Virus record (IMG/VR): IMGVR_UViG_3300044712_000960
Location: 1 to 51,880 of that record
Strand: one strand, 5' to 3'
DNA from: a virus
Length of the DNA stretch: 51,880 bases
Numbering within the stretch: position 1 is the stretch's first letter; every line of letters begins with the position of its first letter. The notes under the pieces were generated by a model that worked only from the letters and a program-made list of their open reading frames with translations, was not told the origin of the DNA and did no database searches. Position numbers and translations under genes: made by a program. Below, in pieces: positions 1 through 51,880 of the stretch.

Positions 1-106
1 GCACATTCCACTGTTCCAACATCCTGCACATCTCCTCGCACCCCTCGAAATTCACAAAGCAACCCTTGCACGGATGATCCTGATACCCCTTTTTGGCAAT
101 AGTCAT
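1..106 (-). CDS. 5' part of small Cys-rich protein, cut by the window edge
   Basis: This is the duplicate of the first 106 bases of the gene given in full at 51725-51859. The ATG is at 106 with a strong Shine-Dalgarno (GGGAGGA) about 9 bases upstream. The reading frame runs off the left edge and continues on the circle at 51753. Confidence 0.7.
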   Translation of the reverse strand, partial: MTIAKKGYQDHPCKGCFVNFEGCEEMCRMLEQWNV

Positions 107-127
107 TATCAATGTCCTCCCGGTTGT
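1..127. repeat. Direct terminal repeat, left copy (circular closure)
   Basis: These 127 bases are identical to 51754-51880. A perfect repeat of exactly 127 bases is typical of a circular contig cut open by a k-mer assembler, so the true molecule is a circle of about 51,753 bp. It could be a real plasmid-like or circularly permuted genome. A short genuine terminal repeat cannot be excluded from sequence alone. Confidence 0.9.
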
Positions 128-375
128 TTTTGTTTTATGCCGGGTTGCCGCCCGGCCCTTCGCTCGCGTGAGCTCCCTCTCCGTATCTCCTGTTGGCTTC
201 AAAGGATGGGCATCATCCAGTTTACATGGACCCCGGAGACACGAGCCATGCCCCATGACCGACGTTCAAACGAGGGCGCCTGGTGGTATTCCGAACCGCT
301 CAATACTGGCCTCGATCCTCTCGAATCGAGGCCACCGTTCAACGGTTGTTCCATACAAGGGCCTTTTCCTTGCGG
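128..375. other. Poorly coding gap with a 9-bp hairpin
   Basis: No confident gene is visible between the small Cys-rich gene and 376. A 51-codon minus-strand frame at 199-354 follows an AAGGA but its composition is not convincing. A perfect inverted repeat lies at 308-316 and 325-333 (GGCCTCGAT / ATCGAGGCC, 8-nt loop) without a U tract. The frame of the 51859/106 gene stays open upstream to an ATG near 252, so a longer form of that protein is possible. Confidence 0.4.
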
Positions 376-462
376 TTACACCTTACAGTTCGTCTTTTCA
401 TCTGCATGTTTCCCCTTCAGCGTCTCCAACGACACCAGCCCGCACTCCTCCATCAATCCCAT
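376..462 (-). CDS. Possible 28-aa peptide
   Basis: A short frame begins four bases after the stop of the 468-707 gene and is preceded by GGGGTGAG. The peptide (starting MGLMEECGLVSLE) looks protein-like but is too short for a firm call. It could be the truncated start of a longer early gene. Function unknown. Confidence 0.3.
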   Translation of the reverse strand: MGLMEECGLVSLETLKGKHADEKTNCKV

Positions 463-467
463 CCGTC

Positions 468-707
468 TCACCCCCTTTTCTTGATTTCCATCAAAAACTT
501 CTGTTTCCCGCCCCTCGTGATATTTATCATGTCGAATCCAGCCGGAGCGATGCAAACCATCCGTTGGGCATAATTTCTCATGCGGATCGCATTTCTATAA
601 GAGCAGTTATACCTTTCCTGGATGTCGGAAAGCGTGAATTTCTGCCCGGAGAAATATAAAAGAAAATCCATCCCCGCCTGGAATTGAGTCAGATCTTTAA
701 CTCTCAC
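468..707 (-). CDS. Small predicted DNA-binding protein
   Basis: The 79-residue product has the helical pattern of a small helix-turn-helix or winged-helix protein (TLSDIQERYNCSYRNAIRMRN near the middle), and I infer a regulatory role. The GTG start at 707 is chosen because it overlaps the TGA of the upstream gene (GTGA) and has AGGGG eight bases upstream. A GTG at 716 is the alternative. It belongs to the long leftward early operon of small genes. No family assignment is possible by eye. Confidence 0.6.
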   Translation of the reverse strand: MRVKDLTQFQAGMDFLLYFSGQKFTLSDIQERYNCSYRNAIRMRNYAQRMVCIAPAGFDMINITRGGKQKFLMEIKKRG

Positions 708-865
708 GGCTTGCACCCCTCGATCCCCTTATGCCAGCGCGGCTCATGATCCGGACATTGGTGGGGATACTCGTCAAACATCGTCGCGGCAACCCTGGCC
801 TTGTAATCCGTCCGTTTCTGCACAGGGCATCCCTTCACCGCCAGACACCAGTCGCACAGAAACAG
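704..865 (-). CDS. Cys-rich protein with repeat-disrupted 5' end
   Basis: The frame encodes a probable zinc-binding protein with CDWC near the start and further Cys/His pairs (CPVQ, HQCPDHEP, EGCK). No ATG is available at its 5' end. A palindromic PPFAKGG-type repeat (868-904) lies exactly where the start should be. The run of G at the repeat end could act as ribosome binding site for CTG at 865. Alternatively the frame starts at GTG 967 and is translated through the repeat. The gene may have lost its native start to repeat insertion. Confidence 0.5.
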   Translation of the reverse strand: MFLCDWCLAVKGCPVQKRTDYKARVAATMFDEYPHQCPDHEPRWHKGIEGCKP

Positions 866-867
866 CT

Positions 868-904
868 TTCGCCCCCCTTTGGCAAAGGGGGGTTGGGGGG
901 ATTT
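868..904. repeat. PPFAKGG-type palindromic repeat, copy 1
   Basis: The core CCCCCTTTGGCAAAGGGGG is followed by a G-rich tail and ATTT. Related copies lie at 2390-2427 and 21862-21900. Read as protein it gives the PPFAKGG-type peptide. Similar units are known as dispersed repeats in many environmental bacterial genomes. Here it sits between the stop of the 903-1061 gene and the next gene. Confidence 0.8.
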
Positions 905-1061
905 AGAAATGCTCCCGATAAAACTTCTCGATCGCCTTTTCCAGTTCCCTTTCGTCAAATATCCCACCCTCGCCGTCGCTTCTACCTATATACAGCTCAT
1001 CCCGCCACTTGGTGATGATGAACCCGCCTATCCTTATCTGGCCCTCGACCCTGCCCATCAT
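903..1061 (-). CDS. Small conserved-looking phage protein, 52 aa
   Basis: The ATG overlaps the upstream stop (TGATG at 1063-1059), indicating translational coupling. The product begins MMGRVEGQIRIGG and ends in an acidic/basic amphipathic stretch. It has no membrane segment or metal motif. Function unknown. Confidence 0.65.
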   Translation of the reverse strand: MMGRVEGQIRIGGFIITKWRDELYIGRSDGEGGIFDERELEKAIEKFYREHF

Positions 1062-1312
1062 CAACCCCCTCGATACAGCGGCTGCGTCTCCACCGGCGGC
1101 TTGTCGACTGGCTGCGGGTTATCAATCTTCGGCCGGGCGGAGCAGGAATAAAACAGGAGCCCGAGAAGGGCGATAAAGACAACGACCTCCCACCACCTGA
1201 GCCCCATATCGCACTGGCACGGCTCCTCCGCCAGCAGGCCCTCTCCCATCTCCCCATAGTGCCTTACGATCTCATCCCCGCAGTGCGGGCATTGACTCCG
1301 GTATGTCGCCAT
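1061..1312 (-). CDS. Zinc-ribbon plus single-TM protein
   Basis: The 83-residue protein has CPHCG and CQC motifs in its first third (a probable zinc ribbon). One hydrophobic membrane segment (VVVFIALLGLLFY) follows, then a short Pro-rich tail. A strong AAGGAG seven bases before the ATG at 1312 fixes the start. It is coupled to the downstream gene by TGATG. A membrane-anchored sensor or early host-takeover factor is possible, but that is a guess. Confidence 0.65.
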   Translation of the reverse strand: MATYRSQCPHCGDEIVRHYGEMGEGLLAEEPCQCDMGLRWWEVVVFIALLGLLFYSCSARPKIDNPQPVDKPPVETQPLYRGG

Positions 1313-1321
1313 CGCAGATCT

Positions 1322-1352
1322 CCTTTTAACCACGAAACACACAAACCACTCG
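1322..1352. repeat. 'TTTCGTGGTTAA' dispersed repeat, copy 1
   Basis: On the minus strand this reads as a partial copy of the unit seen more fully at 3328-3361 and 51339-51371 (repeats of TTTCGTGT ending TTCGTGGTTAA). It fills the gap between two early genes. Confidence 0.55.
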
Positions 1353-1366
1353 AAAACCGGCTTTGG

Positions 1367-1681
1367 TTAGCCCCTTAAACCCTTCAACTTCCTTTCGATC
1401 TCCGGCGCATCCTTCTTCAGGATGTGGAATTTCCTTTCCATAAACAGGTCCAGCACCGTCGCCATATCCGTAGCCGGGTCACCGCCGATTTTCTTCGACA
1501 GCACGGAAAACCGCCTTACAACCTCCGCGTTATCCCCATGGAAGGCAAACGCCACCGAATCGAACACCAGTCCGGCGCAATCATTACAGACAATCGCCGA
1601 CCTTACCCGGTTCTTGTCGCACTGTGCCTGGCTTATCCTCGCCTCAAACGGCCCGCACTTGCCCAGTTCAAACGCTTCCAA
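1367..1681 (-). CDS. Early phage protein of unknown function
   Basis: The 104-residue product has a C-x5-C...C-x2-C pattern in its first half (GKCGPF, AQCDK, CNDC) and a charged helical second half. The TTG at 1681 is chosen because AAGGAG lies seven bases upstream and it overlaps the 3' end of the 1668-1847 gene. An ATG at 1702 is the alternative. It may bind a metal. No known family recognised. Confidence 0.6.
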   Translation of the reverse strand: MEAFELGKCGPFEARISQAQCDKNRVRSAIVCNDCAGLVFDSVAFAFHGDNAEVVRRFSVLSKKIGGDPATDMATVLDLFMERKFHILKKDAPEIERKLKGLRG

Positions 1682-1847
1682 CGGCTCTCTCCTTTTGGAC
1701 ATCAGACATGCAGGCCACGATCCTGGCCGAAAAGACCGGCAGGCAGACATTACATATCCCATGGGACACCCCGGAGACCCCTCGGCCGTCCTTATCCTCG
1801 ATGAATTGCTGGCAATACATGCACACCACAGTAATAACTGTTTGCAT
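1668..1847 (-). CDS. Small double-CxxC zinc-finger protein
   Basis: The 59-residue product has CMYC near the start and CNVC about 23 residues later, separated by a DKDGRGVSGVSHGI stretch. This is a pattern I recognise from small phage zinc-finger proteins of unknown role. The ATG at 1847 directly abuts a GG-pentamer repeat whose last units (GGGGT AAGGG) provide the only Shine-Dalgarno. It overlaps the next gene start. Confidence 0.7.
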   Translation of the reverse strand: MQTVITVVCMYCQQFIEDKDGRGVSGVSHGICNVCLPVFSARIVACMSDVQKERAVGSV

Positions 1848-1912
1848 CCCTTACCCCACCTCGCCTTATCTCACCTCGACATGCCTGGCCCCACCTTATT
1901 CAGTCAAGCCAT
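1848..1912 (-). repeat. GG-pentamer repeat P1 in leader of 1668-1847 gene
   Basis: On the coding (minus) strand GG recurs with a strict 5-nt period over about 13 degenerate units (for example AAGGC GAGGT GGGGT AAGGG), ending at the start codon. The GG-N3-GG-N3 pattern satisfies the two-tetrad RNA G-quadruplex motif. Four more copies sit upstream of other early genes. Confidence 0.75.
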
Positions 1913-1932
1913 AAAAGGAAAAACCCTTCGCT

Positions 1933-1966
1933 TTTATCCTGCTATTCCTTTCCATCCTTGTTAATT
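1933..1966. repeat. 'ATCC...CCATCCTTGTTAA' dispersed repeat, copy 1
   Basis: The sequence TATCCTG-TATTCC-TTCCATCCTTGTTAA closely matches 51386-51414. It overlaps the 3' end of the 1942-2274 gene and so may have altered its C-terminus. Confidence 0.55.
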
Positions 1967-2274
1967 GGGTTTGCCATTGCCTCTTCCAACCTTAAGAGCC
2001 TATCGATCTCCGCCGCGATAAGCGCCCCGGCAATTTCCAGACATCTACGCTCCGAATGCTTTTCCCGCTTATCAAAAAGCTCGTCCCAAGGGAAGATGTC
2101 ATCAAGATTGTCCGGATTAATGACCACGCAATCGAAATCCTTCGCCACCGCATAACATGCTGCCGCTTTCCTCAATTCGCCGCTCACATAAAGGTCATCT
2201 GTCTCGGCCGTGTAATTTTCTTCCTCAATCTGTCTTTGCCGCTCCCGCTGAATCAGTTCAATTCCTGTAATCAT
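1942..2274 (-). CDS. ERQRQIE-family phage protein (backbone copy)
   Basis: The 110-residue product begins MITGIELIQRERQRQIEEEN and ends with an AGALIAAEIDRL helix. This family is common in phages, often labelled only as hypothetical or dATP/dGTP-pyrophosphohydrolase-associated, and I make no functional claim. ATG 2274 is preceded by GGGAAGGA. A clear homologue is carried in integron cassette 5 (49641-49949). Its 3' end overlaps a dispersed repeat. Confidence 0.7.
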   Translation of the reverse strand: MITGIELIQRERQRQIEEENYTAETDDLYVSGELRKAAACYAVAKDFDCVVINPDNLDDIFPWDELFDKREKHSERRCLEIAGALIAAEIDRLLRLEEAMANPINKDGKE

Positions 2275-2297
2275 GGCATCCTTCCCATTTACTATTT

Positions 2298-2377
2298 CCC
2301 TTGCCTTGCCTCGACCTGTTCTGCCTCGCCAGAGCTCACCGGACCTCGCCCAACCGGGGCTAACCGCGCCTCGCTCC
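2298..2377 (-). repeat. GG-pentamer repeat P2 in leader of 1942-2274 gene
   Basis: There are about sixteen 5-nt units, mostly GGNNN on the minus strand (for example GGCGA GGCAG, GGCAA GGCAA), ending some 23 bases before the ATG at 2274. Same family as P1 and P3-P5. Confidence 0.75.
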
Positions 2378-2389
2378 TTTCTCCGCCCC

Positions 2390-2427
2390 ATCCCCCTTTG
2401 ACAAAGGGGGACACAGGGGGATTTTAA
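2390..2427. repeat. PPFAKGG-type palindromic repeat, copy 2
   Basis: The sequence CCCCCTTTGACAAAGGGGG is followed by ACACAGGGGGATTTT. It lies immediately downstream of, and slightly into, the 2424-2630 gene end. Confidence 0.75.
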
Positions 2428-2630
2428 ACACCCTTTGTTCTCGCCGGGCATGTCCCCACGACACCCTTCAATCCGCCCGCCTTCTCCGCCCGATTCGGTT
2501 TCCGAATATTGAACTCCCGGTAAATGTTATGCCCGCAGTTCACGCACTTCACATTTATAACCCTGTGCGTATTCGGCACATGATCCGGCACCAATAACCC
2601 TCCGCATTTAGGACACTTCGGACGTTTCAT
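2424..2630 (-). CDS. Small zinc-ribbon protein
   Basis: The 68-residue product has CPKCGG near the N-terminus and CVNCGH 27 residues later, a classic zinc ribbon with a basic tail. This suggests nucleic-acid binding. ATG 2630 has GGAG seven bases upstream. The upstream gene (2608-2865) overlaps its start. The palindromic repeat at 2390-2427 touches its stop codon. Confidence 0.7.
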   Translation of the reverse strand: MKRPKCPKCGGLLVPDHVPNTHRVINVKCVNCGHNIYREFNIRKPNRAEKAGGLKGVVGTCPARTKGV

Positions 2631-2865
2631 AGCATCTCCAATCCATAGAATAATTCCGGGCGGCACATCTATACATCCGGTCGAACATCTGGTTTTGAGG
2701 CGAAAAGATTGAAAACTGAAAACGCGCAGTTAAAAGGCAAGCTAATAACTGATTAAAATATCGTTCCGTCTCTTTACTATCCCTTTTGTGGTAACTGTCC
2801 AAAAGAGAATCGATAAAAAACCTTACTGCTGTTTCACAATTCTTCACCACCACGGATACGTTCAT
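2608..2865 (-). CDS. Early phage protein, unknown function
   Basis: The 85-residue product is helical and begins MNVSVVVKNCETAVRFFID. The VKNCET start resembles the 5591-5851 protein, hinting at a distant paralogue. GGGGGTGGG precedes ATG 2865. Its 3' end overlaps the next gene. Confidence 0.6.
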   Translation of the reverse strand: MNVSVVVKNCETAVRFFIDSLLDSYHKRDSKETERYFNQLLACLLTARFQFSIFSPQNQMFDRMYRCAARNYSMDWRCYETSEVS

Positions 2866-2886
2866 AACCCACCCCCAAAAAACCGG

Positions 2887-2921
2887 CCTCACGCGGAGGC
2901 GCAGAGAACGCGGAGAATTCA
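2887..2921. repeat. 'CTCCGCGTGAG' dispersed repeat, copy 1
   Basis: The sequence CCTCACGCGGAGGCGCAGAGAACGCGGAGAA matches, in inverse or direct orientation, 3157-3190, 45674-45703 and 51274-51299. It lies between two early genes. Confidence 0.6.
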
Positions 2922-2927
2922 AAGTTT

Positions 2928-3131
2928 TTATGCGTTTTTGTGAAAAGAGAGGCACATCTGCAACCAGTTATCCCCGAGCCTGTCAATTGCATCCAGCGGG
3001 TGTTTGTATGCTTCCGGCAACCAATCCATTCGGTTAAAAAGAAAAGCTGCTGCTATCTGCTCACCCGTCGATAACGCCCCAACACTTTCCCCTCCATTAA
3101 TCCGCTCAACGATCCGAATAATCGCATTCAT
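2928..3131 (-). CDS. Early phage protein, unknown function
   Basis: The 67-residue product contains a GEQIAAAFLFNRMDWLP segment and is predicted helical. This resembles the small phage proteins that report 'number of items/area covered' style low-information helices; no function can be named. ATG 3131 is preceded by AGGGGGTGCAGG. It is flanked on both sides by dispersed repeats. Confidence 0.6.
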   Translation of the reverse strand: MNAIIRIVERINGGESVGALSTGEQIAAAFLFNRMDWLPEAYKHPLDAIDRLGDNWLQMCLSFHKNA

Positions 3132-3156
3132 CCTGCACCCCCTAATTATGTTTTTG

Positions 3157-3190
3157 CCTTCTCCGCGCCCTCCGCGTCTCCGCGTGAGAC
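3157..3190. repeat. 'CTCCGCGTGAG' dispersed repeat, copy 2
   Basis: The sequence CTTCTCCGCGCCCTCCGCGTCTCCGCGTGAGA is the fullest copy of this family in the window. Confidence 0.65.
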
Positions 3191-3197
3191 CCGCCTT

Positions 3198-3317
3198 TCA
3201 GAATGGGACATCATTCGTCATCCCCGGAAACTCCCGGTTTATCCTATCCATCCACTCCGCCAGCGTTTCATCACCCGGCAGCACACACGGAAAATCCTCG
3301 TCATAAGGCATATTCAT
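3198..3317 (-). CDS. Small acidic protein, 39 aa
   Basis: The frame begins MNMPYDEDFPCVLPGDET and ends NDVPF. AAGGGGG directly precedes ATG 3317. It sits alone between two dispersed repeats, with no overlap to neighbours. Similar short acidic phage peptides exist, but the role is unknown. Confidence 0.55.
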   Translation of the reverse strand: MNMPYDEDFPCVLPGDETLAEWMDRINREFPGMTNDVPF

Positions 3318-3327
3318 TCCCCCTTCG

Positions 3328-3361
3328 CTATTTCGTGTCTTTCGTGTGGTTCGTGGTTAAA
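3328..3361. repeat. 'TTTCGTGGTTAA' dispersed repeat, copy 2
   Basis: The sequence TATTTCGTGTCTTTCGTGTGGTTCGTGGTTAA contains three TTCGTG units. It matches 51339-51371 and the partial copy at 1322-1352. Confidence 0.65.
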
Positions 3362-3496
3362 TTAAGCCGCGTTCCGCAACCGCCTCACCACCCGCTCCCG
3401 CAAAAACCGGATAATCTCCGCCACCCGTTCAAACTCTTCAGTGGTCAAATCCTCCGGCCGGATCTGCGGAGGGCATTTTCTTATCTTCGTTTCCAT
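3362..3496 (-). CDS. Small basic helical protein, 44 aa
   Basis: The product begins METKIRKCPPQIRPEDL and has a strongly amphipathic, Arg-rich C-terminal helix. AAGGGG precedes ATG 3496. It could be a small regulator or adaptor. Unknown. Confidence 0.55.
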   Translation of the reverse strand: METKIRKCPPQIRPEDLTTEEFERVAEIIRFLRERVVRRLRNAA

Positions 3497-3565
3497 GATC
3501 TCACCCCTTGCGGTCACCCGCAGAACTGCAACTCCCCCTGGCTGAAATCTCCGCCAGTTTTTATA

Positions 3566-3640
3566 ACCCCTGCCTCGCCAAACCGCGCCGCGCCGTGGCT
3601 CGTCGCACCTAACCAAGCCTGGCCGGGCCAAGTCACAAGC
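3566..3640 (-). repeat. GG-pentamer repeat P3 upstream of 3362-3496 gene
   Basis: Fifteen 5-nt units occur in the NGGNN phase on the minus strand (TGGCC CGGCC AGGCT TGGTT ...). They begin right at the stop of the 3640-4137 gene. About 70 bases without an evident gene separate it from the next start. Confidence 0.75.
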
Positions 3641-4137
3641 TATTCCAGCAAATCCTGCGGCTCCTGTTTCGGCAGCCGCATTCTCTTCGTCGATTTAAAC
3701 GACTGGATCATCATCCCGGCCCGCGCCAGCCTGTCCGCGTTCACCCGGCGCTCGTCCGTCGTCAGTTTTGCATGGTCCACGTTTATAAGCGCCGTTGACA
3801 TCTTAGAAAGCGCCCGGGCGATATCCGTAGTACCCTGCTTATACGCTTCTTCCGTCTGCTCCTTCGGGTCCAGAACCACATGCGCACCCTTGCCGATAGG
3901 CTTCAGGTGTATCTGATGGTCTTCCAGAAGTGCCTTGCGAAAGTTCTCGAATGCAGTCATTAATTTCAGTTGGAACTTCTGGAAATCCTCCATTGTTCCT
4001 TTGTCCGGCCGTTTCAAACCGAAATGCTGGATCTTCCACTCCTCGCTGATCACGCTTCCCGGTTCGTTCAACTTCTCGCTAAAGAAAGTTTTCACGGCCT
4101 CTTTCCACTCCGGATATTGCCGTACCTCTTCGTTCAT
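3640..4137 (-). CDS. Early phage protein, unknown function
   Basis: The 165-residue protein is predominantly alpha-helical and charged, starting MNEEVRQYPEWKEAVKTFF. It ends in a DERRVNADRLARAGMMIQ helix. The start at 4137 is the first ATG after the P4 repeat, with GGGGG just upstream. Upstream codons in the same frame are repeat-derived. No motif identifies it. Its position beside the 4205-4774 gene suggests a shared early role. Confidence 0.65.
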   Translation of the reverse strand: MNEEVRQYPEWKEAVKTFFSEKLNEPGSVISEEWKIQHFGLKRPDKGTMEDFQKFQLKLMTAFENFRKALLEDHQIHLKPIGKGAHVVLDPKEQTEEAYKQGTTDIARALSKMSTALINVDHAKLTTDERRVNADRLARAGMMIQSFKSTKRMRLPKQEPQDLLE

Positions 4138-4140
4138 AAA

Positions 4141-4201
4141 TCCCCCGCCACGCCGATCCTTACCAAGCCGAAGCCTACCCAACCACAGCCTGCCGAGCCT
4201 T
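4141..4201 (-). repeat. GG-pentamer repeat P4 in leader of 3640-4137 gene
   Basis: There are twelve units in the NNGGN phase on the minus strand (AAGGC TCGGC AGGCT GTGGT ...). It occupies the whole gap between two genes and ends a few bases before the ATG. Confidence 0.75.
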
Positions 4202-4204
4202 AAA

Positions 4205-4774
4205 TTAGCAGAACTCCACCATAAACCTGCCGTGTCTCGGTCTGAAATCACACAATCCGATCAGTGAACCGGCATCATTCAACGCCTTTTTCAACTCATC
4301 AATATTAATTATTTCGGTATTGATGGATATCGTTGCTTCACATCCCCACTCCAGGAAAATGGGCCTGCACCGTTGGAGCCTCGCTTGCTGGACGCGAACG
4401 CTGCGCATATCGATAAACTCTGACTTCTGGCTCAACTCTTCAATCTTTTTTGGCCCCCGATAAATGAGCGGCAGTTTTTCTTCCACTACCAGGATTGCCT
4501 GTTTTGCCTTGCGGCCAAGTTTCTGGAGTTTGAAACTTTCAGTCAAAGTGGCCTCAAGATTGGCAGCCGGGATATACGGGCCGATCTTCTCATCAAAATA
4601 GAGCGCCATTCTCCATTCAGAGAGTGCAATTGCTTCAAGGTCATCGTCGGTCTTCTTTCGTTTTGACGTTAACAACTTATGCGCCTTCGTTAGCGGATGC
4701 AGCGGGTTCGATCCAGTGTCCGCATGCATAATCAACGGTGTCACCCCCTTAATCCTTACCTTTAATTGTTCCAT
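4205..4774 (-). CDS. Conserved phage early protein with 'GxTPLIMH' start
   Basis: The 189-residue product belongs to a family I recognise in many phages. It begins with a strand ending GVTPLIMH, then LHPLTK and a KRKKTDDD box. It has a GPYIPAANLE segment and ends with GLCDFRPRHGRF, a Gly/Arg-rich loop. No activity is established to my knowledge. The beta-strand start and terminal Gly-rich loop recall RAMP/ferredoxin-like folds (inference only). ATG 4774 has AAGGAGG eight bases upstream. It is the second gene of the leftward early operon after the Cro-like gene. Confidence 0.7.
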   Translation of the reverse strand: MEQLKVRIKGVTPLIMHADTGSNPLHPLTKAHKLLTSKRKKTDDDLEAIALSEWRMALYFDEKIGPYIPAANLEATLTESFKLQKLGRKAKQAILVVEEKLPLIYRGPKKIEELSQKSEFIDMRSVRVQQARLQRCRPIFLEWGCEATISINTEIINIDELKKALNDAGSLIGLCDFRPRHGRFMVEFC

Positions 4775-4793
4775 TAGCTCCTCCTTTTAATTT

Positions 4794-4859
4794 CCCTCGC
4801 CGCGCCTTGCCTTGCCATACCTCGCCTGACCGGGCCGCATCTGGCCACGCCGCACCATA
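4794..4859 (-). repeat. GG-pentamer repeat P5 in leader of 4205-4774 gene
   Basis: Thirteen NNNGG units occur on the minus strand (TATGG TGCGG CGTGG ... CAAGG CAAGG CGCGG CGAGG). It fills the gap between the Cro-like gene and the 4205-4774 gene, ending about 20 bases before the start. Confidence 0.8.
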
Positions 4860-4862
4860 CGG

Positions 4863-5093
4863 TCAACTGCGATCTACTACTTCAGCCTCGCCTTCCTCCA
4901 CCACCAACAACCCGTCCTCCTCTAACAACGCGATATATCTTTTTTCCGCAACACCACCAGGGGCCGGTATATACCGCTGGTTCAGCCAGCGGCGGAATAG
5001 ATCAGGAGTTATCTTTTTTGACCGTGCCCAGCTTGTTGGCTTACGCCCTGTATCGACAAACCGTTGCTTAATTGCCGGAAAATTTAATTGCAA
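4863..5093 (-). CDS. Cro-like transcriptional regulator
   Basis: The 76-residue product has a probable helix-turn-helix (TSWARSKKITPDLFRRWLNQ) and a short acidic tail. TTG 5093 is chosen because AAGGGGG lies five bases upstream. No ATG is usable inside the divergent intergenic region. It is transcribed divergently from an XRE repressor at 5182, the lambda cI/cro arrangement. It is the first gene of the leftward early operon. I infer a Cro-type lytic switch role. Confidence 0.7.
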   Translation of the reverse strand: MQLNFPAIKQRFVDTGRKPTSWARSKKITPDLFRRWLNQRYIPAPGGVAEKRYIALLEEDGLLVVEEGEAEVVDRS

Positions 5094-5181
5094 TTTTGCC
5101 CCCTTGTGATATATATTACATATTGTGTAACAGATTTTAGTGTATTTAAGGTATAGCATAATAATATAAGGTTTAACGTAA
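5094..5181. promoter_or_regulatory. Divergent cro/repressor control region
   Basis: This is an 88-bp AT-rich region between the divergent regulator genes. It contains the inverted repeat TTACA-n5-TGTAA at 5116-5130, a plausible operator. Several TATAAT-like boxes occur on both strands but no unambiguous -35/-10 pair can be chosen. By arrangement it should hold the leftward early promoter and the rightward repressor promoter. Confidence 0.65.
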
Positions 5182-5640
5182 ATGTCAACACAAAAATATA
5201 CTGCTGATGAAAATAATTTTATTGGCAAAAAAATACGTTCTGAACGGAAACAAAGAAATCTGACGTTGGAGAAGATGGCGGAGAGCCTTGGGGTGTCTCT
5301 TGGATATTTAGGGGAAGTCGAGAGGGGTGAAAGCAAAGTAAATGAAAAAATAATTTCAGGGCTACGCTTAAAATACAGCATCGATCTTTATGCTGCGGAG
5401 GATGAAGCGATAAAATCGCATCCTAGCGTTACGGATTTGGCGTCCGCCTTAGATCAGATTCCATCTGTCAAATTGGATCAATTTATTTATGAAGCTCAAA
5501 AAGAAAGCGGTCTCAATAAAAACGAGACCGCAACATTAAAAATATTGATGGAACTTTTGATCGCTGCCGGCCCTGAAGACCGTAAGAGAATTATCCGGAA
5601 ACTAAATACATTGGCAGCAGAAGAGCTGACATGCGAATGA
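5182..5640 (+). CDS. XRE-family repressor, CI-like
   Basis: The 152-residue protein has an N-terminal helix-turn-helix at about residues 14-60 (KIRSERKQRNLTLEKMAESL, then SLGYLGEVERG). A C-terminal helical dimerisation-type domain follows. No Ser/Lys autopeptidase motif is visible, so SOS-type self-cleavage seems unlikely. A weak TAAGG lies ten bases before the ATG. It is divergent from the Cro-like gene and AT-richer than the structural genes. Likely the lysogeny repressor of the early leftward promoter. Confidence 0.8.
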   Translation: MSTQKYTADENNFIGKKIRSERKQRNLTLEKMAESLGVSLGYLGEVERGESKVNEKIISGLRLKYSIDLYAAEDEAIKSHPSVTDLASALDQIPSVKLDQFIYEAQKESGLNKNETATLKILMELLIAAGPEDRKRIIRKLNTLAAEELTCE

Positions 5641-5851
5641 TTTTAGGAGCAACCTTTAGCACTTCTCTTGATGCGTGTATTGCGATACTTATACCGGCCA
5701 GAATATCTAAAGGGAGGTTGGCCGCTATCGCGCTTCTTGATAGAAAATGCTTTTCTACTGCGGACATATTGCTTGCCATTCTTGCTACTTTCACCAATAC
5801 ATCGACAACTTCAGTTTCACAGTTTTTTACAGGTTCGTTAGGCGTTGTCAT
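5591..5851 (-). CDS. Early helical protein overlapping the repressor 3' end
   Basis: The 86-residue product begins MTTPNEPVKNCETEVVDVLV and is rich in hydrophobic helices. GGAGG before ATG 5851 supports it. It runs against the 5182-5640 repressor and overlaps it by 50 bp on the opposite strand. Transcription of one would therefore be antisense to the end of the other. The VKNCET start resembles the 2608-2865 product. Confidence 0.55.
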   Translation of the reverse strand: MTTPNEPVKNCETEVVDVLVKVARMASNMSAVEKHFLSRSAIAANLPLDILAGISIAIHASREVLKVAPKIIRMSALLLPMYLVSG

Positions 5852-6067
5852 CTCTTCCTCCAGTCTTTAAAATAAAAAAACCTGGCAAAAGGCGCCTAAT
5901 CATTAGGTTTCTTTTCCCAGGCTAAACCCTCATCCGGGGTTTTAAACAAATAGCCAATGTTCAAATTTTATTACGCGGGAATATTTTATATTAAAATAAT
6001 CTTATTGTAAATATACATTTTAATATTTTTAAAACCAGCACACTAAATTTAATCGGGTTAAAACTTC
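5852..6067. other. Intergenic control region with palindromes
   Basis: There is no gene here. It holds a perfect odd palindrome CCTAAT-C-ATTAGG at 5895-5907, a possible operator. A weak hairpin AAACCC / GGGTTT lies at 5924-5942, and very AT-rich DNA runs from about 5943 to 6067. It separates the leftward 5851 gene from the rightward 6103 repressor. Confidence 0.5.
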
Positions 6068-6112
6068 TTGACTAAGTAATTGTAATCTCATTTATTGGGT
6101 GAATGATCACCC
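6068..6112 (+). promoter_or_regulatory. Promoter and operator of the second repressor
   Basis: A TTGACT box (6068-6073) and TTTATT (6091-6096) are 17 bp apart. Transcription would start at about 6103, the A of the ATG, giving a leaderless mRNA. The palindrome GGGTGA-ATGA-TCACCC (6097-6112) straddles the start codon and could be an autoregulatory operator. Confidence 0.6.
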
Positions 6113-6429
6113 AGAAAGACATAGGTGGCCGTCTCAAAATAATCAGGATGCGGCTCGGCCTCAAGCAATCCGAAATGGCAAAACTGCTGGGGCTCAAACA
6201 GGCGGCAAGTATCGCCGGTTATGAAAATGGCGACAACTGGCCATCAGCCGAAACCCTGATTAAAATTGCCGAAGCGGGTTCAGTTACCTATGATTGGCTC
6301 TTTTTAGGCTTTGATTCCTCGCAAAATCTATCCATAGAGGAAATGGAGTTGCTGGCTGATTTTAAACTACTGGACGTTGCCGCGCAAAAGATTATAACCG
6401 AGTTAATCACCCTGTTAGCAAAAAAATAG
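6103..6429 (+). CDS. XRE-family transcriptional regulator, 108 aa
   Basis: A helix-turn-helix occupies about residues 8-62 (MRLGLKQSEMAKLLGLKQAA, then YENGDNWPS, TLIKIAEAG and DWLFLG). A short C-terminal helix ends in LLAKK. There is no Shine-Dalgarno and the promoter spacing suggests a leaderless message. It heads a rightward group with two small envelope proteins and the serine integrase. It may regulate integrase expression or act as a second immunity repressor. Confidence 0.8.
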   Translation: MITQKDIGGRLKIIRMRLGLKQSEMAKLLGLKQAASIAGYENGDNWPSAETLIKIAEAGSVTYDWLFLGFDSSQNLSIEEMELLADFKLLDVAAQKIITELITLLAKK

Positions 6430-6542
6430 ATTTCATCCAATTCCTGACCCCTATTTCATCCTTTCCCTGATTTTGCTTAGTTCGGTATATAAATCGCATG
6501 AGTATGTTATTTGTATAGCAAATTCAACCTAAAGGGGGATGT

Positions 6543-6767
6543 ATGGAAAAAAGTCTTTTCGACAAAATATCAATGTCTATCAGTTTTGTACTTATCGGGT
6601 CATTTATTGTGCTGTGCCTATATGCCTTCAGGCGTGAATTAACAGAGGCTTTAATATCCATTTCCATACTTGGGATTATATGTTTTGTCATTTACTATCT
6701 ATCTGTTATGTGGGGCTACATGCCCAACCCGAATGACAAAAAACGTCAGTATACAGATGACCATTAA
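6543..6767 (+). CDS. Small two-TM membrane protein
   Basis: The 74-residue product has two hydrophobic segments (about residues 11-29 and 38-56), a short loop and a hydrophilic tail. GGGGG lies ahead of ATG 6543. It lies in the lysogeny module, so a superinfection-exclusion role is possible but unproven. Confidence 0.65.
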   Translation: MEKSLFDKISMSISFVLIGSFIVLCLYAFRRELTEALISISILGIICFVIYYLSVMWGYMPNPNDKKRQYTDDH

Positions 6768-6798
6768 TGTCACTAATTTCAGAAAAGGAGTTAAAAAG

Positions 6799-7131
6799 AT
6801 GAAATATATTATTTTTGTAATTATTCTTGTAACGCCAGTTATCTCATTTGCCGTCGATTGCGACATCTATGATGACGGGAGCGCTTACGGTGCCGCAAGA
6901 GCAGGTATATGCAGAAAACTGGGGTATGTCCCGGCCGATTACGACCAGCGCCGTGAAGATTATGACCTCATGGTTATCAATCCCCAACTCTATGCACAGA
7001 AAAAGCGCATGGAAGCGGAAAGGAAAGAGCGCAACAGGCAAGCTGCTATAGAGGCCCAACGGGAGTCCCGCGAACGTGATATGCAGGATAAACTGGACAG
7101 GATCGACCGGCAGCTCCGTTACGGATATTAA
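6799..7131 (+). CDS. Secreted protein with GYVPA motif
   Basis: The 110-residue product starts with a signal peptide (about residues 1-18, hydrophobic then SFA). A motif DGSAYGAARAGICRKLGYVP follows at about 26-45, then an Arg/Glu-rich predicted coiled coil. A very similar motif (17 of 24 positions) occurs in the virion protein at 24566-25774. AGGAG precedes ATG 6799. The integrase ATG follows its TAA directly. The gene lies in the lysogeny module, suggesting a periplasmic lysogenic-conversion or exclusion factor (inference). Confidence 0.65.
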   Translation: MKYIIFVIILVTPVISFAVDCDIYDDGSAYGAARAGICRKLGYVPADYDQRREDYDLMVINPQLYAQKKRMEAERKERNRQAAIEAQRESRERDMQDKLDRIDRQLRYGY

Positions 7132-8601
7132 ATGAATGGAACAAGCTGTGCGATTTACATCCGCAAATCCCGCGAAGACAAGGACCGGGAGGCCCACCGC
7201 CTGGAAGTCCAGCGCCGCCAATTACCAGAATACGCCCTTTCCAGGGGCTGGAAGCCGGTAATTTATGATGACGGCTACGCCAGCGCCTCCAAGAACAACC
7301 TCCATAACCTCAAAGAACGCTCCCGTATGGAGACCGACATCCGCGCCGGCAGGATCCAGATCGTCCTTTGCCTGGAGTTCCAGCGCCTCTCCCGCGACGA
7401 CACCATGGAGGATTACGCCCGTTTCATCGGGCTCTGCCGTGACCACGGCGTCAAACTCGCCACCCCCTCTCAGATCATCGACCCCTGCCAGACAAACGAA
7501 TGGCTCCTGTCCGTCCTCACCGGCACACTATCCGCTGCCGAAATGCAGGTCTTGAAAACCCGCATGGCCGAGGGGAGGGACCAGGCCCGCCGCAAGGGGA
7601 AATTCCTGGGCGGGGTATGCCCGCCGCCATACATATACGACAAGTCCATGGAAAGGCCGGTCATAGATCCGGCCCGCCTGGAGGAGATGAAACGCCTTTG
7701 GAAAATGGCCGAAACCGAGTCCGCGGCTTCCATCGCTTTTGCCCTCTCCATGCCACTCATAGCCGTGAGACGGGCGATCTCCGACGAAAGACTCCTCTTC
7801 TATCAGGCTAAGCGTTACGACCCCGCCACGGGCGAATTATTGGATTGCGCATGGGACCCGGCCATGACTCCGGAACAGTCCGAACGGATCAGGGCCGCCC
7901 GGAAACTTAGGAGCAATCTCAAAAAAGGAAAGCGCGAAAGCGCCTCCCTTCTAACCAACCTTGCGCTCGTCTTCTGCGGCTACTGCGGCCGCAGTATCAA
8001 AGTCTGGAACAACTCTAGGCTAAGGGTTGACGGCTCCCGCCTCGATTACTACGGCTGCCAGGGGAAGGGGAGGGGAGGGCAATGTGAACGATCCCGGCTC
8101 ATACCTCAGCCGGTCATTGACCAGGCCATAAAGAAAAACATCCTCAATACCCTGGCCAGGCTGAAGGAGATAAAGAAACAGATCGACGGCCACGGCGCCG
8201 GCGACTCAAAAGAGGATATCCGGCTTCTGGATGCCGCCATCTCCCAGGAGGAAGGGAAAAAGCGCCGCCTCATAACAGCCATAACCGACGGGATCCTCAC
8301 TATGGCCGACGCCAAAGAGAAGGTGGCCGAGGTCAACTCCAGGATCGCCGACCTTAACCTCCAGAAAACCACCCTGGCCCGGGCCAAAACCGAAATCCAG
8401 TGGGACCTCCTAACCGAGGCCTCCCATGTGTTTTCTAGTTTAGACCATGGCGACCTGCGGAAATTCCTGCAGCTCTGCCTTAAACGCATCGATGTCTACC
8501 ACGGCCACATGATCCTGCATTACACCTTTCCACGCAAACCCGGCGATAATACGGCAAAAATCAATATCCCTCCATCCAACCAGGGCAAGCGGAAAATATG
8601 A
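7132..8601 (+). CDS. Large serine recombinase, phage integrase
   Basis: The 489-residue protein has the full large-serine-recombinase plan. An N-terminal resolvase domain has the probable nucleophile Ser13 in YIRKSRED and Arg residues in FQRLSRDD. A recombinase domain spans roughly 155-270. A zinc ribbon (CGYCG ... YYGCQGK ... QCER) lies near 280-325, followed by a C-terminal coiled coil. It should integrate the phage by attP x attB recombination. The ATG immediately follows the previous stop. The neighbouring tRNA-Asn-like fragment at 8673-8703 is a candidate attachment core, but serine integrases do not always use adjacent tRNA sequence. Confidence 0.9.
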   Translation: MNGTSCAIYIRKSREDKDREAHRLEVQRRQLPEYALSRGWKPVIYDDGYASASKNNLHNLKERSRMETDIRAGRIQIVLCLEFQRLSRDDTMEDYARFIGLCRDHGVKLATPSQIIDPCQTNEWLLSVLTGTLSAAEMQVLKTRMAEGRDQARRKGKFLGGVCPPPYIYDKSMERPVIDPARLEEMKRLWKMAETESAASIAFALSMPLIAVRRAISDERLLFYQAKRYDPATGELLDCAWDPAMTPEQSERIRAARKLRSNLKKGKRESASLLTNLALVFCGYCGRSIKVWNNSRLRVDGSRLDYYGCQGKGRGGQCERSRLIPQPVIDQAIKKNILNTLARLKEIKKQIDGHGAGDSKEDIRLLDAAISQEEGKKRRLITAITDGILTMADAKEKVAEVNSRIADLNLQKTTLARAKTEIQWDLLTEASHVFSSLDHGDLRKFLQLCLKRIDVYHGHMILHYTFPRKPGDNTAKINIPPSNQGKRKI

Positions 8602-8620
8602 CCATCAGCCCCAAACCAAA

Positions 8621-8655
8621 GAAAAAGGCCCACCATATATATAATAGTGGGCCTT
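8621..8655 (-). terminator. Rho-independent terminator of the small RNA
   Basis: A perfect 9-bp stem (AAGGCCCAC / GTGGGCCTT) with a 13-nt AT loop is followed on the minus strand by a run of five T. It is convergent with the integrase gene. Confidence 0.85.
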
Positions 8656-8672
8656 GCTTCTCGCTTATGCGC

Positions 8673-8703
8673 TCATCCGCTCTACCGACTGAGCTACTGG
8701 GGA
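8673..8703 (-). other. tRNA-Asn-like 5' half (acceptor strand, D arm, 5' anticodon stem)
   Basis: On the minus strand the sequence TCCCCAGTAGCTCAGTCGGT continues AGAGCGGATGA. It matches, from memory, residues 1-31 of bacterial tRNA-Asn and diverges exactly at the anticodon loop. The D-arm hairpin GCTC...GAGC is intact. No 3' half, TPsiC arm or CCA follows, so it is not a functional tRNA. It may be an attachment-site core left from integration at a tRNA gene or a functional part of the small RNA. Confidence 0.7.
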
Positions 8704-8817
8704 AAGAGGTTTTTCGCTGGATGCTTGGCTGGTTTGGCTTTATCCATTATTTTGCTCTGCAAAACAGGCCAAAAACAGCCTTAAAAACCGTGCATCCATG
8801 TGCGAAAAACGAGTGTC

Positions 8818-8846
8818 TTTATACCATCGGCAAATCGAATAGTCAA
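8818..8846 (-). promoter_or_regulatory. Strong sigma-70-type promoter for the small RNA
   Basis: On the minus strand TTGACT (8846-8841) and TATAAA (8823-8818) are separated by exactly 17 bp, predicting a start near 8811. It lies just downstream of the terminator that ends the late operon. Confidence 0.75.
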
Positions 8847-8878
8847 ATAAAAAAAGCCGCCGGAGGGATATGGCGGCT
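8845..8878 (-). terminator. Terminator of the late leftward operon
   Basis: An AGCCGCC / GGCGGCT stem with a 10-nt loop is followed on the minus strand by a T-rich tract of about ten bases. It lies about 60 bp beyond the last late gene. Confidence 0.85.
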
Positions 8879-8937
8879 GTCTCCATGCGGGGGAGCGAAT
8901 TCCCGGTGAGACGATGGATATTAAATTTACCTATTCT

Positions 8938-9099
8938 TTATTCCGGCTGTTGTTCATCTCCAATCTTTCTCGCAAGGCTTTCCGCCGGGCAATCCTCGCA
9001 AACCTGTTCCCCGCCCTTGATCAGGCAGTTCATGCAATCCGCCATCTCCAGATTCGCCTTCGCACAGTCCACAATGCCCCTCACACTTTCTAGCGCCAT
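8938..9099 (-). CDS. Small Cys-rich protein after the spanin gene
   Basis: The 53-residue frame (MALESVRGIVDCAKANLEMA...) has C-x2-C and C-x2-C pairs (CMNC, CEDC) and natural-looking composition. A second frame overlaps it: 8954-9124 starts at an ATGA coupled to the spanin stop with GGAGGG upstream. It encodes MTCFICKRDGARKCEGHCGL and then a less natural Gly-rich tail. Either both are made or a frameshift joins the start of the second to the first. Confidence 0.5.
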   Translation of the reverse strand: MALESVRGIVDCAKANLEMADCMNCLIKGGEQVCEDCPAESLARKIGDEQQPE

Positions 9100-9120
9100 C
9101 GCGCTTGCAGATAAAGCACG

Positions 9121-9405
9121 TCATCGATATCCCTCCAGGACCTTGAGCAACTGCTTTATGTAGCCATCCTGGAGGGTATTGGTCACCAGGGAATACTCCA
9201 TCACCTGCCTTGGTGTCGATTCCCTGGTGAGTACCGGATAATCCGGGGCCTTGGGTATCTCCACCTTGGAGCATGGGACCGGGGTGGGGATATAGACAAC
9301 CTTCCTTTGGAGGAGCCCGCAACCGGAAACGCTTATTATACTTATGACTGCAAAAGTAAAATAAGCCGCAATCTTGTTATACTTCCCATCACCGTTCGGC
9401 CTCAT
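9121..9405 (-). CDS. Outer-membrane spanin-like lipoprotein
   Basis: The 94-residue product has an N-terminal hydrophobic segment ending in a lipobox-like ISVSGC, followed by a Pro-rich periplasmic stretch. This layout fits an Rz1-type o-spanin or related lysis lipoprotein. It overlaps the i-spanin-like gene by ATGA. Together with the holin and endolysin it forms the lysis cassette. Assignment rests on layout, not on a family motif. Confidence 0.6.
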   Translation of the reverse strand: MRPNGDGKYNKIAAYFTFAVISIISVSGCGLLQRKVVYIPTPVPCSKVEIPKAPDYPVLTRESTPRQVMEYSLVTNTLQDGYIKQLLKVLEGYR

Positions 9406-9785
9406 GGCACACCCCCCAGGATTATATTCTTCGCGTCCTCGATAGCCCCGCAGCAGTCCTCCCGGATCGGCTGCTTTCTTATCGCTTCAACTTTTCGGCT
9501 ATACGAAATAGCAATCTCCGTTGCCTCGGCTATGGCCTTCTTGGCCTTTTCTTTCGCCTCATCCCCTTGCCGTTTCAGTTCAAGGACCTGGCTATTCTGC
9601 ACTTCCAGGAAGGCCTTTGAATCCGCCGCCTCCGCCTTTGCGGATTTGAGGCTAACTCCCTGCACCCACAACCGGAACGACTGAACGCCGGAGAATAAAA
9701 GCAGCGCCGCCGTTGCCGCCAAGAGCGCCCACTGGACCGCCTTAATATCCAGCACTCTATTTATTGCCATTATGAATCCGCTCAC
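9402..9785 (-). CDS. Inner-membrane spanin (Rz-like)
   Basis: The 127-residue product has one N-terminal membrane segment (about residues 17-36). A long Ala/Glu/Lys-rich coiled coil (about 45-105) and two adjacent Cys near the C-terminus follow. This is the standard i-spanin layout. GTG 9785 overlaps the holin stop (GTGA). An internal ATG five codons later is possible. Confidence 0.65.
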   Translation of the reverse strand: MSGFIMAINRVLDIKAVQWALLAATAALLLFSGVQSFRLWVQGVSLKSAKAEAADSKAFLEVQNSQVLELKRQGDEAKEKAKKAIAEATEIAISYSRKVEAIRKQPIREDCCGAIEDAKNIILGGVP

Positions 9786-10048
9786 GGTTTTTCTCCTTCC
9801 TTGCCGAATATCACCCCTGCCACCTGAAACCCCTTACTGATACCATACGGCCCCAGGATGATTGCCAGCCAGGTGGAAGGTATATCCGGTATGGCGGTTC
9901 TCAGGTCGGCAACCGAAAGATTTGCCATGGCGTACATCTTGAACAGGATCGCCGACACCCATCCGAGCAGGAATATCACCGCCACGAACGATATAAACCT
10001 GCCGTAACTGGTGTTGTCGTTACTGGAGAACATTTCCGCCACTCTCAT
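9782..10048 (-). CDS. Holin
   Basis: The 88-residue protein has two membrane segments (about residues 16-38 and 55-80) and a charged C-terminus, typical of small phage holins. It should permeabilise the inner membrane to release or activate the endolysin. AAGGAGGG precedes ATG 10048. It lies between the endolysin side and the spanins. Confidence 0.7.
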   Translation of the reverse strand: MRVAEMFSSNDNTSYGRFISFVAVIFLLGWVSAILFKMYAMANLSVADLRTAIPDIPSTWLAIILGPYGISKGFQVAGVIFGKEGEKP

Positions 10049-10211
10049 TATTCCCTCCTTCCGGTCGTCTTTCCATCAAACGTCTGACGCATCGCGCAAT
10101 CACGCCTGAGCATGACTCGCAAATACGTGTAAACATTATCCCCGCCAATTCTATGCGGGAATCGGACCTTGGATCGCCTCGCTTCTCACGGCATAACTGG
10201 CATTCAAACAT
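10020..10211 (-). CDS. Small Cys-rich protein in lysis cassette
   Basis: The 63-residue product has CQLC near the start and CESC at about residue 32, a possible zinc ribbon. Its ATG overlaps the endolysin stop, and its 3' end overlaps the holin start. Role in lysis unknown. Confidence 0.55.
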   Translation of the reverse strand: MFECQLCREKRGDPRSDSRIELAGIMFTRICESCSGVIARCVRRLMERRPEGGNNESGGNVLQ

Positions 10212-10887
10212 CGGAGCCGCCCGTCACTTCCATCTCCGCCTTTATAAGCGCCACTTCCATATCGTCCAACTTGCCGTCTCGAGACAACTGCCTGACATGC
10301 TCCAGGATCGATTCCGGCTGTCCGTCCCGTTTCAGCCAACCAATCAGGAAACTTATCTGGCTCGGGTCGTCATGGGCCTTATCCATCCGGTAGGCCCCGG
10401 CGATATCCGCCGCCCGTTTCATAAGTTCCAGCGGCTGCATTGCATTAATAGCAGTTATGGTGTTCGGCCCCATGGATCCATCCGGCGTTACCCTGGCCGC
10501 AAGCTGTATCCACTTGACACCCCGGCCTCCGGCATTAACCGCATGGTCATAAATCCATTCCGCTACTTCCTGGCTTTCGATCTCACCCAGACGGTTCTTA
10601 TCCCAGAATTCAGTTTTGTATGCAGACTTGATATAGGTCATGAGCGGCGCGTCGCTGCGGAGCGCCTTATTAAATTCCTTCACCCATCTGGAATAGGATT
10701 CAGTTCCGTAACAGGGCTGTTTGGTAAACCGCTTTTTATAACTGTCGATGATCGGCCAGACCCTTAAGGCCGGCCAGAAGTTCCTGGCCCAGCCGAATGC
10801 CGTCTCTCCTCCTTTGTCCTTCGGGTTATTTGCATAACCGCCTTCGTTGATTGCGGTTTTCTGATAAGCCAGTTCAAAATCAGCCAT
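10204..10887 (-). CDS. Endolysin, GH108-type muramidase with PG-binding domain
   Basis: The 227-residue protein begins with the glycosyl-hydrolase 108 signature (NEGGY with probable catalytic Glu15, then DKGGETAFG). The C-terminal half (about 95-175) contains the DHAVNAGGRG...DGSMGPNTITAIN pattern of the family's peptidoglycan-binding domain. It should cleave the glycan backbone of peptidoglycan. No signal peptide is evident, so export depends on the holin. GGAGGG precedes the ATG. Confidence 0.88.
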   Translation of the reverse strand: MADFELAYQKTAINEGGYANNPKDKGGETAFGWARNFWPALRVWPIIDSYKKRFTKQPCYGTESYSRWVKEFNKALRSDAPLMTYIKSAYKTEFWDKNRLGEIESQEVAEWIYDHAVNAGGRGVKWIQLAARVTPDGSMGPNTITAINAMQPLELMKRAADIAGAYRMDKAHDDPSQISFLIGWLKRDGQPESILEHVRQLSRDGKLDDMEVALIKAEMEVTGGSDV

Positions 10888-11103
10888 CTATCCCTCCTTT
10901 TTTATGGGTTCCGTCCAGTCCCAGCAGCATCGGCCGTTCAGGCAAAAGTGATGGTAATGATCCACACCCGGGGCCTTAGTGAAATTAACCAGGCCGCAGC
11001 CCCTGTCGGCGCTATGAAAATACGTTTCCACTCGTAACTGACGGCAGCGCGGACACTGGTTCTTAAACATCCTATTTATGACTTCATGGCCTTGTTCTGT
11101 CAC
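10888..11103 (-). CDS. Small Cys/His-rich protein before endolysin
   Basis: The 71-residue product has CPRC at about residue 17 and further Cys/His pairs (YHHFC, GRCC), suggesting metal binding. GTG 11103 overlaps the previous stop. It is the second gene of the lysis unit. Unknown function. Confidence 0.6.
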   Translation of the reverse strand: MTEQGHEVINRMFKNQCPRCRQLRVETYFHSADRGCGLVNFTKAPGVDHYHHFCLNGRCCWDWTEPIKKEG

Positions 11104-11414
11104 TTATCCGTCGCTCTTCTTCGAGGGTGATTACTTGAGGTATAGCGATCCTCGCATAGTTCCCGTTGCGCCCGGAGACGTTCATTCAACTGGACAATAC
11201 TTTCCGCATGTTCATTCCTTGACTTATAGAGCTCATCCATGCACTTTGATGTTGATTCGGCCGAGTCCTTGAGCGCCTTGATCGTGCCGAGCATCTCCGG
11301 GATCTCTTCATCATGTTTCTCAACCCTGGTGACATAATGCTTCCCCATCCATGCCAATCCACCCATATTCGACACCGCCATCAACCCAGCCACAGCCAGA
11401 GTGCCCCAATCCAT
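11100..11414 (-). CDS. Single-TM coiled-coil protein of the lysis unit
   Basis: The 104-residue product has one N-terminal hydrophobic segment (LAVAGLMAVSNMGGLAWM) followed by a long charged helix. ATG 11414 follows GGAGG; ATG 11426 is the alternative. It is the first gene after the terminator module at 11440-11503. It could be a second holin/antiholin-like or spanin-like factor. Confidence 0.6.
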   Translation of the reverse strand: MDWGTLAVAGLMAVSNMGGLAWMGKHYVTRVEKHDEEIPEMLGTIKALKDSAESTSKCMDELYKSRNEHAESIVQLNERLRAQRELCEDRYTSSNHPRRRATDK

Positions 11415-11439
11415 TTCCACCTCCATTTCTCCCTGAAAA

Positions 11440-11503
11440 CGAAAAACCCCGGCAACGTCTTTGCAGACGGAGCCGGGGTTCAAAGTACCCTCGAAAAGAG
11501 GGG
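11440..11503 (-). terminator. Hairpin-terminator module, copy A
   Basis: On the minus strand a short hairpin (CCCTC/GAGGG, 11488-11503) and a GTACTTTGAA linker precede a 9-bp GC-rich terminator stem (AACCCCGGC / GCCGGGGTT, 11445-11480). Five T follow. The same arrangement occurs at 44405-44482. It separates the giant gene from the lysis genes and may attenuate or be antiterminated. Confidence 0.75.
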
Positions 11504-11562
11504 GTTGGCTTACCCAACTGTTATCTTATGAAATTGTGCCAATAATACCGTCTATCACTCAA

Positions 11563-14500
11563 TCAATCAAGGAATTTCTGCTCAAATCCCATCTTCTTCT
11601 TATCGGGTTTCGCCGTCAATGCCCTTTTGATGGATTCCGTCTTTATGGGAGATATAAGCCCGTCAACCTGGGATGACCTCAGCCGGGTATTGAAGCGGAT
11701 TATTTCCAGCATCGCCTTTCGTCTCTCTTCTCCAGGCGCGGAGAGCCTGAGTTTGGTAAGAAGATCGTCCCGTTCTCCCTTCCAGAAGGTAGCCAATCCC
11801 TTTGCTGTATTCGTTATCTCGCTCCGTTCCGAAATCTCCGAGGGCTGGAAGCCGAGCATCCTGGTTGCCGCCTCGCCGGGAGTCATCTTCAGGGGCTTGC
11901 CGTGCTCGTCAAAAAGGACCTTGCCGGTTCCGGTGGTTGCCCCTTCCGTCGCCATGCGATAAGCCCTCATGCCGCCGGCGATAAACTCCGGCGCCAGGCT
12001 TTCGGCGGTTCGGTAGATATCTCCACGGCTGGCCGCAGTTCCAGCCCTGATTCCCTTCTGAACAAGGCCGGTGAATACCCCGCCTCCCGCCTCCGGAAGG
12101 GTTTCCCCGGAGAGTATGGGCGATACTATGGGGATCTGTAGGCGGATCGCATTGGAAATATTGACCCCGCCGGCGGAGGCCAGGCCGTGCCATGCGAAGC
12201 CGTTCACCATCTCGCCCACCGTGCCGTACTCCTTCGCATACCTCCCTGTCCACTCTTTAAGGTCCAGTTTCGGGCTTCTGCCGAACAGCTTTTGGTAGAG
12301 TTTGTCCAGTTCATCCCAGCCGGGAAGCGCCGCCGCACCGCCGATGATCGCCATGGCCGCCGCATAGCGGATAAGCGCCTTCATGTCCTCCTTCTGTCCA
12401 GAGGTGAGACGGTTGTATATCCAGTTCCAGTTGTTCCACATGAAGGACTGGAGGGCATAGGGGAGCCTGCCCATGATGGGATGATCCTGCACCCAGACCG
12501 GCAGGTTCGCCCTACTCATCTCGAAATTCACCGCCCGATTCACATCCAGGGCCTTTTCCATGGCCGTCATGTGTATCTCGTTCATCGCCTTTTCAGGAAG
12601 CGGCCGGCCATCATAGAGTAAATTAGCCTCGGAGATCCCGTCCGCCACAAAGGTTCGGTACGCCGCCAGGATCATGGTCTTGCGGTTCAGGAGCTCCACC
12701 TCCTGGAAGGGTGCAAGGGCCTTGTCGGTCAGGGTCCGGAAAAACCTGGACGTCTTGCCGGTGGTCCCGGCCATGGTCCCGCTCATCTCATGCACCGCCG
12801 TTTCCATCTCCTGCAGTTTGAATATCTTGGAGTTGAACAGCCTGAACTCTTCTTCGGTGAGTCCGCTGTCGCCTTCCTTTTTCGCCCTTTTTCCGCTCAA
12901 GATATCCTTCTGGGCCTTGCCTATGGCATAGACCGCACTCCTCTTGGTATGCCGTCCCAGTTCCGCAACACCCAGGGTCCAGGGCTGGGTGGCGTTGATC
13001 ACCATAGAGGAGACCTTGAAACCGAGATACATGAACGAAGCCACCGCCCGGAGATTCCCCGAGACCGAATCGGCATATCCCATATTGCGGAGATTACTCT
13101 TTATATAGTCATAGGCCCAGGGCTTCACTTCCGGCTTGGCCATGCGGAAGTTCTCGAATTGATCGTGGGCATAGCGGGCCTTGGACAACATTCCCGCCGC
13201 GCCGGTCATGTAATCGTGGTAGATCTGCGGCGTATTCTCCTTGTCGTACCCCTCGATCAGGTAGTTCGCCCTGCGTATCTGGTGCGCCCCCGAGCCTCGG
13301 GCCATAAGCGTCTCGGCGGTGGTTCGGAGGATCGCGTTCCTCATCTCCGCAGCCTCTTTCTTGGTGATATCGCCGCGCTTGGAGGCGTATTCGATGGCGT
13401 GAAGCTGCGCCTGCTCCATGGCGAAGTCGTTTCTCATATCGCCGTACATGTCCTCGGTCAATTGGTCGGCGAATTTACTGGAGACCTCGTATCTCTCCCC
13501 GTCGATGTGGCTCTCAGGGATAAACTTTTTCAGGTCCGCCTTCACCTCCGCCAGGTGTTTGTCCGCCCGGCGCTTAGTCTCATTGAGCCGCATGTAGACC
13601 TTGACCTTTATCCTGCCGTCCCCTAATTTGGCTAGCTCCTGCTCAAGTTGGCCAATGACGGTAGCCGATTCCCTATCCTCCTTCGCCTGCCTGATCTGTT
13701 CCTTCAGGTCATGAATAAGGAGTAAGCGGTCTCTATAATATCGATCAAAAAATTGATCATAATGCTTGCGGAAACTCTCTAAATGCTCTTTTGGAGACCG
13801 GTAAGCCATCCCCGGAAGGATTTCCTCCCTCTCGGCTATCTCTTTTTTAATTCTTTCTTTCTCTTCTTTGGAAAACTGCTTATACTCCGCTACCTTTTTG
13901 GCGATTTCGTCGGTCTTTCTCTCTATGTCGGCTAGAACCTTTTCCTTTTCCTCTTTCTTTAACCGGCCAGCCAGTTTTTCCTTGAGGGCCTTTATCTCTT
14001 TATTCTTCTGCTCAATATCGAAGGCGAAGGCATCCCTATCCTTCTTCGGAAGCCTGACGACCTTCAGTTTTGACCTAAGGTCTTTCAATTCCTTCCTGAT
14101 ATTTTCATATGGGTCGCCATCTGTAGAAACGTATTGCCGACCCCTTGAATCCTGCCAATATTTTAGCCCCCTGAATTCCGCGCTTGACTTTATCTTATCA
14201 GCAAGTTCCGCTCCCGGATAATAGGGCAGCACATAGACCGATTTGTCTTTGTAGTGATTCTGCCGCCACTTCATGCTGTTTATGACATGGTAGACGTTGA
14301 CCTGGCGGTCTCCCTGGCCGTGGTTCCTAGGCAGCCAACCCTTGTGTTTCCGGAGTTCCCGCCGGTAATCGGAGATGTGCTTTTCGATAACGTCGGCAGG
14401 GGTCCCGGCCTCCACCATGAACTGCCTAGAAATCTGCTCAATGGCATCGGCAACGGTGGTGTCGATGTGGTTTCTCACCTCTTTATAGACATTGAAAGCG

Positions 14501-17500
14501 GCCTCGCTCACCCCGGCAAAGCGCGAATCACCCTTGACCGACTCGTAATCGGGGAACACCTTCCCGTCCACGTCACCTCGGTAGAGGAGGAGATCGACTC
14601 CCTTGCGGTCCTTTACGGATAGCTTCTGGAACCGGTCGACAATCCGGCCCCATTCCGTGGTCCGGTCGCTGGTCTCCCACTGGGTATAGGTCTTCTTCAG
14701 CCGCTCCATGACGTTCGGGGTCTCTTCCCTATTACCCTTCCAGCCGAAGAACTTCAGCATATGGTCGAGTTTCGTCTCCTCCCTCTCGATCCCGGTATCC
14801 ACAAACGGCCGCTTGTTCTCGTCGGCCTCGGCCGCAAAGAAGGGGTTGCGCAGGAAATGCGCCGCGCCGTTCTGGATCCCGGTGGGTGTTATCTCCTCCG
14901 CGCTCTTTTTGAGCCGGGACCAGTCAAAGGGGTTTATGAGGCGCTTCAATCCCTCCCATGTCTTCGCCCCGTCGAAATGCTCCGTGTAATCGGCCAGGTT
15001 TTGTGCAAGGGCAAACTTGGCGGATATAGTTACGTCATCGTCGGAGAAGATGACGTAGTTATAGTTGCCTTCGCCTTTATCCCGGCTGGTGCCGTCCAGG
15101 TACTTTATGCCACGGATGCCGAGGGAATGCATTAGGCTCGAAACGTATTCTTGCCCGCCTTTACTCCGAAATTCACTAGCCAGAGATTCGTAGAGCCGTT
15201 CGCCCGTCAAACTCCGGTCATAGTGCGGTAGATTATTAATAGCCTCCTTCACCTTCTCACTCTGCTCGCTCAACGGTTTATCCCATAGGAGGTATTCATC
15301 TTCTTTTGGGGCGAGCTCGACATGATAGATCTTTGCGGATTCATTTTTTTTAAACTGAATAGGAGCGGCCTGTAGCTGTCTCCACGCGGCCATCAACTCG
15401 CGGGCTTTTTTAAGCCGTTGGCCGGTTGCGCCATAACGCATTGCTTCATAATTTTGACGTGTTCGATGTTTAAGTGCATTTTCATCCGCGCCATGGTCAA
15501 GCACATCTTGGACAACTGTGCGCCACGAAAGAGGCGCTTCAGGATACAACCACGCCACAGAATCGCCTCTTTTTAGTTCTTTACCATCAGGCATCACCAT
15601 TATATTATGATTAAATTTATCCCTGTAGTACTCCGCCACTTCCCTCTTCCCCGCAAAATAAAGCCCATGCCCGTAGGCCTGCGCCCCTTCGCCGGTCCCG
15701 ATCGCACTGGCGGAGAATTTATCGAAGTCATGGGGTGAGCCATGCCAGGCTGCGGCATACCTGACTTCCATATTACCGGCCGGAGCCTCTCTCCCCTCCA
15801 CGAACCTCCGGGCCTTGCCTATGATCTCGCGGATCTCCGCCTCGCCGTAGTTCACGTTCAGGCCGATCTTGCGCAGGAATTCCTTGACGGCGGCGATCAC
15901 TCGGGAGAGGACGGTCGAATCCTTTCCTTCTCGAGCATCCCTCCCCAGCATCTCCTCGGCCGCCTCGATACATCCCTCCCTGCTCTTCAGGTCAAGTTTA
16001 TAGAGGCTTCCGATTTCCTTCCATGCCGTTGTATTTTTATTTGCGTACCACAAGGCCGCCTGGAGCATGTTCCGCTCATAGGCGCTTTTATCCATGATCC
16101 CCCGCAGGCCGTGATGGACAACCACCTCCTCCAGGATAATCTGTTTCGCCTCGTCCACAGATCGGAAACTGTCCGCCACATAGTAGACCTTGTTGCCGAT
16201 ATAGACCGCCTGGAGATTGCTCCTTAAGATTCCCCGCTTCTCCGCCTCGGTAAGAACTGTCTTCGGCAGATCCTCCACGCTCTGGACCACCTGCCAGGGC
16301 GGGGCGTTCTTCAGATTATCGTAGATGGGCCGGAAGGCATCTTCCACCGTAGAGGCTTTCAACCCCATCAATTGCTTGTTTTTCGACGCCGCAAACTGCG
16401 GGTATGTGGCCGGGGTCTGGTCGGTGATGGCAAGGTTCTTCTTGTCGAATATCCCCAGCGTCTTCAACTGGCTCAGAGATGTTAGTGTCCCGGCCCCGCC
16501 GTAATCGTCATCAGGCAGTCCGTAATACTCCATCACATCGCCATGTGACAGGTCCATGGCGTCCCACTGGGGAACCTTTTCGCGAAGAACAAACTTGACA
16601 TTTTCATCAGATTGCGGTTTAATATTATCAGAGCCTTTTGCTGACCTCTCACTCCTGGACATTGCGATCCTGGAAGTCATGTCGGCGAGGGGCTTGTTTT
16701 TTGGGTAAAGTCGTAAGCCCTTCTCCTCCCATTCTTTCATCTTGGTTGTAAGTTCTTCATTCCCATATGCCGTCGCCACAAAGTTTACCAGCGCTCTACC
16801 ATGTGGCTGATCCGGCCATATTCCCACAAGAACAGGTTTCCCTGTTGTATTCTTCATGTCAGTTATGACCGTCAGTGCCCCTTCGTTTTGCTCTCCTGAA
16901 GCCTCGTAAATTGCCACCGGGTCATGCAGATATTGTGGCAGTCGTTCTATTTCCTCTATTGAAATCGGTTCTCGGTTGCCCCATTTTCCTGTCAACACTT
17001 TTTCCAGAATGCGTTGCGTCATGGCAACCACATCTGCCTTGATCCTCAAATCCTTGAGCACCTTGGGCGTATGGCCGACAACAAGTGGTTGTGTGCGGGG
17101 AATAGTTCCATTATTTGCTTTCTGGATCTGTTCTTTCCATCCTTCTATATCCTTTTTAACTATTATGGAAACGCTTCCCCGTTCCTCTTGGAGTTTCGTC
17201 CAGACGTTCAACATGTATGGCTTGAAGGCCTGCCAGAGTTCTTGCAAGTGCTGTTTCATCCTTTGTACAAACTCATCAAACTTGACAGCACCCTGCTCCT
17301 TGACATACCGGCCAAGTTCAACGAGCTTCGGCATGGCCGCCTTGATATTCCCCGCCAGCCCGGCCAGTTCCTTGACGATCACGGCGGGATCGAGCATCGG
17401 GTTGGAATAAAACACATCCGCTCCGGCCGGCATTACCCCACGTCTCACCATACTCTCGCCGTCGGCAAGAGAAATCCCATCAAGGACTTTTACTCCTAGA

Positions 17501-20500
17501 ACATTTCCGAAACTGGCTATATTCGAGACTGCCGGCCTCCCCGAATCAACTCCATCGACAATGGCGATCATCGACACCGAATTGGTTTCATGGAACGTGC
17601 GCATGATCCGTGAAGAACCGGTATCCGCCTGGCCGGTTTTTAGTTTCGACATTTCCGCTTCGGTCATTGGGAGGAAAGTAGTTGGCCGGTTCTTGCCGTC
17701 CACAAACAGTAAGCCCGATTCATTTATCTTTTCCTGCTTCAGATATTCTTTCAGCATTTCAGGCGATGTGAGCCTTGGCCGGTCGGAGGCTATTTCCAGA
17801 ATCCGCCTCTGGTATGTCGGGATACTGCGTTTTCGCTCACCTTCGGCGGGGGCTACATTCTCGCCCCATCCACCTTCATTAAGCAATAACACTCCGTCTT
17901 TACCGACTATGATATGTCCCTTCAATTCCAATCCGGACCCTGCCACAGCCTTCTCGACCCGCTCGGTCATCATCCGGTCTTCCGGTGAACTTGTCGGGTC
18001 TCCGGAGGGGTGGTTATGGGCCAGCCATACCGCCGCCGCGCCGGGGAAGTCATGGCATACCCCCAGGAGATCGCGGGGGTGGACGATGGATTGATTGAGC
18101 GCTCCGGTAGTGTGCTGAACCACGCCCAGGACCTTCCCTTTTTGGTCCGTGACAATGGCAATCATGTGCTCCTGCGCCATATCCGCAAGGGGTAGGGCAA
18201 TGTGCGCGGCATCTGCGGCCGTCTTTATGCGGGTGATCGCGGAGCGCATTACCCCGGTGGCGAACTTTTCAGCCTTGGCGTAAAGCGCGGGTTGCTTGGA
18301 TTTGATCTCGTCGGCTACTTCTTGGGCGGGCGTTTCGGATTCGGCGGGGGTGAAGAGTGCGAGCTGTTCCCGTACCCTTCCTGCTCGGTCCAGGTCCCCA
18401 TGTTCTTCCTTGACGGAAGATTCAGGCTTTCCTTCTCCATCGGATACGGTTTGGATTTCATAGCTTGTCTCTCCTTTATCTATTATACCATAAACCGTCC
18501 CCGGCTCAAAGATTTTAATTCCCTTTTCGGTTTCCTCGGTCTTCAAGGCGTCCACAAACTTCTGCATCGCGCCGTTTATGGCCTCACGCTCCTTCCCCTC
18601 CGGGTAAGGCCGCGCCACAAAGCCATCGATCATGGGGAGGAGAATCCCGCCGTGGGCATGGTAGACAAGGAAATCGCTCTGGCCGCCTGCTTCCGCCACT
18701 TTGTCCTCGACGTAAGCGGCAAAGGCCCGCGCCGCCATCTCGTGGGGTTCGCTCCAGTAATCCCCGCTTCTGGCCTGGTCCATCTTCTTCGCTTCCATGG
18801 CGAATAAGGTGGGGACCTTCTTTGTCTTCTCCGTTCCAGACTTCGCATCCTCGAACATCTTGAGCCGCGCGGCATAGAGGCTCATATAACTTCGCAACCT
18901 GTCAAGAGGTCCATGCCCCTCCTTGGCAAAGCCCGACCGGTTGCGCACCGCCTTGTAGATGGCACTGATAGCGTCCAAGGTGTCGTTGGAATGCCGGCCG
19001 GACATGAGCCTGCCGAACGCGGCACGCTTCATCCCCGCAGGTTTTGTTTCCGGCTTCTCAGCTTCCTGGTTGTTGTACCTGAACGAAGTCTCAAGGCCGC
19101 CGCCTTCAACCAGGATATCCGCCAGCCGGTCAAACTCCGCCAGTTGCTCGGCTGATGCCGGCTTCAGGCCCTTATCGCTTATCCGGTATCCTCCCTTTGC
19201 CTTGGAATACGATGTGTTGTCCCTGGCAAGGTCGTTGCGGATACCATCAAGTTGCTTTCTCAACTCCTCCCTGGCTGTGCCGACAAACTTGTCCGCCTTT
19301 TCCGTGTCCTCCACATACTGCTCCGCCTTCTTGTACATCGTCTCAATGATATTCTTATAGGCGGCCAGAAGTTCCGGGCGGGCCTTGGATTTATAGCTCT
19401 CCCCATGGGAGAGGAAGTTCCTGGAAGGGGAAGATTCGGGGTAGACCATATCTCCCCGCTTGTTCTGTTCCTTCTCCGATTTGGCCTTAGTATCGAGTCG
19501 CCCCAGGTAGTGATCGAGTGCGTGAAACCACTCATGGGCAAGGGACCCGGCGCCCTTCATCTTGGTCAGGTTAATGACGCCGTAATCCAGCTCATAGTGC
19601 GCCTTGGCCCCGACAAGCCCCTGGCCGCGAGCGCCGAAGGCAATGGCAAGATCGCCGTTCAACATAAGCGCCTTAGGGGGGACGCCCAGCACCTCCGCCA
19701 GGTCGAGCAGGCCGTCATAGGCATGGTTCATGACCTGCTGGCGCTCTTCCTGGTTATTCCAGTTACCGAACTCGATTCCTCGGGGTGCGAAGGTCTCCAT
19801 GAACATCTCGGGGGTAGCCGGTCCCTTGCGCCGCTCCGGGCCTTTCCTCTGCGCCAGTTCAGGTGCGGGAAGAATCTCCTCGCCGAAGGATGTCTTCTGG
19901 TTCAGAAGTTCCACCGCATGGGTCGCCATATACTTCATGGCCTCCTCGCGGGAGACGAAATCCATGTTGACTACCTTTAGGCGCTTCCGCTCCCCGGTCT
20001 TCTTGTAGATGGAATAGGTGTCGTCCTGGTTTCTCTGTGCGAAATGCTTCTCCGCCACGGCAAATACCGGGATAGCCGCCTCCGCCTCTTCCTGCGTGGC
20101 GAAGATCTGTGAATTACGGGCGCTGATGCCGAAAGAATCCCCCGCCTTGCCGATTATCCAGCCGCTTCCGTCAACCTTCTCCATGGCCACATACTTTTTG
20201 CGCCACGGCTCCGCTGTCTCTTCCTCTTTTGCCTTGCCGCTTTTGGTGTAGCCGCGTTCGGAGGTATCTTTCCGCGCCCCTCCGATCTTCTCGCCGAAGT
20301 CCTCGATCTTTGCCGACAACTTCTGCGCTTTCGCCTTTGCCGCCTCAGCGGTCTTGAATCGTGGCGGCATCTCTCCATAGGCCTTGTCGCCCCTCCAGAC
20401 TTCGCCTTCTGGATCTATCACATACCATGTGCCATCAGGGAAGCCAGTGGGTTTGGTTGTGAATCCGGTCACCAGCGGCTTGTCCTGGTTTTTGATTCCT

Positions 20501-23500
20501 TTCGGTTTCACCTCCCTCGGGGCTTCCTCGTCCGTCCAGTAGGGCATTCTTCTTTCAACATGGTCGGAAAGCGCAAGCCTGCCCTCTTCATCCATCTCCG
20601 GGAAAAGGCTGTGTAGGGCATTCCGGCGTTGCTGTTCCGACAGATCGCTCCACAACACCCTATCCATGGGCGCAAGGGGGATGCCGGCCTTGTCAAAAAC
20701 CATCTTCTTTCTGGCATAGTAATCCGGCGGCAAGTATTCCCCTTCATAACCGCTGCGCCAATCTTCTCTATTTGCCTGTATATATTGTATTGCCTCCGCT
20801 GCATCCTCAGGACGAACGGAATCCTTACCTTCAACGGCGGCAACCGCCTGGGCAAGTTTCCTGTATTCCGGATAATTCTCGTCGGTCAATATTCCCTTTT
20901 CCCGCGTCTTTCTCTCCATATTTTCGCGGACGTTATCAAATTCGGGGAAGGCGGGAGCGGTCTCTTTTTTCAACCCCTCCAGCGCCTTTTGCAGCCGGGC
21001 TATCTCCTTCTTGTCTTTCGCCTCCAGCAGTTTCGTTTCGAGATGCTTCCGGCGGGTCTCTGTGAATTTGGACTTGCGTTTTTCCTGGTCGCTGGTCGCT
21101 GGTTCTTGGTCGCCGGCCTCCACATATCCATATTTTTCTTTAAACGCTTTGATACGTTCCTTTCGCACGTCCTTTTGTGGCAAGGGCTTACCCTTCGTCT
21201 CCGTCTTTTCTCCCTCTACAGGCGAAATTTGAGCGCCGGTTTTTTCGGGTTCGGTCGGGATTTTCTCGGGCGCTTCTCGAATCGCCCCTACTTCGGTTTC
21301 TTCCTCGGCTTCTCCCTGTTGAATATCACTCTCATCCTCCATATCCAGTTCGTAAACCCTGTCTACCTTGTTCTGAAGCGCCTCATGCTTTGCCTTCAAA
21401 GCCAGGCCATGCGCAATAACCTCAGCCTTGCCGGTGTCAACCGGAGAGTTGGAGTAGAGAAATACCGAATTGTCCGACTTGCGGACAACCACAAACTCCC
21501 CGCCGATGTCCTCGGGCCGAATTGCATATAGAACACCGTCACCCTGTGCGGCTTCATCTTTAACACTGGTAATAAGATCATCGCCGTTGATTGAGAATGA
21601 GGTAATCCCTCTTACCGGAGAAGACTGGAATCTAAACCTATGACCGTACTTAGGGTTGCCATGATCCACGCCGCTTCCAAAATAATCCCGGTGGGTAAGC
21701 CTGTGAAGTCTCCCCTTGTCAAAATAGTCAGCTATCTCCTGAGCCTCTTTTGCTGTAACTCGGACCTCTTCGTTGATGGCGAGTTTGTCAGGGCTACCGG
21801 GGTATGCCGCTGCGCCTTTAAAATGCGGGGCAGATCTGGGCGCTTCTCGAAGCGCCCCTACGTCCCCCCCTTTGGCAAAGGGGGGGTGGGGGGGATTTCC
21901 TAAAGAGTGGCCGGGGATTTCGTCTGCAGCAGTTTCTCGGCCGCCTGCTGTCTCTTCTCCAGCTGCCTCTTCGACAACTCCAGTGCCGCCCTCGCCACCT
22001 TCTTGCGTCTCTCCGGCGGGACTTTCATCAATTTTCGTTTTACCTGTGAGTTCATTTATCTCCTCCATTATGCTTTCTGCGTATTCGTTATATCGGGCCT
22101 CCGCCTCTTCGGGGGTGAGCCCTTCGAAGTCGGGAGCAGCGTCGTAAATCTCTTCGATGATATTCTGCTCGTCCTGGGCGAAATCCCAATAACTGATCTC
22201 GTTCAGGTCATCGTCGGTCAGATCCTCGAACCGGGCCAGGTACTCCTTTTCCAGGGCCTCGGCCTCGGCGTCGTAACTGCTCTTTGTGGCGGCTTCCACC
22301 TTCTCGCCTCGGCTGTACCGGTCAAGCATATCCTCCAGCGCCCTTACATCCGCCTTCCCGTTCTCGTCCGTCGGCAGGTAACCATGACCGGCCAGGGCCT
22401 CGGCCATCTTATCGATGGTGACCCCATTGTTACGGCGGAAGACCGGATTCCCCCATCTCGATTTTTTCGACCACTCCGGGGATTGCAGTATAGAGGTGCC
22501 CCACTGTCTCTCCGCGTCGGCCCGGTCTATGCCGCCCAGTTTTGCTATTGCCTGGGCGATATCGTCTTTTTCAGGGTTGACCTTCGACTTCAAGGTTAAA
22601 GGTTGACGGTTGACGGTTGAAGGTGATTTTTGCCCTTCGGGTTTTGTTGTAATCTCCGTAGCCGAATGGGAATCAAATCCGGGGTTGAGTCGATCCGCCT
22701 CCAGCATGGCGGAATTGGCGTCCGTTGCCTGGACGCGATAGGTCGTCTCTTTCCCGTCCGGGTGTTTGCCGATGACATTAAAGGATGGTAGGGGGGTGCG
22801 GGTCCCTACGTTGTCCATTGTTCCGGCAGATTCAACATTGGCAGGTCGCACCTGGGGCAATTCACCGCTCTCGCGTCCATCCAATCCCTGCACCTGGGAC
22901 ACTGTTTGGGGGGTTGCTTCTCCTTTTGCGGGAACGGTTCCGGTTTTTCCTGTTTTCCCTTCATTGGCGGCTCCTTCAATAGAGGGCGCAACTTGTTGCG
23001 CCCCTACAGGTCTCCAACCCGCATTAAAATGATTGGCTACATCCTCCGGCTTTATATACTTAATCTCTCCGGTCTGAGGATTCACCATCCGTTCATTGGC
23101 GTACTTCGGGCCGATTTCTCCTTCTACCTTCAACCTTCCACCTTCACCCTGCTTTTCTAACAGCCCTTCCCGCCCGGTTTCTTGCCGCCCGGTTTCGGCA
23201 CTGGCTTCTTCGGCATTGGGAACCACCTCCTTTATTGGTTGCTGGTTACTGGCAGGTAATGCCTTGTATTTTGTATATTGATCAAGCACTCGCTTGTTAT
23301 AGCTCTCCGGTGACTCGTTGGTGACCCGCATCATTCCCGGCTTCCCCTTGGCCCAGGCAAGGGCCTCGGACAATTCGGGCGCAACGCGTTGCGCCCCTAC
23401 ATCGGCGATGGGTGCAACATCGCCCATGCCGTTCTCGACGAGCGCCCGCGAAAGCGTACCTCCAGCCCTTGCCGCCTCAACCAAGGGGTTGGCCGTTATT

Positions 23501-24564
23501 GGTGGGGGAGTGATGGGCGGTTCATTGGGCGCTTCTCGAAACGTCCCTACAGGTTGTGTTTCCCCTTCGACCTTCAACCCTCCACCTTCAACCTGGTTTT
23601 CTATTATCTCCCCGGTCTCCGGGTCGTACTGTTCGCCATCTGCCGTTGCCGGGGCTTGCACTTCTCCTGACTTTGACTTCTCTTGCGCTTTCACCTGCGC
23701 ATTATTTACAACCGCTCCGACTCCGCCGCCAAAACCGCCGATGGGTGCCATACCCATTGCTGTCGATGCTGCCGTATTCAGATATTCGCTTTTCGCTTCC
23801 GGACTCCACAACTCCTTTGAAGCGCCGAAACGCTCAAAGGCCGTCTGTAAAGTCTCAGTCGGCACTTCCTCCAGCGTCTGTACCCCGGCGTTCTTAACAA
23901 TCGCTTTTAATACGTCCTGGTGCTTAAGCCCCTGTTCGATTGCCTTGCCCTGAAGCGCCTTGAGTATTCCAGTACGGCTCAACAGATGGGCCGTGGGCAT
24001 AACATCAAGCGCGGCTGCGGGGACCGCCCCGGCAACTGCCCGGCCGATGTTCTTTTCCCCTTCTGGCTGGTCGTTGTAAATACTCCCCATCTCCTGTGAC
24101 AGTGTGTGGGCTGCGATGGCAGGCACCCCGCCGACGGCTCCCCCAACCACGGCAGCCGCCATCTGAGGTAGAAACTCGCCTGTAGCCCTGGCGCCGTACC
24201 GCATTATGTCGCCGATTCCCTCCACGTTCTCGATTGAGGGGGCGGAACTCACATTCTGCGCTGCTTTTTCATTCCAGTAATCGGCGGTAGTTTTGCCGAT
24301 CTCAGATATCGGCTCTATGCCTGTAACATCGCCTATAGCCCGGATTGCCCCGCCAAGACCAGCCGACATCTGCTGGTAACCACGGGTGACGCCATGGCCA
24401 AATTCCTCAAGGACGCCCATCTGAGACGGGACATTAAGCCTTTCATTCGACTGCCTGACAAACTCATCGGCTCCGCCGTCATAGCCAATCGGCTGGACAG
24501 TCTTAGGTTTTCTGGCCTCTATGTCGGCGGAAACCTTCGCCTGGATATCCTCGAAAAGTCCCAT
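11563..24564 (-). CDS. Giant polyvalent virion protein, ~4,333 aa
   Basis: This single frame encodes a very large multi-domain protein of the 'polyvalent' class, likely packaged and ejected with DNA. Visible parts, N to C (approximate residues), are: a Gly/Ala hydrophobic membrane-active region (120-165); a disordered region (330-1130) holding five palindromic-repeat peptides; an LPD1-like metallopeptidase with HEWFH (1677); a RadC/JAB-like domain with HNHPSGD (2183); a barnase/EndoU-like (PBECR/MuF-type) domain (2490-2625); an ADP-ribosyltransferase-like domain (WHGSPHDFDKF ... GIKYLD, 2935-3170); a coiled coil (3480-3585); and an LPD38-like C-terminal region with a hydrophobic helix near 4065. 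ATG 24564, with GGAG upstream and one base past the previous stop, is preferred over 24591. Domain names are by motif recall. Confidence 0.85.
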   Translation of the reverse strand: MGLFEDIQAKVSADIEARKPKTVQPIGYDGGADEFVRQSNERLNVPSQMGVLEEFGHGVTRGYQQMSAGLGGAIRAIGDVTGIEPISEIGKTTADYWNEKAAQNVSSAPSIENVEGIGDIMRYGARATGEFLPQMAAAVVGGAVGGVPAIAAHTLSQEMGSIYNDQPEGEKNIGRAVAGAVPAAALDVMPTAHLLSRTGILKALQGKAIEQGLKHQDVLKAIVKNAGVQTLEEVPTETLQTAFERFGASKELWSPEAKSEYLNTAASTAMGMAPIGGFGGGVGAVVNNAQVKAQEKSKSGEVQAPATADGEQYDPETGEIIENQVEGGGLKVEGETQPVGTFREAPNEPPITPPPITANPLVEAARAGGTLSRALVENGMGDVAPIADVGAQRVAPELSEALAWAKGKPGMMRVTNESPESYNKRVLDQYTKYKALPASNQQPIKEVVPNAEEASAETGRQETGREGLLEKQGEGGRLKVEGEIGPKYANERMVNPQTGEIKYIKPEDVANHFNAGWRPVGAQQVAPSIEGAANEGKTGKTGTVPAKGEATPQTVSQVQGLDGRESGELPQVRPANVESAGTMDNVGTRTPLPSFNVIGKHPDGKETTYRVQATDANSAMLEADRLNPGFDSHSATEITTKPEGQKSPSTVNRQPLTLKSKVNPEKDDIAQAIAKLGGIDRADAERQWGTSILQSPEWSKKSRWGNPVFRRNNGVTIDKMAEALAGHGYLPTDENGKADVRALEDMLDRYSRGEKVEAATKSSYDAEAEALEKEYLARFEDLTDDDLNEISYWDFAQDEQNIIEEIYDAAPDFEGLTPEEAEARYNEYAESIMEEINELTGKTKIDESPAGETQEGGEGGTGVVEEAAGEETAGGRETAADEIPGHSLGNPPHPPFAKGGDVGALREAPRSAPHFKGAAAYPGSPDKLAINEEVRVTAKEAQEIADYFDKGRLHRLTHRDYFGSGVDHGNPKYGHRFRFQSSPVRGITSFSINGDDLITSVKDEAAQGDGVLYAIRPEDIGGEFVVVRKSDNSVFLYSNSPVDTGKAEVIAHGLALKAKHEALQNKVDRVYELDMEDESDIQQGEAEEETEVGAIREAPEKIPTEPEKTGAQISPVEGEKTETKGKPLPQKDVRKERIKAFKEKYGYVEAGDQEPATSDQEKRKSKFTETRRKHLETKLLEAKDKKEIARLQKALEGLKKETAPAFPEFDNVRENMERKTREKGILTDENYPEYRKLAQAVAAVEGKDSVRPEDAAEAIQYIQANREDWRSGYEGEYLPPDYYARKKMVFDKAGIPLAPMDRVLWSDLSEQQRRNALHSLFPEMDEEGRLALSDHVERRMPYWTDEEAPREVKPKGIKNQDKPLVTGFTTKPTGFPDGTWYVIDPEGEVWRGDKAYGEMPPRFKTAEAAKAKAQKLSAKIEDFGEKIGGARKDTSERGYTKSGKAKEEETAEPWRKKYVAMEKVDGSGWIIGKAGDSFGISARNSQIFATQEEAEAAIPVFAVAEKHFAQRNQDDTYSIYKKTGERKRLKVVNMDFVSREEAMKYMATHAVELLNQKTSFGEEILPAPELAQRKGPERRKGPATPEMFMETFAPRGIEFGNWNNQEERQQVMNHAYDGLLDLAEVLGVPPKALMLNGDLAIAFGARGQGLVGAKAHYELDYGVINLTKMKGAGSLAHEWFHALDHYLGRLDTKAKSEKEQNKRGDMVYPESSPSRNFLSHGESYKSKARPELLAAYKNIIETMYKKAEQYVEDTEKADKFVGTAREELRKQLDGIRNDLARDNTSYSKAKGGYRISDKGLKPASAEQLAEFDRLADILVEGGGLETSFRYNNQEAEKPETKPAGMKRAAFGRLMSGRHSNDTLDAISAIYKAVRNRSGFAKEGHGPLDRLRSYMSLYAARLKMFEDAKSGTEKTKKVPTLFAMEAKKMDQARSGDYWSEPHEMAARAFAAYVEDKVAEAGGQSDFLVYHAHGGILLPMIDGFVARPYPEGKEREAINGAMQKFVDALKTEETEKGIKIFEPGTVYGIIDKGETSYEIQTVSDGEGKPESSVKEEHGDLDRAGRVREQLALFTPAESETPAQEVADEIKSKQPALYAKAEKFATGVMRSAITRIKTAADAAHIALPLADMAQEHMIAIVTDQKGKVLGVVQHTTGALNQSIVHPRDLLGVCHDFPGAAAVWLAHNHPSGDPTSSPEDRMMTERVEKAVAGSGLELKGHIIVGKDGVLLLNEGGWGENVAPAEGERKRSIPTYQRRILEIASDRPRLTSPEMLKEYLKQEKINESGLLFVDGKNRPTTFLPMTEAEMSKLKTGQADTGSSRIMRTFHETNSVSMIAIVDGVDSGRPAVSNIASFGNVLGVKVLDGISLADGESMVRRGVMPAGADVFYSNPMLDPAVIVKELAGLAGNIKAAMPKLVELGRYVKEQGAVKFDEFVQRMKQHLQELWQAFKPYMLNVWTKLQEERGSVSIIVKKDIEGWKEQIQKANNGTIPRTQPLVVGHTPKVLKDLRIKADVVAMTQRILEKVLTGKWGNREPISIEEIERLPQYLHDPVAIYEASGEQNEGALTVITDMKNTTGKPVLVGIWPDQPHGRALVNFVATAYGNEELTTKMKEWEEKGLRLYPKNKPLADMTSRIAMSRSERSAKGSDNIKPQSDENVKFVLREKVPQWDAMDLSHGDVMEYYGLPDDDYGGAGTLTSLSQLKTLGIFDKKNLAITDQTPATYPQFAASKNKQLMGLKASTVEDAFRPIYDNLKNAPPWQVVQSVEDLPKTVLTEAEKRGILRSNLQAVYIGNKVYYVADSFRSVDEAKQIILEEVVVHHGLRGIMDKSAYERNMLQAALWYANKNTTAWKEIGSLYKLDLKSREGCIEAAEEMLGRDAREGKDSTVLSRVIAAVKEFLRKIGLNVNYGEAEIREIIGKARRFVEGREAPAGNMEVRYAAAWHGSPHDFDKFSASAIGTGEGAQAYGHGLYFAGKREVAEYYRDKFNHNIMVMPDGKELKRGDSVAWLYPEAPLSWRTVVQDVLDHGADENALKHRTRQNYEAMRYGATGQRLKKARELMAAWRQLQAAPIQFKKNESAKIYHVELAPKEDEYLLWDKPLSEQSEKVKEAINNLPHYDRSLTGERLYESLASEFRSKGGQEYVSSLMHSLGIRGIKYLDGTSRDKGEGNYNYVIFSDDDVTISAKFALAQNLADYTEHFDGAKTWEGLKRLINPFDWSRLKKSAEEITPTGIQNGAAHFLRNPFFAAEADENKRPFVDTGIEREETKLDHMLKFFGWKGNREETPNVMERLKKTYTQWETSDRTTEWGRIVDRFQKLSVKDRKGVDLLLYRGDVDGKVFPDYESVKGDSRFAGVSEAAFNVYKEVRNHIDTTVADAIEQISRQFMVEAGTPADVIEKHISDYRRELRKHKGWLPRNHGQGDRQVNVYHVINSMKWRQNHYKDKSVYVLPYYPGAELADKIKSSAEFRGLKYWQDSRGRQYVSTDGDPYENIRKELKDLRSKLKVVRLPKKDRDAFAFDIEQKNKEIKALKEKLAGRLKKEEKEKVLADIERKTDEIAKKVAEYKQFSKEEKERIKKEIAEREEILPGMAYRSPKEHLESFRKHYDQFFDRYYRDRLLLIHDLKEQIRQAKEDRESATVIGQLEQELAKLGDGRIKVKVYMRLNETKRRADKHLAEVKADLKKFIPESHIDGERYEVSSKFADQLTEDMYGDMRNDFAMEQAQLHAIEYASKRGDITKKEAAEMRNAILRTTAETLMARGSGAHQIRRANYLIEGYDKENTPQIYHDYMTGAAGMLSKARYAHDQFENFRMAKPEVKPWAYDYIKSNLRNMGYADSVSGNLRAVASFMYLGFKVSSMVINATQPWTLGVAELGRHTKRSAVYAIGKAQKDILSGKRAKKEGDSGLTEEEFRLFNSKIFKLQEMETAVHEMSGTMAGTTGKTSRFFRTLTDKALAPFQEVELLNRKTMILAAYRTFVADGISEANLLYDGRPLPEKAMNEIHMTAMEKALDVNRAVNFEMSRANLPVWVQDHPIMGRLPYALQSFMWNNWNWIYNRLTSGQKEDMKALIRYAAAMAIIGGAAALPGWDELDKLYQKLFGRSPKLDLKEWTGRYAKEYGTVGEMVNGFAWHGLASAGGVNISNAIRLQIPIVSPILSGETLPEAGGGVFTGLVQKGIRAGTAASRGDIYRTAESLAPEFIAGGMRAYRMATEGATTGTGKVLFDEHGKPLKMTPGEAATRMLGFQPSEISERSEITNTAKGLATFWKGERDDLLTKLRLSAPGEERRKAMLEIIRFNTRLRSSQVDGLISPIKTESIKRALTAKPDKKKMGFEQKFLD
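21268..21291 (-). repeat. In-frame palindromic repeat (VGAIREAP)
   Basis: On the minus strand this is a GTAGGGGCGATTCGAGAAGC-type palindrome inside the giant gene, in the same frame as all other copies. Confidence 0.75.
21838..21861 (-). repeat. In-frame palindromic repeat (VGALREAP), composite partner
   Basis: A perfect palindromic core GGGCGCTTCTCGAAGCGCCC ends at a TAC. It directly abuts the PPFAKGG-type repeat at 21862-21900, giving a composite insertion translated as PPFAKGGDVGALREAP within the giant protein. Confidence 0.8.
21862..21900. repeat. PPFAKGG-type palindromic repeat, copy 3 (intragenic)
   Basis: The sequence CCCCCCCTTTGGCAAAGGGG with a G-rich tail is in frame within the giant gene. 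Same family as 868-904 and 2390-2427. Confidence 0.8.
22570..22632. repeat. GGTTGAAGGT-type repeat cluster, copy 1
   Basis: Tandem variants of GGTTGACGGTTGAAGGT lie within the giant gene. Related EGGGLKVEGE-encoding units lie at 23112-23158 and 23560-23606. Confidence 0.55.
22984..23007 (-). repeat. In-frame palindromic repeat (VGAQQVAP)
   Basis: The palindromic GGGCGCAACTTGTTGCGCCC plus CTAC lies in the giant gene, in the same phase as its relatives. Confidence 0.8.
23112..23158 (-). repeat. EGGxLKVEGE-encoding repeat, copy 2
   Basis: The minus strand encodes EKQGEGGRLKVEGE in the giant protein. It is nearly the same as the copy at 23560-23606 (ENQVEGGGLKVEGE). Confidence 0.65.
23377..23400 (-). 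repeat. In-frame palindromic repeat (VGAQRVAP)
   Basis: The perfect palindrome GGGCGCAACGCGTTGCGCCC plus CTAC lies in the giant gene. Confidence 0.8.
23527..23550 (-). repeat. In-frame palindromic repeat (VGTFREAP)
   Basis: A degenerate copy (GGGCGCTTCTCGAAACGTCC, then CTAC) lies in the giant gene, about 130 bp from the previous copy. Confidence 0.7.
23560..23606 (-). repeat. EGGxLKVEGE-encoding repeat, copy 3
   Basis: It encodes ENQVEGGGLKVEGE immediately downstream (in protein order, upstream) of a VGTFREAP palindrome, again a composite of two repeat families. Confidence 0.65.
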
Positions 24565-24565
24565 A

Positions 24566-25774
24566 TCACGACTCCAAAAGGGGTTTTTCATTCCCCTTCA
24601 CTAAAAGCCCCATCTGCTTTAACTGCTCTTCCGTCGCCGTCCTCTCCCGGTCGAAGGCGTCAAAGTCAATATCGCCCGCCTGGTGGCGTTTGTAGAGGTC
24701 ACTCATATGCTGTGTTATTTTCCGCAACTCCCCGGCCCTCTCTTTCGGGATATATCCTGTCACCGAGAAGGGCTGGATCTTCTTATCCACGGTTTTCTGA
24801 TAGGTCCAGTTTACCGGGTGGGCGTTGCCGTTGTTTTTCAACTCCTCCCAGTTGGTGAGAAGCTCGGCGGTGTATGGGTCCTTCGTGGTCTGCATGAACT
24901 TGGCCATAAGTTCAGACCTGTTGAACTGGTTCTTTACCGGGTTCGCGGCTAAAGCCCTCTCTTTCTCCGCCTCGGAAAGGGATTTGGTTATCCCCGCCTT
25001 GGCGATGTCAGGAGCCAATCCCGTCTGCGTTTCGATCTGTTTTGCCTGAGCTGCGGACACCGGAGCTTCAATGGCCAGCCTGCCTCGGATATATTCCCCC
25101 TGGTTTTCCGCATGGGCAAACTGCGCGGCTTGTGCGGCCATGGCGGCATCCCACTTGTCCGGGTCATCATCATAACCGGCCGGCACATAACCCATCTTAC
25201 GGGCAATCGCTGCCCTGCGCGAACCAAGAGCACTCCCATCCTCCAGGAAGCTCCACTTGTCGCCGCCGATGGGGGGAACGCCCGCCGGTCCGCTCGGCAT
25301 GATCGTGGCGGAGCCGTTGCCGGGCATGACGTATCCACCGCGGCTCTTAAGCGGATCGTTTGCCCCGCCGATATCCTGGTAGTTGATCCTTTTGCCGTCA
25401 ACAACGGCAAAGCCGCTGCCTTTATCAGCAATACCGGGCGCTTCACGAAGCGCCCCTACATTTTGTGGCGGCTCAATCACCGGTATCTTGTCCGTCGCGT
25501 TGGTCAGCGGTTTACGGATCGTAGGGGGAGGCGTCTGTATGACATCAGGTGCCTTATTCGCTGTCTGCTGAGGGGCCGGAGCGGGGGCGATGGGCGGAGG
25601 CGGCATCTTCGGATTACTGAACCCGCCCAGGGGGTGTGCCTGCTGTTTCGGCAGCATATTGGCCGGGGCTATTCCCGAGTTCCAATTATAATTATTCGTC
25701 GGGATCGGGTTGTCAAAATTCACCGGAGCTCCGGTATTTGTCGGCCATCCTATTGGTTGCGCTGTCTTTGCCAT
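24566..25774 (-). CDS. Virion-associated protein with GYVPA motif and repeat insertion
   Basis: The 402-residue protein has a Pro/Ala/Asn-rich disordered N-terminal third that carries a VGALREAP palindrome (about residue 106). The motif DGSALGSRRAAIARKMGYVP lies at about 178-198, followed by a helical C-terminal half. The motif is shared with the secreted protein at 6799-7131. It lies directly upstream of the giant polyvalent gene, overlapping its preferred ribosome binding site. Probably a minor virion or ejection protein. Confidence 0.65.
   Translation of the reverse strand: MAKTAQPIGWPTNTGAPVNFDNPIPTNNYNWNSGIAPANMLPKQQAHPLGGFSNPKMPPPPIAPAPAPQQTANKAPDVIQTPPPTIRKPLTNATDKIPVIEPPQNVGALREAPGIADKGSGFAVVDGKRINYQDIGGANDPLKSRGGYVMPGNGSATIMPSGPAGVPPIGGDKWSFLEDGSALGSRRAAIARKMGYVPAGYDDDPDKWDAAMAAQAAQFAHAENQGEYIRGRLAIEAPVSAAQAKQIETQTGLAPDIAKAGITKSLSEAEKERALAANPVKNQFNRSELMAKFMQTTKDPYTAELLTNWEELKNNGNAHPVNWTYQKTVDKKIQPFSVTGYIPKERAGELRKITQHMSDLYKRHQAGDIDFDAFDRERTATEEQLKQMGLLVKGNEKPLLES
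25436..25459 (-). repeat. In-frame palindromic repeat (VGALREAP) in 24566-25774 gene
   Basis: The palindrome GGGCGCTTCACGAAGCGCCC plus CTAC, on the minus strand, is read in the VGALREAP frame as in the giant gene. Confidence 0.8.
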
Positions 25775-25798
25775 GGTCTTGCCTCCTTATCATTCACA

Positions 25799-26803
25799 TC
25801 AAGCCGTCTTTGTCGTCATAACCCCAAGCACGGAATTGGTTGACGCCTGGACTATTCCGGCAGCCGTACCCGCGAAATGCGCCGCTGCCTGTATCTGCCG
25901 CATGGTGTTGTTCCCAAAATCCTCTATGGCTCCTCGGAACCGTCCAAGGGCCTCCGTTACCTGGATATTGGCCTTCTCCAGCCTTAGTCTCTGCTCGTCA
26001 ACGGTTATTTCAGACTGAGCCTTCATGGCGTCAATGAGCGCCTTGATAGCCTCCAGTTTGCTCCGCAGAACTTCAAGCTCCGCCGCAACCTGCGCCCGGT
26101 ATTTCTCCAGGACCGCCCGTAACAGGGCCTCGTATTGCCTTATAATCAGGTCGGCGTACTTGATGGCAAAATCCATCTGGAGGTTTTCGATTGCGATTCC
26201 CTGCTGTATGCCGAATTGGAAATTCTGCCTGGCCCACTCGGTAACGAGTTTGGTGATCTCCCGGCTCTGGTTCTCCAGGTCGTACTGGTATTTCTCCATC
26301 AATTCCAGCGTGGCCGCGTTTGTCTGGATGTTGGCGTATTTGAAGCCCCGCCCGGAGGTCTGCGCCGCTATGACATCCAGGGCATCGGAAAGAGCCCTGG
26401 TCTTGCGCTCCTTGTCCGCGTCAAAAATGGCATCCTGGAACGTCTGATCGGGAATCCCCATGGAGTTGACATAAGCCATAAGGGCCGTGCTTAACGTGCC
26501 AAGGGTCGAATCCGCCCACACATGCCTCTTGTACTGGGCCATGTCGCCGGGAGCCTCCGGGAAGGGATCAATCGTGATATCCGAAATGCTCCCCATGATC
26601 TCGGCCACGGTGGGAAGGGTCGAGATGTCGATGCTCCGAAGCTCTGGAATATCGTTTATCTGGATAGGTCCGTGATAGATCGCCGTCGTACTGGACCTGG
26701 CCAACTCCTCCAGGCGATTCATCGCCGCCAGGGCTTTGTCCTTCAGGTCGCCGATCAGCCTGAAATTGCTTTCCCACATATCCGATAGTGTTGATACAGC
26801 CAT
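25799..26803 (-). CDS. Long helical virion protein
   Basis: The 334-residue product is almost entirely alpha-helical, with an extended coiled coil in the C-terminal half (about 170-300). Its architecture (short N-terminal helix, Pro-rich linker, long coiled coil with YADLIIRQYEALLRAVLEKY) parallels the 34034-35206 protein. These two are probable paralogues bracketing the tail genes. A role as internal or ejection core protein is plausible. Confidence 0.65.
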   Translation of the reverse strand: MAVSTLSDMWESNFRLIGDLKDKALAAMNRLEELARSSTTAIYHGPIQINDIPELRSIDISTLPTVAEIMGSISDITIDPFPEAPGDMAQYKRHVWADSTLGTLSTALMAYVNSMGIPDQTFQDAIFDADKERKTRALSDALDVIAAQTSGRGFKYANIQTNAATLELMEKYQYDLENQSREITKLVTEWARQNFQFGIQQGIAIENLQMDFAIKYADLIIRQYEALLRAVLEKYRAQVAAELEVLRSKLEAIKALIDAMKAQSEITVDEQRLRLEKANIQVTEALGRFRGAIEDFGNNTMRQIQAAAHFAGTAAGIVQASTNSVLGVMTTKTA

Positions 26804-26815
26804 TTGTCACCTCTC

Positions 26816-27319
26816 TTAAACCTGGTTTAATCTGGCGTATTCGCCATAAAAATTTACAGCCGCCACGTTGTAAGCAATGGCTGCCTCCCGTTCCGTGGGA
26901 AATTGGCCAAGATTTATTAATTTTGAATTTGGTTTAATATAAGCTCGCCAAGGGTTTCTTTTAGATATACTCCTACGCACTCCTTTGAACTGCGACTGCT
27001 TACCAGGACTTTTCTTTTTATTTTGCTGGTTTTGTGCATGAGTGGCTATTCTCAAATTCATTTTTCGGCAGTCGAGAGTATCCCCATTTTTATGATCTAC
27101 TTGGACTTTGGGATCATTAATGCCAAGAATATACCGATGTAGTTTTACCCTTCTTTGCCTTACATTTTTTCCTATACCGGGCAAACTTGCTAGAGCATAA
27201 AATGATTCACCATTATTCATTTTATGTTTCATGGAAAACCATTTAATCGTTGCAAGATGTGAGTAATCATCATCATCAACCAAAGCCACTTTCCCTTTTG
27301 TCAAACTTAATTCTTTCAT
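26816..27319 (-). CDS. HNH homing endonuclease with AP2 domain
   Basis: The 167-residue protein has an HNH nuclease core (LHRYILGI, then VDHKNGDTLDCRKMNLRIAT; about residues 80-120). A C-terminal AP2-type DNA-binding domain follows (FKGVRRSI, YNVAAVNFYGEYARLN). It is a stand-alone homing endonuclease inserted in the structural operon. It is clearly more AT-rich than its neighbours, consistent with recent transfer. ATG 27319 overlaps the previous gene end. The upstream in-frame start at 27358 is less likely. Confidence 0.88.
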   Translation of the reverse strand: MKELSLTKGKVALVDDDDYSHLATIKWFSMKHKMNNGESFYALASLPGIGKNVRQRRVKLHRYILGINDPKVQVDHKNGDTLDCRKMNLRIATHAQNQQNKKKSPGKQSQFKGVRRSISKRNPWRAYIKPNSKLINLGQFPTEREAAIAYNVAAVNFYGEYARLNQV

Positions 27320-27320
27320 G

Positions 27321-27584
27321 TTATCGCTCAAGGGTTGCCAGGAAATAACTTGCCCCATAAATTATAAAAAATGCCCATAGCGGCAGACCTGTCGCCAGGG
27401 TCACAACCAGAGAAATCCAGAACCCCGCGCACATCCGGCAGTCGATCATGTGCCTGAGGGGATCACCCTTATAGAGCCACGGTGTCCAGGTCTTGAACCA
27501 TCTCCTGAAACCGTAAAATATATTGCCGTTGACAAGAACCGCTGTGATTATGTAGGCCGCGAAAATGGCAGAGATCGTTATCAT
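27321..27584 (-). CDS. Membrane protein resembling DUF1360
   Basis: The 87-residue product has two or three membrane segments and a central CRMCAGFW motif, like the DUF1360 family of phage and Bacillus membrane proteins. It overlaps the previous gene by ATGA. Function unknown. Its location next to tail genes is typical of phages. Confidence 0.65.
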   Translation of the reverse strand: MITISAIFAAYIITAVLVNGNIFYGFRRWFKTWTPWLYKGDPLRHMIDCRMCAGFWISLVVTLATGLPLWAFFIIYGASYFLATLER

Positions 27585-28582
27585 ATTGTACTTACCGGGT
27601 AAAATTTGGGATTGCTGACGAACTCCGGGAATAGAGCCGCTAAATCCCCGTTTGTCAGCCCGTTGAACGTATGGCCGTCCATTGTGGCCGAATAGAACAC
27701 ATTCCCCGCCGCGTCTTGAGCGATGGAGGCCAGCGGCGAGGCTTCATGGAACACTTCCGGCTGAAATATTGCCTGGGCGTATGGCGGGGTGTCATGGAGG
27801 TAGAACGCAAAATACCTGTTGTCGGCGTCCTGTTGGTCCGCGTCCTGGTTAAGCTGGCCTATCAACCTCATCCAGTCGGTGTAATAGAAATCATCGCCAC
27901 CATCATGGCGGATTTTTACCTGGGATTCTCCGGGTTCGCCGCCATAATAGTCGTAAAAGCCATATTCAAGGACATCTGCGTCTATAGGGGTGGCAAGACT
28001 TGGGGGGAGGGGCCATATTATAATGAGCGGGTTTTCTGCGCCGTGTTCTATCCAGGACTCGGTTTCAGTGAGCAGAACGGTCCTGATACCGTTCAGGATG
28101 ATGAAATAGTTGGTCGTCCTGGTGATCTGGTGGTTTATGATCTTGAACTTGGGGAAATTGACGTTTCCCATTTCCTCCCTGAACTCCGCCGTGTCGGACC
28201 CCGAGTAACTGAATGTCTGGGACTCGATAACCTCCTTGCCGATGGCGTTGTTGTACCGGGCATCCAGAAACGATAGCTTAGTGGTCGTATAGCTGTGATT
28301 CTCGGAGATAGAGTGCTGATTTATTGACTCCTCCACGGCGCATGTGAAATACCCACCCATGCCGTTGCTCATTACAAACTTGTCGCCGGTCAGTTCCCAA
28401 CCCTCCTGAACATCTATGGAAAACGTCCGCTTATGCTCCACGATCTTTATAACGGCATCGCCAAGAGTCAGGGTAATAAGGACATCCCTGTTATGCGCCA
28501 AGTGGCTACCGCTCGTTTCCCCGGTAGGCCAGTTACGGACCTGGCCGCACTCGTAATGTTCGCCTTCGCAGGTATTCGCCAT
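27581..28582 (-). CDS. Tail-associated protein, unknown
   Basis: The 333-residue product is beta-rich with a Cys pair near the N-terminus (CEGEHYECG). It ends with an FPEFVSNPKFYP stretch. ATG 28582 follows GGGGTGAGG and overlaps the upstream stop (TAATG). It lies among probable receptor-binding tail proteins. A tail-tip or baseplate-like component is a reasonable guess. Confidence 0.55.
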   Translation of the reverse strand: MANTCEGEHYECGQVRNWPTGETSGSHLAHNRDVLITLTLGDAVIKIVEHKRTFSIDVQEGWELTGDKFVMSNGMGGYFTCAVEESINQHSISENHSYTTTKLSFLDARYNNAIGKEVIESQTFSYSGSDTAEFREEMGNVNFPKFKIINHQITRTTNYFIILNGIRTVLLTETESWIEHGAENPLIIIWPLPPSLATPIDADVLEYGFYDYYGGEPGESQVKIRHDGGDDFYYTDWMRLIGQLNQDADQQDADNRYFAFYLHDTPPYAQAIFQPEVFHEASPLASIAQDAAGNVFYSATMDGHTFNGLTNGDLAALFPEFVSNPKFYPVSTI

Positions 28583-28878
28583 TACCTCACCCCGCCGCCT
28601 CCACAACAGCCCGTTTTCTGAGAGACACGGTTATTCACCTTCCTGACCTGACCGATCAGAACATCATCCCTCGAATCGTCAATCAACCTTCGGTATGCCT
28701 CCGCCTCCGGCAATTCGGGGTACATGGTCTTTGCCGTCATTACCATGCCTAGCTTCTGAGCGTATTCCATCAGCGGCATCGCCGGTAAACCCTCCTCGCC
28801 GCAACGGTCTTTGAAAGCACGGTAATCAAAAGGTTCCACCATCGCCAGTTTCAGTCGCGCACCATCATTATTCAACAT
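28582..28878 (-). CDS. Small tail-module protein with CCGGGG C-terminus
   Basis: The 98-residue helical product begins MLNNDGARLKLAMVEPF and ends KTGCCGGGGVR. AGGAACGATC precedes ATG 28878. It is translationally coupled to the next gene. Proteins with such CCG-rich tails occur next to tail fibres in other phages, without known role. Confidence 0.55.
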   Translation of the reverse strand: MLNNDGARLKLAMVEPFDYRAFKDRCGEEGLPAMPLMEYAQKLGMVMTAKTMYPELPEAEAYRRLIDDSRDDVLIGQVRKVNNRVSQKTGCCGGGGVR

Positions 28879-28886
28879 GATCGTTC

Positions 28887-30677
28887 CTATGGACAAACGT
28901 ATTGTTGGGTCTTTACTCCGGTCCCGGCCCTGTGACCGGGCGGTGATAAATATTGTGCATGCCACTCCTGACAATCGTTATACCCGAATACCGCTCCCCA
29001 ACCAGCCAATATATCCCCAAACTCATGGTTGCCGTCTTCCGGCGGACCCTGGCAGCATGAGGCGCGGCCTTGGCCCCTGTTACATGCGTCAAAATAAATT
29101 TCGATCTCTGATCCATATTCGCAATTCTCGAACCCCAAATTATCGTCGCTAAACGGCCCCCATGTGGTTATCCAAACCCCATCAGGCAATCTGACTTGTT
29201 TTGTCGCTGTGCGCCCGCACTCGTCAGTTGCCGTTATGGTCCCGCCGCGCTCTCCGGGAGAACAGCCATTAATGCTGGTTATCTTGCCGGTTGTGTCGAT
29301 GGTCCCCTTATCGAACGACCATGATACTCCCCCGACCGGAGGGTCGCTATCGGTGATAGATGCGCAATAATACTGGCCGTTTACGGTCGCATCCGCAGCC
29401 CCGATTATCTGCAACTGAGCCAAAGTCTTGTTATAGGCAACCTGTACCGAATGGCCATAATTATCTTCTGCGGACACAGTAACGGGGGGACAGCAGCCAT
29501 TCATCGCCACAACCCTCGCCCCGTCGAAGGTAAGACAGTCACCCGAAAAGGTCACACCAGGACACATATTCCTGGCCTGATAGACGGCCCCGACATAGGG
29601 ATAGACCCCGATCAACTCAGGTTCGCCCGACCACTTCACCGGCAAATCCTCGTACTGTTGTTGTAGTGCGTCAATCGAATGGGAAGATGATTCGCTGGCG
29701 ACGATCTTGAGCGTGGCGTAAACCGGCTGATTGCCATTAAAATCCCTCCCTATAGGCCATTCGCCGCTTTTGGAGATGTTCCAGTCGCTACCGGAGATGG
29801 TCGTAAACAGGTTCCCGTAGCCGGAGCCGATAATGTCGAACCTGGCCGAGTAGCTGGAATCTTCTTCCTCTGTCACGACCAACATGGTCCCACCGTTTAC
29901 GGCCTGATCCCCCAGGCTGTTAAAATACCACGGCAGGCTCGGACGCTCACCGCGCCGGTAGCCTATCCGCACATCCCCGCGCCACACCTCATCATAAAAC
30001 CCGCCTGTTTCGCCATCAGGGTTCGTAATCCCGGCATAATCGAAACTGACGATGGCGATAAGCGCACCCTTATGGACGGCACAGCCGCAAACCTTCCCAC
30101 CTGCAAACTCTTTAAGAAGCTCCCCGGACTGGTAAATCAGCCCACGGAACGGCGTATAATGGGAAATCTCCAGGCCGTCCACCATCTCCATATAATCAAA
30201 CTCGGTGTAGCCCGATAAACTGAGCAGGGAATCCAGCGGGAAGACCCTGGAGAACGGCCCCCGGAACGTCAGCACATTATTATTAGGCCCGGCCCAATCC
30301 AGGTTGCCGTAATTCTCGACATCCGTTGTAACCTCCCATGCGGCAGCTTCCACACTTAAAACCCTGCTGCCATGGTCGTCATCTACGAGCGGATAGGTAT
30401 GAATGCCAGGGATATTGGCCCCGGCTGGCGTGGTGCCTCCTTGTCGGATAGTGTCGCGTGGATGGCAGATAAAGCCTACCTGCAAACCTTCAATCCTTAT
30501 CAGGTCCCCCGCATCCGACGAAACCACGTAAATAATGGCATTGTCTACCTGTGTAGGCCCCCATGCCAACGTCGATTTGTCGGTGACAAGTCTTCTCCTG
30601 GTCAGGTTTCCCAGAATTTTGTCGGCGTAGGGAAGGTACTCGTCGCCGCCGTTTATCTGTTTATTACAGAAGGTCAT
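28887..30677 (-). CDS. Tail fibre or receptor-binding protein with Ig-like repeat
   Basis: The 596-residue beta-rich protein contains a bacterial Ig-like (BIG2-type) segment in its C-terminal half (GVSWSFDKGTIDTTGKITSI ... GTITATDECG). Several Cys-rich turns (NGCCPP, NGCSPGE, QCER-like CNRGQG) are present. Such proteins decorate phage tails or bind host surfaces. Its start overlaps the 30674 gene end by ATGA. Confidence 0.6.
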   Translation of the reverse strand: MTFCNKQINGGDEYLPYADKILGNLTRRRLVTDKSTLAWGPTQVDNAIIYVVSSDAGDLIRIEGLQVGFICHPRDTIRQGGTTPAGANIPGIHTYPLVDDDHGSRVLSVEAAAWEVTTDVENYGNLDWAGPNNNVLTFRGPFSRVFPLDSLLSLSGYTEFDYMEMVDGLEISHYTPFRGLIYQSGELLKEFAGGKVCGCAVHKGALIAIVSFDYAGITNPDGETGGFYDEVWRGDVRIGYRRGERPSLPWYFNSLGDQAVNGGTMLVVTEEEDSSYSARFDIIGSGYGNLFTTISGSDWNISKSGEWPIGRDFNGNQPVYATLKIVASESSSHSIDALQQQYEDLPVKWSGEPELIGVYPYVGAVYQARNMCPGVTFSGDCLTFDGARVVAMNGCCPPVTVSAEDNYGHSVQVAYNKTLAQLQIIGAADATVNGQYYCASITDSDPPVGGVSWSFDKGTIDTTGKITSINGCSPGERGGTITATDECGRTATKQVRLPDGVWITTWGPFSDDNLGFENCEYGSEIEIYFDACNRGQGRASCCQGPPEDGNHEFGDILAGWGAVFGYNDCQEWHAQYLSPPGHRAGTGVKTQQYVCP

Positions 30678-31915
30678 TGTGGTGTCCGCGTTTTTAGGTC
30701 AGCGGAGATATCGAAAATATGGAGCGGCGTTACCGCATCGTCGCCGTATATGGTCACAATAAGACCATCGGCGGAGACAACCGCCTTGTTGCCCGCAAGC
30801 TGCCGGGAAAGTTTCGCCTCGTCCCTGGCCTCTTCCAACATGGCTGCTTGCCCTGCTGTGATCCCAGGAACCGCCGTAAGGTACTGGAGATTGTCAATCA
30901 ACGCAGCCCTGGCATTGGAAAGCCTGGTTAGGAGCGTCTGCATGTCGGTGTTGGTGGAGAGCCCGGCCACAGCAGTCGTAATCGCGTCTATCTCCGCATC
31001 CAGGCGGGCAAGGCCATAAGCGGCGTTCTGGATCGCATTCAGGATAAGGACAACGGTAGCATTATCAGGAGCGGTGTAATTAGCGGCCAAAAGCGGAGTA
31101 GTAGGGATTGAGCCAATGGGCGCATTGAGATTGTTTAGCCTTACGTCATCGACAAGAAGTGGGTTGGTGGGTATCGAATTGACCGATGTTTGCGATGCCG
31201 CTGTCTTGGCCGCGTCATAGGCCGCTGTCAGGGCATACCCGGCCTTGTCCTCAACCACCTTTGCATCCACCTTGAGGGTGGCGGAAAGGTCCTGTGCGTC
31301 CGAAGATATCTTCACGGCATTATCGGCCCCGACAACGAGATCCCTGAGCTTGGCCCCGAACGTGTTGACCAGGATACCGACCGCAGCCGTCGCCTGGTTC
31401 CATATCGCCAAAACGCCAGCCGCCGACAGGCTGTAACCTGACTTGTCGTTGTTCGTCCCGACAGTCACGGGGGTTGTAACGCTGGCGACCGACCCGCCCA
31501 CGTTGCCGGTAACGCTTAATACCGGCCCACCGCTATAGGTTGAACGGCTGGAAACCGACGCATCCAGGTAGGCGAGTTTCGTGCTGTTTGAGTCCATCTC
31601 CTGCCTGATTTGAATAACGGACGGTGGGCTTGCTGCCTGGCTCATGGCCGCGTCAAGGGCTGTGGTGTCGCAGGCTATGACCTCACCCGAAGGAAGAACC
31701 GCCTCCTGTATATATGGCCCGCCAGATGGAAGCGTGAGATCGACAACATAGAGGCTTGTGCCGTCGCCGTTCGCGGACTCACTATAGTTGATCTTTGTGT
31801 CGGCGCTTTCGCTGGCGTCCCATTCCAGATTCGTGAAATCCCAATACTGCCGTGCTGCATTGCGGAGCCTTACAAACGGAGCAGCGGAAGAATCATATTC
31901 GCAGAATGATAACAT
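30674..31915 (-). CDS. Virion protein with repeated KSGYSL/KAGYAL units
   Basis: The 413-residue product begins with a beta-type domain (about 1-75). It continues with repeated segments (DKSGYSLSAAG, DKAGYALTAAYD, SIPTNPLL/SIPTTPLL) typical of phage tail-fibre shafts. A helical stretch and a final VSADGLIVTIYGDD domain follow. Likely a tail fibre or head-fibre component. Confidence 0.6.
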   Translation of the reverse strand: MLSFCEYDSSAAPFVRLRNAARQYWDFTNLEWDASESADTKINYSESANGDGTSLYVVDLTLPSGGPYIQEAVLPSGEVIACDTTALDAAMSQAASPPSVIQIRQEMDSNSTKLAYLDASVSSRSTYSGGPVLSVTGNVGGSVASVTTPVTVGTNNDKSGYSLSAAGVLAIWNQATAAVGILVNTFGAKLRDLVVGADNAVKISSDAQDLSATLKVDAKVVEDKAGYALTAAYDAAKTAASQTSVNSIPTNPLLVDDVRLNNLNAPIGSIPTTPLLAANYTAPDNATVVLILNAIQNAAYGLARLDAEIDAITTAVAGLSTNTDMQTLLTRLSNARAALIDNLQYLTAVPGITAGQAAMLEEARDEAKLSRQLAGNKAVVSADGLIVTIYGDDAVTPLHIFDISADLKTRTPQ

Positions 31916-31924
31916 ATGCGCTCC

Positions 31925-32506
31925 TTAACATAAGCGGCGAATTAATACTCGACCGGATTGGGCAAATGGTATTATCAGGGTCCCAAGAGACTTCCAGAGG
32001 GTCGTATAGTCCTCCCACGCCGATGTTGCGTCCATCTGGTAATACGCAGGGCCGGTGAACGCCACGGCAATACGGGAGAAAAGGGCTTTGGCCTTTCGGT
32101 ACGTCGATATGTGGGTTACAGCATGGTGGACAACCCCCTCCGCGATGTAAAAGTAATTCTGCGTCGCCGTATACGCAGCCGGGTTTCCGCCATACAAGAG
32201 GTACTGCTTGTGCATTCTTACAGCATTGGTGGCGGTTACGACATTGTTCGGCAATAGTTGAATAGGACCATTGCTGCTTGTGGCAACGGAGCGGTCGCCG
32301 CTCAGAATCATCTGATACTCGGCCCACTCGTCCACCGGAACCTCAATGTTCAACGGCAGGGTCGTGGCACTCTTGTAATATAGAACAGCGGACTCGCCAA
32401 TTCTCAACGGATAGTCTGTATTTAGCCCGGTCAGGTCTGTCAGGAAAGGCAAATCGAGAGGTTTGTCGCCTGGAGCTCTACAACCCTGCAAGAGTCCTGA
32501 GTTCAT
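31925..32506 (-). CDS. Virion structural protein, unknown
   Basis: The 193-residue product has a mixed alpha/beta composition. Its ATG overlaps the stop of the 32506-32889 gene, suggesting coupling. Similar genes lie beside fibre proteins in podoviruses. No motif recognised. Confidence 0.5.
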   Translation of the reverse strand: MNSGLLQGCRAPGDKPLDLPFLTDLTGLNTDYPLRIGESAVLYYKSATTLPLNIEVPVDEWAEYQMILSGDRSVATSSNGPIQLLPNNVVTATNAVRMHKQYLLYGGNPAAYTATQNYFYIAEGVVHHAVTHISTYRKAKALFSRIAVAFTGPAYYQMDATSAWEDYTTLWKSLGTLIIPFAQSGRVLIRRLC

Positions 32507-32889
32507 CAGATGTCTCCCGCCCGTGTCCCCAGGATGTTGAACGTCTCGGCGTTATGGGTTGAGGCCCGGAGCTTCCAGTTCGCTTTCAGGATCAGGGACA
32601 GATTCCGCAACGTCGCCGACCAGACGGCTACGGTAGATGAGGGCGTTGCCGCTGTAACCAAAATCTCCCTCCATAGCCAGGTATTTGTCCCATCGGATAT
32701 GAAAAGCCTTACGACCCCCGCCGTTGTTGTCCCGGCTGCGACGATATCAATATCGTCGATCCTCGTCCCGTTTGCGCCCCCGGTGCAAACATCAACGATT
32801 GTGCCGGAGCCATCCCGGTTGGTGTTGGCGACGCCCACCTGGGCCATAAATGTTGCAGGAGTTGAGGCATATTGCGCTTGAGTGGACAT
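32506..32889 (-). CDS. Conserved virion protein, unknown
   Basis: The 127-residue product, beginning MSTQAQYASTPATFMAQVG, is of a type often seen in phage structural modules (DGSGTIVDVCTGGANGTRID; VRLFISDGTNTWLWREI). A small beta-sandwich decoration or fibre-base protein is likely. Confidence 0.55.
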   Translation of the reverse strand: MSTQAQYASTPATFMAQVGVANTNRDGSGTIVDVCTGGANGTRIDDIDIVAAGTTTAGVVRLFISDGTNTWLWREILVTAATPSSTVAVWSATLRNLSLILKANWKLRASTHNAETFNILGTRAGDI

Positions 32890-33264
32890 CTAAATCACCC
32901 CCATGTTTTGATAAACGTAATCCGGCAATCCGTTTGACGCCGTGACATTTGTAAGCTGCGACCCGTCCACTGCCGGGAGCTTCGCGCTGCCGTCCAGTTG
33001 CACAAGGTTGTTAGCAGCCGTTCCAACCGCATAACCGTCAACTATGACATCTCCCGTCGTACCCGACCATTTCGGGACCATGTTGTTTGTGGAAAGCGCG
33101 GCCTTTTTCACCTGGGCGGCATTAGTTACATTGGACAGGCCCACCAGTGTCTTGTCTACCGTCACAAACTCCCAGGCGTTTCCCGCGCTGCGCCGGAGAA
33201 ACTTGCTCGTAGCCGTTGGCAGGAGGGCCTTTATATCAGTTAACCACTTGGGCAATGCGAACAT
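32890..33264 (-). CDS. Tail fibre fragment-like protein
   Basis: The 124-residue product carries motifs typical of phage fibre shafts and tips: TLVGLSNVTNAAQVKKAALS and NNLVQLDGSAKLPAVDGSQL. It starts with a helix that could anchor to the previous protein. Probably a short fibre subunit. Confidence 0.65.
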   Translation of the reverse strand: MFALPKWLTDIKALLPTATSKFLRRSAGNAWEFVTVDKTLVGLSNVTNAAQVKKAALSTNNMVPKWSGTTGDVIVDGYAVGTAANNLVQLDGSAKLPAVDGSQLTNVTASNGLPDYVYQNMGVI

Positions 33265-33266
33265 GG

Positions 33267-33815
33267 TCAGTAGTCCTTGATATCTTTCGTGTCGTCATCG
33301 GACACAGTGAAAGATTTGTCGAAATAGATCACCCCGTCGGACCCGGCTATGGTGATATTCACATCCGCGCCTTTATCGGGTGTCAGGGTAAAGAGCCCGT
33401 TTGCGTTCACGGTGGCGGTCTTAACCACCGGCTCCAGGACCAGGCCGTTTTCCAGGGTGTCTCGCTGGATCGTCATGGTTACGGTGTCGCCCACCGACCA
33501 GACAGCGGAAGCGAACTCCTTGACCGTACCGAAAAGGGTCTGAAGGACCGCGCTCGACGGCATGGGCGGGAGGATCGCTCCGAAATCGCTTTCTCTCCCC
33601 CCGGCGCTGACGCATTTGATCTGCTGGTAATGGGAAGAATCAGCCGCCGCAACAGTCCAGGAATAAACACCATCAACCTCAGTAAGGGCTGACAGAAGGG
33701 ACGAAGAGAGAAGGGTGAAGGTGATCCCGTCCGCCGAATCGTACCATCTGACGCTTACCGCCGCCGCCTCGCCAGCTTCCGGGGTGGGAACCGTGAAATT
33801 TATCGTTGCCGACAT
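33267..33815 (-). CDS. Virion protein with beta-sandwich-like domains
   Basis: The 182-residue product has a first half resembling a fibronectin/Ig-like strand pattern (VSVRWYDSADGITFTLL; YSWTVAA). The second half has TVTMTIQRDTLENGL and a terminal VSDDDTKDIKDY. Likely a decoration or fibre-support protein. ATG 33815 follows AAGGAG. Confidence 0.5.
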   Translation of the reverse strand: MSATINFTVPTPEAGEAAAVSVRWYDSADGITFTLLSSSLLSALTEVDGVYSWTVAAADSSHYQQIKCVSAGGRESDFGAILPPMPSSAVLQTLFGTVKEFASAVWSVGDTVTMTIQRDTLENGLVLEPVVKTATVNANGLFTLTPDKGADVNITIAGSDGVIYFDKSFTVSDDDTKDIKDY

Positions 33816-33824
33816 GATTACTCC

Positions 33825-33992
33825 TTATGAATAGGCGAGGTCTTGAACCTCTACCGTTCTATTCTCAACGACATAGAAAAGGCTGGAAATCTCCTGGACC
33901 CGGCTGGCATACGACAGTCCAGACACATCCGGGGGAGGGTTTTCGTATACGGCAACCATGCCGCTGTTTAAGAGCCAATCCGGGTAGATCAT
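33825..33992 (-). CDS. Small structural-module protein, 55 aa
   Basis: The frame starts MIYPDWLLNSGMVAVYENPP and ends QDLAYS. GAGGGAA lies just before ATG 33992. It fills the gap between the long helical protein and the 33267-33815 gene. Unknown function, but composition and signals support a real gene. Confidence 0.6.
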   Translation of the reverse strand: MIYPDWLLNSGMVAVYENPPPDVSGLSYASRVQEISSLFYVVENRTVEVQDLAYS

Positions 33993-34033
33993 ATTCCCTC
34001 ATCGCCTTTTGGTCTGAACATGCCCTTACCTCC

Positions 34034-35206
34034 CTACTGCTTGCTGATTTGAAGAGTCGAAACCATCTGTGTGAGCCCAAGGACAAGGTTCTTATAATAA
34101 TCCGCCTGGGTCTTGGCTGCGTCCACGCGGTTCCCGTTATTCATCACAAGCTCTTGGATATCCGCCTTGCCGCGCTCGGTCAGGGTGTTTACATTGGTCT
34201 TCCATATCTCGATCTGCGCCAGGGCCTCACGTTCGGCAGCGGAAAGGAGAAGCTCGTTGGAACGGATGGAAATGCCCGCCTCAGCTTCAGCCAGTGTCGT
34301 TTCAGACCTTACCCTGATCTCTTCGCCGCTGGCAAGGGCCTTGAATACATCGAGTTTGACCTCTTTTTCAACCAGAACGCGGGTCTTGTACGCCTCGTAA
34401 TCGGCCAGAATTTTCTGGATGTCGGCCTGGAGGCGCTTCACTTCCTTGTCCACCAAGGTATTAACCTCATCGAGAATCAACTTCTGCATGGAGTAGTATA
34501 GTTGCCATACCGTAGCCTGGAGGTTTGATTTGATCTGTGTAAGGCTAACCCCCTGGTTGAGTGCGGCAACCGTCATCTGGTGGGCCTTGTCAGCAAGAAT
34601 TTCGGTGATCTTGTTGTTGAGGGTATCCCCGTCATCCTGATATTTCTTCCTATGCTCCGCCTCGGCTGCATCATGGATGGAAGTAGCAACCGGCCAGCCG
34701 CTCATGGCGTTCTCGTTGCGAACACGTAGAAGAACATCATCGAGGCTTTGCAGCCTTCTCGCCCGGTTCTGAGCCCACAATGCCGCCTGAACATCGTTGC
34801 TGATCCCCGGACCTCCTGAGTCAATCAACCCCATGATGGTGTCGGCTAGATCAATGATTTCGCCGCTTATGGCCGAGGGGTCGTAGGATGCCGGATCGAA
34901 TCCTGCCAGAGCCGCATTTGCAGCCGTCATGTCGATAGGATCGGGAGAAGCGATTATCGGTATTGTTTCGGACAAAACCGGCGTATCAGGGGCATCGTAG
35001 GGCGCAACCGTGTCCATGGTGATATTGGCCGGGGTGAAGTGGACAAGGGCGTCACCTTCCGCAAAGGCGGGAATTGCACTGAAATAGAAATGAGAGATAT
35101 ATCCCTGTGCAGTCGCCTTCAGGTCATCAGCAGCGGCAGAAGCCGCACTTTGAATATCGGATATCTTCCCCTGGACATAAGTTGTAAAGGCATCAATGTC
35201 GGCCAT
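34034..35206 (-). CDS. Long helical virion protein (paralogue of 25799-26803)
   Basis: The 390-residue product has a short helical N-terminus and a Pro/Ala-rich linker (TPANITMDTVAPYDAPDTPV). A coiled coil runs over the last two-thirds (about 140-385). Layout and motifs (ALWAQNRARRL, YYSMQKLILDEVNTLVDKEV) parallel the 25799-26803 protein. Probably part of an internal core or ejection apparatus. It overlaps the previous gene stop by one base. Confidence 0.6.
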   Translation of the reverse strand: MADIDAFTTYVQGKISDIQSAASAAADDLKATAQGYISHFYFSAIPAFAEGDALVHFTPANITMDTVAPYDAPDTPVLSETIPIIASPDPIDMTAANAALAGFDPASYDPSAISGEIIDLADTIMGLIDSGGPGISNDVQAALWAQNRARRLQSLDDVLLRVRNENAMSGWPVATSIHDAAEAEHRKKYQDDGDTLNNKITEILADKAHQMTVAALNQGVSLTQIKSNLQATVWQLYYSMQKLILDEVNTLVDKEVKRLQADIQKILADYEAYKTRVLVEKEVKLDVFKALASGEEIRVRSETTLAEAEAGISIRSNELLLSAAEREALAQIEIWKTNVNTLTERGKADIQELVMNNGNRVDAAKTQADYYKNLVLGLTQMVSTLQISKQ

Positions 35207-36597
35207 TATCTTACTCTCCTCTGTGTAGCCACAACATCAAGCTCCGTCTGTTGGATATAGAAATCACAGCCGTTCCGGTTTCTCCAACCGATCTGCGCCA
35301 CTCCGCCCTTGACACCCTTGGCCAGCGGCACCCTCTTCTTATGGACGCCTACCCGGCCCTTGGCGTAATCAACTCGGTAGGTCGATGCCGTCTTTTCATC
35401 CACCGCAAGGGTAAAATCCAACTCACCCTGGCAGCGGGTAGTAATCCAGGCGTCCGGGAAATACTTCTGCAACTCGCTTCCGCAATTATTCACGCCTGAG
35501 GACCAACTTGCATTAATATGAGCCCCGGCGTCGGTCTTGCCGGTAAACTCGAATATCCCGGATGAATTGCAGCCGAAATAACGCCCCTGGTGGCAGACAA
35601 CCGACTTGAAGTTATACCCCGAATAGGTGGCCGTCCCGTTGGTCTTGAGATTCATCACTCTGCCGGTGTAGTTCGCGCCGTCATTAAGGAGTACCAGATA
35701 GTGATAAAGGTCATTTGAAGACTTCCTGACAACCGCCGTGCCGGATGTATAAGACGCTCCGGGAGCGTCCTTGTCCTGGGTCACATTGAGAAAGATCCCG
35801 TCATTGAGGCCGTGGCAGATACCTACAGGGGTTGTGATTGCCACCATGTTGCCATTCACATTCTCCAGCCCGGTCAGGTCCGATTTGAACCTTACGGCGG
35901 TCCCTGGTATGGCCGGATGGTGAAAAACCTCCCTTACCGCGCCCGGAGCCAGCCATTGAGGGGGTCCGTAACCGGCTAAAAACAGAAACCGTGTCGGGGT
36001 ACTGATATAGATGCCGTTATCCACCGGGGCAAAGAGTATAACCGGCTCACCCAATGGGAACCGGCATTGACGGTTATCCATCTGATCCACCGACTCAGGA
36101 TCGGTTACAACAAACCCGTCCGCCTGACCAATAAGGAGATGACCATTGAACACGCACATGGGGGAACCGGCAGGGGTCGCAACCTTGAACTCATCGGTGG
36201 GAGCCGTGAAAGCGTAATCCGCCCCGCCATAGACCTTGCGGATAGACGTTCCATCAGACCAGACAACAAGGCCGTTCACATAAACGAAATTGGCAGTCCC
36301 CGCCAGCAGCAGGCGGATGAAGGCTGATGAATAGTTGGTTGCGTTGAGAGATTTAAGGGAAGTCCCGTCCTGAAAAAGGAAAATATCGTCGTTGGCAAAC
36401 ATCGCGGAGACATTGCCGGTATACCTCTGAATGAAGCCCGGTCGCATGGAGCAACCGCCGTCATTATCAGGGTCCGCGTTGACCAGGGATACCCCTTCCG
36501 TGTAGACCGTCTGATGGACATTGGGGACAGGAGCGCCTACGTTGATGGGGTCATCAACCGTGTTCTGGCGATAGTGTTTATAGGTTACTGTAGCCAT
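35206..36597 (-). CDS. Podovirus tail hub or DNA-stabilisation-type protein
   Basis: The 463-residue product is a beta-rich, propeller-like protein (repeating FLFQDGTSL, VYVNGLVVWSDGTS, FNGHLLIGQADGF, ISTPTRFLFLAGYGPP). It follows the adaptor gene in the position held by tail hub or packaged-DNA stabilisation (P22 gp10-like) proteins. The name is inferred from position and repeat pattern. Confidence 0.6.
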   Translation of the reverse strand: MATVTYKHYRQNTVDDPINVGAPVPNVHQTVYTEGVSLVNADPDNDGGCSMRPGFIQRYTGNVSAMFANDDIFLFQDGTSLKSLNATNYSSAFIRLLLAGTANFVYVNGLVVWSDGTSIRKVYGGADYAFTAPTDEFKVATPAGSPMCVFNGHLLIGQADGFVVTDPESVDQMDNRQCRFPLGEPVILFAPVDNGIYISTPTRFLFLAGYGPPQWLAPGAVREVFHHPAIPGTAVRFKSDLTGLENVNGNMVAITTPVGICHGLNDGIFLNVTQDKDAPGASYTSGTAVVRKSSNDLYHYLVLLNDGANYTGRVMNLKTNGTATYSGYNFKSVVCHQGRYFGCNSSGIFEFTGKTDAGAHINASWSSGVNNCGSELQKYFPDAWITTRCQGELDFTLAVDEKTASTYRVDYAKGRVGVHKKRVPLAKGVKGGVAQIGWRNRNGCDFYIQQTELDVVATQRRVR

Positions 36598-37283
36598 CAG
36601 TAATAACCATCCGATATATATTGATCCGGAGTGAATTCCGGTATCTGCATGGCGTCGAAAACGTCAAGGGGGACCGCCGTCCGTTGGCCAAACTTCTGCT
36701 CAAACATGGCCAAGTGGACATTGGCCCGGTTTTTATCAAACAGTTCCGAATCCTGGTTGTTATAGACCTTGTGCTTCATCCACAAGATAAGCGACGGGTG
36801 ATGGACGGCATTGATCTCCGGTGAGTCGCCCGCCTTTGCCATGTCATTGAGTGGGCGTCTTACCACTGTCAGATTGAGCGTACCCGCCTCGGCGGGTTTT
36901 TTATACATCATAATCCGGCCGGTGTTCATTCCAGTCACGAACGCCAAGACTTCGCCCGATTGATCCTCCCATCCAGGCAGTCTCTCATCCATAATGGTAT
37001 GGCTCACCTTTGAGAGCGGCCTGGTTGCACCGGCCATCCTGCCCCGGAGGATAAGTAATATACGGGGATCGTAGGTATAAACAGCCAGCCCTGGTTCGAC
37101 AGTGATCCGGCACACGTCTGTGGATATGGAATCAACCAGAAGCCTGGCACGGATACACGCCTCAACCTCCGCCTCGTTGGCATAGGCCAGCAGCTGCCAA
37201 CCCTGCACCCTGCGCTGGCTATCGACACCGGTCTCATCATTGATTTCCCGGCGGCACGTGCGTTCCAGATCATCGAAGGTCAT
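36597..37283 (-). CDS. Head-tail adaptor (tail accessory) protein
   Basis: The 228-residue product starts MTFDDLERTCRREINDETGV, the N-terminal helix pattern of podovirus adaptor proteins (DUF6682-like). Its position between the capsid genes and the tail hub fits an adaptor attached below the portal. It overlaps both neighbours by a few bases. Confidence 0.65.
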   Translation of the reverse strand: MTFDDLERTCRREINDETGVDSQRRVQGWQLLAYANEAEVEACIRARLLVDSISTDVCRITVEPGLAVYTYDPRILLILRGRMAGATRPLSKVSHTIMDERLPGWEDQSGEVLAFVTGMNTGRIMMYKKPAEAGTLNLTVVRRPLNDMAKAGDSPEINAVHHPSLILWMKHKVYNNQDSELFDKNRANVHLAMFEQKFGQRTAVPLDVFDAMQIPEFTPDQYISDGYY

Positions 37284-37615
37284 TTCTTGCCGCCTTTTTT
37301 GCCGCCGCTATCCTGTGGGAAAAGGCTCTCAGATTCGCCGGGCTGTTCAACTTCAGGCGCCGGATCTATCTGGACTTCTGCACTCTCCTGTGTCATATTT
37401 TGGGATATCCGTTCGGAGAATTCTTCAAGGGTATGATCATCCATTAGGAATCCGCCGCTATCCTGTGATCCCGATGCATCCACTACCTCGAAGAAATGGT
37501 TCCCTTGCAGCCTCTTTATGGCGTTTTCGTCGGTCACATCCGGGGTTTGCCCTCCTGAGAAATCATAGCCAAACACCTTCATATTTTCCTTGTCACCGAT
37601 ATACCTGAATTTCAT
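37280..37615 (-). CDS. Small head-module protein
   Basis: The 111-residue product starts MKFRYIGDKENMKVFGYDFS and ends in a disordered Lys/Gly tail (GGKKGGKK). The first 50 residues look like a compact domain found next to capsid genes in many phages. AAGGAG precedes ATG 37615. It could be a head-completion or decoration factor. Confidence 0.6.
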   Translation of the reverse strand: MKFRYIGDKENMKVFGYDFSGGQTPDVTDENAIKRLQGNHFFEVVDASGSQDSGGFLMDDHTLEEFSERISQNMTQESAEVQIDPAPEVEQPGESESLFPQDSGGKKGGKK

Positions 37616-37630
37616 TGATCTCTCCTTAAC

Positions 37631-37658
37631 AAAGGGGGAGCGGTAGCACTCCCCCTTT
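37631..37658 (-). terminator. Hairpin after the capsid gene (attenuator)
   Basis: A perfect 10-bp stem (AAAGGGGGAG / CTCCCCCTTT) with an 8-nt loop lies just past the capsid stop. Only a short T tract (TTTGTT) follows on the minus strand, so partial termination or mRNA stabilisation is likely. Confidence 0.6.
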
Positions 37659-37676
37659 ATGCTATGGTGGTATTTA

Positions 37677-38765
37677 TTACGCTTCCGGTTCCGCCGCAAC
37701 GTAAAGGGTAAATACGCCCCAGTCGATTGCGGTGGCACCACCCTGGCCCCACTGGATCTTATCAATACCTCGGAGTTCCTGGAAGCCGACGCCGGCCTGG
37801 AAGCCGTAATCGTCTTCTTTCCTGATGGTCGATTTGGTCCGCTGCGCCCAGGCAACGCCCAGAGCCTGTGCGCCGCACAGGAAACATGGGGCAACGTCCA
37901 CCGCTGCACCCGCACCCACGTCGGCCAGGATCGGCATTTCTGGGATTTCCCGAACGATAACGCCGTCCCATTCGATGGAGTTGGGGCCGGAATACAGTGG
38001 ATTGTCCTTTGACCGCTCCAGGGCGGTGTCCCACTTGCCATTTGTCACCATCCAGTCGCGGAGATCGCGGAAGGCGAGTGACGGTACGAAAAGCACGAAT
38101 GTCTCCTGATCTTCCCCGTAGGAATAGGGGCGGATGCCGTCGCCATTGGCTGTTGCCGCCGTCTGTGCCATCCGTTTAGCAAGGGATATCACCGAACCGG
38201 TCAGCTTATCGTCGGTGTTGTTGATCATGGCCAGTGCCGCACTGTGATCGTCTGCCGCGTTGTTGGCCTTGGCCGCGCCGAACAGGACCCTATCATTATT
38301 GTCAGCCAGCCAGGCATCCTTCTGCACTTCGGTGGCGGAGCCATATACGACGCCGTTGATCTTGTGGAGCGCCGTGATTATGCCGTTGCGCAGGTAGCGC
38401 ATAGCAAGGTCCTTCAGGGCGATCTTGCCGGCATTGAGGATGTCGATGGGGGCCGCCTGCTCCTCCAGGTTATTGACGACTGTGGCGTCGCGTACCACGC
38501 CTATGGTGATCTTGTGGCCATCGTTGGGGAGGGCCTTTTCATTGCCGACCAGGGCCGTGGACCCATCATTGTAGGTTGTTGCGTCGAGGGCGCCCACCAG
38601 GTTGATGACAATGGCATCCCCTTTTTTCTTGGTGAGATTTTCCTTGATCTGTATGATTGCGTTTTCGTCCGTTCCCATGTAGCGTTTAAAGCGGTTGGCC
38701 CGGACGTACTCGGTGAAAAACTGGTCTTCCCATTGGACGACCCTTTCAGCTGCTGTGGTTCCCAT
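37677..38765 (-). CDS. Major capsid protein, N4 gp56/DUF4043 type
   Basis: The 362-residue product shows family features I recognise: an EYVRANRFKRYMGTDENAII start, LTKKKGDAIVINLVGAL, then NNLEEQAAPIDILNAGKIAL. Length is normal for the family. It follows the scaffold gene and precedes a strong hairpin, both usual for capsid genes. It would form the HK97-fold shell. Confidence 0.88.
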   Translation of the reverse strand: MGTTAAERVVQWEDQFFTEYVRANRFKRYMGTDENAIIQIKENLTKKKGDAIVINLVGALDATTYNDGSTALVGNEKALPNDGHKITIGVVRDATVVNNLEEQAAPIDILNAGKIALKDLAMRYLRNGIITALHKINGVVYGSATEVQKDAWLADNNDRVLFGAAKANNAADDHSAALAMINNTDDKLTGSVISLAKRMAQTAATANGDGIRPYSYGEDQETFVLFVPSLAFRDLRDWMVTNGKWDTALERSKDNPLYSGPNSIEWDGVIVREIPEMPILADVGAGAAVDVAPCFLCGAQALGVAWAQRTKSTIRKEDDYGFQAGVGFQELRGIDKIQWGQGGATAIDWGVFTLYVAAEPEA

Positions 38766-38819
38766 AATGTATCTCCTGGCGGGTAGTTATCCCGCAAAGG
38801 TTAGAGGTTGATTATCCTG

Positions 38820-39713
38820 TTATCCGGGTTTGCTTTTCAATATTGCCGACATCGGCGTAGGCCCGGAAAACCCTTTATTTTGCCTGCTGCCGACGCTGCG
38901 GACCTCGGAGAACCCGCCCCTTGAGAGCTTCGCCTTGATCAGCCTGTCGGCCTCCTCTTTCTTCGTTCTTTCTGGATCCCCGGAGGGATCTGATCCACCA
39001 TCATTTTCGAGGCTTGCCGCATATGCCGGCGCGAAGAGGTCAACCGCCTTCTTGAGCGCCACGTCACGCGATTCACCTTTCTGTATCCGTCCCGCCATGT
39101 AGGTGTTGATGTTTTCGTTCAGGGCGGCATTAGCCTGCGGATGGTCGGGTGACAGAAACGGGAAATCTTCATGCACTTTTTTGTAGGTCAACGAATAAGT
39201 CTCTTCAACCTTCTCCTGCTCCGTCATGGCCCGCTGTGTCTGTGCAAAAATGGACAGTTTTAGTTCATCCATGCGCTCTTCCAGATCATCAATCTTCTTT
39301 GCCGCAACCTCATCCTCGGGATCCAGAAGGGCATCTTTCATGGCTTCGCGATGCTGTTTCCGGAGCTCCTTCAGTTCCGCTTGAGGATCCTTTTTCTCTT
39401 CCTTCGCGACCTCGGTATGAGGTTGCGGGCTTTCGGCCAGACGTGCCCGTTCTTGTTCCAGGTGAGCTTCCTTCTGCCGGACCCTTTCCCTTTCCTTGGC
39501 GAGCGCGGCCTTTTCCGCTTTCAGTTGTTCCGGCGTAACCGTTACGGGGTCCTCATTCTCAGCGGCAGCGGCGGTCTGAGTCTTTTCCGCTTCACCCATT
39601 GCCTCATCCTGCGCCAGTTCAACGGCTGTTTCACCTTTGTGTGGTTCTTCAACTTCTTTCTCTTTAATCGCCTCAATTTCAGGCGGATTCAGAATGTCAT
39701 TCAATTCTTTCAT
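38820..39713 (-). CDS. Scaffolding protein
   Basis: The 297-residue product is acidic, Glu/Lys/Gln-rich and mostly helical with predicted coiled coils (about 60-180). A basic C-terminal tail (GFSEVRSVGSRQNKGFSG) would bind the capsid protein. It lies immediately upstream of the capsid gene. Confidence 0.75.
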   Translation of the reverse strand: MKELNDILNPPEIEAIKEKEVEEPHKGETAVELAQDEAMGEAEKTQTAAAAENEDPVTVTPEQLKAEKAALAKERERVRQKEAHLEQERARLAESPQPHTEVAKEEKKDPQAELKELRKQHREAMKDALLDPEDEVAAKKIDDLEERMDELKLSIFAQTQRAMTEQEKVEETYSLTYKKVHEDFPFLSPDHPQANAALNENINTYMAGRIQKGESRDVALKKAVDLFAPAYAASLENDGGSDPSGDPERTKKEEADRLIKAKLSRGGFSEVRSVGSRQNKGFSGPTPMSAILKSKPG

Positions 39714-39798
39714 GCTCTTTCTCCTTTTTTACGCGTCCCTTTGGTTTCCCCGGTGGACGACACCCGCCCGGTTATCGGCGGCGACCCTTGTGATATGT

Positions 39799-40173
39799 TT
39801 ACTGCTCCTGGATAGGAATCTCTACAGCGGCTGACGTTGCCCCGGAAAATACAATGCTAGAAACAACAGTGCCTACTCCTATCCTTGTTCCGATGCCGAT
39901 GGGTCCCTCATTGGCGTTGGCAGCCACGGGATAGCCTGTTCCGGTGCCGTTGATCTTATAGGTCACTGCCTTGGGCGGCTGAAACCTGATAACTTTCGTC
40001 CCGGCGGTCGGCGTATAGGTCACATCCGCCTTGGTGTGCGTCACAGATACGGCCCTGATCGGCGTGAATACATCCGGCATGGCGATTCCGGCGCCGTCAC
40101 GGTGGACATTGCCCGCATAGGCAAGCGTTGCTGCGACGAGCATCAATACTGCGATAATAATAAGTCTCTTCAT
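39799..40173 (-). CDS. Protein with signal peptide inside the head module
   Basis: The 124-residue product begins with a clear Sec-type signal (MKRLIIIAVLMLVAATLAYA). A small beta-rich domain follows that resembles phage decoration proteins (VTYKINGTGTGYPV, EGPIGIGTRIGVG). A secreted protein between portal and scaffold is unusual. It may be periplasmic in lysogens or infected cells, or the hydrophobic start may have another role. Confidence 0.6.
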   Translation of the reverse strand: MKRLIIIAVLMLVAATLAYAGNVHRDGAGIAMPDVFTPIRAVSVTHTKADVTYTPTAGTKVIRFQPPKAVTYKINGTGTGYPVAANANEGPIGIGTRIGVGTVVSSIVFSGATSAAVEIPIQEQ

Positions 40174-40197
40174 TTTGTTACCTCCTTGTTTGTATGG

Positions 40198-42249
40198 TTA
40201 CATCATTGGATTCGGTCTTACGCCGTCGTTTTCGGGTGTCTCAATCCCTGCGTCAACGCCCTCTGCCGGGCTCCTCGGCACCGCCGGAAATGCCGGGCTG
40301 GTATTGCGCCTGACATCCGGTACTAGGTTCGCGTTTTGAACCGTCGGCCCCTCAACGATGGGCGGCTTATTGGCGTCCTCGAACCCGCCGGATAAAAGCA
40401 GCTGATCCGCCAGGGGAGCGACCGGAGCGGCCCCGGCCAGCACCTGGGCTGCCTGCACTCCCGAATAGATCGCCGTGATGTTTTTGGCGACCGCTGCTGC
40501 CTTCCGGTCCAAAGCCGTCGCCTCGTCCAGCAGGATCTTCGCTTCCGCCGCCCGTTGCTGGAGCGCAATCTGCGCCTGGGCCTGCGGGTCTTCCCCCTGT
40601 TCTCCGCCACCCTTGAGCCGGTCCAGAAAACGCTTCTTGTTGCGCAGTGACGACGCCTCCACCAGCATCTCGAAAGCCAGGGGTTTCATGTTTTCCGGGA
40701 TCGCCGGGAAAATGTTCGTCAGCGCCTCGAACTGCTCCTGCATGGCGTTCACCACGTCCGGCACCTCAACCATGGTGAAATCAACATCGATCTCCGCGAT
40801 GTTGTTTCTGACGCCCACCTGTACATTCAGGCGCGGATCATCGGGGTTGACACCCTCGGGGATTTGCCCGCCGTTCTCCTTGGCCATCTGCTCTCCCAGC
40901 GTCATCGGGACATTCAGACCCACCCACCTCGGGCTCTCGCCATCGCCCGTGACCCTTACCCACCTTTCCGCCGTCCAGAACTGCCGGATCCGGTTCCACA
41001 CCGCCCGGCACACCTGGTTGTCGAACTGCGCTATCGCCTCGAATAGGGGCTTCAGTTCCGTGCTCGACCCCTGCTGCAACTTTCCGATGGCCTTGCCCGA
41101 CAGGTCCCGGGATTCCATCCCCGAAAGCGCCGCATGCACGCCCACCGAATCGATCTCCGCCTTCGCCTCCTGGAGAAGTTGGAACTGTGCGTTCGCCTGG
41201 TCCATCGTCGGCAGCACGCCGAACTCCTTGCCGTACTCGCCGTTCTGGAATTGGAGATGGCCGTCCGGCTTCGCCAGTTCATCCTTCAGTTTCAGAACGT
41301 CCTCGCTTGCACCTTTTGAACTGTAGGTCTGGCGCACGGAAACCAGGTGCAGGTGCTTGCTGGCCCGCTTATTGATCTCATCCTGGGTGTCCAGCCATGC
41401 TTTCACATAGCCGTAGCGGTTCCCCTCGCGGTCCACATGGGCGCTCTGCAGGATGATCGACCATTCCGGCACCCCCATGTCATCCACATAGGGCGATGGC
41501 TCCGGCTCAGACAGGAAGCCACCCCGCGTGAACTCACAGACATGAACCTCCCCACCCTGAAGGGTTTCCATCTTGACGATTCTGATCCTCTTGCGCTTCG
41601 CATCCGCCCACCGTATACGCGGCGCGTCGTCATAGGTGGAGGAAAGAGCGTTCTCCTTCGTCATGGTCGATAAAAGCGCCTCTGCGCCGTCAGCGTAGCG
41701 CTCCTTTGCCTGGTCGTAATCCATCCACGCCACCGCATAGCGGTAAAGCGTATCGGAAAAATCCTTTTCCCTGCTATGGGGGTCCCATCCCAGACGATCC
41801 CAGTGAAAGCGCCTGATACAGATATCGATCTCCTCCCCGCGCCCCGGCTTGCAGTAAACCTCAACGCCCCCGGCCCCCTCTATCAGCAGCTCCTCGAAAA
41901 CATCGCTCTTGATCTTCGGGAACTTGGTCCGGTCGTAAACGAATCGCACCGCGTCCGTCGCCGTCTCTGCCGCATGCTCATCGCCCGGGGTCCTTGGCGC
42001 AGCCTCCGGGTCAGTCCTGGTCTGGACCTCGATCCCCTTCAGAAAATCCACCTTCGGTTTGATCCGGTTGCGGGTAATCACCGGCTGGCGCTTTTTGCGC
42101 AGGGCCGCCGCCTCCCGCTCAGTCCACTGCTTGTGGTCATAGTAATCCCGGCACTTCTCGGATATATCGCGGGAATCCCGAGACAGGTCTTCCGCCTCGT
42201 CGAAATAGGCTATTGCTTGAGTGAGGGTAAGTTTTGCGGTATTTTGCAT
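40198..42249 (-). CDS. Portal protein, P22-like
   Basis: The 683-residue product has the sequence style of large podovirus portals: a DYYDHKQWTEREAAALRKKR-type early helix and an NRIKPKVDFLKGIEVQTRTD segment. A central wing/stem follows, then a Gln/Ala-rich C-terminal barrel-like helix. It forms the DNA channel at one capsid vertex. It lies downstream of the terminase pair. Confidence 0.85.
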   Translation of the reverse strand: MQNTAKLTLTQAIAYFDEAEDLSRDSRDISEKCRDYYDHKQWTEREAAALRKKRQPVITRNRIKPKVDFLKGIEVQTRTDPEAAPRTPGDEHAAETATDAVRFVYDRTKFPKIKSDVFEELLIEGAGGVEVYCKPGRGEEIDICIRRFHWDRLGWDPHSREKDFSDTLYRYAVAWMDYDQAKERYADGAEALLSTMTKENALSSTYDDAPRIRWADAKRKRIRIVKMETLQGGEVHVCEFTRGGFLSEPEPSPYVDDMGVPEWSIILQSAHVDREGNRYGYVKAWLDTQDEINKRASKHLHLVSVRQTYSSKGASEDVLKLKDELAKPDGHLQFQNGEYGKEFGVLPTMDQANAQFQLLQEAKAEIDSVGVHAALSGMESRDLSGKAIGKLQQGSSTELKPLFEAIAQFDNQVCRAVWNRIRQFWTAERWVRVTGDGESPRWVGLNVPMTLGEQMAKENGGQIPEGVNPDDPRLNVQVGVRNNIAEIDVDFTMVEVPDVVNAMQEQFEALTNIFPAIPENMKPLAFEMLVEASSLRNKKRFLDRLKGGGEQGEDPQAQAQIALQQRAAEAKILLDEATALDRKAAAVAKNITAIYSGVQAAQVLAGAAPVAPLADQLLLSGGFEDANKPPIVEGPTVQNANLVPDVRRNTSPAFPAVPRSPAEGVDAGIETPENDGVRPNPMM

Positions 42250-42370
42250 CTGCGGGTGTCTCCTGTTTGACTCTCCCGGCTTTGCGGTGCCCTGCCCGTT
42301 GCAGGAAACCGTGCCACAAATCGCCCCGTTTCAGCCTGGTGAACAAGGGGCCTTTCCTAACGGGAACTCT
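42250..42370. other. Short gap between terminase and portal
   Basis: There is no supported gene in these 121 bp. A basic 69-codon frame (42137-42346) overlaps the portal start but lacks a convincing start signal. Confidence 0.4.
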
Positions 42371-43765
42371 TTACGCCGTCTTCCAATCGTCATCGCCAAA
42401 ATCATCCGACACGGAATAATATTCAACGGCCTTCTTCTTCACTGGTGCAGGCGCAATCCATGGCCTCGACATGCAGGCGTAGCGTATTTCATCCACCGCA
42501 TGGTCCTCGCCATCCGTATCGATATCCTCGATATTGTGCTTGTCGTGCTGCTGGAGCGGCAGAGTGCGGATGGAATCCACACAGGTGTTGAAAAAATAGA
42601 TCATCGGCCTGCCGTCAACGCCTATGAGACGGCTGTTCAACTGCTGCCAGCCCGGTTTGCGCTTGTTATCAGCCGGTCTCCATACAAGCGGCATCATTGC
42701 TGACGCGATGGACGGCCCACCGTCCTCCTGGAAAATCGCCGGGTCCGACACTCCGTAGGCTATTTTCTCCCCGGCTTCCCGCTTCCTGATCCCCGCGCCC
42801 ACCGCCTCGGCCGCCATCTTGATCCCCGTGTTGGGGTTTTTGTCACTCTCCTTACCGTACCATTCCCGGTAACGGATGATCGCGCCCCTGGGGAACTGCG
42901 GTAGATCGCCGTCCGAAACCGCCCACCAGCCCACCGAAAACGGCCGGGCCGATCCCCAGTCGAACGAACGAAAACGGGTCCACCGCTCAGGGAGCTCCAC
43001 CGGCTGAACCACATGAAGCCTGCCATTCCATGCCGAGAAAAACGCGCCGGCCACGATATCCCAATCCCCGTACAGCCACGCCCGGCGCAGAACGTCATTG
43101 CCCGAGGTAGCCGCCAGGATGCGACTGCGGTACGTCGGGTCTTTTGCGAGGAGAATCTGGTTATCGGAAAGTTTCGAGGGGATAAACATGCGGGTAAATC
43201 CGGTATCCGGGTCTTTGAACGGCGTGAATGGCGGCACCGGATCGATATAGCGGGTCTTCACCCACCCATGGCCGACGCCGCCGGGGTTGCCGGTGGAGCG
43301 CACCGAGCACGGAACGCCGTATGCTGATCTTAGACACGAAAACATTTTTAGGAGCCCGTCCGGTGTTGCATACTCTGTAACCTCGTCAAAACTGATATGG
43401 GAATACTGGTGACCATGATACCTGCCGTAATCGTTCTCATGCTCGATATACCTCATCTTCACCGTTGCGCCGTTGCGCCAGTACCAGCAGTTGGAGTAGG
43501 GAAAATCCTTTGAGGCGTTTGTTTTGTAGATTGCTCCTGACGCCGGAAAAATCTCCGTCGCCCTCATCTGCAACTCTTCCAGTTCGGTGTAGGTCTTGCG
43601 GAACATGATCCCGGCTGATTTGCCTTCGTACCTGAGAGCCGCGTCCTCCTGGTATCCGAGCTGCAAATCCGATTTACCGCCGCCACGCTCGCCGCCGTAA
43701 AACAACTCCTCGCACCAGTCAGCCTCAATCGCGGCCAGTTGCGGTCCCGGCTGCGGAATCCACAC
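42371..43765 (-). CDS. Terminase large subunit
   Basis: The 464-residue packaging motor has a Walker A (GGERGGGKS, residues 24-32) and a Walker B (HISFDEVTEY, near 130). A C-terminal RNase H-type nuclease has Asp residues in FDWGSARPFS and GVSDPAIF. It pumps and cuts DNA with the small subunit. GTG 43765 overlaps the small subunit by 41 bp. Confidence 0.92.
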   Translation of the reverse strand: MWIPQPGPQLAAIEADWCEELFYGGERGGGKSDLQLGYQEDAALRYEGKSAGIMFRKTYTELEELQMRATEIFPASGAIYKTNASKDFPYSNCWYWRNGATVKMRYIEHENDYGRYHGHQYSHISFDEVTEYATPDGLLKMFSCLRSAYGVPCSVRSTGNPGGVGHGWVKTRYIDPVPPFTPFKDPDTGFTRMFIPSKLSDNQILLAKDPTYRSRILAATSGNDVLRRAWLYGDWDIVAGAFFSAWNGRLHVVQPVELPERWTRFRSFDWGSARPFSVGWWAVSDGDLPQFPRGAIIRYREWYGKESDKNPNTGIKMAAEAVGAGIRKREAGEKIAYGVSDPAIFQEDGGPSIASAMMPLVWRPADNKRKPGWQQLNSRLIGVDGRPMIYFFNTCVDSIRTLPLQQHDKHNIEDIDTDGEDHAVDEIRYACMSRPWIAPAPVKKKAVEYYSVSDDFGDDDWKTA

Positions 43766-44387
43766 CGTTACTCACCTCATGGCCACCGATCCCATGGATA
43801 GCCAGCCATTCTTCCCTGGAGAGTTGAGGTCTGGCCGACGTCTCAACCGCCACCGGCCCCCCATCCTTCCCGGTTAATGCCAGATTATCCTTGTGCATCC
43901 CGCCGATCTTTGCCAGTTCAACCGCCGATTGATGCCTTGTCGGAATCTTCAGGAGCGTCCTGACCCCATCTTTCGAGGATACCTGTTCAAACTCCAGTAT
44001 TGACGCCTCTTCTTCGGTCCATTCCTCTAGGGGCTTACATCTGCCGTCACTCAGGAGTTTACGCCGGTCGATGGACATTACCGATTCGTGGTAACCAAGG
44101 ACCCTCGCTTCCAGCCTGCGTTTCCACTCCGCCTGAATCTCCCGAACACGTTGACGCACGTCAACATTAGTCAACAGCCGCGACGCCGCTTTTCTGGCTG
44201 ATATTTCAGACACTTGCGGGTATGCAACGAGATAGGCCTGTGTTGCGTTACAGCAGCCACGCAACACGAACTCCTGGCAAAACCTCTCCTGTTGAGGCTT
44301 CAGAACGATGGTCTCATATCCCATCTCCTCCGCCATCCCTGGAAGAACATCTTGACCAGGCATCATATTTCTCGCTGCATCACCCAC
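43725..44387 (-). CDS. Terminase small subunit
   Basis: The 220-residue product has a helix-turn-helix region (QQERFCQEFVLRGCCNATQA, then PQVSEISARKAASRLL; about residues 28-80) typical of small terminase (Terminase_2-like). An oligomerisation helix follows. GTG 44387 is chosen because AGGGG lies eight bases upstream. ATG 44366 is an alternative. It lies just downstream of the terminator module at 44405-44482, so late transcription must start here or read through. Confidence 0.75.
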   Translation of the reverse strand: MGDAARNMMPGQDVLPGMAEEMGYETIVLKPQQERFCQEFVLRGCCNATQAYLVAYPQVSEISARKAASRLLTNVDVRQRVREIQAEWKRRLEARVLGYHESVMSIDRRKLLSDGRCKPLEEWTEEEASILEFEQVSSKDGVRTLLKIPTRHQSAVELAKIGGMHKDNLALTGKDGGPVAVETSARPQLSREEWLAIHGIGGHEVSNGVDSAAGTATGRD

Positions 44388-44404
44388 GATATTAACCCCT
44401 GAAA

Positions 44405-44482
44405 CGAAAAAACCCCGCGCCAATAGCCGGTGATGGTTAATCACTCGACTTTCGACGCGGGGTTCAATTACCCTCGAGAGGG
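44405..44482 (-). terminator. Hairpin-terminator module, copy B
   Basis: On the minus strand a perfect CCCTC-TC-GAGGG hairpin (44471-44482) and a GTAATTGAA linker precede a 9-bp stem CGCGGGGTT/AACCCCGCG closing a nested GTGAT/ATCAC hairpin. A six-T tract follows. Same design as 11440-11503. It ends the early operon just before the terminase genes. Confidence 0.75.
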
Positions 44483-44540
44483 GATGAAAGTACCGCTGCT
44501 TTTTATTTTCTCAGGCAAATATCACGAAAACAATCACCTG

Positions 44541-44783
44541 TCAACTATATTTTTTCTCGATCCATATCCCTACTACTCTGGCGCTCTTGATTTTTACTCT
44601 GACAACCCCGAACGGAAAATCATCCAATAAACCGATATCCGCCATGCATGCAGTCAACTGCGGCGAGCCCGACGCCTGTGAATTGGCGATATCTAGGGCT
44701 ATTTCCCCAGTCCGGATATGCCGCAGCAATCCGGCATCGGCCATACACTCAGTCAATCTTCCGAAATCGTATTTTCTGGACAT
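44541..44783 (-). CDS. Early protein with duplicated CMADxGLL motif
   Basis: The 80-residue product has two similar segments, LTECMADAGLLRHIRTGEI and LTACMADIGLLDDFPFGVV, suggesting an internal duplication. GGGGGGTGG precedes ATG 44783. It is the last gene before the early terminator. Unknown function. Confidence 0.6.
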   Translation of the reverse strand: MSRKYDFGRLTECMADAGLLRHIRTGEIALDIANSQASGSPQLTACMADIGLLDDFPFGVVRVKIKSARVVGIWIEKKYS

Positions 44784-44853
44784 GCCACCCCCCTTCATAC
44801 GGTCAATTTTGTGCCAAATTCACAGATCAAAAATCAAAAATCTTCTGCAACCT

Positions 44854-45498
44854 TCATCCGACCCCCGAATTTACCGGAGGGAAAGGCAAAACCGTAGAGG
44901 GTTCGCGGGTTTTGACTAGCCCCTGTTTTTCATCTTCCCCACGATTTTCAAGGTTTTGACGTTTATCCACAAGCCTCTTTTGCGCCTCCATCAAGGATTT
45001 ATCGGGTGTTTCGGTCGAGTTATCAACTTTTCCACAGGCATCTACTAGCTTTTCTTCTCTAAAGCAAGACGTAGTATCTACATCCTCCGTACTAACTACA
45101 TTCCCTTCCTTTAGACTCCCTTCCGGGGGTGAGCCGTCGCCGATGCCTCGTCGAATGCTCGCCGAATACTCGTCGAATTTTGGATGTTTGAATGAGGGCT
45201 TCTCAACCTTTTGATGTTTACTCCATCCCGTAACATGCCAATATTTCTTGCCTTCCGCTGAATATTCGGCAACAAGTCCCTGGCATATCAACTCCTCCAT
45301 CCATCCGGAAATTTCCTCGACTGTAAACAGGTCGCCTGGAAAAATTTCCATCTTCAGTGTCCGAGGGTTCGCCGAATGGTTGCCGCCGTCGTCACAGAAA
45401 TTCCATAATCCGACGAACAGTAGCCGAGCGGTCGGCGAGCATTCGACGATTTGTACAGAGGTCCAAAACTCCGGCTTGATCGTGCGTATTCGTGACAT
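44854..45498 (-). CDS. Phage replication initiator / replisome organiser-like
   Basis: The 214-residue product begins MSRIRTIKPEFWTSVQIVEC with a winged-helix N-terminal domain (about 1-110, including ATGLW-like LLFVGLWNFCDDGGN). This is characteristic of phage replisome organiser proteins. A disordered tail follows. No helicase, loader or polymerase gene is visible, so the phage must recruit host enzymes. It is in the early operon after intI. Confidence 0.7.
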   Translation of the reverse strand: MSRIRTIKPEFWTSVQIVECSPTARLLFVGLWNFCDDGGNHSANPRTLKMEIFPGDLFTVEEISGWMEELICQGLVAEYSAEGKKYWHVTGWSKHQKVEKPSFKHPKFDEYSASIRRGIGDGSPPEGSLKEGNVVSTEDVDTTSCFREEKLVDACGKVDNSTETPDKSLMEAQKRLVDKRQNLENRGEDEKQGLVKTREPSTVLPFPPVNSGVG

Positions 45499-45686
45499 TA
45501 AATTCCCTTTAATGGGTACATAGATTTCAGTTTATCGTTGATAATATCGATCAGATCTCCGGCCTTGCGCATATCCTCGATCGGGAATGCCTCCAGGCGA
45601 TAGACATCCACAACCCGGTTGATGTGGTCTATCAGGTTACAGAGCTTCGTGTGTCGGGCTTTGCCTCGTTCCTCCGTCTCCAGCAC
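45498..45686 (-). CDS. Small helical early protein
   Basis: The 62-residue product (about KLCNLIDHINRVVDVYRLE) is helical. Its GTG start region lies in a dispersed 'CTCCGCGTGAG' repeat (45674-45703), so the first residues are repeat-derived. It overlaps the next start. Unknown function. Confidence 0.5.
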   Translation of the reverse strand: MLETEERGKARHTKLCNLIDHINRVVDVYRLEAFPIEDMRKAGDLIDIINDKLKSMYPLKGI

Positions 45687-45703
45687 CGTCTCCGCGTGAG
45701 AAA
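45674..45703. repeat. 'CTCCGCGTGAG' dispersed repeat, copy 3
   Basis: CTCCGTCTCCAGCACCGTCTCCGCGTGAG sits across the 5' end of the 45498-45686 gene. Confidence 0.55.
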
Positions 45704-45707
45704 AATG

Positions 45708-45854
45708 TCAATATGTCACACACGCGGTCAAAAACGCCGCGGCCAGCCAATACCCGATATGCCGCCAATCAGTCCAGTCATGATAGGCGTACCCGGCCGC
45801 AGCTAGGATATCCATGGCAATCAACAATGTAGGAAACAGTTTGGTCGATAGCAT
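45708..45854 (-). CDS. Small two-TM protein coupled to the integron integrase
   Basis: The 48-residue product begins MLSTKLFPTLLIAMDILAAA and ends GYWLAAAFLTACVTY, two hydrophobic helices with a Trp/His-rich loop. Its ATG overlaps the intI stop (TGATG at 45856-45852), so translation is probably coupled. The role of a membrane protein next to an integron integrase is unknown. Confidence 0.6.
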   Translation of the reverse strand: MLSTKLFPTLLIAMDILAAAGYAYHDWTDWRHIGYWLAAAFLTACVTY

Positions 45855-46855
45855 CAGGCCGCCTTTTTCAGAGTATCCAATGGACTGGGCACATCGGATT
45901 GCTGTCTTATGCAGTGGAGATAGATCATGGTGGTTTTCGGACTGCTATGGCCGAGCAAACGCTGCAGGCGGATGATGGCGACCTCCTGGGCGCTTCCGGC
46001 GCTCTCCAGCCAGTGAGTGGCGAAAGAGTGCCTGAACGTATGGCATCCCGCCTTCTTGGTGATCCCGGCGGCGCGGATAGCCCGGCCGATGCGTTTCTGC
46101 ACCGCAGTATCGTGGATATGGTACAGTTTCCCAACCCACCGTGGATCCACATAATGGGTATCCCGCTGCCTGACCGGCTCTCCTGCCGGAAAAACCCAGA
46201 ACCAGCCCCATTCATAGGGCGCGGCAGGATATTTTCTGTCCAGCCTGTCGGGCATGGAAACCGGCGTCCGTTGCCGGGCATAGCGATCATATTCGGGACG
46301 CAGGCGACGCAGATGTTTTGAAAGCGGTTCAACCAGGCTGTCAGGAAGGGGAACTATCCTATCCTTGTTTCCCTTTGCCTGGCGGACCGATACCTGCCGC
46401 CTGTCCAGATCGATATCCTTCACCCGCAAGGCGCACACCTCGCCGAGTCGCAGTCCGCAACCATACATAAGCGCACCCCACAACCATCCGAGGCCATCGA
46501 GCTGATCGAGCACGGCTTGGGCCTCTTCGCGGAAAAAGACAGCGGGAATGTAGTGATATTTCGTGGCGCGGGTAAACTCGGATATGTCGCCCAGATCAAT
46601 ATGGAGAGCACGCTTATAGAGGTAAACAACGGCACATAACGCCTGTTTCTGTGTGCTTGCGGAGACGTGCTCTTTCGCGGCCAAGCGGGTAAGAAATGCA
46701 ATGACATTATCTTCCCGAGAGCGCCCCGCCGGCTGGACATGGAGGAATGCAATGAAATTTGAAGCCCAGGCAAGATAAACTTTGATGGTTTTGCGGCTTT
46801 TGTACTGCAACATCATGGATTCTTTCATCATCCTCAGAGCTTCATTAGCAAGCAT
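45854..46855 (-). CDS. intI: Integron integrase (IntI-type tyrosine recombinase)
   Basis: The 333-residue recombinase has the catalytic set R136, K161/K164, H272-x2-R275, H303 and Y312 (GLRLGE, KGNKDR, CHTFRHSFAT, LLGHSS...IY). The family-specific IntI insert is clear at about 201-223 (MPDRLDRKYP, EWGWFWVFPA), and the C-terminus SPLDTL also matches. These features separate it from XerC/D and ordinary phage integrases. It should recombine attI with folded single-stranded attC sites. A ~10-residue insertion before LLGHSS is unusual. AAAGGAGG precedes the ATG. It lies directly beside an attI-like region and five cassettes. Confidence 0.93.
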   Translation of the reverse strand: MLANEALRMMKESMMLQYKSRKTIKVYLAWASNFIAFLHVQPAGRSREDNVIAFLTRLAAKEHVSASTQKQALCAVVYLYKRALHIDLGDISEFTRATKYHYIPAVFFREEAQAVLDQLDGLGWLWGALMYGCGLRLGEVCALRVKDIDLDRRQVSVRQAKGNKDRIVPLPDSLVEPLSKHLRRLRPEYDRYARQRTPVSMPDRLDRKYPAAPYEWGWFWVFPAGEPVRQRDTHYVDPRWVGKLYHIHDTAVQKRIGRAIRAAGITKKAGCHTFRHSFATHWLESAGSAQEVAIIRLQRLLGHSSPKTTMIYLHCIRQQSDVPSPLDTLKKAA

Positions 46856-46911
46856 AGCAATCCTCCTTTCAGGTTATACAGCCATTGTGGCTTTCTAAGA
46901 TATGTTATAAG
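46856..46911 (+). other. attI: attI-like recombination site
   Basis: The 49 bp between the intI start and the first cassette contain two core-like sites in the same orientation, GTTATAC (46873) and GTTATAA (46904), 31 bp apart. The second is the crossover site of cassette 1. No attC-type palindrome lies on this side. The region also holds the intI ribosome binding site and probably its promoter. No LexA box is evident. Confidence 0.65.
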
Positions 46912-47453
46912 ACCTTCCGTTCAACAGTGCAGATGGTGTCATTGTGACAAGCCCCGTGACAGACGAGTAAGATTTCCTCGATTTCGTAGCCGCGTTTCTT
47001 GCCGATCCCGTTGGAGTCCCAGCCAAAGGAGAGCACGACGCCGCCTGTTTTTTGTAACCGGCTGATTGCCTCCTTTTCTTCGCTCCAGTTCTTTGTCCGT
47101 TGCCAGACGTTCCCCTTGCGCTGTCTCACAGCGTCCAGCGTTTTCGGGTCGATACCAGCTGCGGCGTAACAGTCCGCTGCCTGCCGGGGACTGTACGGCG
47201 GGTCAAACAGAACCAAGTCCGCCACAATGCCCCGCTCTTCCATGTGCCGGAGAAATTCGTAAGCGTCCATCGTGTAGTCAGCGGAACAGGCCGGGTTCAT
47301 GTCGTTCCGGTATGTGGCATAAGTGGTATCCCGTGCAAACGGGTCCAGGGACACGCCGCCGACCGCGGAAAGATACCGCTCCACAAGTTCTTTGATCGGC
47401 TTCACACTGAATGTCTGAGGGCTTGGCATCGCCCAGGCTCGTTGCAGTTTCAT
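46905..47453 (-). CDS. N6-adenine/N4-cytosine DNA methyltransferase (cassette 1)
   Basis: The 182-residue product has the catalytic DPPY motif (residues 84-87, LVLFDPPYSPR) and an early LDPFARDTTYATYRNDMNP segment of the S-adenosylmethionine fold. It is compact, without a separate target-recognition dom­ain. It probably methylates phage or host DNA, for example to resist restriction. The ATG at 47453 follows AAGGAC. The stop TAA is the complement of the cassette's first bases. Confidence 0.8.
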   Translation of the reverse strand: MKLQRAWAMPSPQTFSVKPIKELVERYLSAVGGVSLDPFARDTTYATYRNDMNPACSADYTMDAYEFLRHMEERGIVADLVLFDPPYSPRQAADCYAAAGIDPKTLDAVRQRKGNVWQRTKNWSEEKEAISRLQKTGGVVLSFGWDSNGIGKKRGYEIEEILLVCHGACHNDTICTVERKVL

Positions 47454-47546
47454 TTTGTCCTTGTGCCTAGCCAACGGCGGTACGGTCTTATAACCATCGG
47501 GTGCTATGGGATGGCGATAAAGCCGCCACCCCAGACCCTATGGCCG
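46905..47546 (+). mobile_element. Integron cassette 1 (DNA methyltransferase)
   Basis: It starts TTATAAGACC and ends in attC1. GTTATAAGACC (46904-46914) is the exact reverse complement of 47484-47494. The gene runs opposite to cassette polarity and its TAA lies in the core site. Confidence 0.88.
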
Positions 47547-47552
47547 TTGTAC
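47484..47552 (+). other. attC: attC1
   Basis: R'' GGTCTTATAAC lies at 47484-47494 and R' GTTGTAC at 47546-47552. Between them a hairpin pairs TGGGATGGCG with CGCCACCCCA and GGGT[G]CT with AGACCC. One extrahelical G is the ninth base after AAC, the position of the extra base in the well-known aadA attC. Confidence 0.85.
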
Positions 47553-47800
47553 TACTCTTGCTCCTTCACTGGCATATGGTCGTAGCAGGTATTCCGATAT
47601 CCTGCCAGTGTCGGAGTCCCGCATGATGCCGTTCTTTCACATCCAAGTTCGTCGCACGCCTGCCAGATGGAGGTTTCAATGGTTGTGCATTTTGGACAAA
47701 CTCCGACAGTCTCATCCTGCTGGAATGGATGGTTGAAATAGCGAAGTTCGGTAGAATCACCGACCCACCCGCAGCGCCTTTCTTGGCAACAGACTTTCAT
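47552..47800 (-). CDS. Cys-rich cassette protein (cassette 2)
   Basis: The 82-residue product has at least eight Cys, including CCQERRCGW, CPKC and CDELGCERTASCG, suggesting one or two zinc sites. Its ATG overlaps the stop of the upstream 47797-47961 gene (ATGA). Function unknown. Its TAG lies inside the core site. Confidence 0.65.
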   Translation of the reverse strand: MKVCCQERRCGWVGDSTELRYFNHPFQQDETVGVCPKCTTIETSIWQACDELGCERTASCGTPTLAGYRNTCYDHMPVKEQE

Positions 47801-47961
47801 TCGGCGGCCTCCCCGTCAAGAACAACCTCACCGCAGAAAGTATAGGCGTTGCACTCACGATACTTGTTAATTTCGACCTCATCAGGAACAGAGCAAAACC
47901 CCTTTGGCCTGTCTCCGTCATGAATCGAATTGTGACTGCATGAATAATATTGGCATTTCAT
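47797..47961 (-). CDS. Cys-rich cassette protein (cassette 2)
   Basis: The 54-residue product begins MKCQYYSCSHNSIHDGDRPK and has further Cys (FCSV, ECNAYTFCG), like small metal-binding domains seen in bacterial cassette and phage proteins. AAAGGGGGG precedes ATG 47961, which lies 26 bp from the R'' box. Confidence 0.65.
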   Translation of the reverse strand: MKCQYYSCSHNSIHDGDRPKGFCSVPDEVEINKYRECNAYTFCGEVVLDGEAAE

Positions 47962-47976
47962 AGCAACCCCCCTTTC

Positions 47977-48038
47977 GTAGTACAACCATCGGCAGCACCA
48001 GACCATAAAGCCGTCTGGTGTGCCTCAACTCGTTATAA
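47977..48038 (+). other. attC: attC2
   Basis: R'' GTAGTACAAC, R' GTTATAA (48032). The hairpin GGCA[G]CACCAGAC / GTCTGGTGTGCC has a single extrahelical G nine bases after AAC and a 9-nt loop. It is the cleanest attC-like site of the five. Confidence 0.9.
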
Positions 48039-48067
48039 AGACCAAGATTAGAAAAAAAGGAGAACAA

Positions 48068-48373
48068 ATGGACATCTACAAAATGAGAAAAATTGTTGCC
48101 GCATTAAACAGAAAAAATGTATCTCAGCCTTGTCCACGTTGTGCCTCTAAGAATTTCAGTGTAGTTGGTGAATCAGAGATTTCCATAGTACGTCCACCAT
48201 TACCACCTGCAATTGATGCACCGATTACTATTTCTTCAATAGCCCCAATAAAAACAACTATGCCTACTGTAGTAGTTTCCTGCGATAACTGCGGCTATAT
48301 TGCTCAACATGCTCAAGCTGCCTTAGATTTACTTGCACCACTTCCGAGCATAAAAGGGATTGGTGAATTATGA
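48068..48373 (+). CDS. Zinc-ribbon protein (cassette 3)
   Basis: The 101-residue product has CPRC (SQPCPRCASKNFSVV) and CDNCGY pairs separated by a Pro-rich stretch, a typical zinc ribbon. It is followed by a short helix. AAGGAG lies seven bases before ATG 48068, 35 bp inside the cassette. It overlaps the next gene (ATGA), so the two form one unit. Paired genes of this kind occur in bacterial mobile DNA. Function unknown. Confidence 0.75.
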   Translation: MDIYKMRKIVAALNRKNVSQPCPRCASKNFSVVGESEISIVRPPLPPAIDAPITISSIAPIKTTMPTVVVSCDNCGYIAQHAQAALDLLAPLPSIKGIGEL

Positions 48374-48648
48374 GCGACAATCTCAAATACAATGAAGACC
48401 CAAAACATACTGATTATCTTTTACGTTCTGAAAAGCAGAAGTTAGACGCCGGATTTTTGGGTAAAATATTTGGCGCAGAACAGAGTGCCGCTTCAAGCAT
48501 CTCATGGGTTATGATTTTTCTATTAACCTGTTCAGGAATCATTGTCTTGTTCTTCCCCTGCACTATTGGAACTGCGGAGTATTGGAAAATAATAACACCC
48601 ATCATGACTCTCGCGCTTGGGTATCTTTTTGGCCGGAGGAATAAATAA
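48370..48648 (+). CDS. Two-TM membrane protein (cassette 3)
   Basis: The 92-residue product has a hydrophilic N-terminus and two membrane helices (about residues 44-62 and 70-86) ending GRRNK. It is translated with the zinc-ribbon protein. The pair may act together at the membrane, possibly in defence, but this is conjecture. Behind it about 150 bp are non-coding up to attC3. Confidence 0.7.
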   Translation: MSDNLKYNEDPKHTDYLLRSEKQKLDAGFLGKIFGAEQSAASSISWVMIFLLTCSGIIVLFFPCTIGTAEYWKIITPIMTLALGYLFGRRNK

Positions 48649-48797
48649 ACCCGGACAATAGTGAAAGGTGCTTTTTGCTACCCATAGAAAAGGGGAATAA
48701 AGAATTTCAACAAATCTTCCCAAGAAACCGATTTGTTGCCCACACCGCTGACAACACCAAGAGGGATTTTTTTTCTTCTGCAAAAACATAATAAATC

Positions 48798-48871
48798 CTT
48801 TATAACCACGTCCTTGGACGCCGACCGCCCGAAAAGACTGGGCGGGCGGGTCAAGGCCGTAGCCGTTATGA
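48798..48871 (+). other. attC: attC3
   Basis: R'' CTTTATAAC, R' GTTATGA (48865). The stem CCTTG[G]AC...CCGCCC pairs with GGGCGG...GTCAAGG with an extra G on the left arm. Confidence 0.85.
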
Positions 48872-49570
48872 TGCTAATTGTTGCCGCATCTCAGATAGCA
48901 ACTGCCGGCCCATCCACTCCGTATATGCTGGCGGGATGGCTTGGCAGAGTTCGGCAAGGGTCATCCAGTCAATCCCCATTGCCTCCCGGCCCTGTTCCAC
49001 GTTGAAATCGGCAACGCCCTTGTCAATTTTCCTTACGCTATCGCGCACCCCTTCGCCATAAATTCCGTTTGTGCGCTTCCGGTTCCGTAAATGCCCGCCG
49101 TACACGCCTATTGCAGCGGATCTCCGGCCGTGCTGGCATTCCGGCGCAAGCATCGGGAAGCTGCATTCAAAAAGTCTGTGCCTCCGCAACTCGGCATCTT
49201 CGCAACCCAGGTCAAACATTGTCCCGCAAAGCAAAACCGGGAATCTCAGCGGGGCGCCGACAACATTTTCCATTATCCACGGCTTACCAGATTTCCGCAG
49301 AAGTCGGCGCGTCTCTGGTATCAGGTCCGGGTGCGCTTTCGCGTTGTGCATGGTTTTCATGGCCGTGTGCGCCTGACATGGCGGGCTCGCGTGGATCGCG
49401 TCGTATTCGTGGCCGTGCATCTCCAGATATTCCAGGGCGTCCGCACAAATGAACTCGAACGGGTAGCGCGGCTGGAATTTGTTGTCAACTCCGGTCACTT
49501 CAAACCCCGCCCGATGGTAGCCCATGCCGGCCCCACCCGCGCAGCAAAATAAGTCAAGCAATTTCAGCAT
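48866..49570 (-). CDS. C5-cytosine DNA methyltransferase (cassette 4)
   Basis: The 234-residue enzyme shows motif I (DLFCCAGGAGMGYHRAGF, 6-23), the catalytic ASPPCQ with Cys65, ENV (101-103) and the RRHRLFE motif (129-135). It is shorter than most host enzymes, with a reduced target-recognition region, as in many phage enzymes. It would methylate cytosine to evade restriction or regulate DNA. No partner nuclease is in the cassette. The TAA lies in the core site. Confidence 0.9.
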   Translation of the reverse strand: MLKLLDLFCCAGGAGMGYHRAGFEVTGVDNKFQPRYPFEFICADALEYLEMHGHEYDAIHASPPCQAHTAMKTMHNAKAHPDLIPETRRLLRKSGKPWIMENVVGAPLRFPVLLCGTMFDLGCEDAELRRHRLFECSFPMLAPECQHGRRSAAIGVYGGHLRNRKRTNGIYGEGVRDSVRKIDKGVADFNVEQGREAMGIDWMTLAELCQAIPPAYTEWMGRQLLSEMRQQLAS

Positions 49571-49640
49571 TTAAACCTCGTACGCATCATAACAACCCGC
49601 AGCAGCAGGCCGAAAAGGCCCGGCTGCTGTGCTAAACCCG
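48866..49640 (+). mobile_element. Integron cassette 4 (C5-cytosine methyltransferase)
   Basis: It starts TTATGATGC. GTTATGATGC (48865) is the exact reverse complement of GCATCATAAC (49584-49593). The gene is inverted relative to cassette polarity. Confidence 0.9.
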
Positions 49641-49646
49641 TTAAAC
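49584..49646 (+). other. attC: attC4
   Basis: R'' GCATCATAAC, R' GTTAAAC (49640), which fits the GTTRRRY consensus exactly. The stem pairs GCA[G]CAGCAG and GGCC with GGCC and CTGCTGTGC around GAAAA. The extra G is nine bases after AAC. Confidence 0.9.
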
Positions 49647-49949
49647 CGACTCTGGTCGCATTCTCTCAATCCGGTCAATTTCAGCAGCTATCAACGCGCC
49701 AGCCTTGGCAAGGTTGCGGATAGGATCGTCTCCTGCCTTGACCTTAAACCAATCGTCGTCACCGAAATAAGCCCCGACTTCTCCCACTACAGAAGATTCA
49801 AGCCGCGCAAACGTGTACGTGGAAAGGGCGAAGGCGGCTCCCATCAGCGCAAGCTCCCCACTTGTGTGGCTATCATCATGTTTCGGGGTCCAACCTTCTT
49901 TTTCTATCTGCCGTTGCCGCTCAGCTGATATCAACTCTATTCCCGTCAT
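49641..49949 (-). CDS. ERQRQIE-family phage protein (cassette 5)
   Basis: The 102-residue product begins MTGIELISAERQRQIEKEGW, continues HDDSHTSGEL and ends AGALIAAEIDRIERM. It is homologous to the early phage protein at 1942-2274. AAAGGAG precedes ATG 49949, just inside the R'' box. The family is common in phages; function not established. A phage-type gene packaged as an integron cassette is unusual. Confidence 0.8.
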   Translation of the reverse strand: MTGIELISAERQRQIEKEGWTPKHDDSHTSGELALMGAAFALSTYTFARLESSVVGEVGAYFGDDDWFKVKAGDDPIRNLAKAGALIAAEIDRIERMRPESV

Positions 49950-50012
49950 AAATTCTCCTTTCGCTGGTTTAACCACGCTGCTGGTGCCGTCAAGCGGCAC
50001 AGCGCAGGGCCG
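49641..50012 (+). mobile_element. Integron cassette 5 (ERQRQIE-family gene)
   Basis: It starts TTAAACC. GTTAAACC (49640) is the reverse complement of GGTTTAAC (49966-49973). It ends in attC5 at 50012, the last cassette. Confidence 0.88.
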
Positions 50013-50018
50013 TTATCC
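49966..50018 (+). other. attC: attC5 (last site of the array)
   Basis: R'' GGTTTAAC, R' GTTATCC (50012). The stem pairs GCTG[G]TGCCG with CGGCACAGC. The extra G is again on the left arm. No matching CGGATAAC was found further right, so this closes the array. Confidence 0.85.
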
Positions 50019-50297
50019 GTTTACCCCATGTCCGGCGCACTTGTCGCCGCCACAGGTGCAGTTGATTGCCTTCCCCGCCAGTTTCCAAGCGATAGAAACG
50101 AGGTCAGCTCCGAGTGCCTGAATTGCCTCAGCATCAGCAGGCCAGACAGAGATAGTGCAATCTCCGATCATCATTTTCAGGCAGGGGAGTTGATTCCCTG
50201 CGATGGTAATTTCGCTCATGAATGCGCTGTGCGTGCATGGCACACTCGGCCCACCTACGCCTGCGGATCGTAATGCTGTGATATGGATTTCCGCCAC
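50013..50297 (-). CDS. Cys-rich early protein flanking the integron
   Basis: The 94-residue product begins with an EIHITALRSAG strand region and ends CTCGGDKCAGHG, a possible metal site. GTG 50297 is chosen because GGAGGT lies seven bases upstream. Its TAA lies in the terminal core site (50013-50015), so it may have been part of an older cassette whose far end has decayed. Confidence 0.6.
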   Translation of the reverse strand: MAEIHITALRSAGVGGPSVPCTHSAFMSEITIAGNQLPCLKMMIGDCTISVWPADAEAIQALGADLVSIAWKLAGKAINCTCGGDKCAGHGVNG

Positions 50298-50310
50298 CTG
50301 ATTACCTCCG

Positions 50311-50615
50311 TTATACATCTGTCCCTTCGTCCAAAATGGTGTAGGTACTGTTTGAAACTATCGACTCTCGCACCGCTGCCCGGATAGCTTTACGGCCTTC
50401 CCCATGCCGAAAGAAATTGTCGATTTCCTCCTTAATCACTTGATTGAGTACATCATTTGCATGTTGTTGGACGACCCTTTTCAGATGGTCCTCTGTGCAA
50501 TATGCTTCGACCGCCGCTTGGATGTCAGCATCCATTTGGGCAGAATGCTGTGCAAGAGGGCGCAAATAGTTCGCTTCATCCCTTCAACTTCGAGTCTGAT
50601 AATTGGTAATTGCAT
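50311..50615 (-). pseudogene. Early protein with an apparent frameshift
   Basis: The 5' part starts at ATG 50615 (GAAGGG upstream) and encodes MQLPIIRLEVEGMKRTICAL. The remainder, in another frame, reads LAQHSAQMDADIQAAVEAYC and on to 50311. Together they look like one protein interrupted by a one-base change near 50555-50566. It may be a true mutation, programmed shift or assembly error. The second part alone could start at TTG 50565. Confidence 0.5.
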
Positions 50616-50637
50616 TTTGATCCCTTCTCCCGCCCCG

Positions 50638-50904
50638 TTATTTGACTATCTTTAAGTGCTGTTCCCTGCGCAAGGCTGAAATCCTGTCCATGAGTTCGGC
50701 AATTATTTTATCCATCACCCTATTATCGGAGAGGTATTTCTCTGCGACCTCTAAAATGTTGGCAAAGTCGTCAATATCCTTGCGGCTTGCCACTCTCGGG
50801 AAATTCACCCCGCATCCACATTGAGGACAGGGATATGTTTCATAGAGTGGATCCAGGCGCTCTATGGCAGCTTCGGCAAATGGCACAACATCTTCAATCA
50901 GCAT
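50638..50904 (-). CDS. Small zinc-binding early protein
   Basis: The 88-residue product begins MLIEDVVPFAEAAIERL, has a YPCPQCGCG motif and a helical C-terminus. GGAGAAGG precedes ATG 50904. Only one Cys pair is visible. Unknown function. Confidence 0.65.
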   Translation of the reverse strand: MLIEDVVPFAEAAIERLDPLYETYPCPQCGCGVNFPRVASRKDIDDFANILEVAEKYLSDNRVMDKIIAELMDRISALRREQHLKIVK

Positions 50905-51014
50905 ACCTTCTCCTCTCTTTCGAAATCCAGATGCTGCTGGCCCTGTTTCTTCTTCCATGCCGCAGGATTGATCCAGAGCACCTCGGTCCGTGTTTTAATT
51001 GGTGCAAGGTTCAA
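50898..51014 (-). CDS. Possible 38-aa early protein
   Basis: This frame (ending NPAAWKKKQGQQHLDFEREE...) overlaps both neighbours and is basic. A TTG at 51014 with a weak ribosome site is the likely start. Its coupling to ATG 50904 and natural composition are the only support. Confidence 0.4.
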   Translation of the reverse strand: MNLAPIKTRTEVLWINPAAWKKKQGQQHLDFEREEKVC

Positions 51015-51138
51015 AACAGTCCATATACCCGCATCCAGGCCTAGTGCATTTCCAGGAATTATCTATAAACGGGTTCGGATTCGGTTTTAACAGCCATCCG
51101 CACCGCGGACATTTATGCTTTCTATACTCAACGGGCAC
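50995..51138 (-). CDS. Zinc-ribbon protein, 47 aa
   Basis: Two knuckles, CPRCGW and CTRPGCGYMDC, form a probable zinc ribbon. GTG 51138 is favoured because GGAGG lies six bases upstream, while the ATG at 51144 abuts it. It overlaps the 51128-51253 gene. Confidence 0.65.
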   Translation of the reverse strand: MPVEYRKHKCPRCGWLLKPNPNPFIDNSWKCTRPGCGYMDCFEPCTN

Positions 51139-51253
51139 AGACATCCTCCAGATCGTAAACCTTCGGCCGTTTAATCTGGCCGCAGGCATCGCACTTATAT
51201 CCCTTGATCTCCCAGTTCCAGCGCATCTCGTTCTTGCATTTTGGGCACTTCAT
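51128..51253 (-). CDS. Zinc-ribbon protein, 41 aa
   Basis: MKCPKCKNEMRWNWEIKGYK is followed by CDACGQIK, a minimal four-Cys zinc ribbon like rubredoxin-type or archaeal-type ribbons in phages. GGAG lies six bases before ATG 51253. Confidence 0.7.
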   Translation of the reverse strand: MKCPKCKNEMRWNWEIKGYKCDACGQIKRPKVYDLEDVCAR

Positions 51254-51273
51254 ATCTATCTCCATTAGAGCCG

Positions 51274-51414
51274 GTCTCACGCGGAGAACGCGGAGAAAAA
51301 CATAAATAGATTTGGCCTTTTAACCCCAAACCCTGGTTTCTTTCGTGTCTTTTCGTGTATTTCGTGGTTAACCGCTCTTCGTTATTATCCCGTAATCCTG
51401 TCCATCCTTGTTAA
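51274..51414. repeat. Gap made of three dispersed repeats
   Basis: The 157-bp gap between genes is nearly all repeat: the 'CTCCGCGTGAG' unit (51274-51299), the 'TTTCGTGGTTAA' unit (51339-51371) and the 'CCATCCTTGTTAA' unit (51386-51414). Other copies of each occur between 1.3 and 3.4 kb and near 45.7 kb. Confidence 0.7.
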
Positions 51415-51728
51415 ATAACGCCACTATCCCGCCGCCTCTCTAACTCTTTAGCCGCCCTGAGAAGGGTCCCGGCGGCCTGGATCATCTCCTCCACAACTCC
51501 ATGGCTGCCGTACAGATTACCCCTCCACGCCGCCTTGAACACCTCCCACAACTCCGGCAGGATCGCCCGTGTAAACATCCGGCAGAGTGTATACCTGGAC
51601 CACTCGCAATCCCTATATTTCTCCCTGGCCCTAGCCATCTCAGTCTTAAGTCGTTCCTCGACACTGGGGTTACGCTCTTTACGGCAATATTTGCATCCAT
51701 AATCCAGGCAATATTCACAATAAATCAC
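51411..51728 (-). CDS. Cys-rich early protein
   Basis: The 105-residue product begins with YCEYCLDYGCKYCRKE, a double-knuckle zinc motif, and continues as a long helix. GTG 51728 is chosen because GGGGAGG lies five bases upstream and it overlaps the previous stop (GTGA). The 3' end overlaps a dispersed repeat. Unknown function. Confidence 0.65.
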   Translation of the reverse strand: MIYCEYCLDYGCKYCRKERNPSVEERLKTEMARAREKYRDCEWSRYTLCRMFTRAILPELWEVFKAAWRGNLYGSHGVVEEMIQAAGTLLRAAKELERRRDSGVI

Positions 51729-51859
51729 GCCGCCTCCCCATCCGCCATATGCTGCACATTCCACTGTTCCAACATCCTGCACATCTCCTCGCACCCCTCG
51801 AAATTCACAAAGCAACCCTTGCACGGATGATCCTGATACCCCTTTTTGGCAATAGTCAT
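51725..51859 (-). CDS. Small Cys-rich protein spanning the circle junction
   Basis: The 44-residue product begins MTIAKKGYQDHPCKGCFVNF and has CEEMC, giving two Cys pairs. GGGAGGA lies about nine bases before ATG 51859. This is the complete copy; 1-106 duplicates its first part. The upstream frame is open on the circle, so a longer form cannot be excluded. Confidence 0.7.
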   Translation of the reverse strand: MTIAKKGYQDHPCKGCFVNFEGCEEMCRMLEQWNVQHMADGEAA

Positions 51860-51880
51860 TATCAATGTCCTCCCGGTTGT
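51754..51880. repeat. Direct terminal repeat, right copy (circular closure)
   Basis: Identical to bases 1-127. It contains most of the small gene 51725-51859, which is complete only in this copy. Confidence 0.9.

Follow-up and report, generated by a model that had tools for sequence, protein, structure and literature searches.

Introduction

In class 1 integrons, the open reading frames of the cassettes run with their attC sites, away from intI, and are driven by Pc. This orientation is the usual integron layout and lies outside the mechanistic definition of the element.

In a search of the published literature (preprints were outside its scope), the sole report found on phage integrons was that of Qi et al. 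2023 (PMC9892861). The available excerpts of that paper record three phage integrons as complete, with one In0 and 17 CALINs besides, and describe recombination of phage attC sites with attI1 in E. coli and excision of the prophage p16 at attC sites. The first-pass annotation of the DNA analyzed here was unaware of any well-described phage that combines intI with attI and a cassette array, a claim contradicted by these three complete cases. Phage integrons as such have already been described; what appears, from sequence comparison, to be new in the present element is a phage-only IntI lineage, a conserved site and inverted cassettes. The element lies in a viral metagenomic record of 51.9 kb, which was analyzed over its whole length and is referred to as the window.

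Results

An IntI integrase scoring above the curated TIGR02249 cut-off of 265 bits, an attI and five attC sites are found in the window together with packaging genes, a serine integrase and a CI-like, repressor-like regulator (Table 1), and the earlier proposal of a complete integron in a temperate phage was thus upheld. The XerC and XerD models gave the integrase scores far under their cut-offs, and the best match among solved structures was 2a3v (VchIntIA; E 4.6e-52). In the phylogenetic tree, the check that the first-pass annotation had called for, the protein clusters with IntI and apart from XerC/D. The residues R136, K161, H272, R275, H303 and Y312 are invariant across its clade, indicating that the catalytic residues are intact.

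Table 1. Coordinates of the integron and of selected phage genes in the window.
Feature	Position	Strand	Support
CI-like transcriptional regulator	6103..6429	+	phrog_8 E 1.3e-16
Serine recombinase	7132..8601	+	phrog_95 E 3e-52; PF00239 E 1e-19
P22-like portal protein	40198..42249	-	PF16510 E 1e-101
Terminase large subunit	42371..43765	-	phrog_979 E 7e-27; phrog_2 E 5e-25
Terminase small subunit	43725..44444	-	PF03592 E 9e-15
Replication initiation protein, gene next after intI	44854..45498	-	phrog_1408 E 8e-37
intI, integron integrase, 333 aa	45854..46855	-	TIGR02249 301.4 bits
attI, CAGGTTATACAGCCATTGTGGCTTTCTAAGATATG|TT	46870..46906	+	crossover 46904/46905, 49 nt upstream of intI start codon
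Cassette 1 (attC orientation +)	46905..47546	+	box pair 46904/47484, 11/11
Cassette 1 ORF, DNA methyltransferase, antisense to attC	46905..47474	-	phrog_11619 E 6e-42
attC 1	47488..47552	+	R2 23.9 bits, E 0.006
Cassette 2	47547..48032	+	box pair 47546/47977, 10
Cassette 2 ORF, 82 aa, no assigned function, antisense to attC	47552..47800	-	
attC 2	47980..48038	+	R2 47.9 bits, E 2.6e-8
Cassette 3, orientation exception	48033..48865	+	box pair 48032/48798, 9
Cassette 3 ORF a, sense	48069..48373	+	AAAGGAG in front
Cassette 3 ORF b, sense, no assigned function	48370..48648	+	
attC 3	48800..48871	+	R2 17.5 bits, E 0.15
Cassette 4	48866..49640	+	box pair 48865/49584, 10
Cassette 4 ORF, C5-cytosine DNA methyltransferase-like, antisense to attC	48866..49570	-	phrog_363 E 1.3e-42
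attC 4	49587..49646	+	R2 41.5 bits, E 7e-7
Cassette 5 (last)	49641..50012	+	box pair 49640/49966, 8
Cassette 5 ORF, 102 aa, phage domain of unknown function, antisense to attC	49641..49949	-	AGGAG in front
attC 5, array end	49967..50018	+	R2 26.2 bits, E 0.002

The five units whose first bases are complementary to a box at their own far end, reported in the first-pass annotation, were recovered with identical coordinates and numbers of matching bases. Each inter-cassette segment forms a single attC-like hairpin on the bottom strand, the outer stem being closed by the cassette's own R' box. At least two such sites are expected in an array; those of the window show the R''/L''/L'/R' layout, fold into hairpins as single strands and carry their extrahelical bases on the L'' side.

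attC sites were called with a custom finder and a covariance model of our own. An initial finder, set to DNA energies and narrow spacer limits, detected none of the attC sites; a relaxed version with RNA energies was validated on the window, and long chains in its noisy output were excluded as evidence. In 54 phage or prophage IntI loci it returned 67 units, compared with 0.75 per dinucleotide shuffle. The covariance model, R2, was trained on 18 attC sites, all taken from phages other than the window phage and its nearest relatives. Its consensus structure was set by hand and covariation was tested before use (0.317 in the attC alignment vs. 0.118 when shuffled); RNAalifold on the MAFFT attC alignment gave no consensus structure, and a sequence-only model, R1, was unused. 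With R2 the five window sites were the five best matches in the 51.9 kb, the next best scoring 11.7 bits, so the hairpins were confirmed as attC by a held-out model. Although trained on phage sites, R2 also detects class 1 and Shewanella attC sites. A comparison of the window with Rfam gave no match. No clear attC was found beyond attI in some related phages (e.g. L008, L031), possibly owing to low sensitivity or cut contigs.

The possibility was considered that the sites should be read in the opposite direction. This reading was rejected on the evidence of a cassette shared between phages together with its right-hand hairpin and of the conserved attI, which ends at G|TT. It is also countered by the hairpin asymmetry (extrahelical bases on the L'' side, 44:12 in phages and 15:4 in chromosomal controls) and by the R2 matches in phage loci, all of which (53/53) lie on the strand opposite intI.

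The cassettes have the features of mobile units: an ORF joined to an attC, own-box complementarity and G|TT boundaries. Some are shared between phages: two phages with unrelated flanks have one cassette in common, cut at G|TT, and the first ~90 bp of cassette 2 are 72% identical to a cassette of the related phage L003, both starting at GCC GTT. It could be argued that the integron is real but decaying or inactive and that its inherited cassettes are now immobile, since the first cassette at attI, which differs in most related phages, does so between phages that are only distantly related to one another. This is improbable. The catalytic residues are intact, 20 related phages keep attI as far as G|TT while identity is at background from +5, and cassettes with the same boundaries in different phages are 85-96% identical.

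Methyltransferases are the commonest recognised cargo. The cassette 4 product matched PF00145 just below the cut-off (E 1.5e-4), and cassette 5 matched phrog_6628 (E 1.4e-20) from a longer, 119-aa frame. The product of ORF a in cassette 3 has weak Lar_restr_allev/phrog_4293 similarity (phrog_4293 E 2.8e-4; PF14354 E 0.007, under the cut-off). Many of the cassette genes, methyltransferases and others, are probably counter-defence genes. The minus-strand position of the ORFs in cassettes 1, 2, 4 and 5, inverse to attC, had escaped the first-pass annotation. Promoter-like sites near intI and attI showed no excess over shuffles, and none directly upstream of the array was convincing.

Cassettes 1, 2, 4 and 5 carry their ORFs in the orientation opposite to attC, and the usual direction is found in the window only in cassette 3, with its two plus-strand ORFs; the inversion is therefore not absolute. 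The first count of orientation was filtered on hairpin asymmetry, which could favour one answer, and it was redone unfiltered and with the covariance model. The unfiltered finder count gave 45 antisense and 1 sense in phages (21 of the 67 units were unclear) vs. 0 antisense and 8 sense in chromosomal integrons, a small control of 8 clear units. The covariance model gave antisense:sense ratios of 41:5 in phages vs. 0:16 (p 7e-11) in a control of n=16 that takes in class 1 and Shewanella. A Shine-Dalgarno sequence precedes 40/63 antisense ORFs vs. 3/47 sense ORFs.

The clade of the window IntI consists of viral contigs and prophages only (27 rows, SH-aLRT 99), and its closest relatives in bacterial genomes are prophages in 8/8 cases, two of them Mu-like. 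Phages carrying integrons of this lineage number in the dozens. Chromosomal integrons, e.g. those of Vibrio, Photobacterium and Shewanella, have IntI in other clades of the tree. Most relatives of the window phage are uncultivated contigs. Among them intI is mostly upstream of terminase or replication genes; it is on the TerL strand in 24/26 contigs, and in 20 of them TerL lies no more than 8.2 kb downstream.

A second alternative is that a fragment of a host chromosomal integron was acquired by imprecise prophage excision, or was included by mis-drawn borders. There is a precedent in Vibrio phage p16, whose record has the host genes infC, rpmI, rplT and thrS beside intI, and other IntI, ~40% identical, occur in several of the 141 genomes of the presumed host order that were searched. 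Against this stand the phage-only IntI clade, the recurrence of the intI/terminase or replication neighbourhood in many independent contigs and the inversion of the cassette ORFs relative to chromosomal ones. Moreover, none of the annotated genes flanking the window integron was seen to be of host origin, phage genes lie on the intI side, and no chromosomal non-prophage donor integron (IntI >60% identity, same attI, inverted cassettes) was found among 48 genome loci. A host origin of the fragment is accordingly given a slightly smaller chance than decay.

IntI might instead be the lysogeny integrase, inserting the phage at host attC or attI sites with the array as a by-product. The gene belongs to the phage genome, and excision of prophage p16 at attC sites is described in the excerpts of Qi et al. 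(PMC9892861). This role is very unlikely because the window phage has a serine recombinase, which is likely its lysogeny integrase as judged from its profile matches; related phages encode, apart from IntI, either a tyrosine integrase (phrog_1) or a MuA-like transposase, and at the attI junctions cassette sequence, not host DNA, adjoins. An assembly chimera of a phage and an integron-bearing contig is conceivable for a single metagenomic record, but it can be given hardly any weight because the intI neighbourhood recurs in independent contigs of different metagenomes and in MAG prophages, IntI keeps to the TerL strand, and a 127-bp direct terminal repeat indicates that the record is either closed or terminally redundant.

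Discussion

The element is very probably a phage-resident integron that belongs to the standing equipment of a temperate phage and was not captured from bacteria, as suggested by a phage-limited IntI clade, a position on the terminase strand near packaging and replication genes, and inverted cassettes. A captured sedentary chromosomal integron would fit neither that clade nor the phage genes on the intI side.

During infection or induction, attC bottom strands that become single-stranded would fold, and IntI would insert cassette circles into attI at the G|TT crossover, allowing the phage to gain and reorder genes beside intI. The inverted ORFs run, as a consequence, in the same direction as the intI, replication and terminase genes. 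Their expression would come from leftward phage transcription through the array towards intI, not from a Pc reading away from it. With its methyltransferases and further genes of probable counter-defence function, the cargo may alter which host restriction and defence systems the phage escapes, while lysogeny would be handled by the serine integrase and not by IntI.

Inverted cassettes also occur in viral IntI clades that the tree leaves unjoined, which suggests independent origins in several IntI lineages. On balance, we favour the view that phages own a separate integron class, that its cassettes form a pool mostly private to phages and expression-incompatible with bacterial integrons through the inverted ORFs, that it serves to swap counter-defence genes and that it has arisen independently in several lineages. 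If true, the phage integron is the counterpart of the integrons in which bacteria keep genes for defence against phages, and phages own integrons instead of merely carrying them on occasion. How phages might exchange anti-restriction and anti-defence genes cassette by cassette is thereby put in a form that can be tested directly. A further prediction is that the cassette pools of phages and bacteria are kept apart: a cassette of bacterial origin inserted at the attI of a phage would lie antisense to the transcription there, and the converse would hold for a phage cassette in a bacterial integron. Spread of cassettes between cells, which the first-pass annotation had envisaged, goes beyond the data, since these cassettes have the reverse orientation of those in bacteria and the observations favour transfer from one phage to another. 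The inversion raises the question of how such units are born and bears on the open problem of cassette genesis; together with a neighbouring terminase it offers a signature for annotation.

The phages in the excerpts of Qi et al. (PMC9892861) resemble the window in having intI, attI and attC as well as methyltransferase cassettes. However, the complete cases described there are captured bacterial integrons (a Vibrio chromosomal integron with host genes, a class 1 integron on P1 and one in a cryptic Shewanella prophage, with the canonical orientation), and the virulent-phage arrays lack intI. A phage-specific IntI lineage, a fixed site by the packaging genes and an inversion rule are absent from those excerpts. 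With our model, the attC of P12002L is opposite to the adjoining methyltransferase genes, and those of TJE1 are in the sense direction.

The virus Rctr41k (KX853513) shares an IntI-family gene on a phage contig (TIGR02249 383 bits) with methyltransferase genes nearby. Its IntI is 40% identical on a long branch, the record is without integron annotation, and the covariance model found no attC in it at E 0.05. Sedentary chromosomal integrons share the intI-attI-attC layout and small cassettes mostly without assigned function, but differ in their IntI clades, canonical ORF orientation and chromosomal site. Class 1 integrons share the recombinase family (IntI1 is about 39-40% identical to the window IntI), attC sites found by the same covariance model and an array that adjoins attI and diverges from intI. 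Their ORFs, checked against attC with the model, are in the sense direction and run away from intI, whereas those of the window run towards it.

Integron integrase and carrier phage

The intI ORF scored well with the NCBIfam integron-integrase model TIGR02249, which has a cut-off of 265 bits, and its scores with the XerC and XerD models were far under their own cut-offs. Among solved structures the best match was 2a3v, an integron integrase from Vibrio (E 4.6e-52). Downstream of intI, the minus strand encodes a replication initiator, TerS, TerL and a P22-like portal, in that order. The window, an entire IMG/VR record of 51,880 bases, has a 127-bp direct terminal repeat. The predicted serine recombinase and CI-like regulator suggest that the phage is temperate and that its lysogeny would not need IntI. 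A quarter of the phage genome is taken up by one 4,342-aa polyvalent protein with RadC, LPD1, MuF_C and weak ADP-ribosyltransferase domains. A phrog_6628-group domain occurs twice, in cassette 5 and outside the array.

Features of the window and of two compared loci
Feature	Locus	Position	Strand	Remark
intI ORF	window	45854-46855	-	301.4 bits, TIGR02249
serine recombinase	window	7132-8601	+	
CI-like regulator	window	6103-6429	+	
polyvalent protein	window	11563-24591	-	
phrog_6628-group domain, cassette 5	window	49641-49949	-	
phrog_6628-group domain, outside array	window	1942-2451	-	
third attC	window	48800-48871	+	E 0.15
promoter-like site	window	5188-5161	-	strong
reverse transcriptase	L032	7388-8584		phrog_1423, E 2e-113
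attC (model)	L172	30005-30059	+	

The attC and attI sites

The five box pairs described in the first-pass annotation were present, with 11, 10, 9, 10 and 8 matching bases. When the bottom strand of each of the five inter-cassette segments was folded, one hairpin was obtained, the outer stem of which closes once the cassette's own first bases are included. A covariance model was trained on 18 attC sites from other phages, with no site taken from the window or from its four closest relatives. The covariation score of the model structure was 0.317; shuffles scored 0.118 and slid partners no more than 0.159, which supports the attC structure. The top five matches in the window were exactly the five attC sites, all on the plus strand, with 47.9 to 17.5 bits; the sixth reached 11.7 bits, and the third site is weak by itself. 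This phage-trained model also recovered attC sites in the Shewanella M16-3 integron and in a class 1 integron on phage P1. Pseudomaricurvus alcaniphilus has a run of near-identical attC-like units spaced by about 450 bp, with 39 overlapping matches.

An attI block upstream of intI is common to 20 phages of the clade and ends exactly at G|TT. The mean column identity was 0.60 across its last 25 bases and 1.00 at both T, and fell to background from the fifth base past this point onward. Two compared loci, L002 and L003, whose IntI proteins are about two thirds identical, share a block of ~690 bp (85%) with both ends at GTT and unrelated DNA outside. Furthermore, the cassette that comes first in L091 recurs at an inner position in L122 (96%), and window cassette 2 matches an L003 cassette over its first 90 bp, starting at the same GCC-GTT. 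Judged from sequence, this recurrence of cassettes as units, together with the attI conservation, shows signs of integron use.

Inverted cassettes

The hairpin lies within the L002/L003 block, at its right end, and so belongs to the ORF on the left; the attCs therefore point away from intI, as they do in known integrons. The asymmetry of extrahelical bases agrees with this direction (44:12 for phages and 15:4 for chromosomal controls), and in phage loci the strand opposite intI carries all 53 model matches.

Phage cassette genes run opposite to the attC direction. With no hairpin-shape filter, 45 phage units were antisense, 1 sense and 21 unclear vs. 0, 8 and 12 in chromosomal integrons. At model-defined attCs, phages had 41 antisense and 5 sense units, and bacterial, class 1 and Shewanella arrays had 0 and 16 (Fisher p 7e-11, although units of one locus are non-independent). 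An earlier count per locus, with the hairpin-shape filter on, gave 25:0 vs. 0:7. A Shine-Dalgarno-like sequence precedes 40 of the 63 ORFs that are antisense and 3 of the 47 that are sense. In the window, cassettes 1, 4 and 5 have family matches on the minus strand; cassette 3 is the exception, with two plus-strand ORFs behind AAAGGAG.

The lytic isolate Polaribacter phage P12002L (L172), in which intI was not found, shows the same inversion, the methyltransferase genes adjoining its attC being on the minus strand.

Cargo and proposed working

Most of the 63 cassette ORFs are unknown. Among the others, five match C5-cytosine DNA methylases and four N6/N4 DNA methylases; there are also matches to two ParB-like PHROG families and one match each to Mom, a PAPS-reductase domain, an Acb2/Tad1 domain, YopX and ASCH. 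The natural reading is that the cargo consists of putative counter-defence genes.

As in the rest of the family, circular cassettes would be put in and cut out at attI by IntI via folded attC bottom strands. The ORF inversion aligns the cargo with intI and with the genes for replication and terminase; upstream phage transcription would thus express it. A promoter scan of the array gave sites not above shuffles. A link between the promoter-like site near the regulator genes and the array, by way of the circle, is speculative.

A probable phage lineage of integrons

One scan of viral contigs yielded 13 relatives of the window IntI (54-93% identity), and an alignment-based scan gave further IntI-like contigs, of which about 50 were used. 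The eight closest loci in bacterial genomes (57-82%; MAGs of Geobacter and other 'Deltaproteobacteria') are all prophages. Six have terminase, portal or replication genes in common with the viral contigs, and the remaining two are Mu-like (TerL phrog_38, phrog_10963 portal), one with a MuA-like transposase. In a quick tree, the deep branches of which are unsure, the window IntI falls within a 27-row clade (SH-aLRT 99) composed only of viral contigs and those eight prophages; there are several more viral-only groups, and chromosomal integrases cluster separately. A TerL was recognised on 26 further viral contigs: 24 of them have intI and TerL on one strand, and in 20 TerL lies at most 8.2 kb downstream. 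Several packaging types (phrog_2, phrog_15 and phrog_38) are thus represented within the IntI clade. By these relationships, the window integron is a member of a phage lineage and no accident.

In the Mu-like prophage L032 a reverse transcriptase gene lies directly upstream of the array, so a single phage may hold both a retroelement, possibly diversity-generating, and an integron. Additionally, contigs L152, L153 and L154 carry distant other IntI genes (346-419 bits), and a prophage with phage-type IntI is present in the MAGs from which they come; integrons of phage and other types may therefore share a cell.

Comparison with known phage integrons

The first-pass annotation had stated that it knew of no well-described phage with intI, attI and a cassette array. 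Phage integrons were already known: Qi et al. 2023 (PMC9892861) report three complete integrons, one In0 and 17 CALINs in 10,705 phage genomes, and recombination of virulent-phage attC sites with attI1. In the Vibrio example named there, Vibrio phage Va_90-11-286_p16 (L151, MK672802), intI is flanked by host infC, rpmI, rplT and thrS, and part of the host chromosome is therefore probably included in that record. In the open-access papers searched, no description was found of an integron lineage that is owned by phages, occupies a recurrent site and has inverted cassettes.
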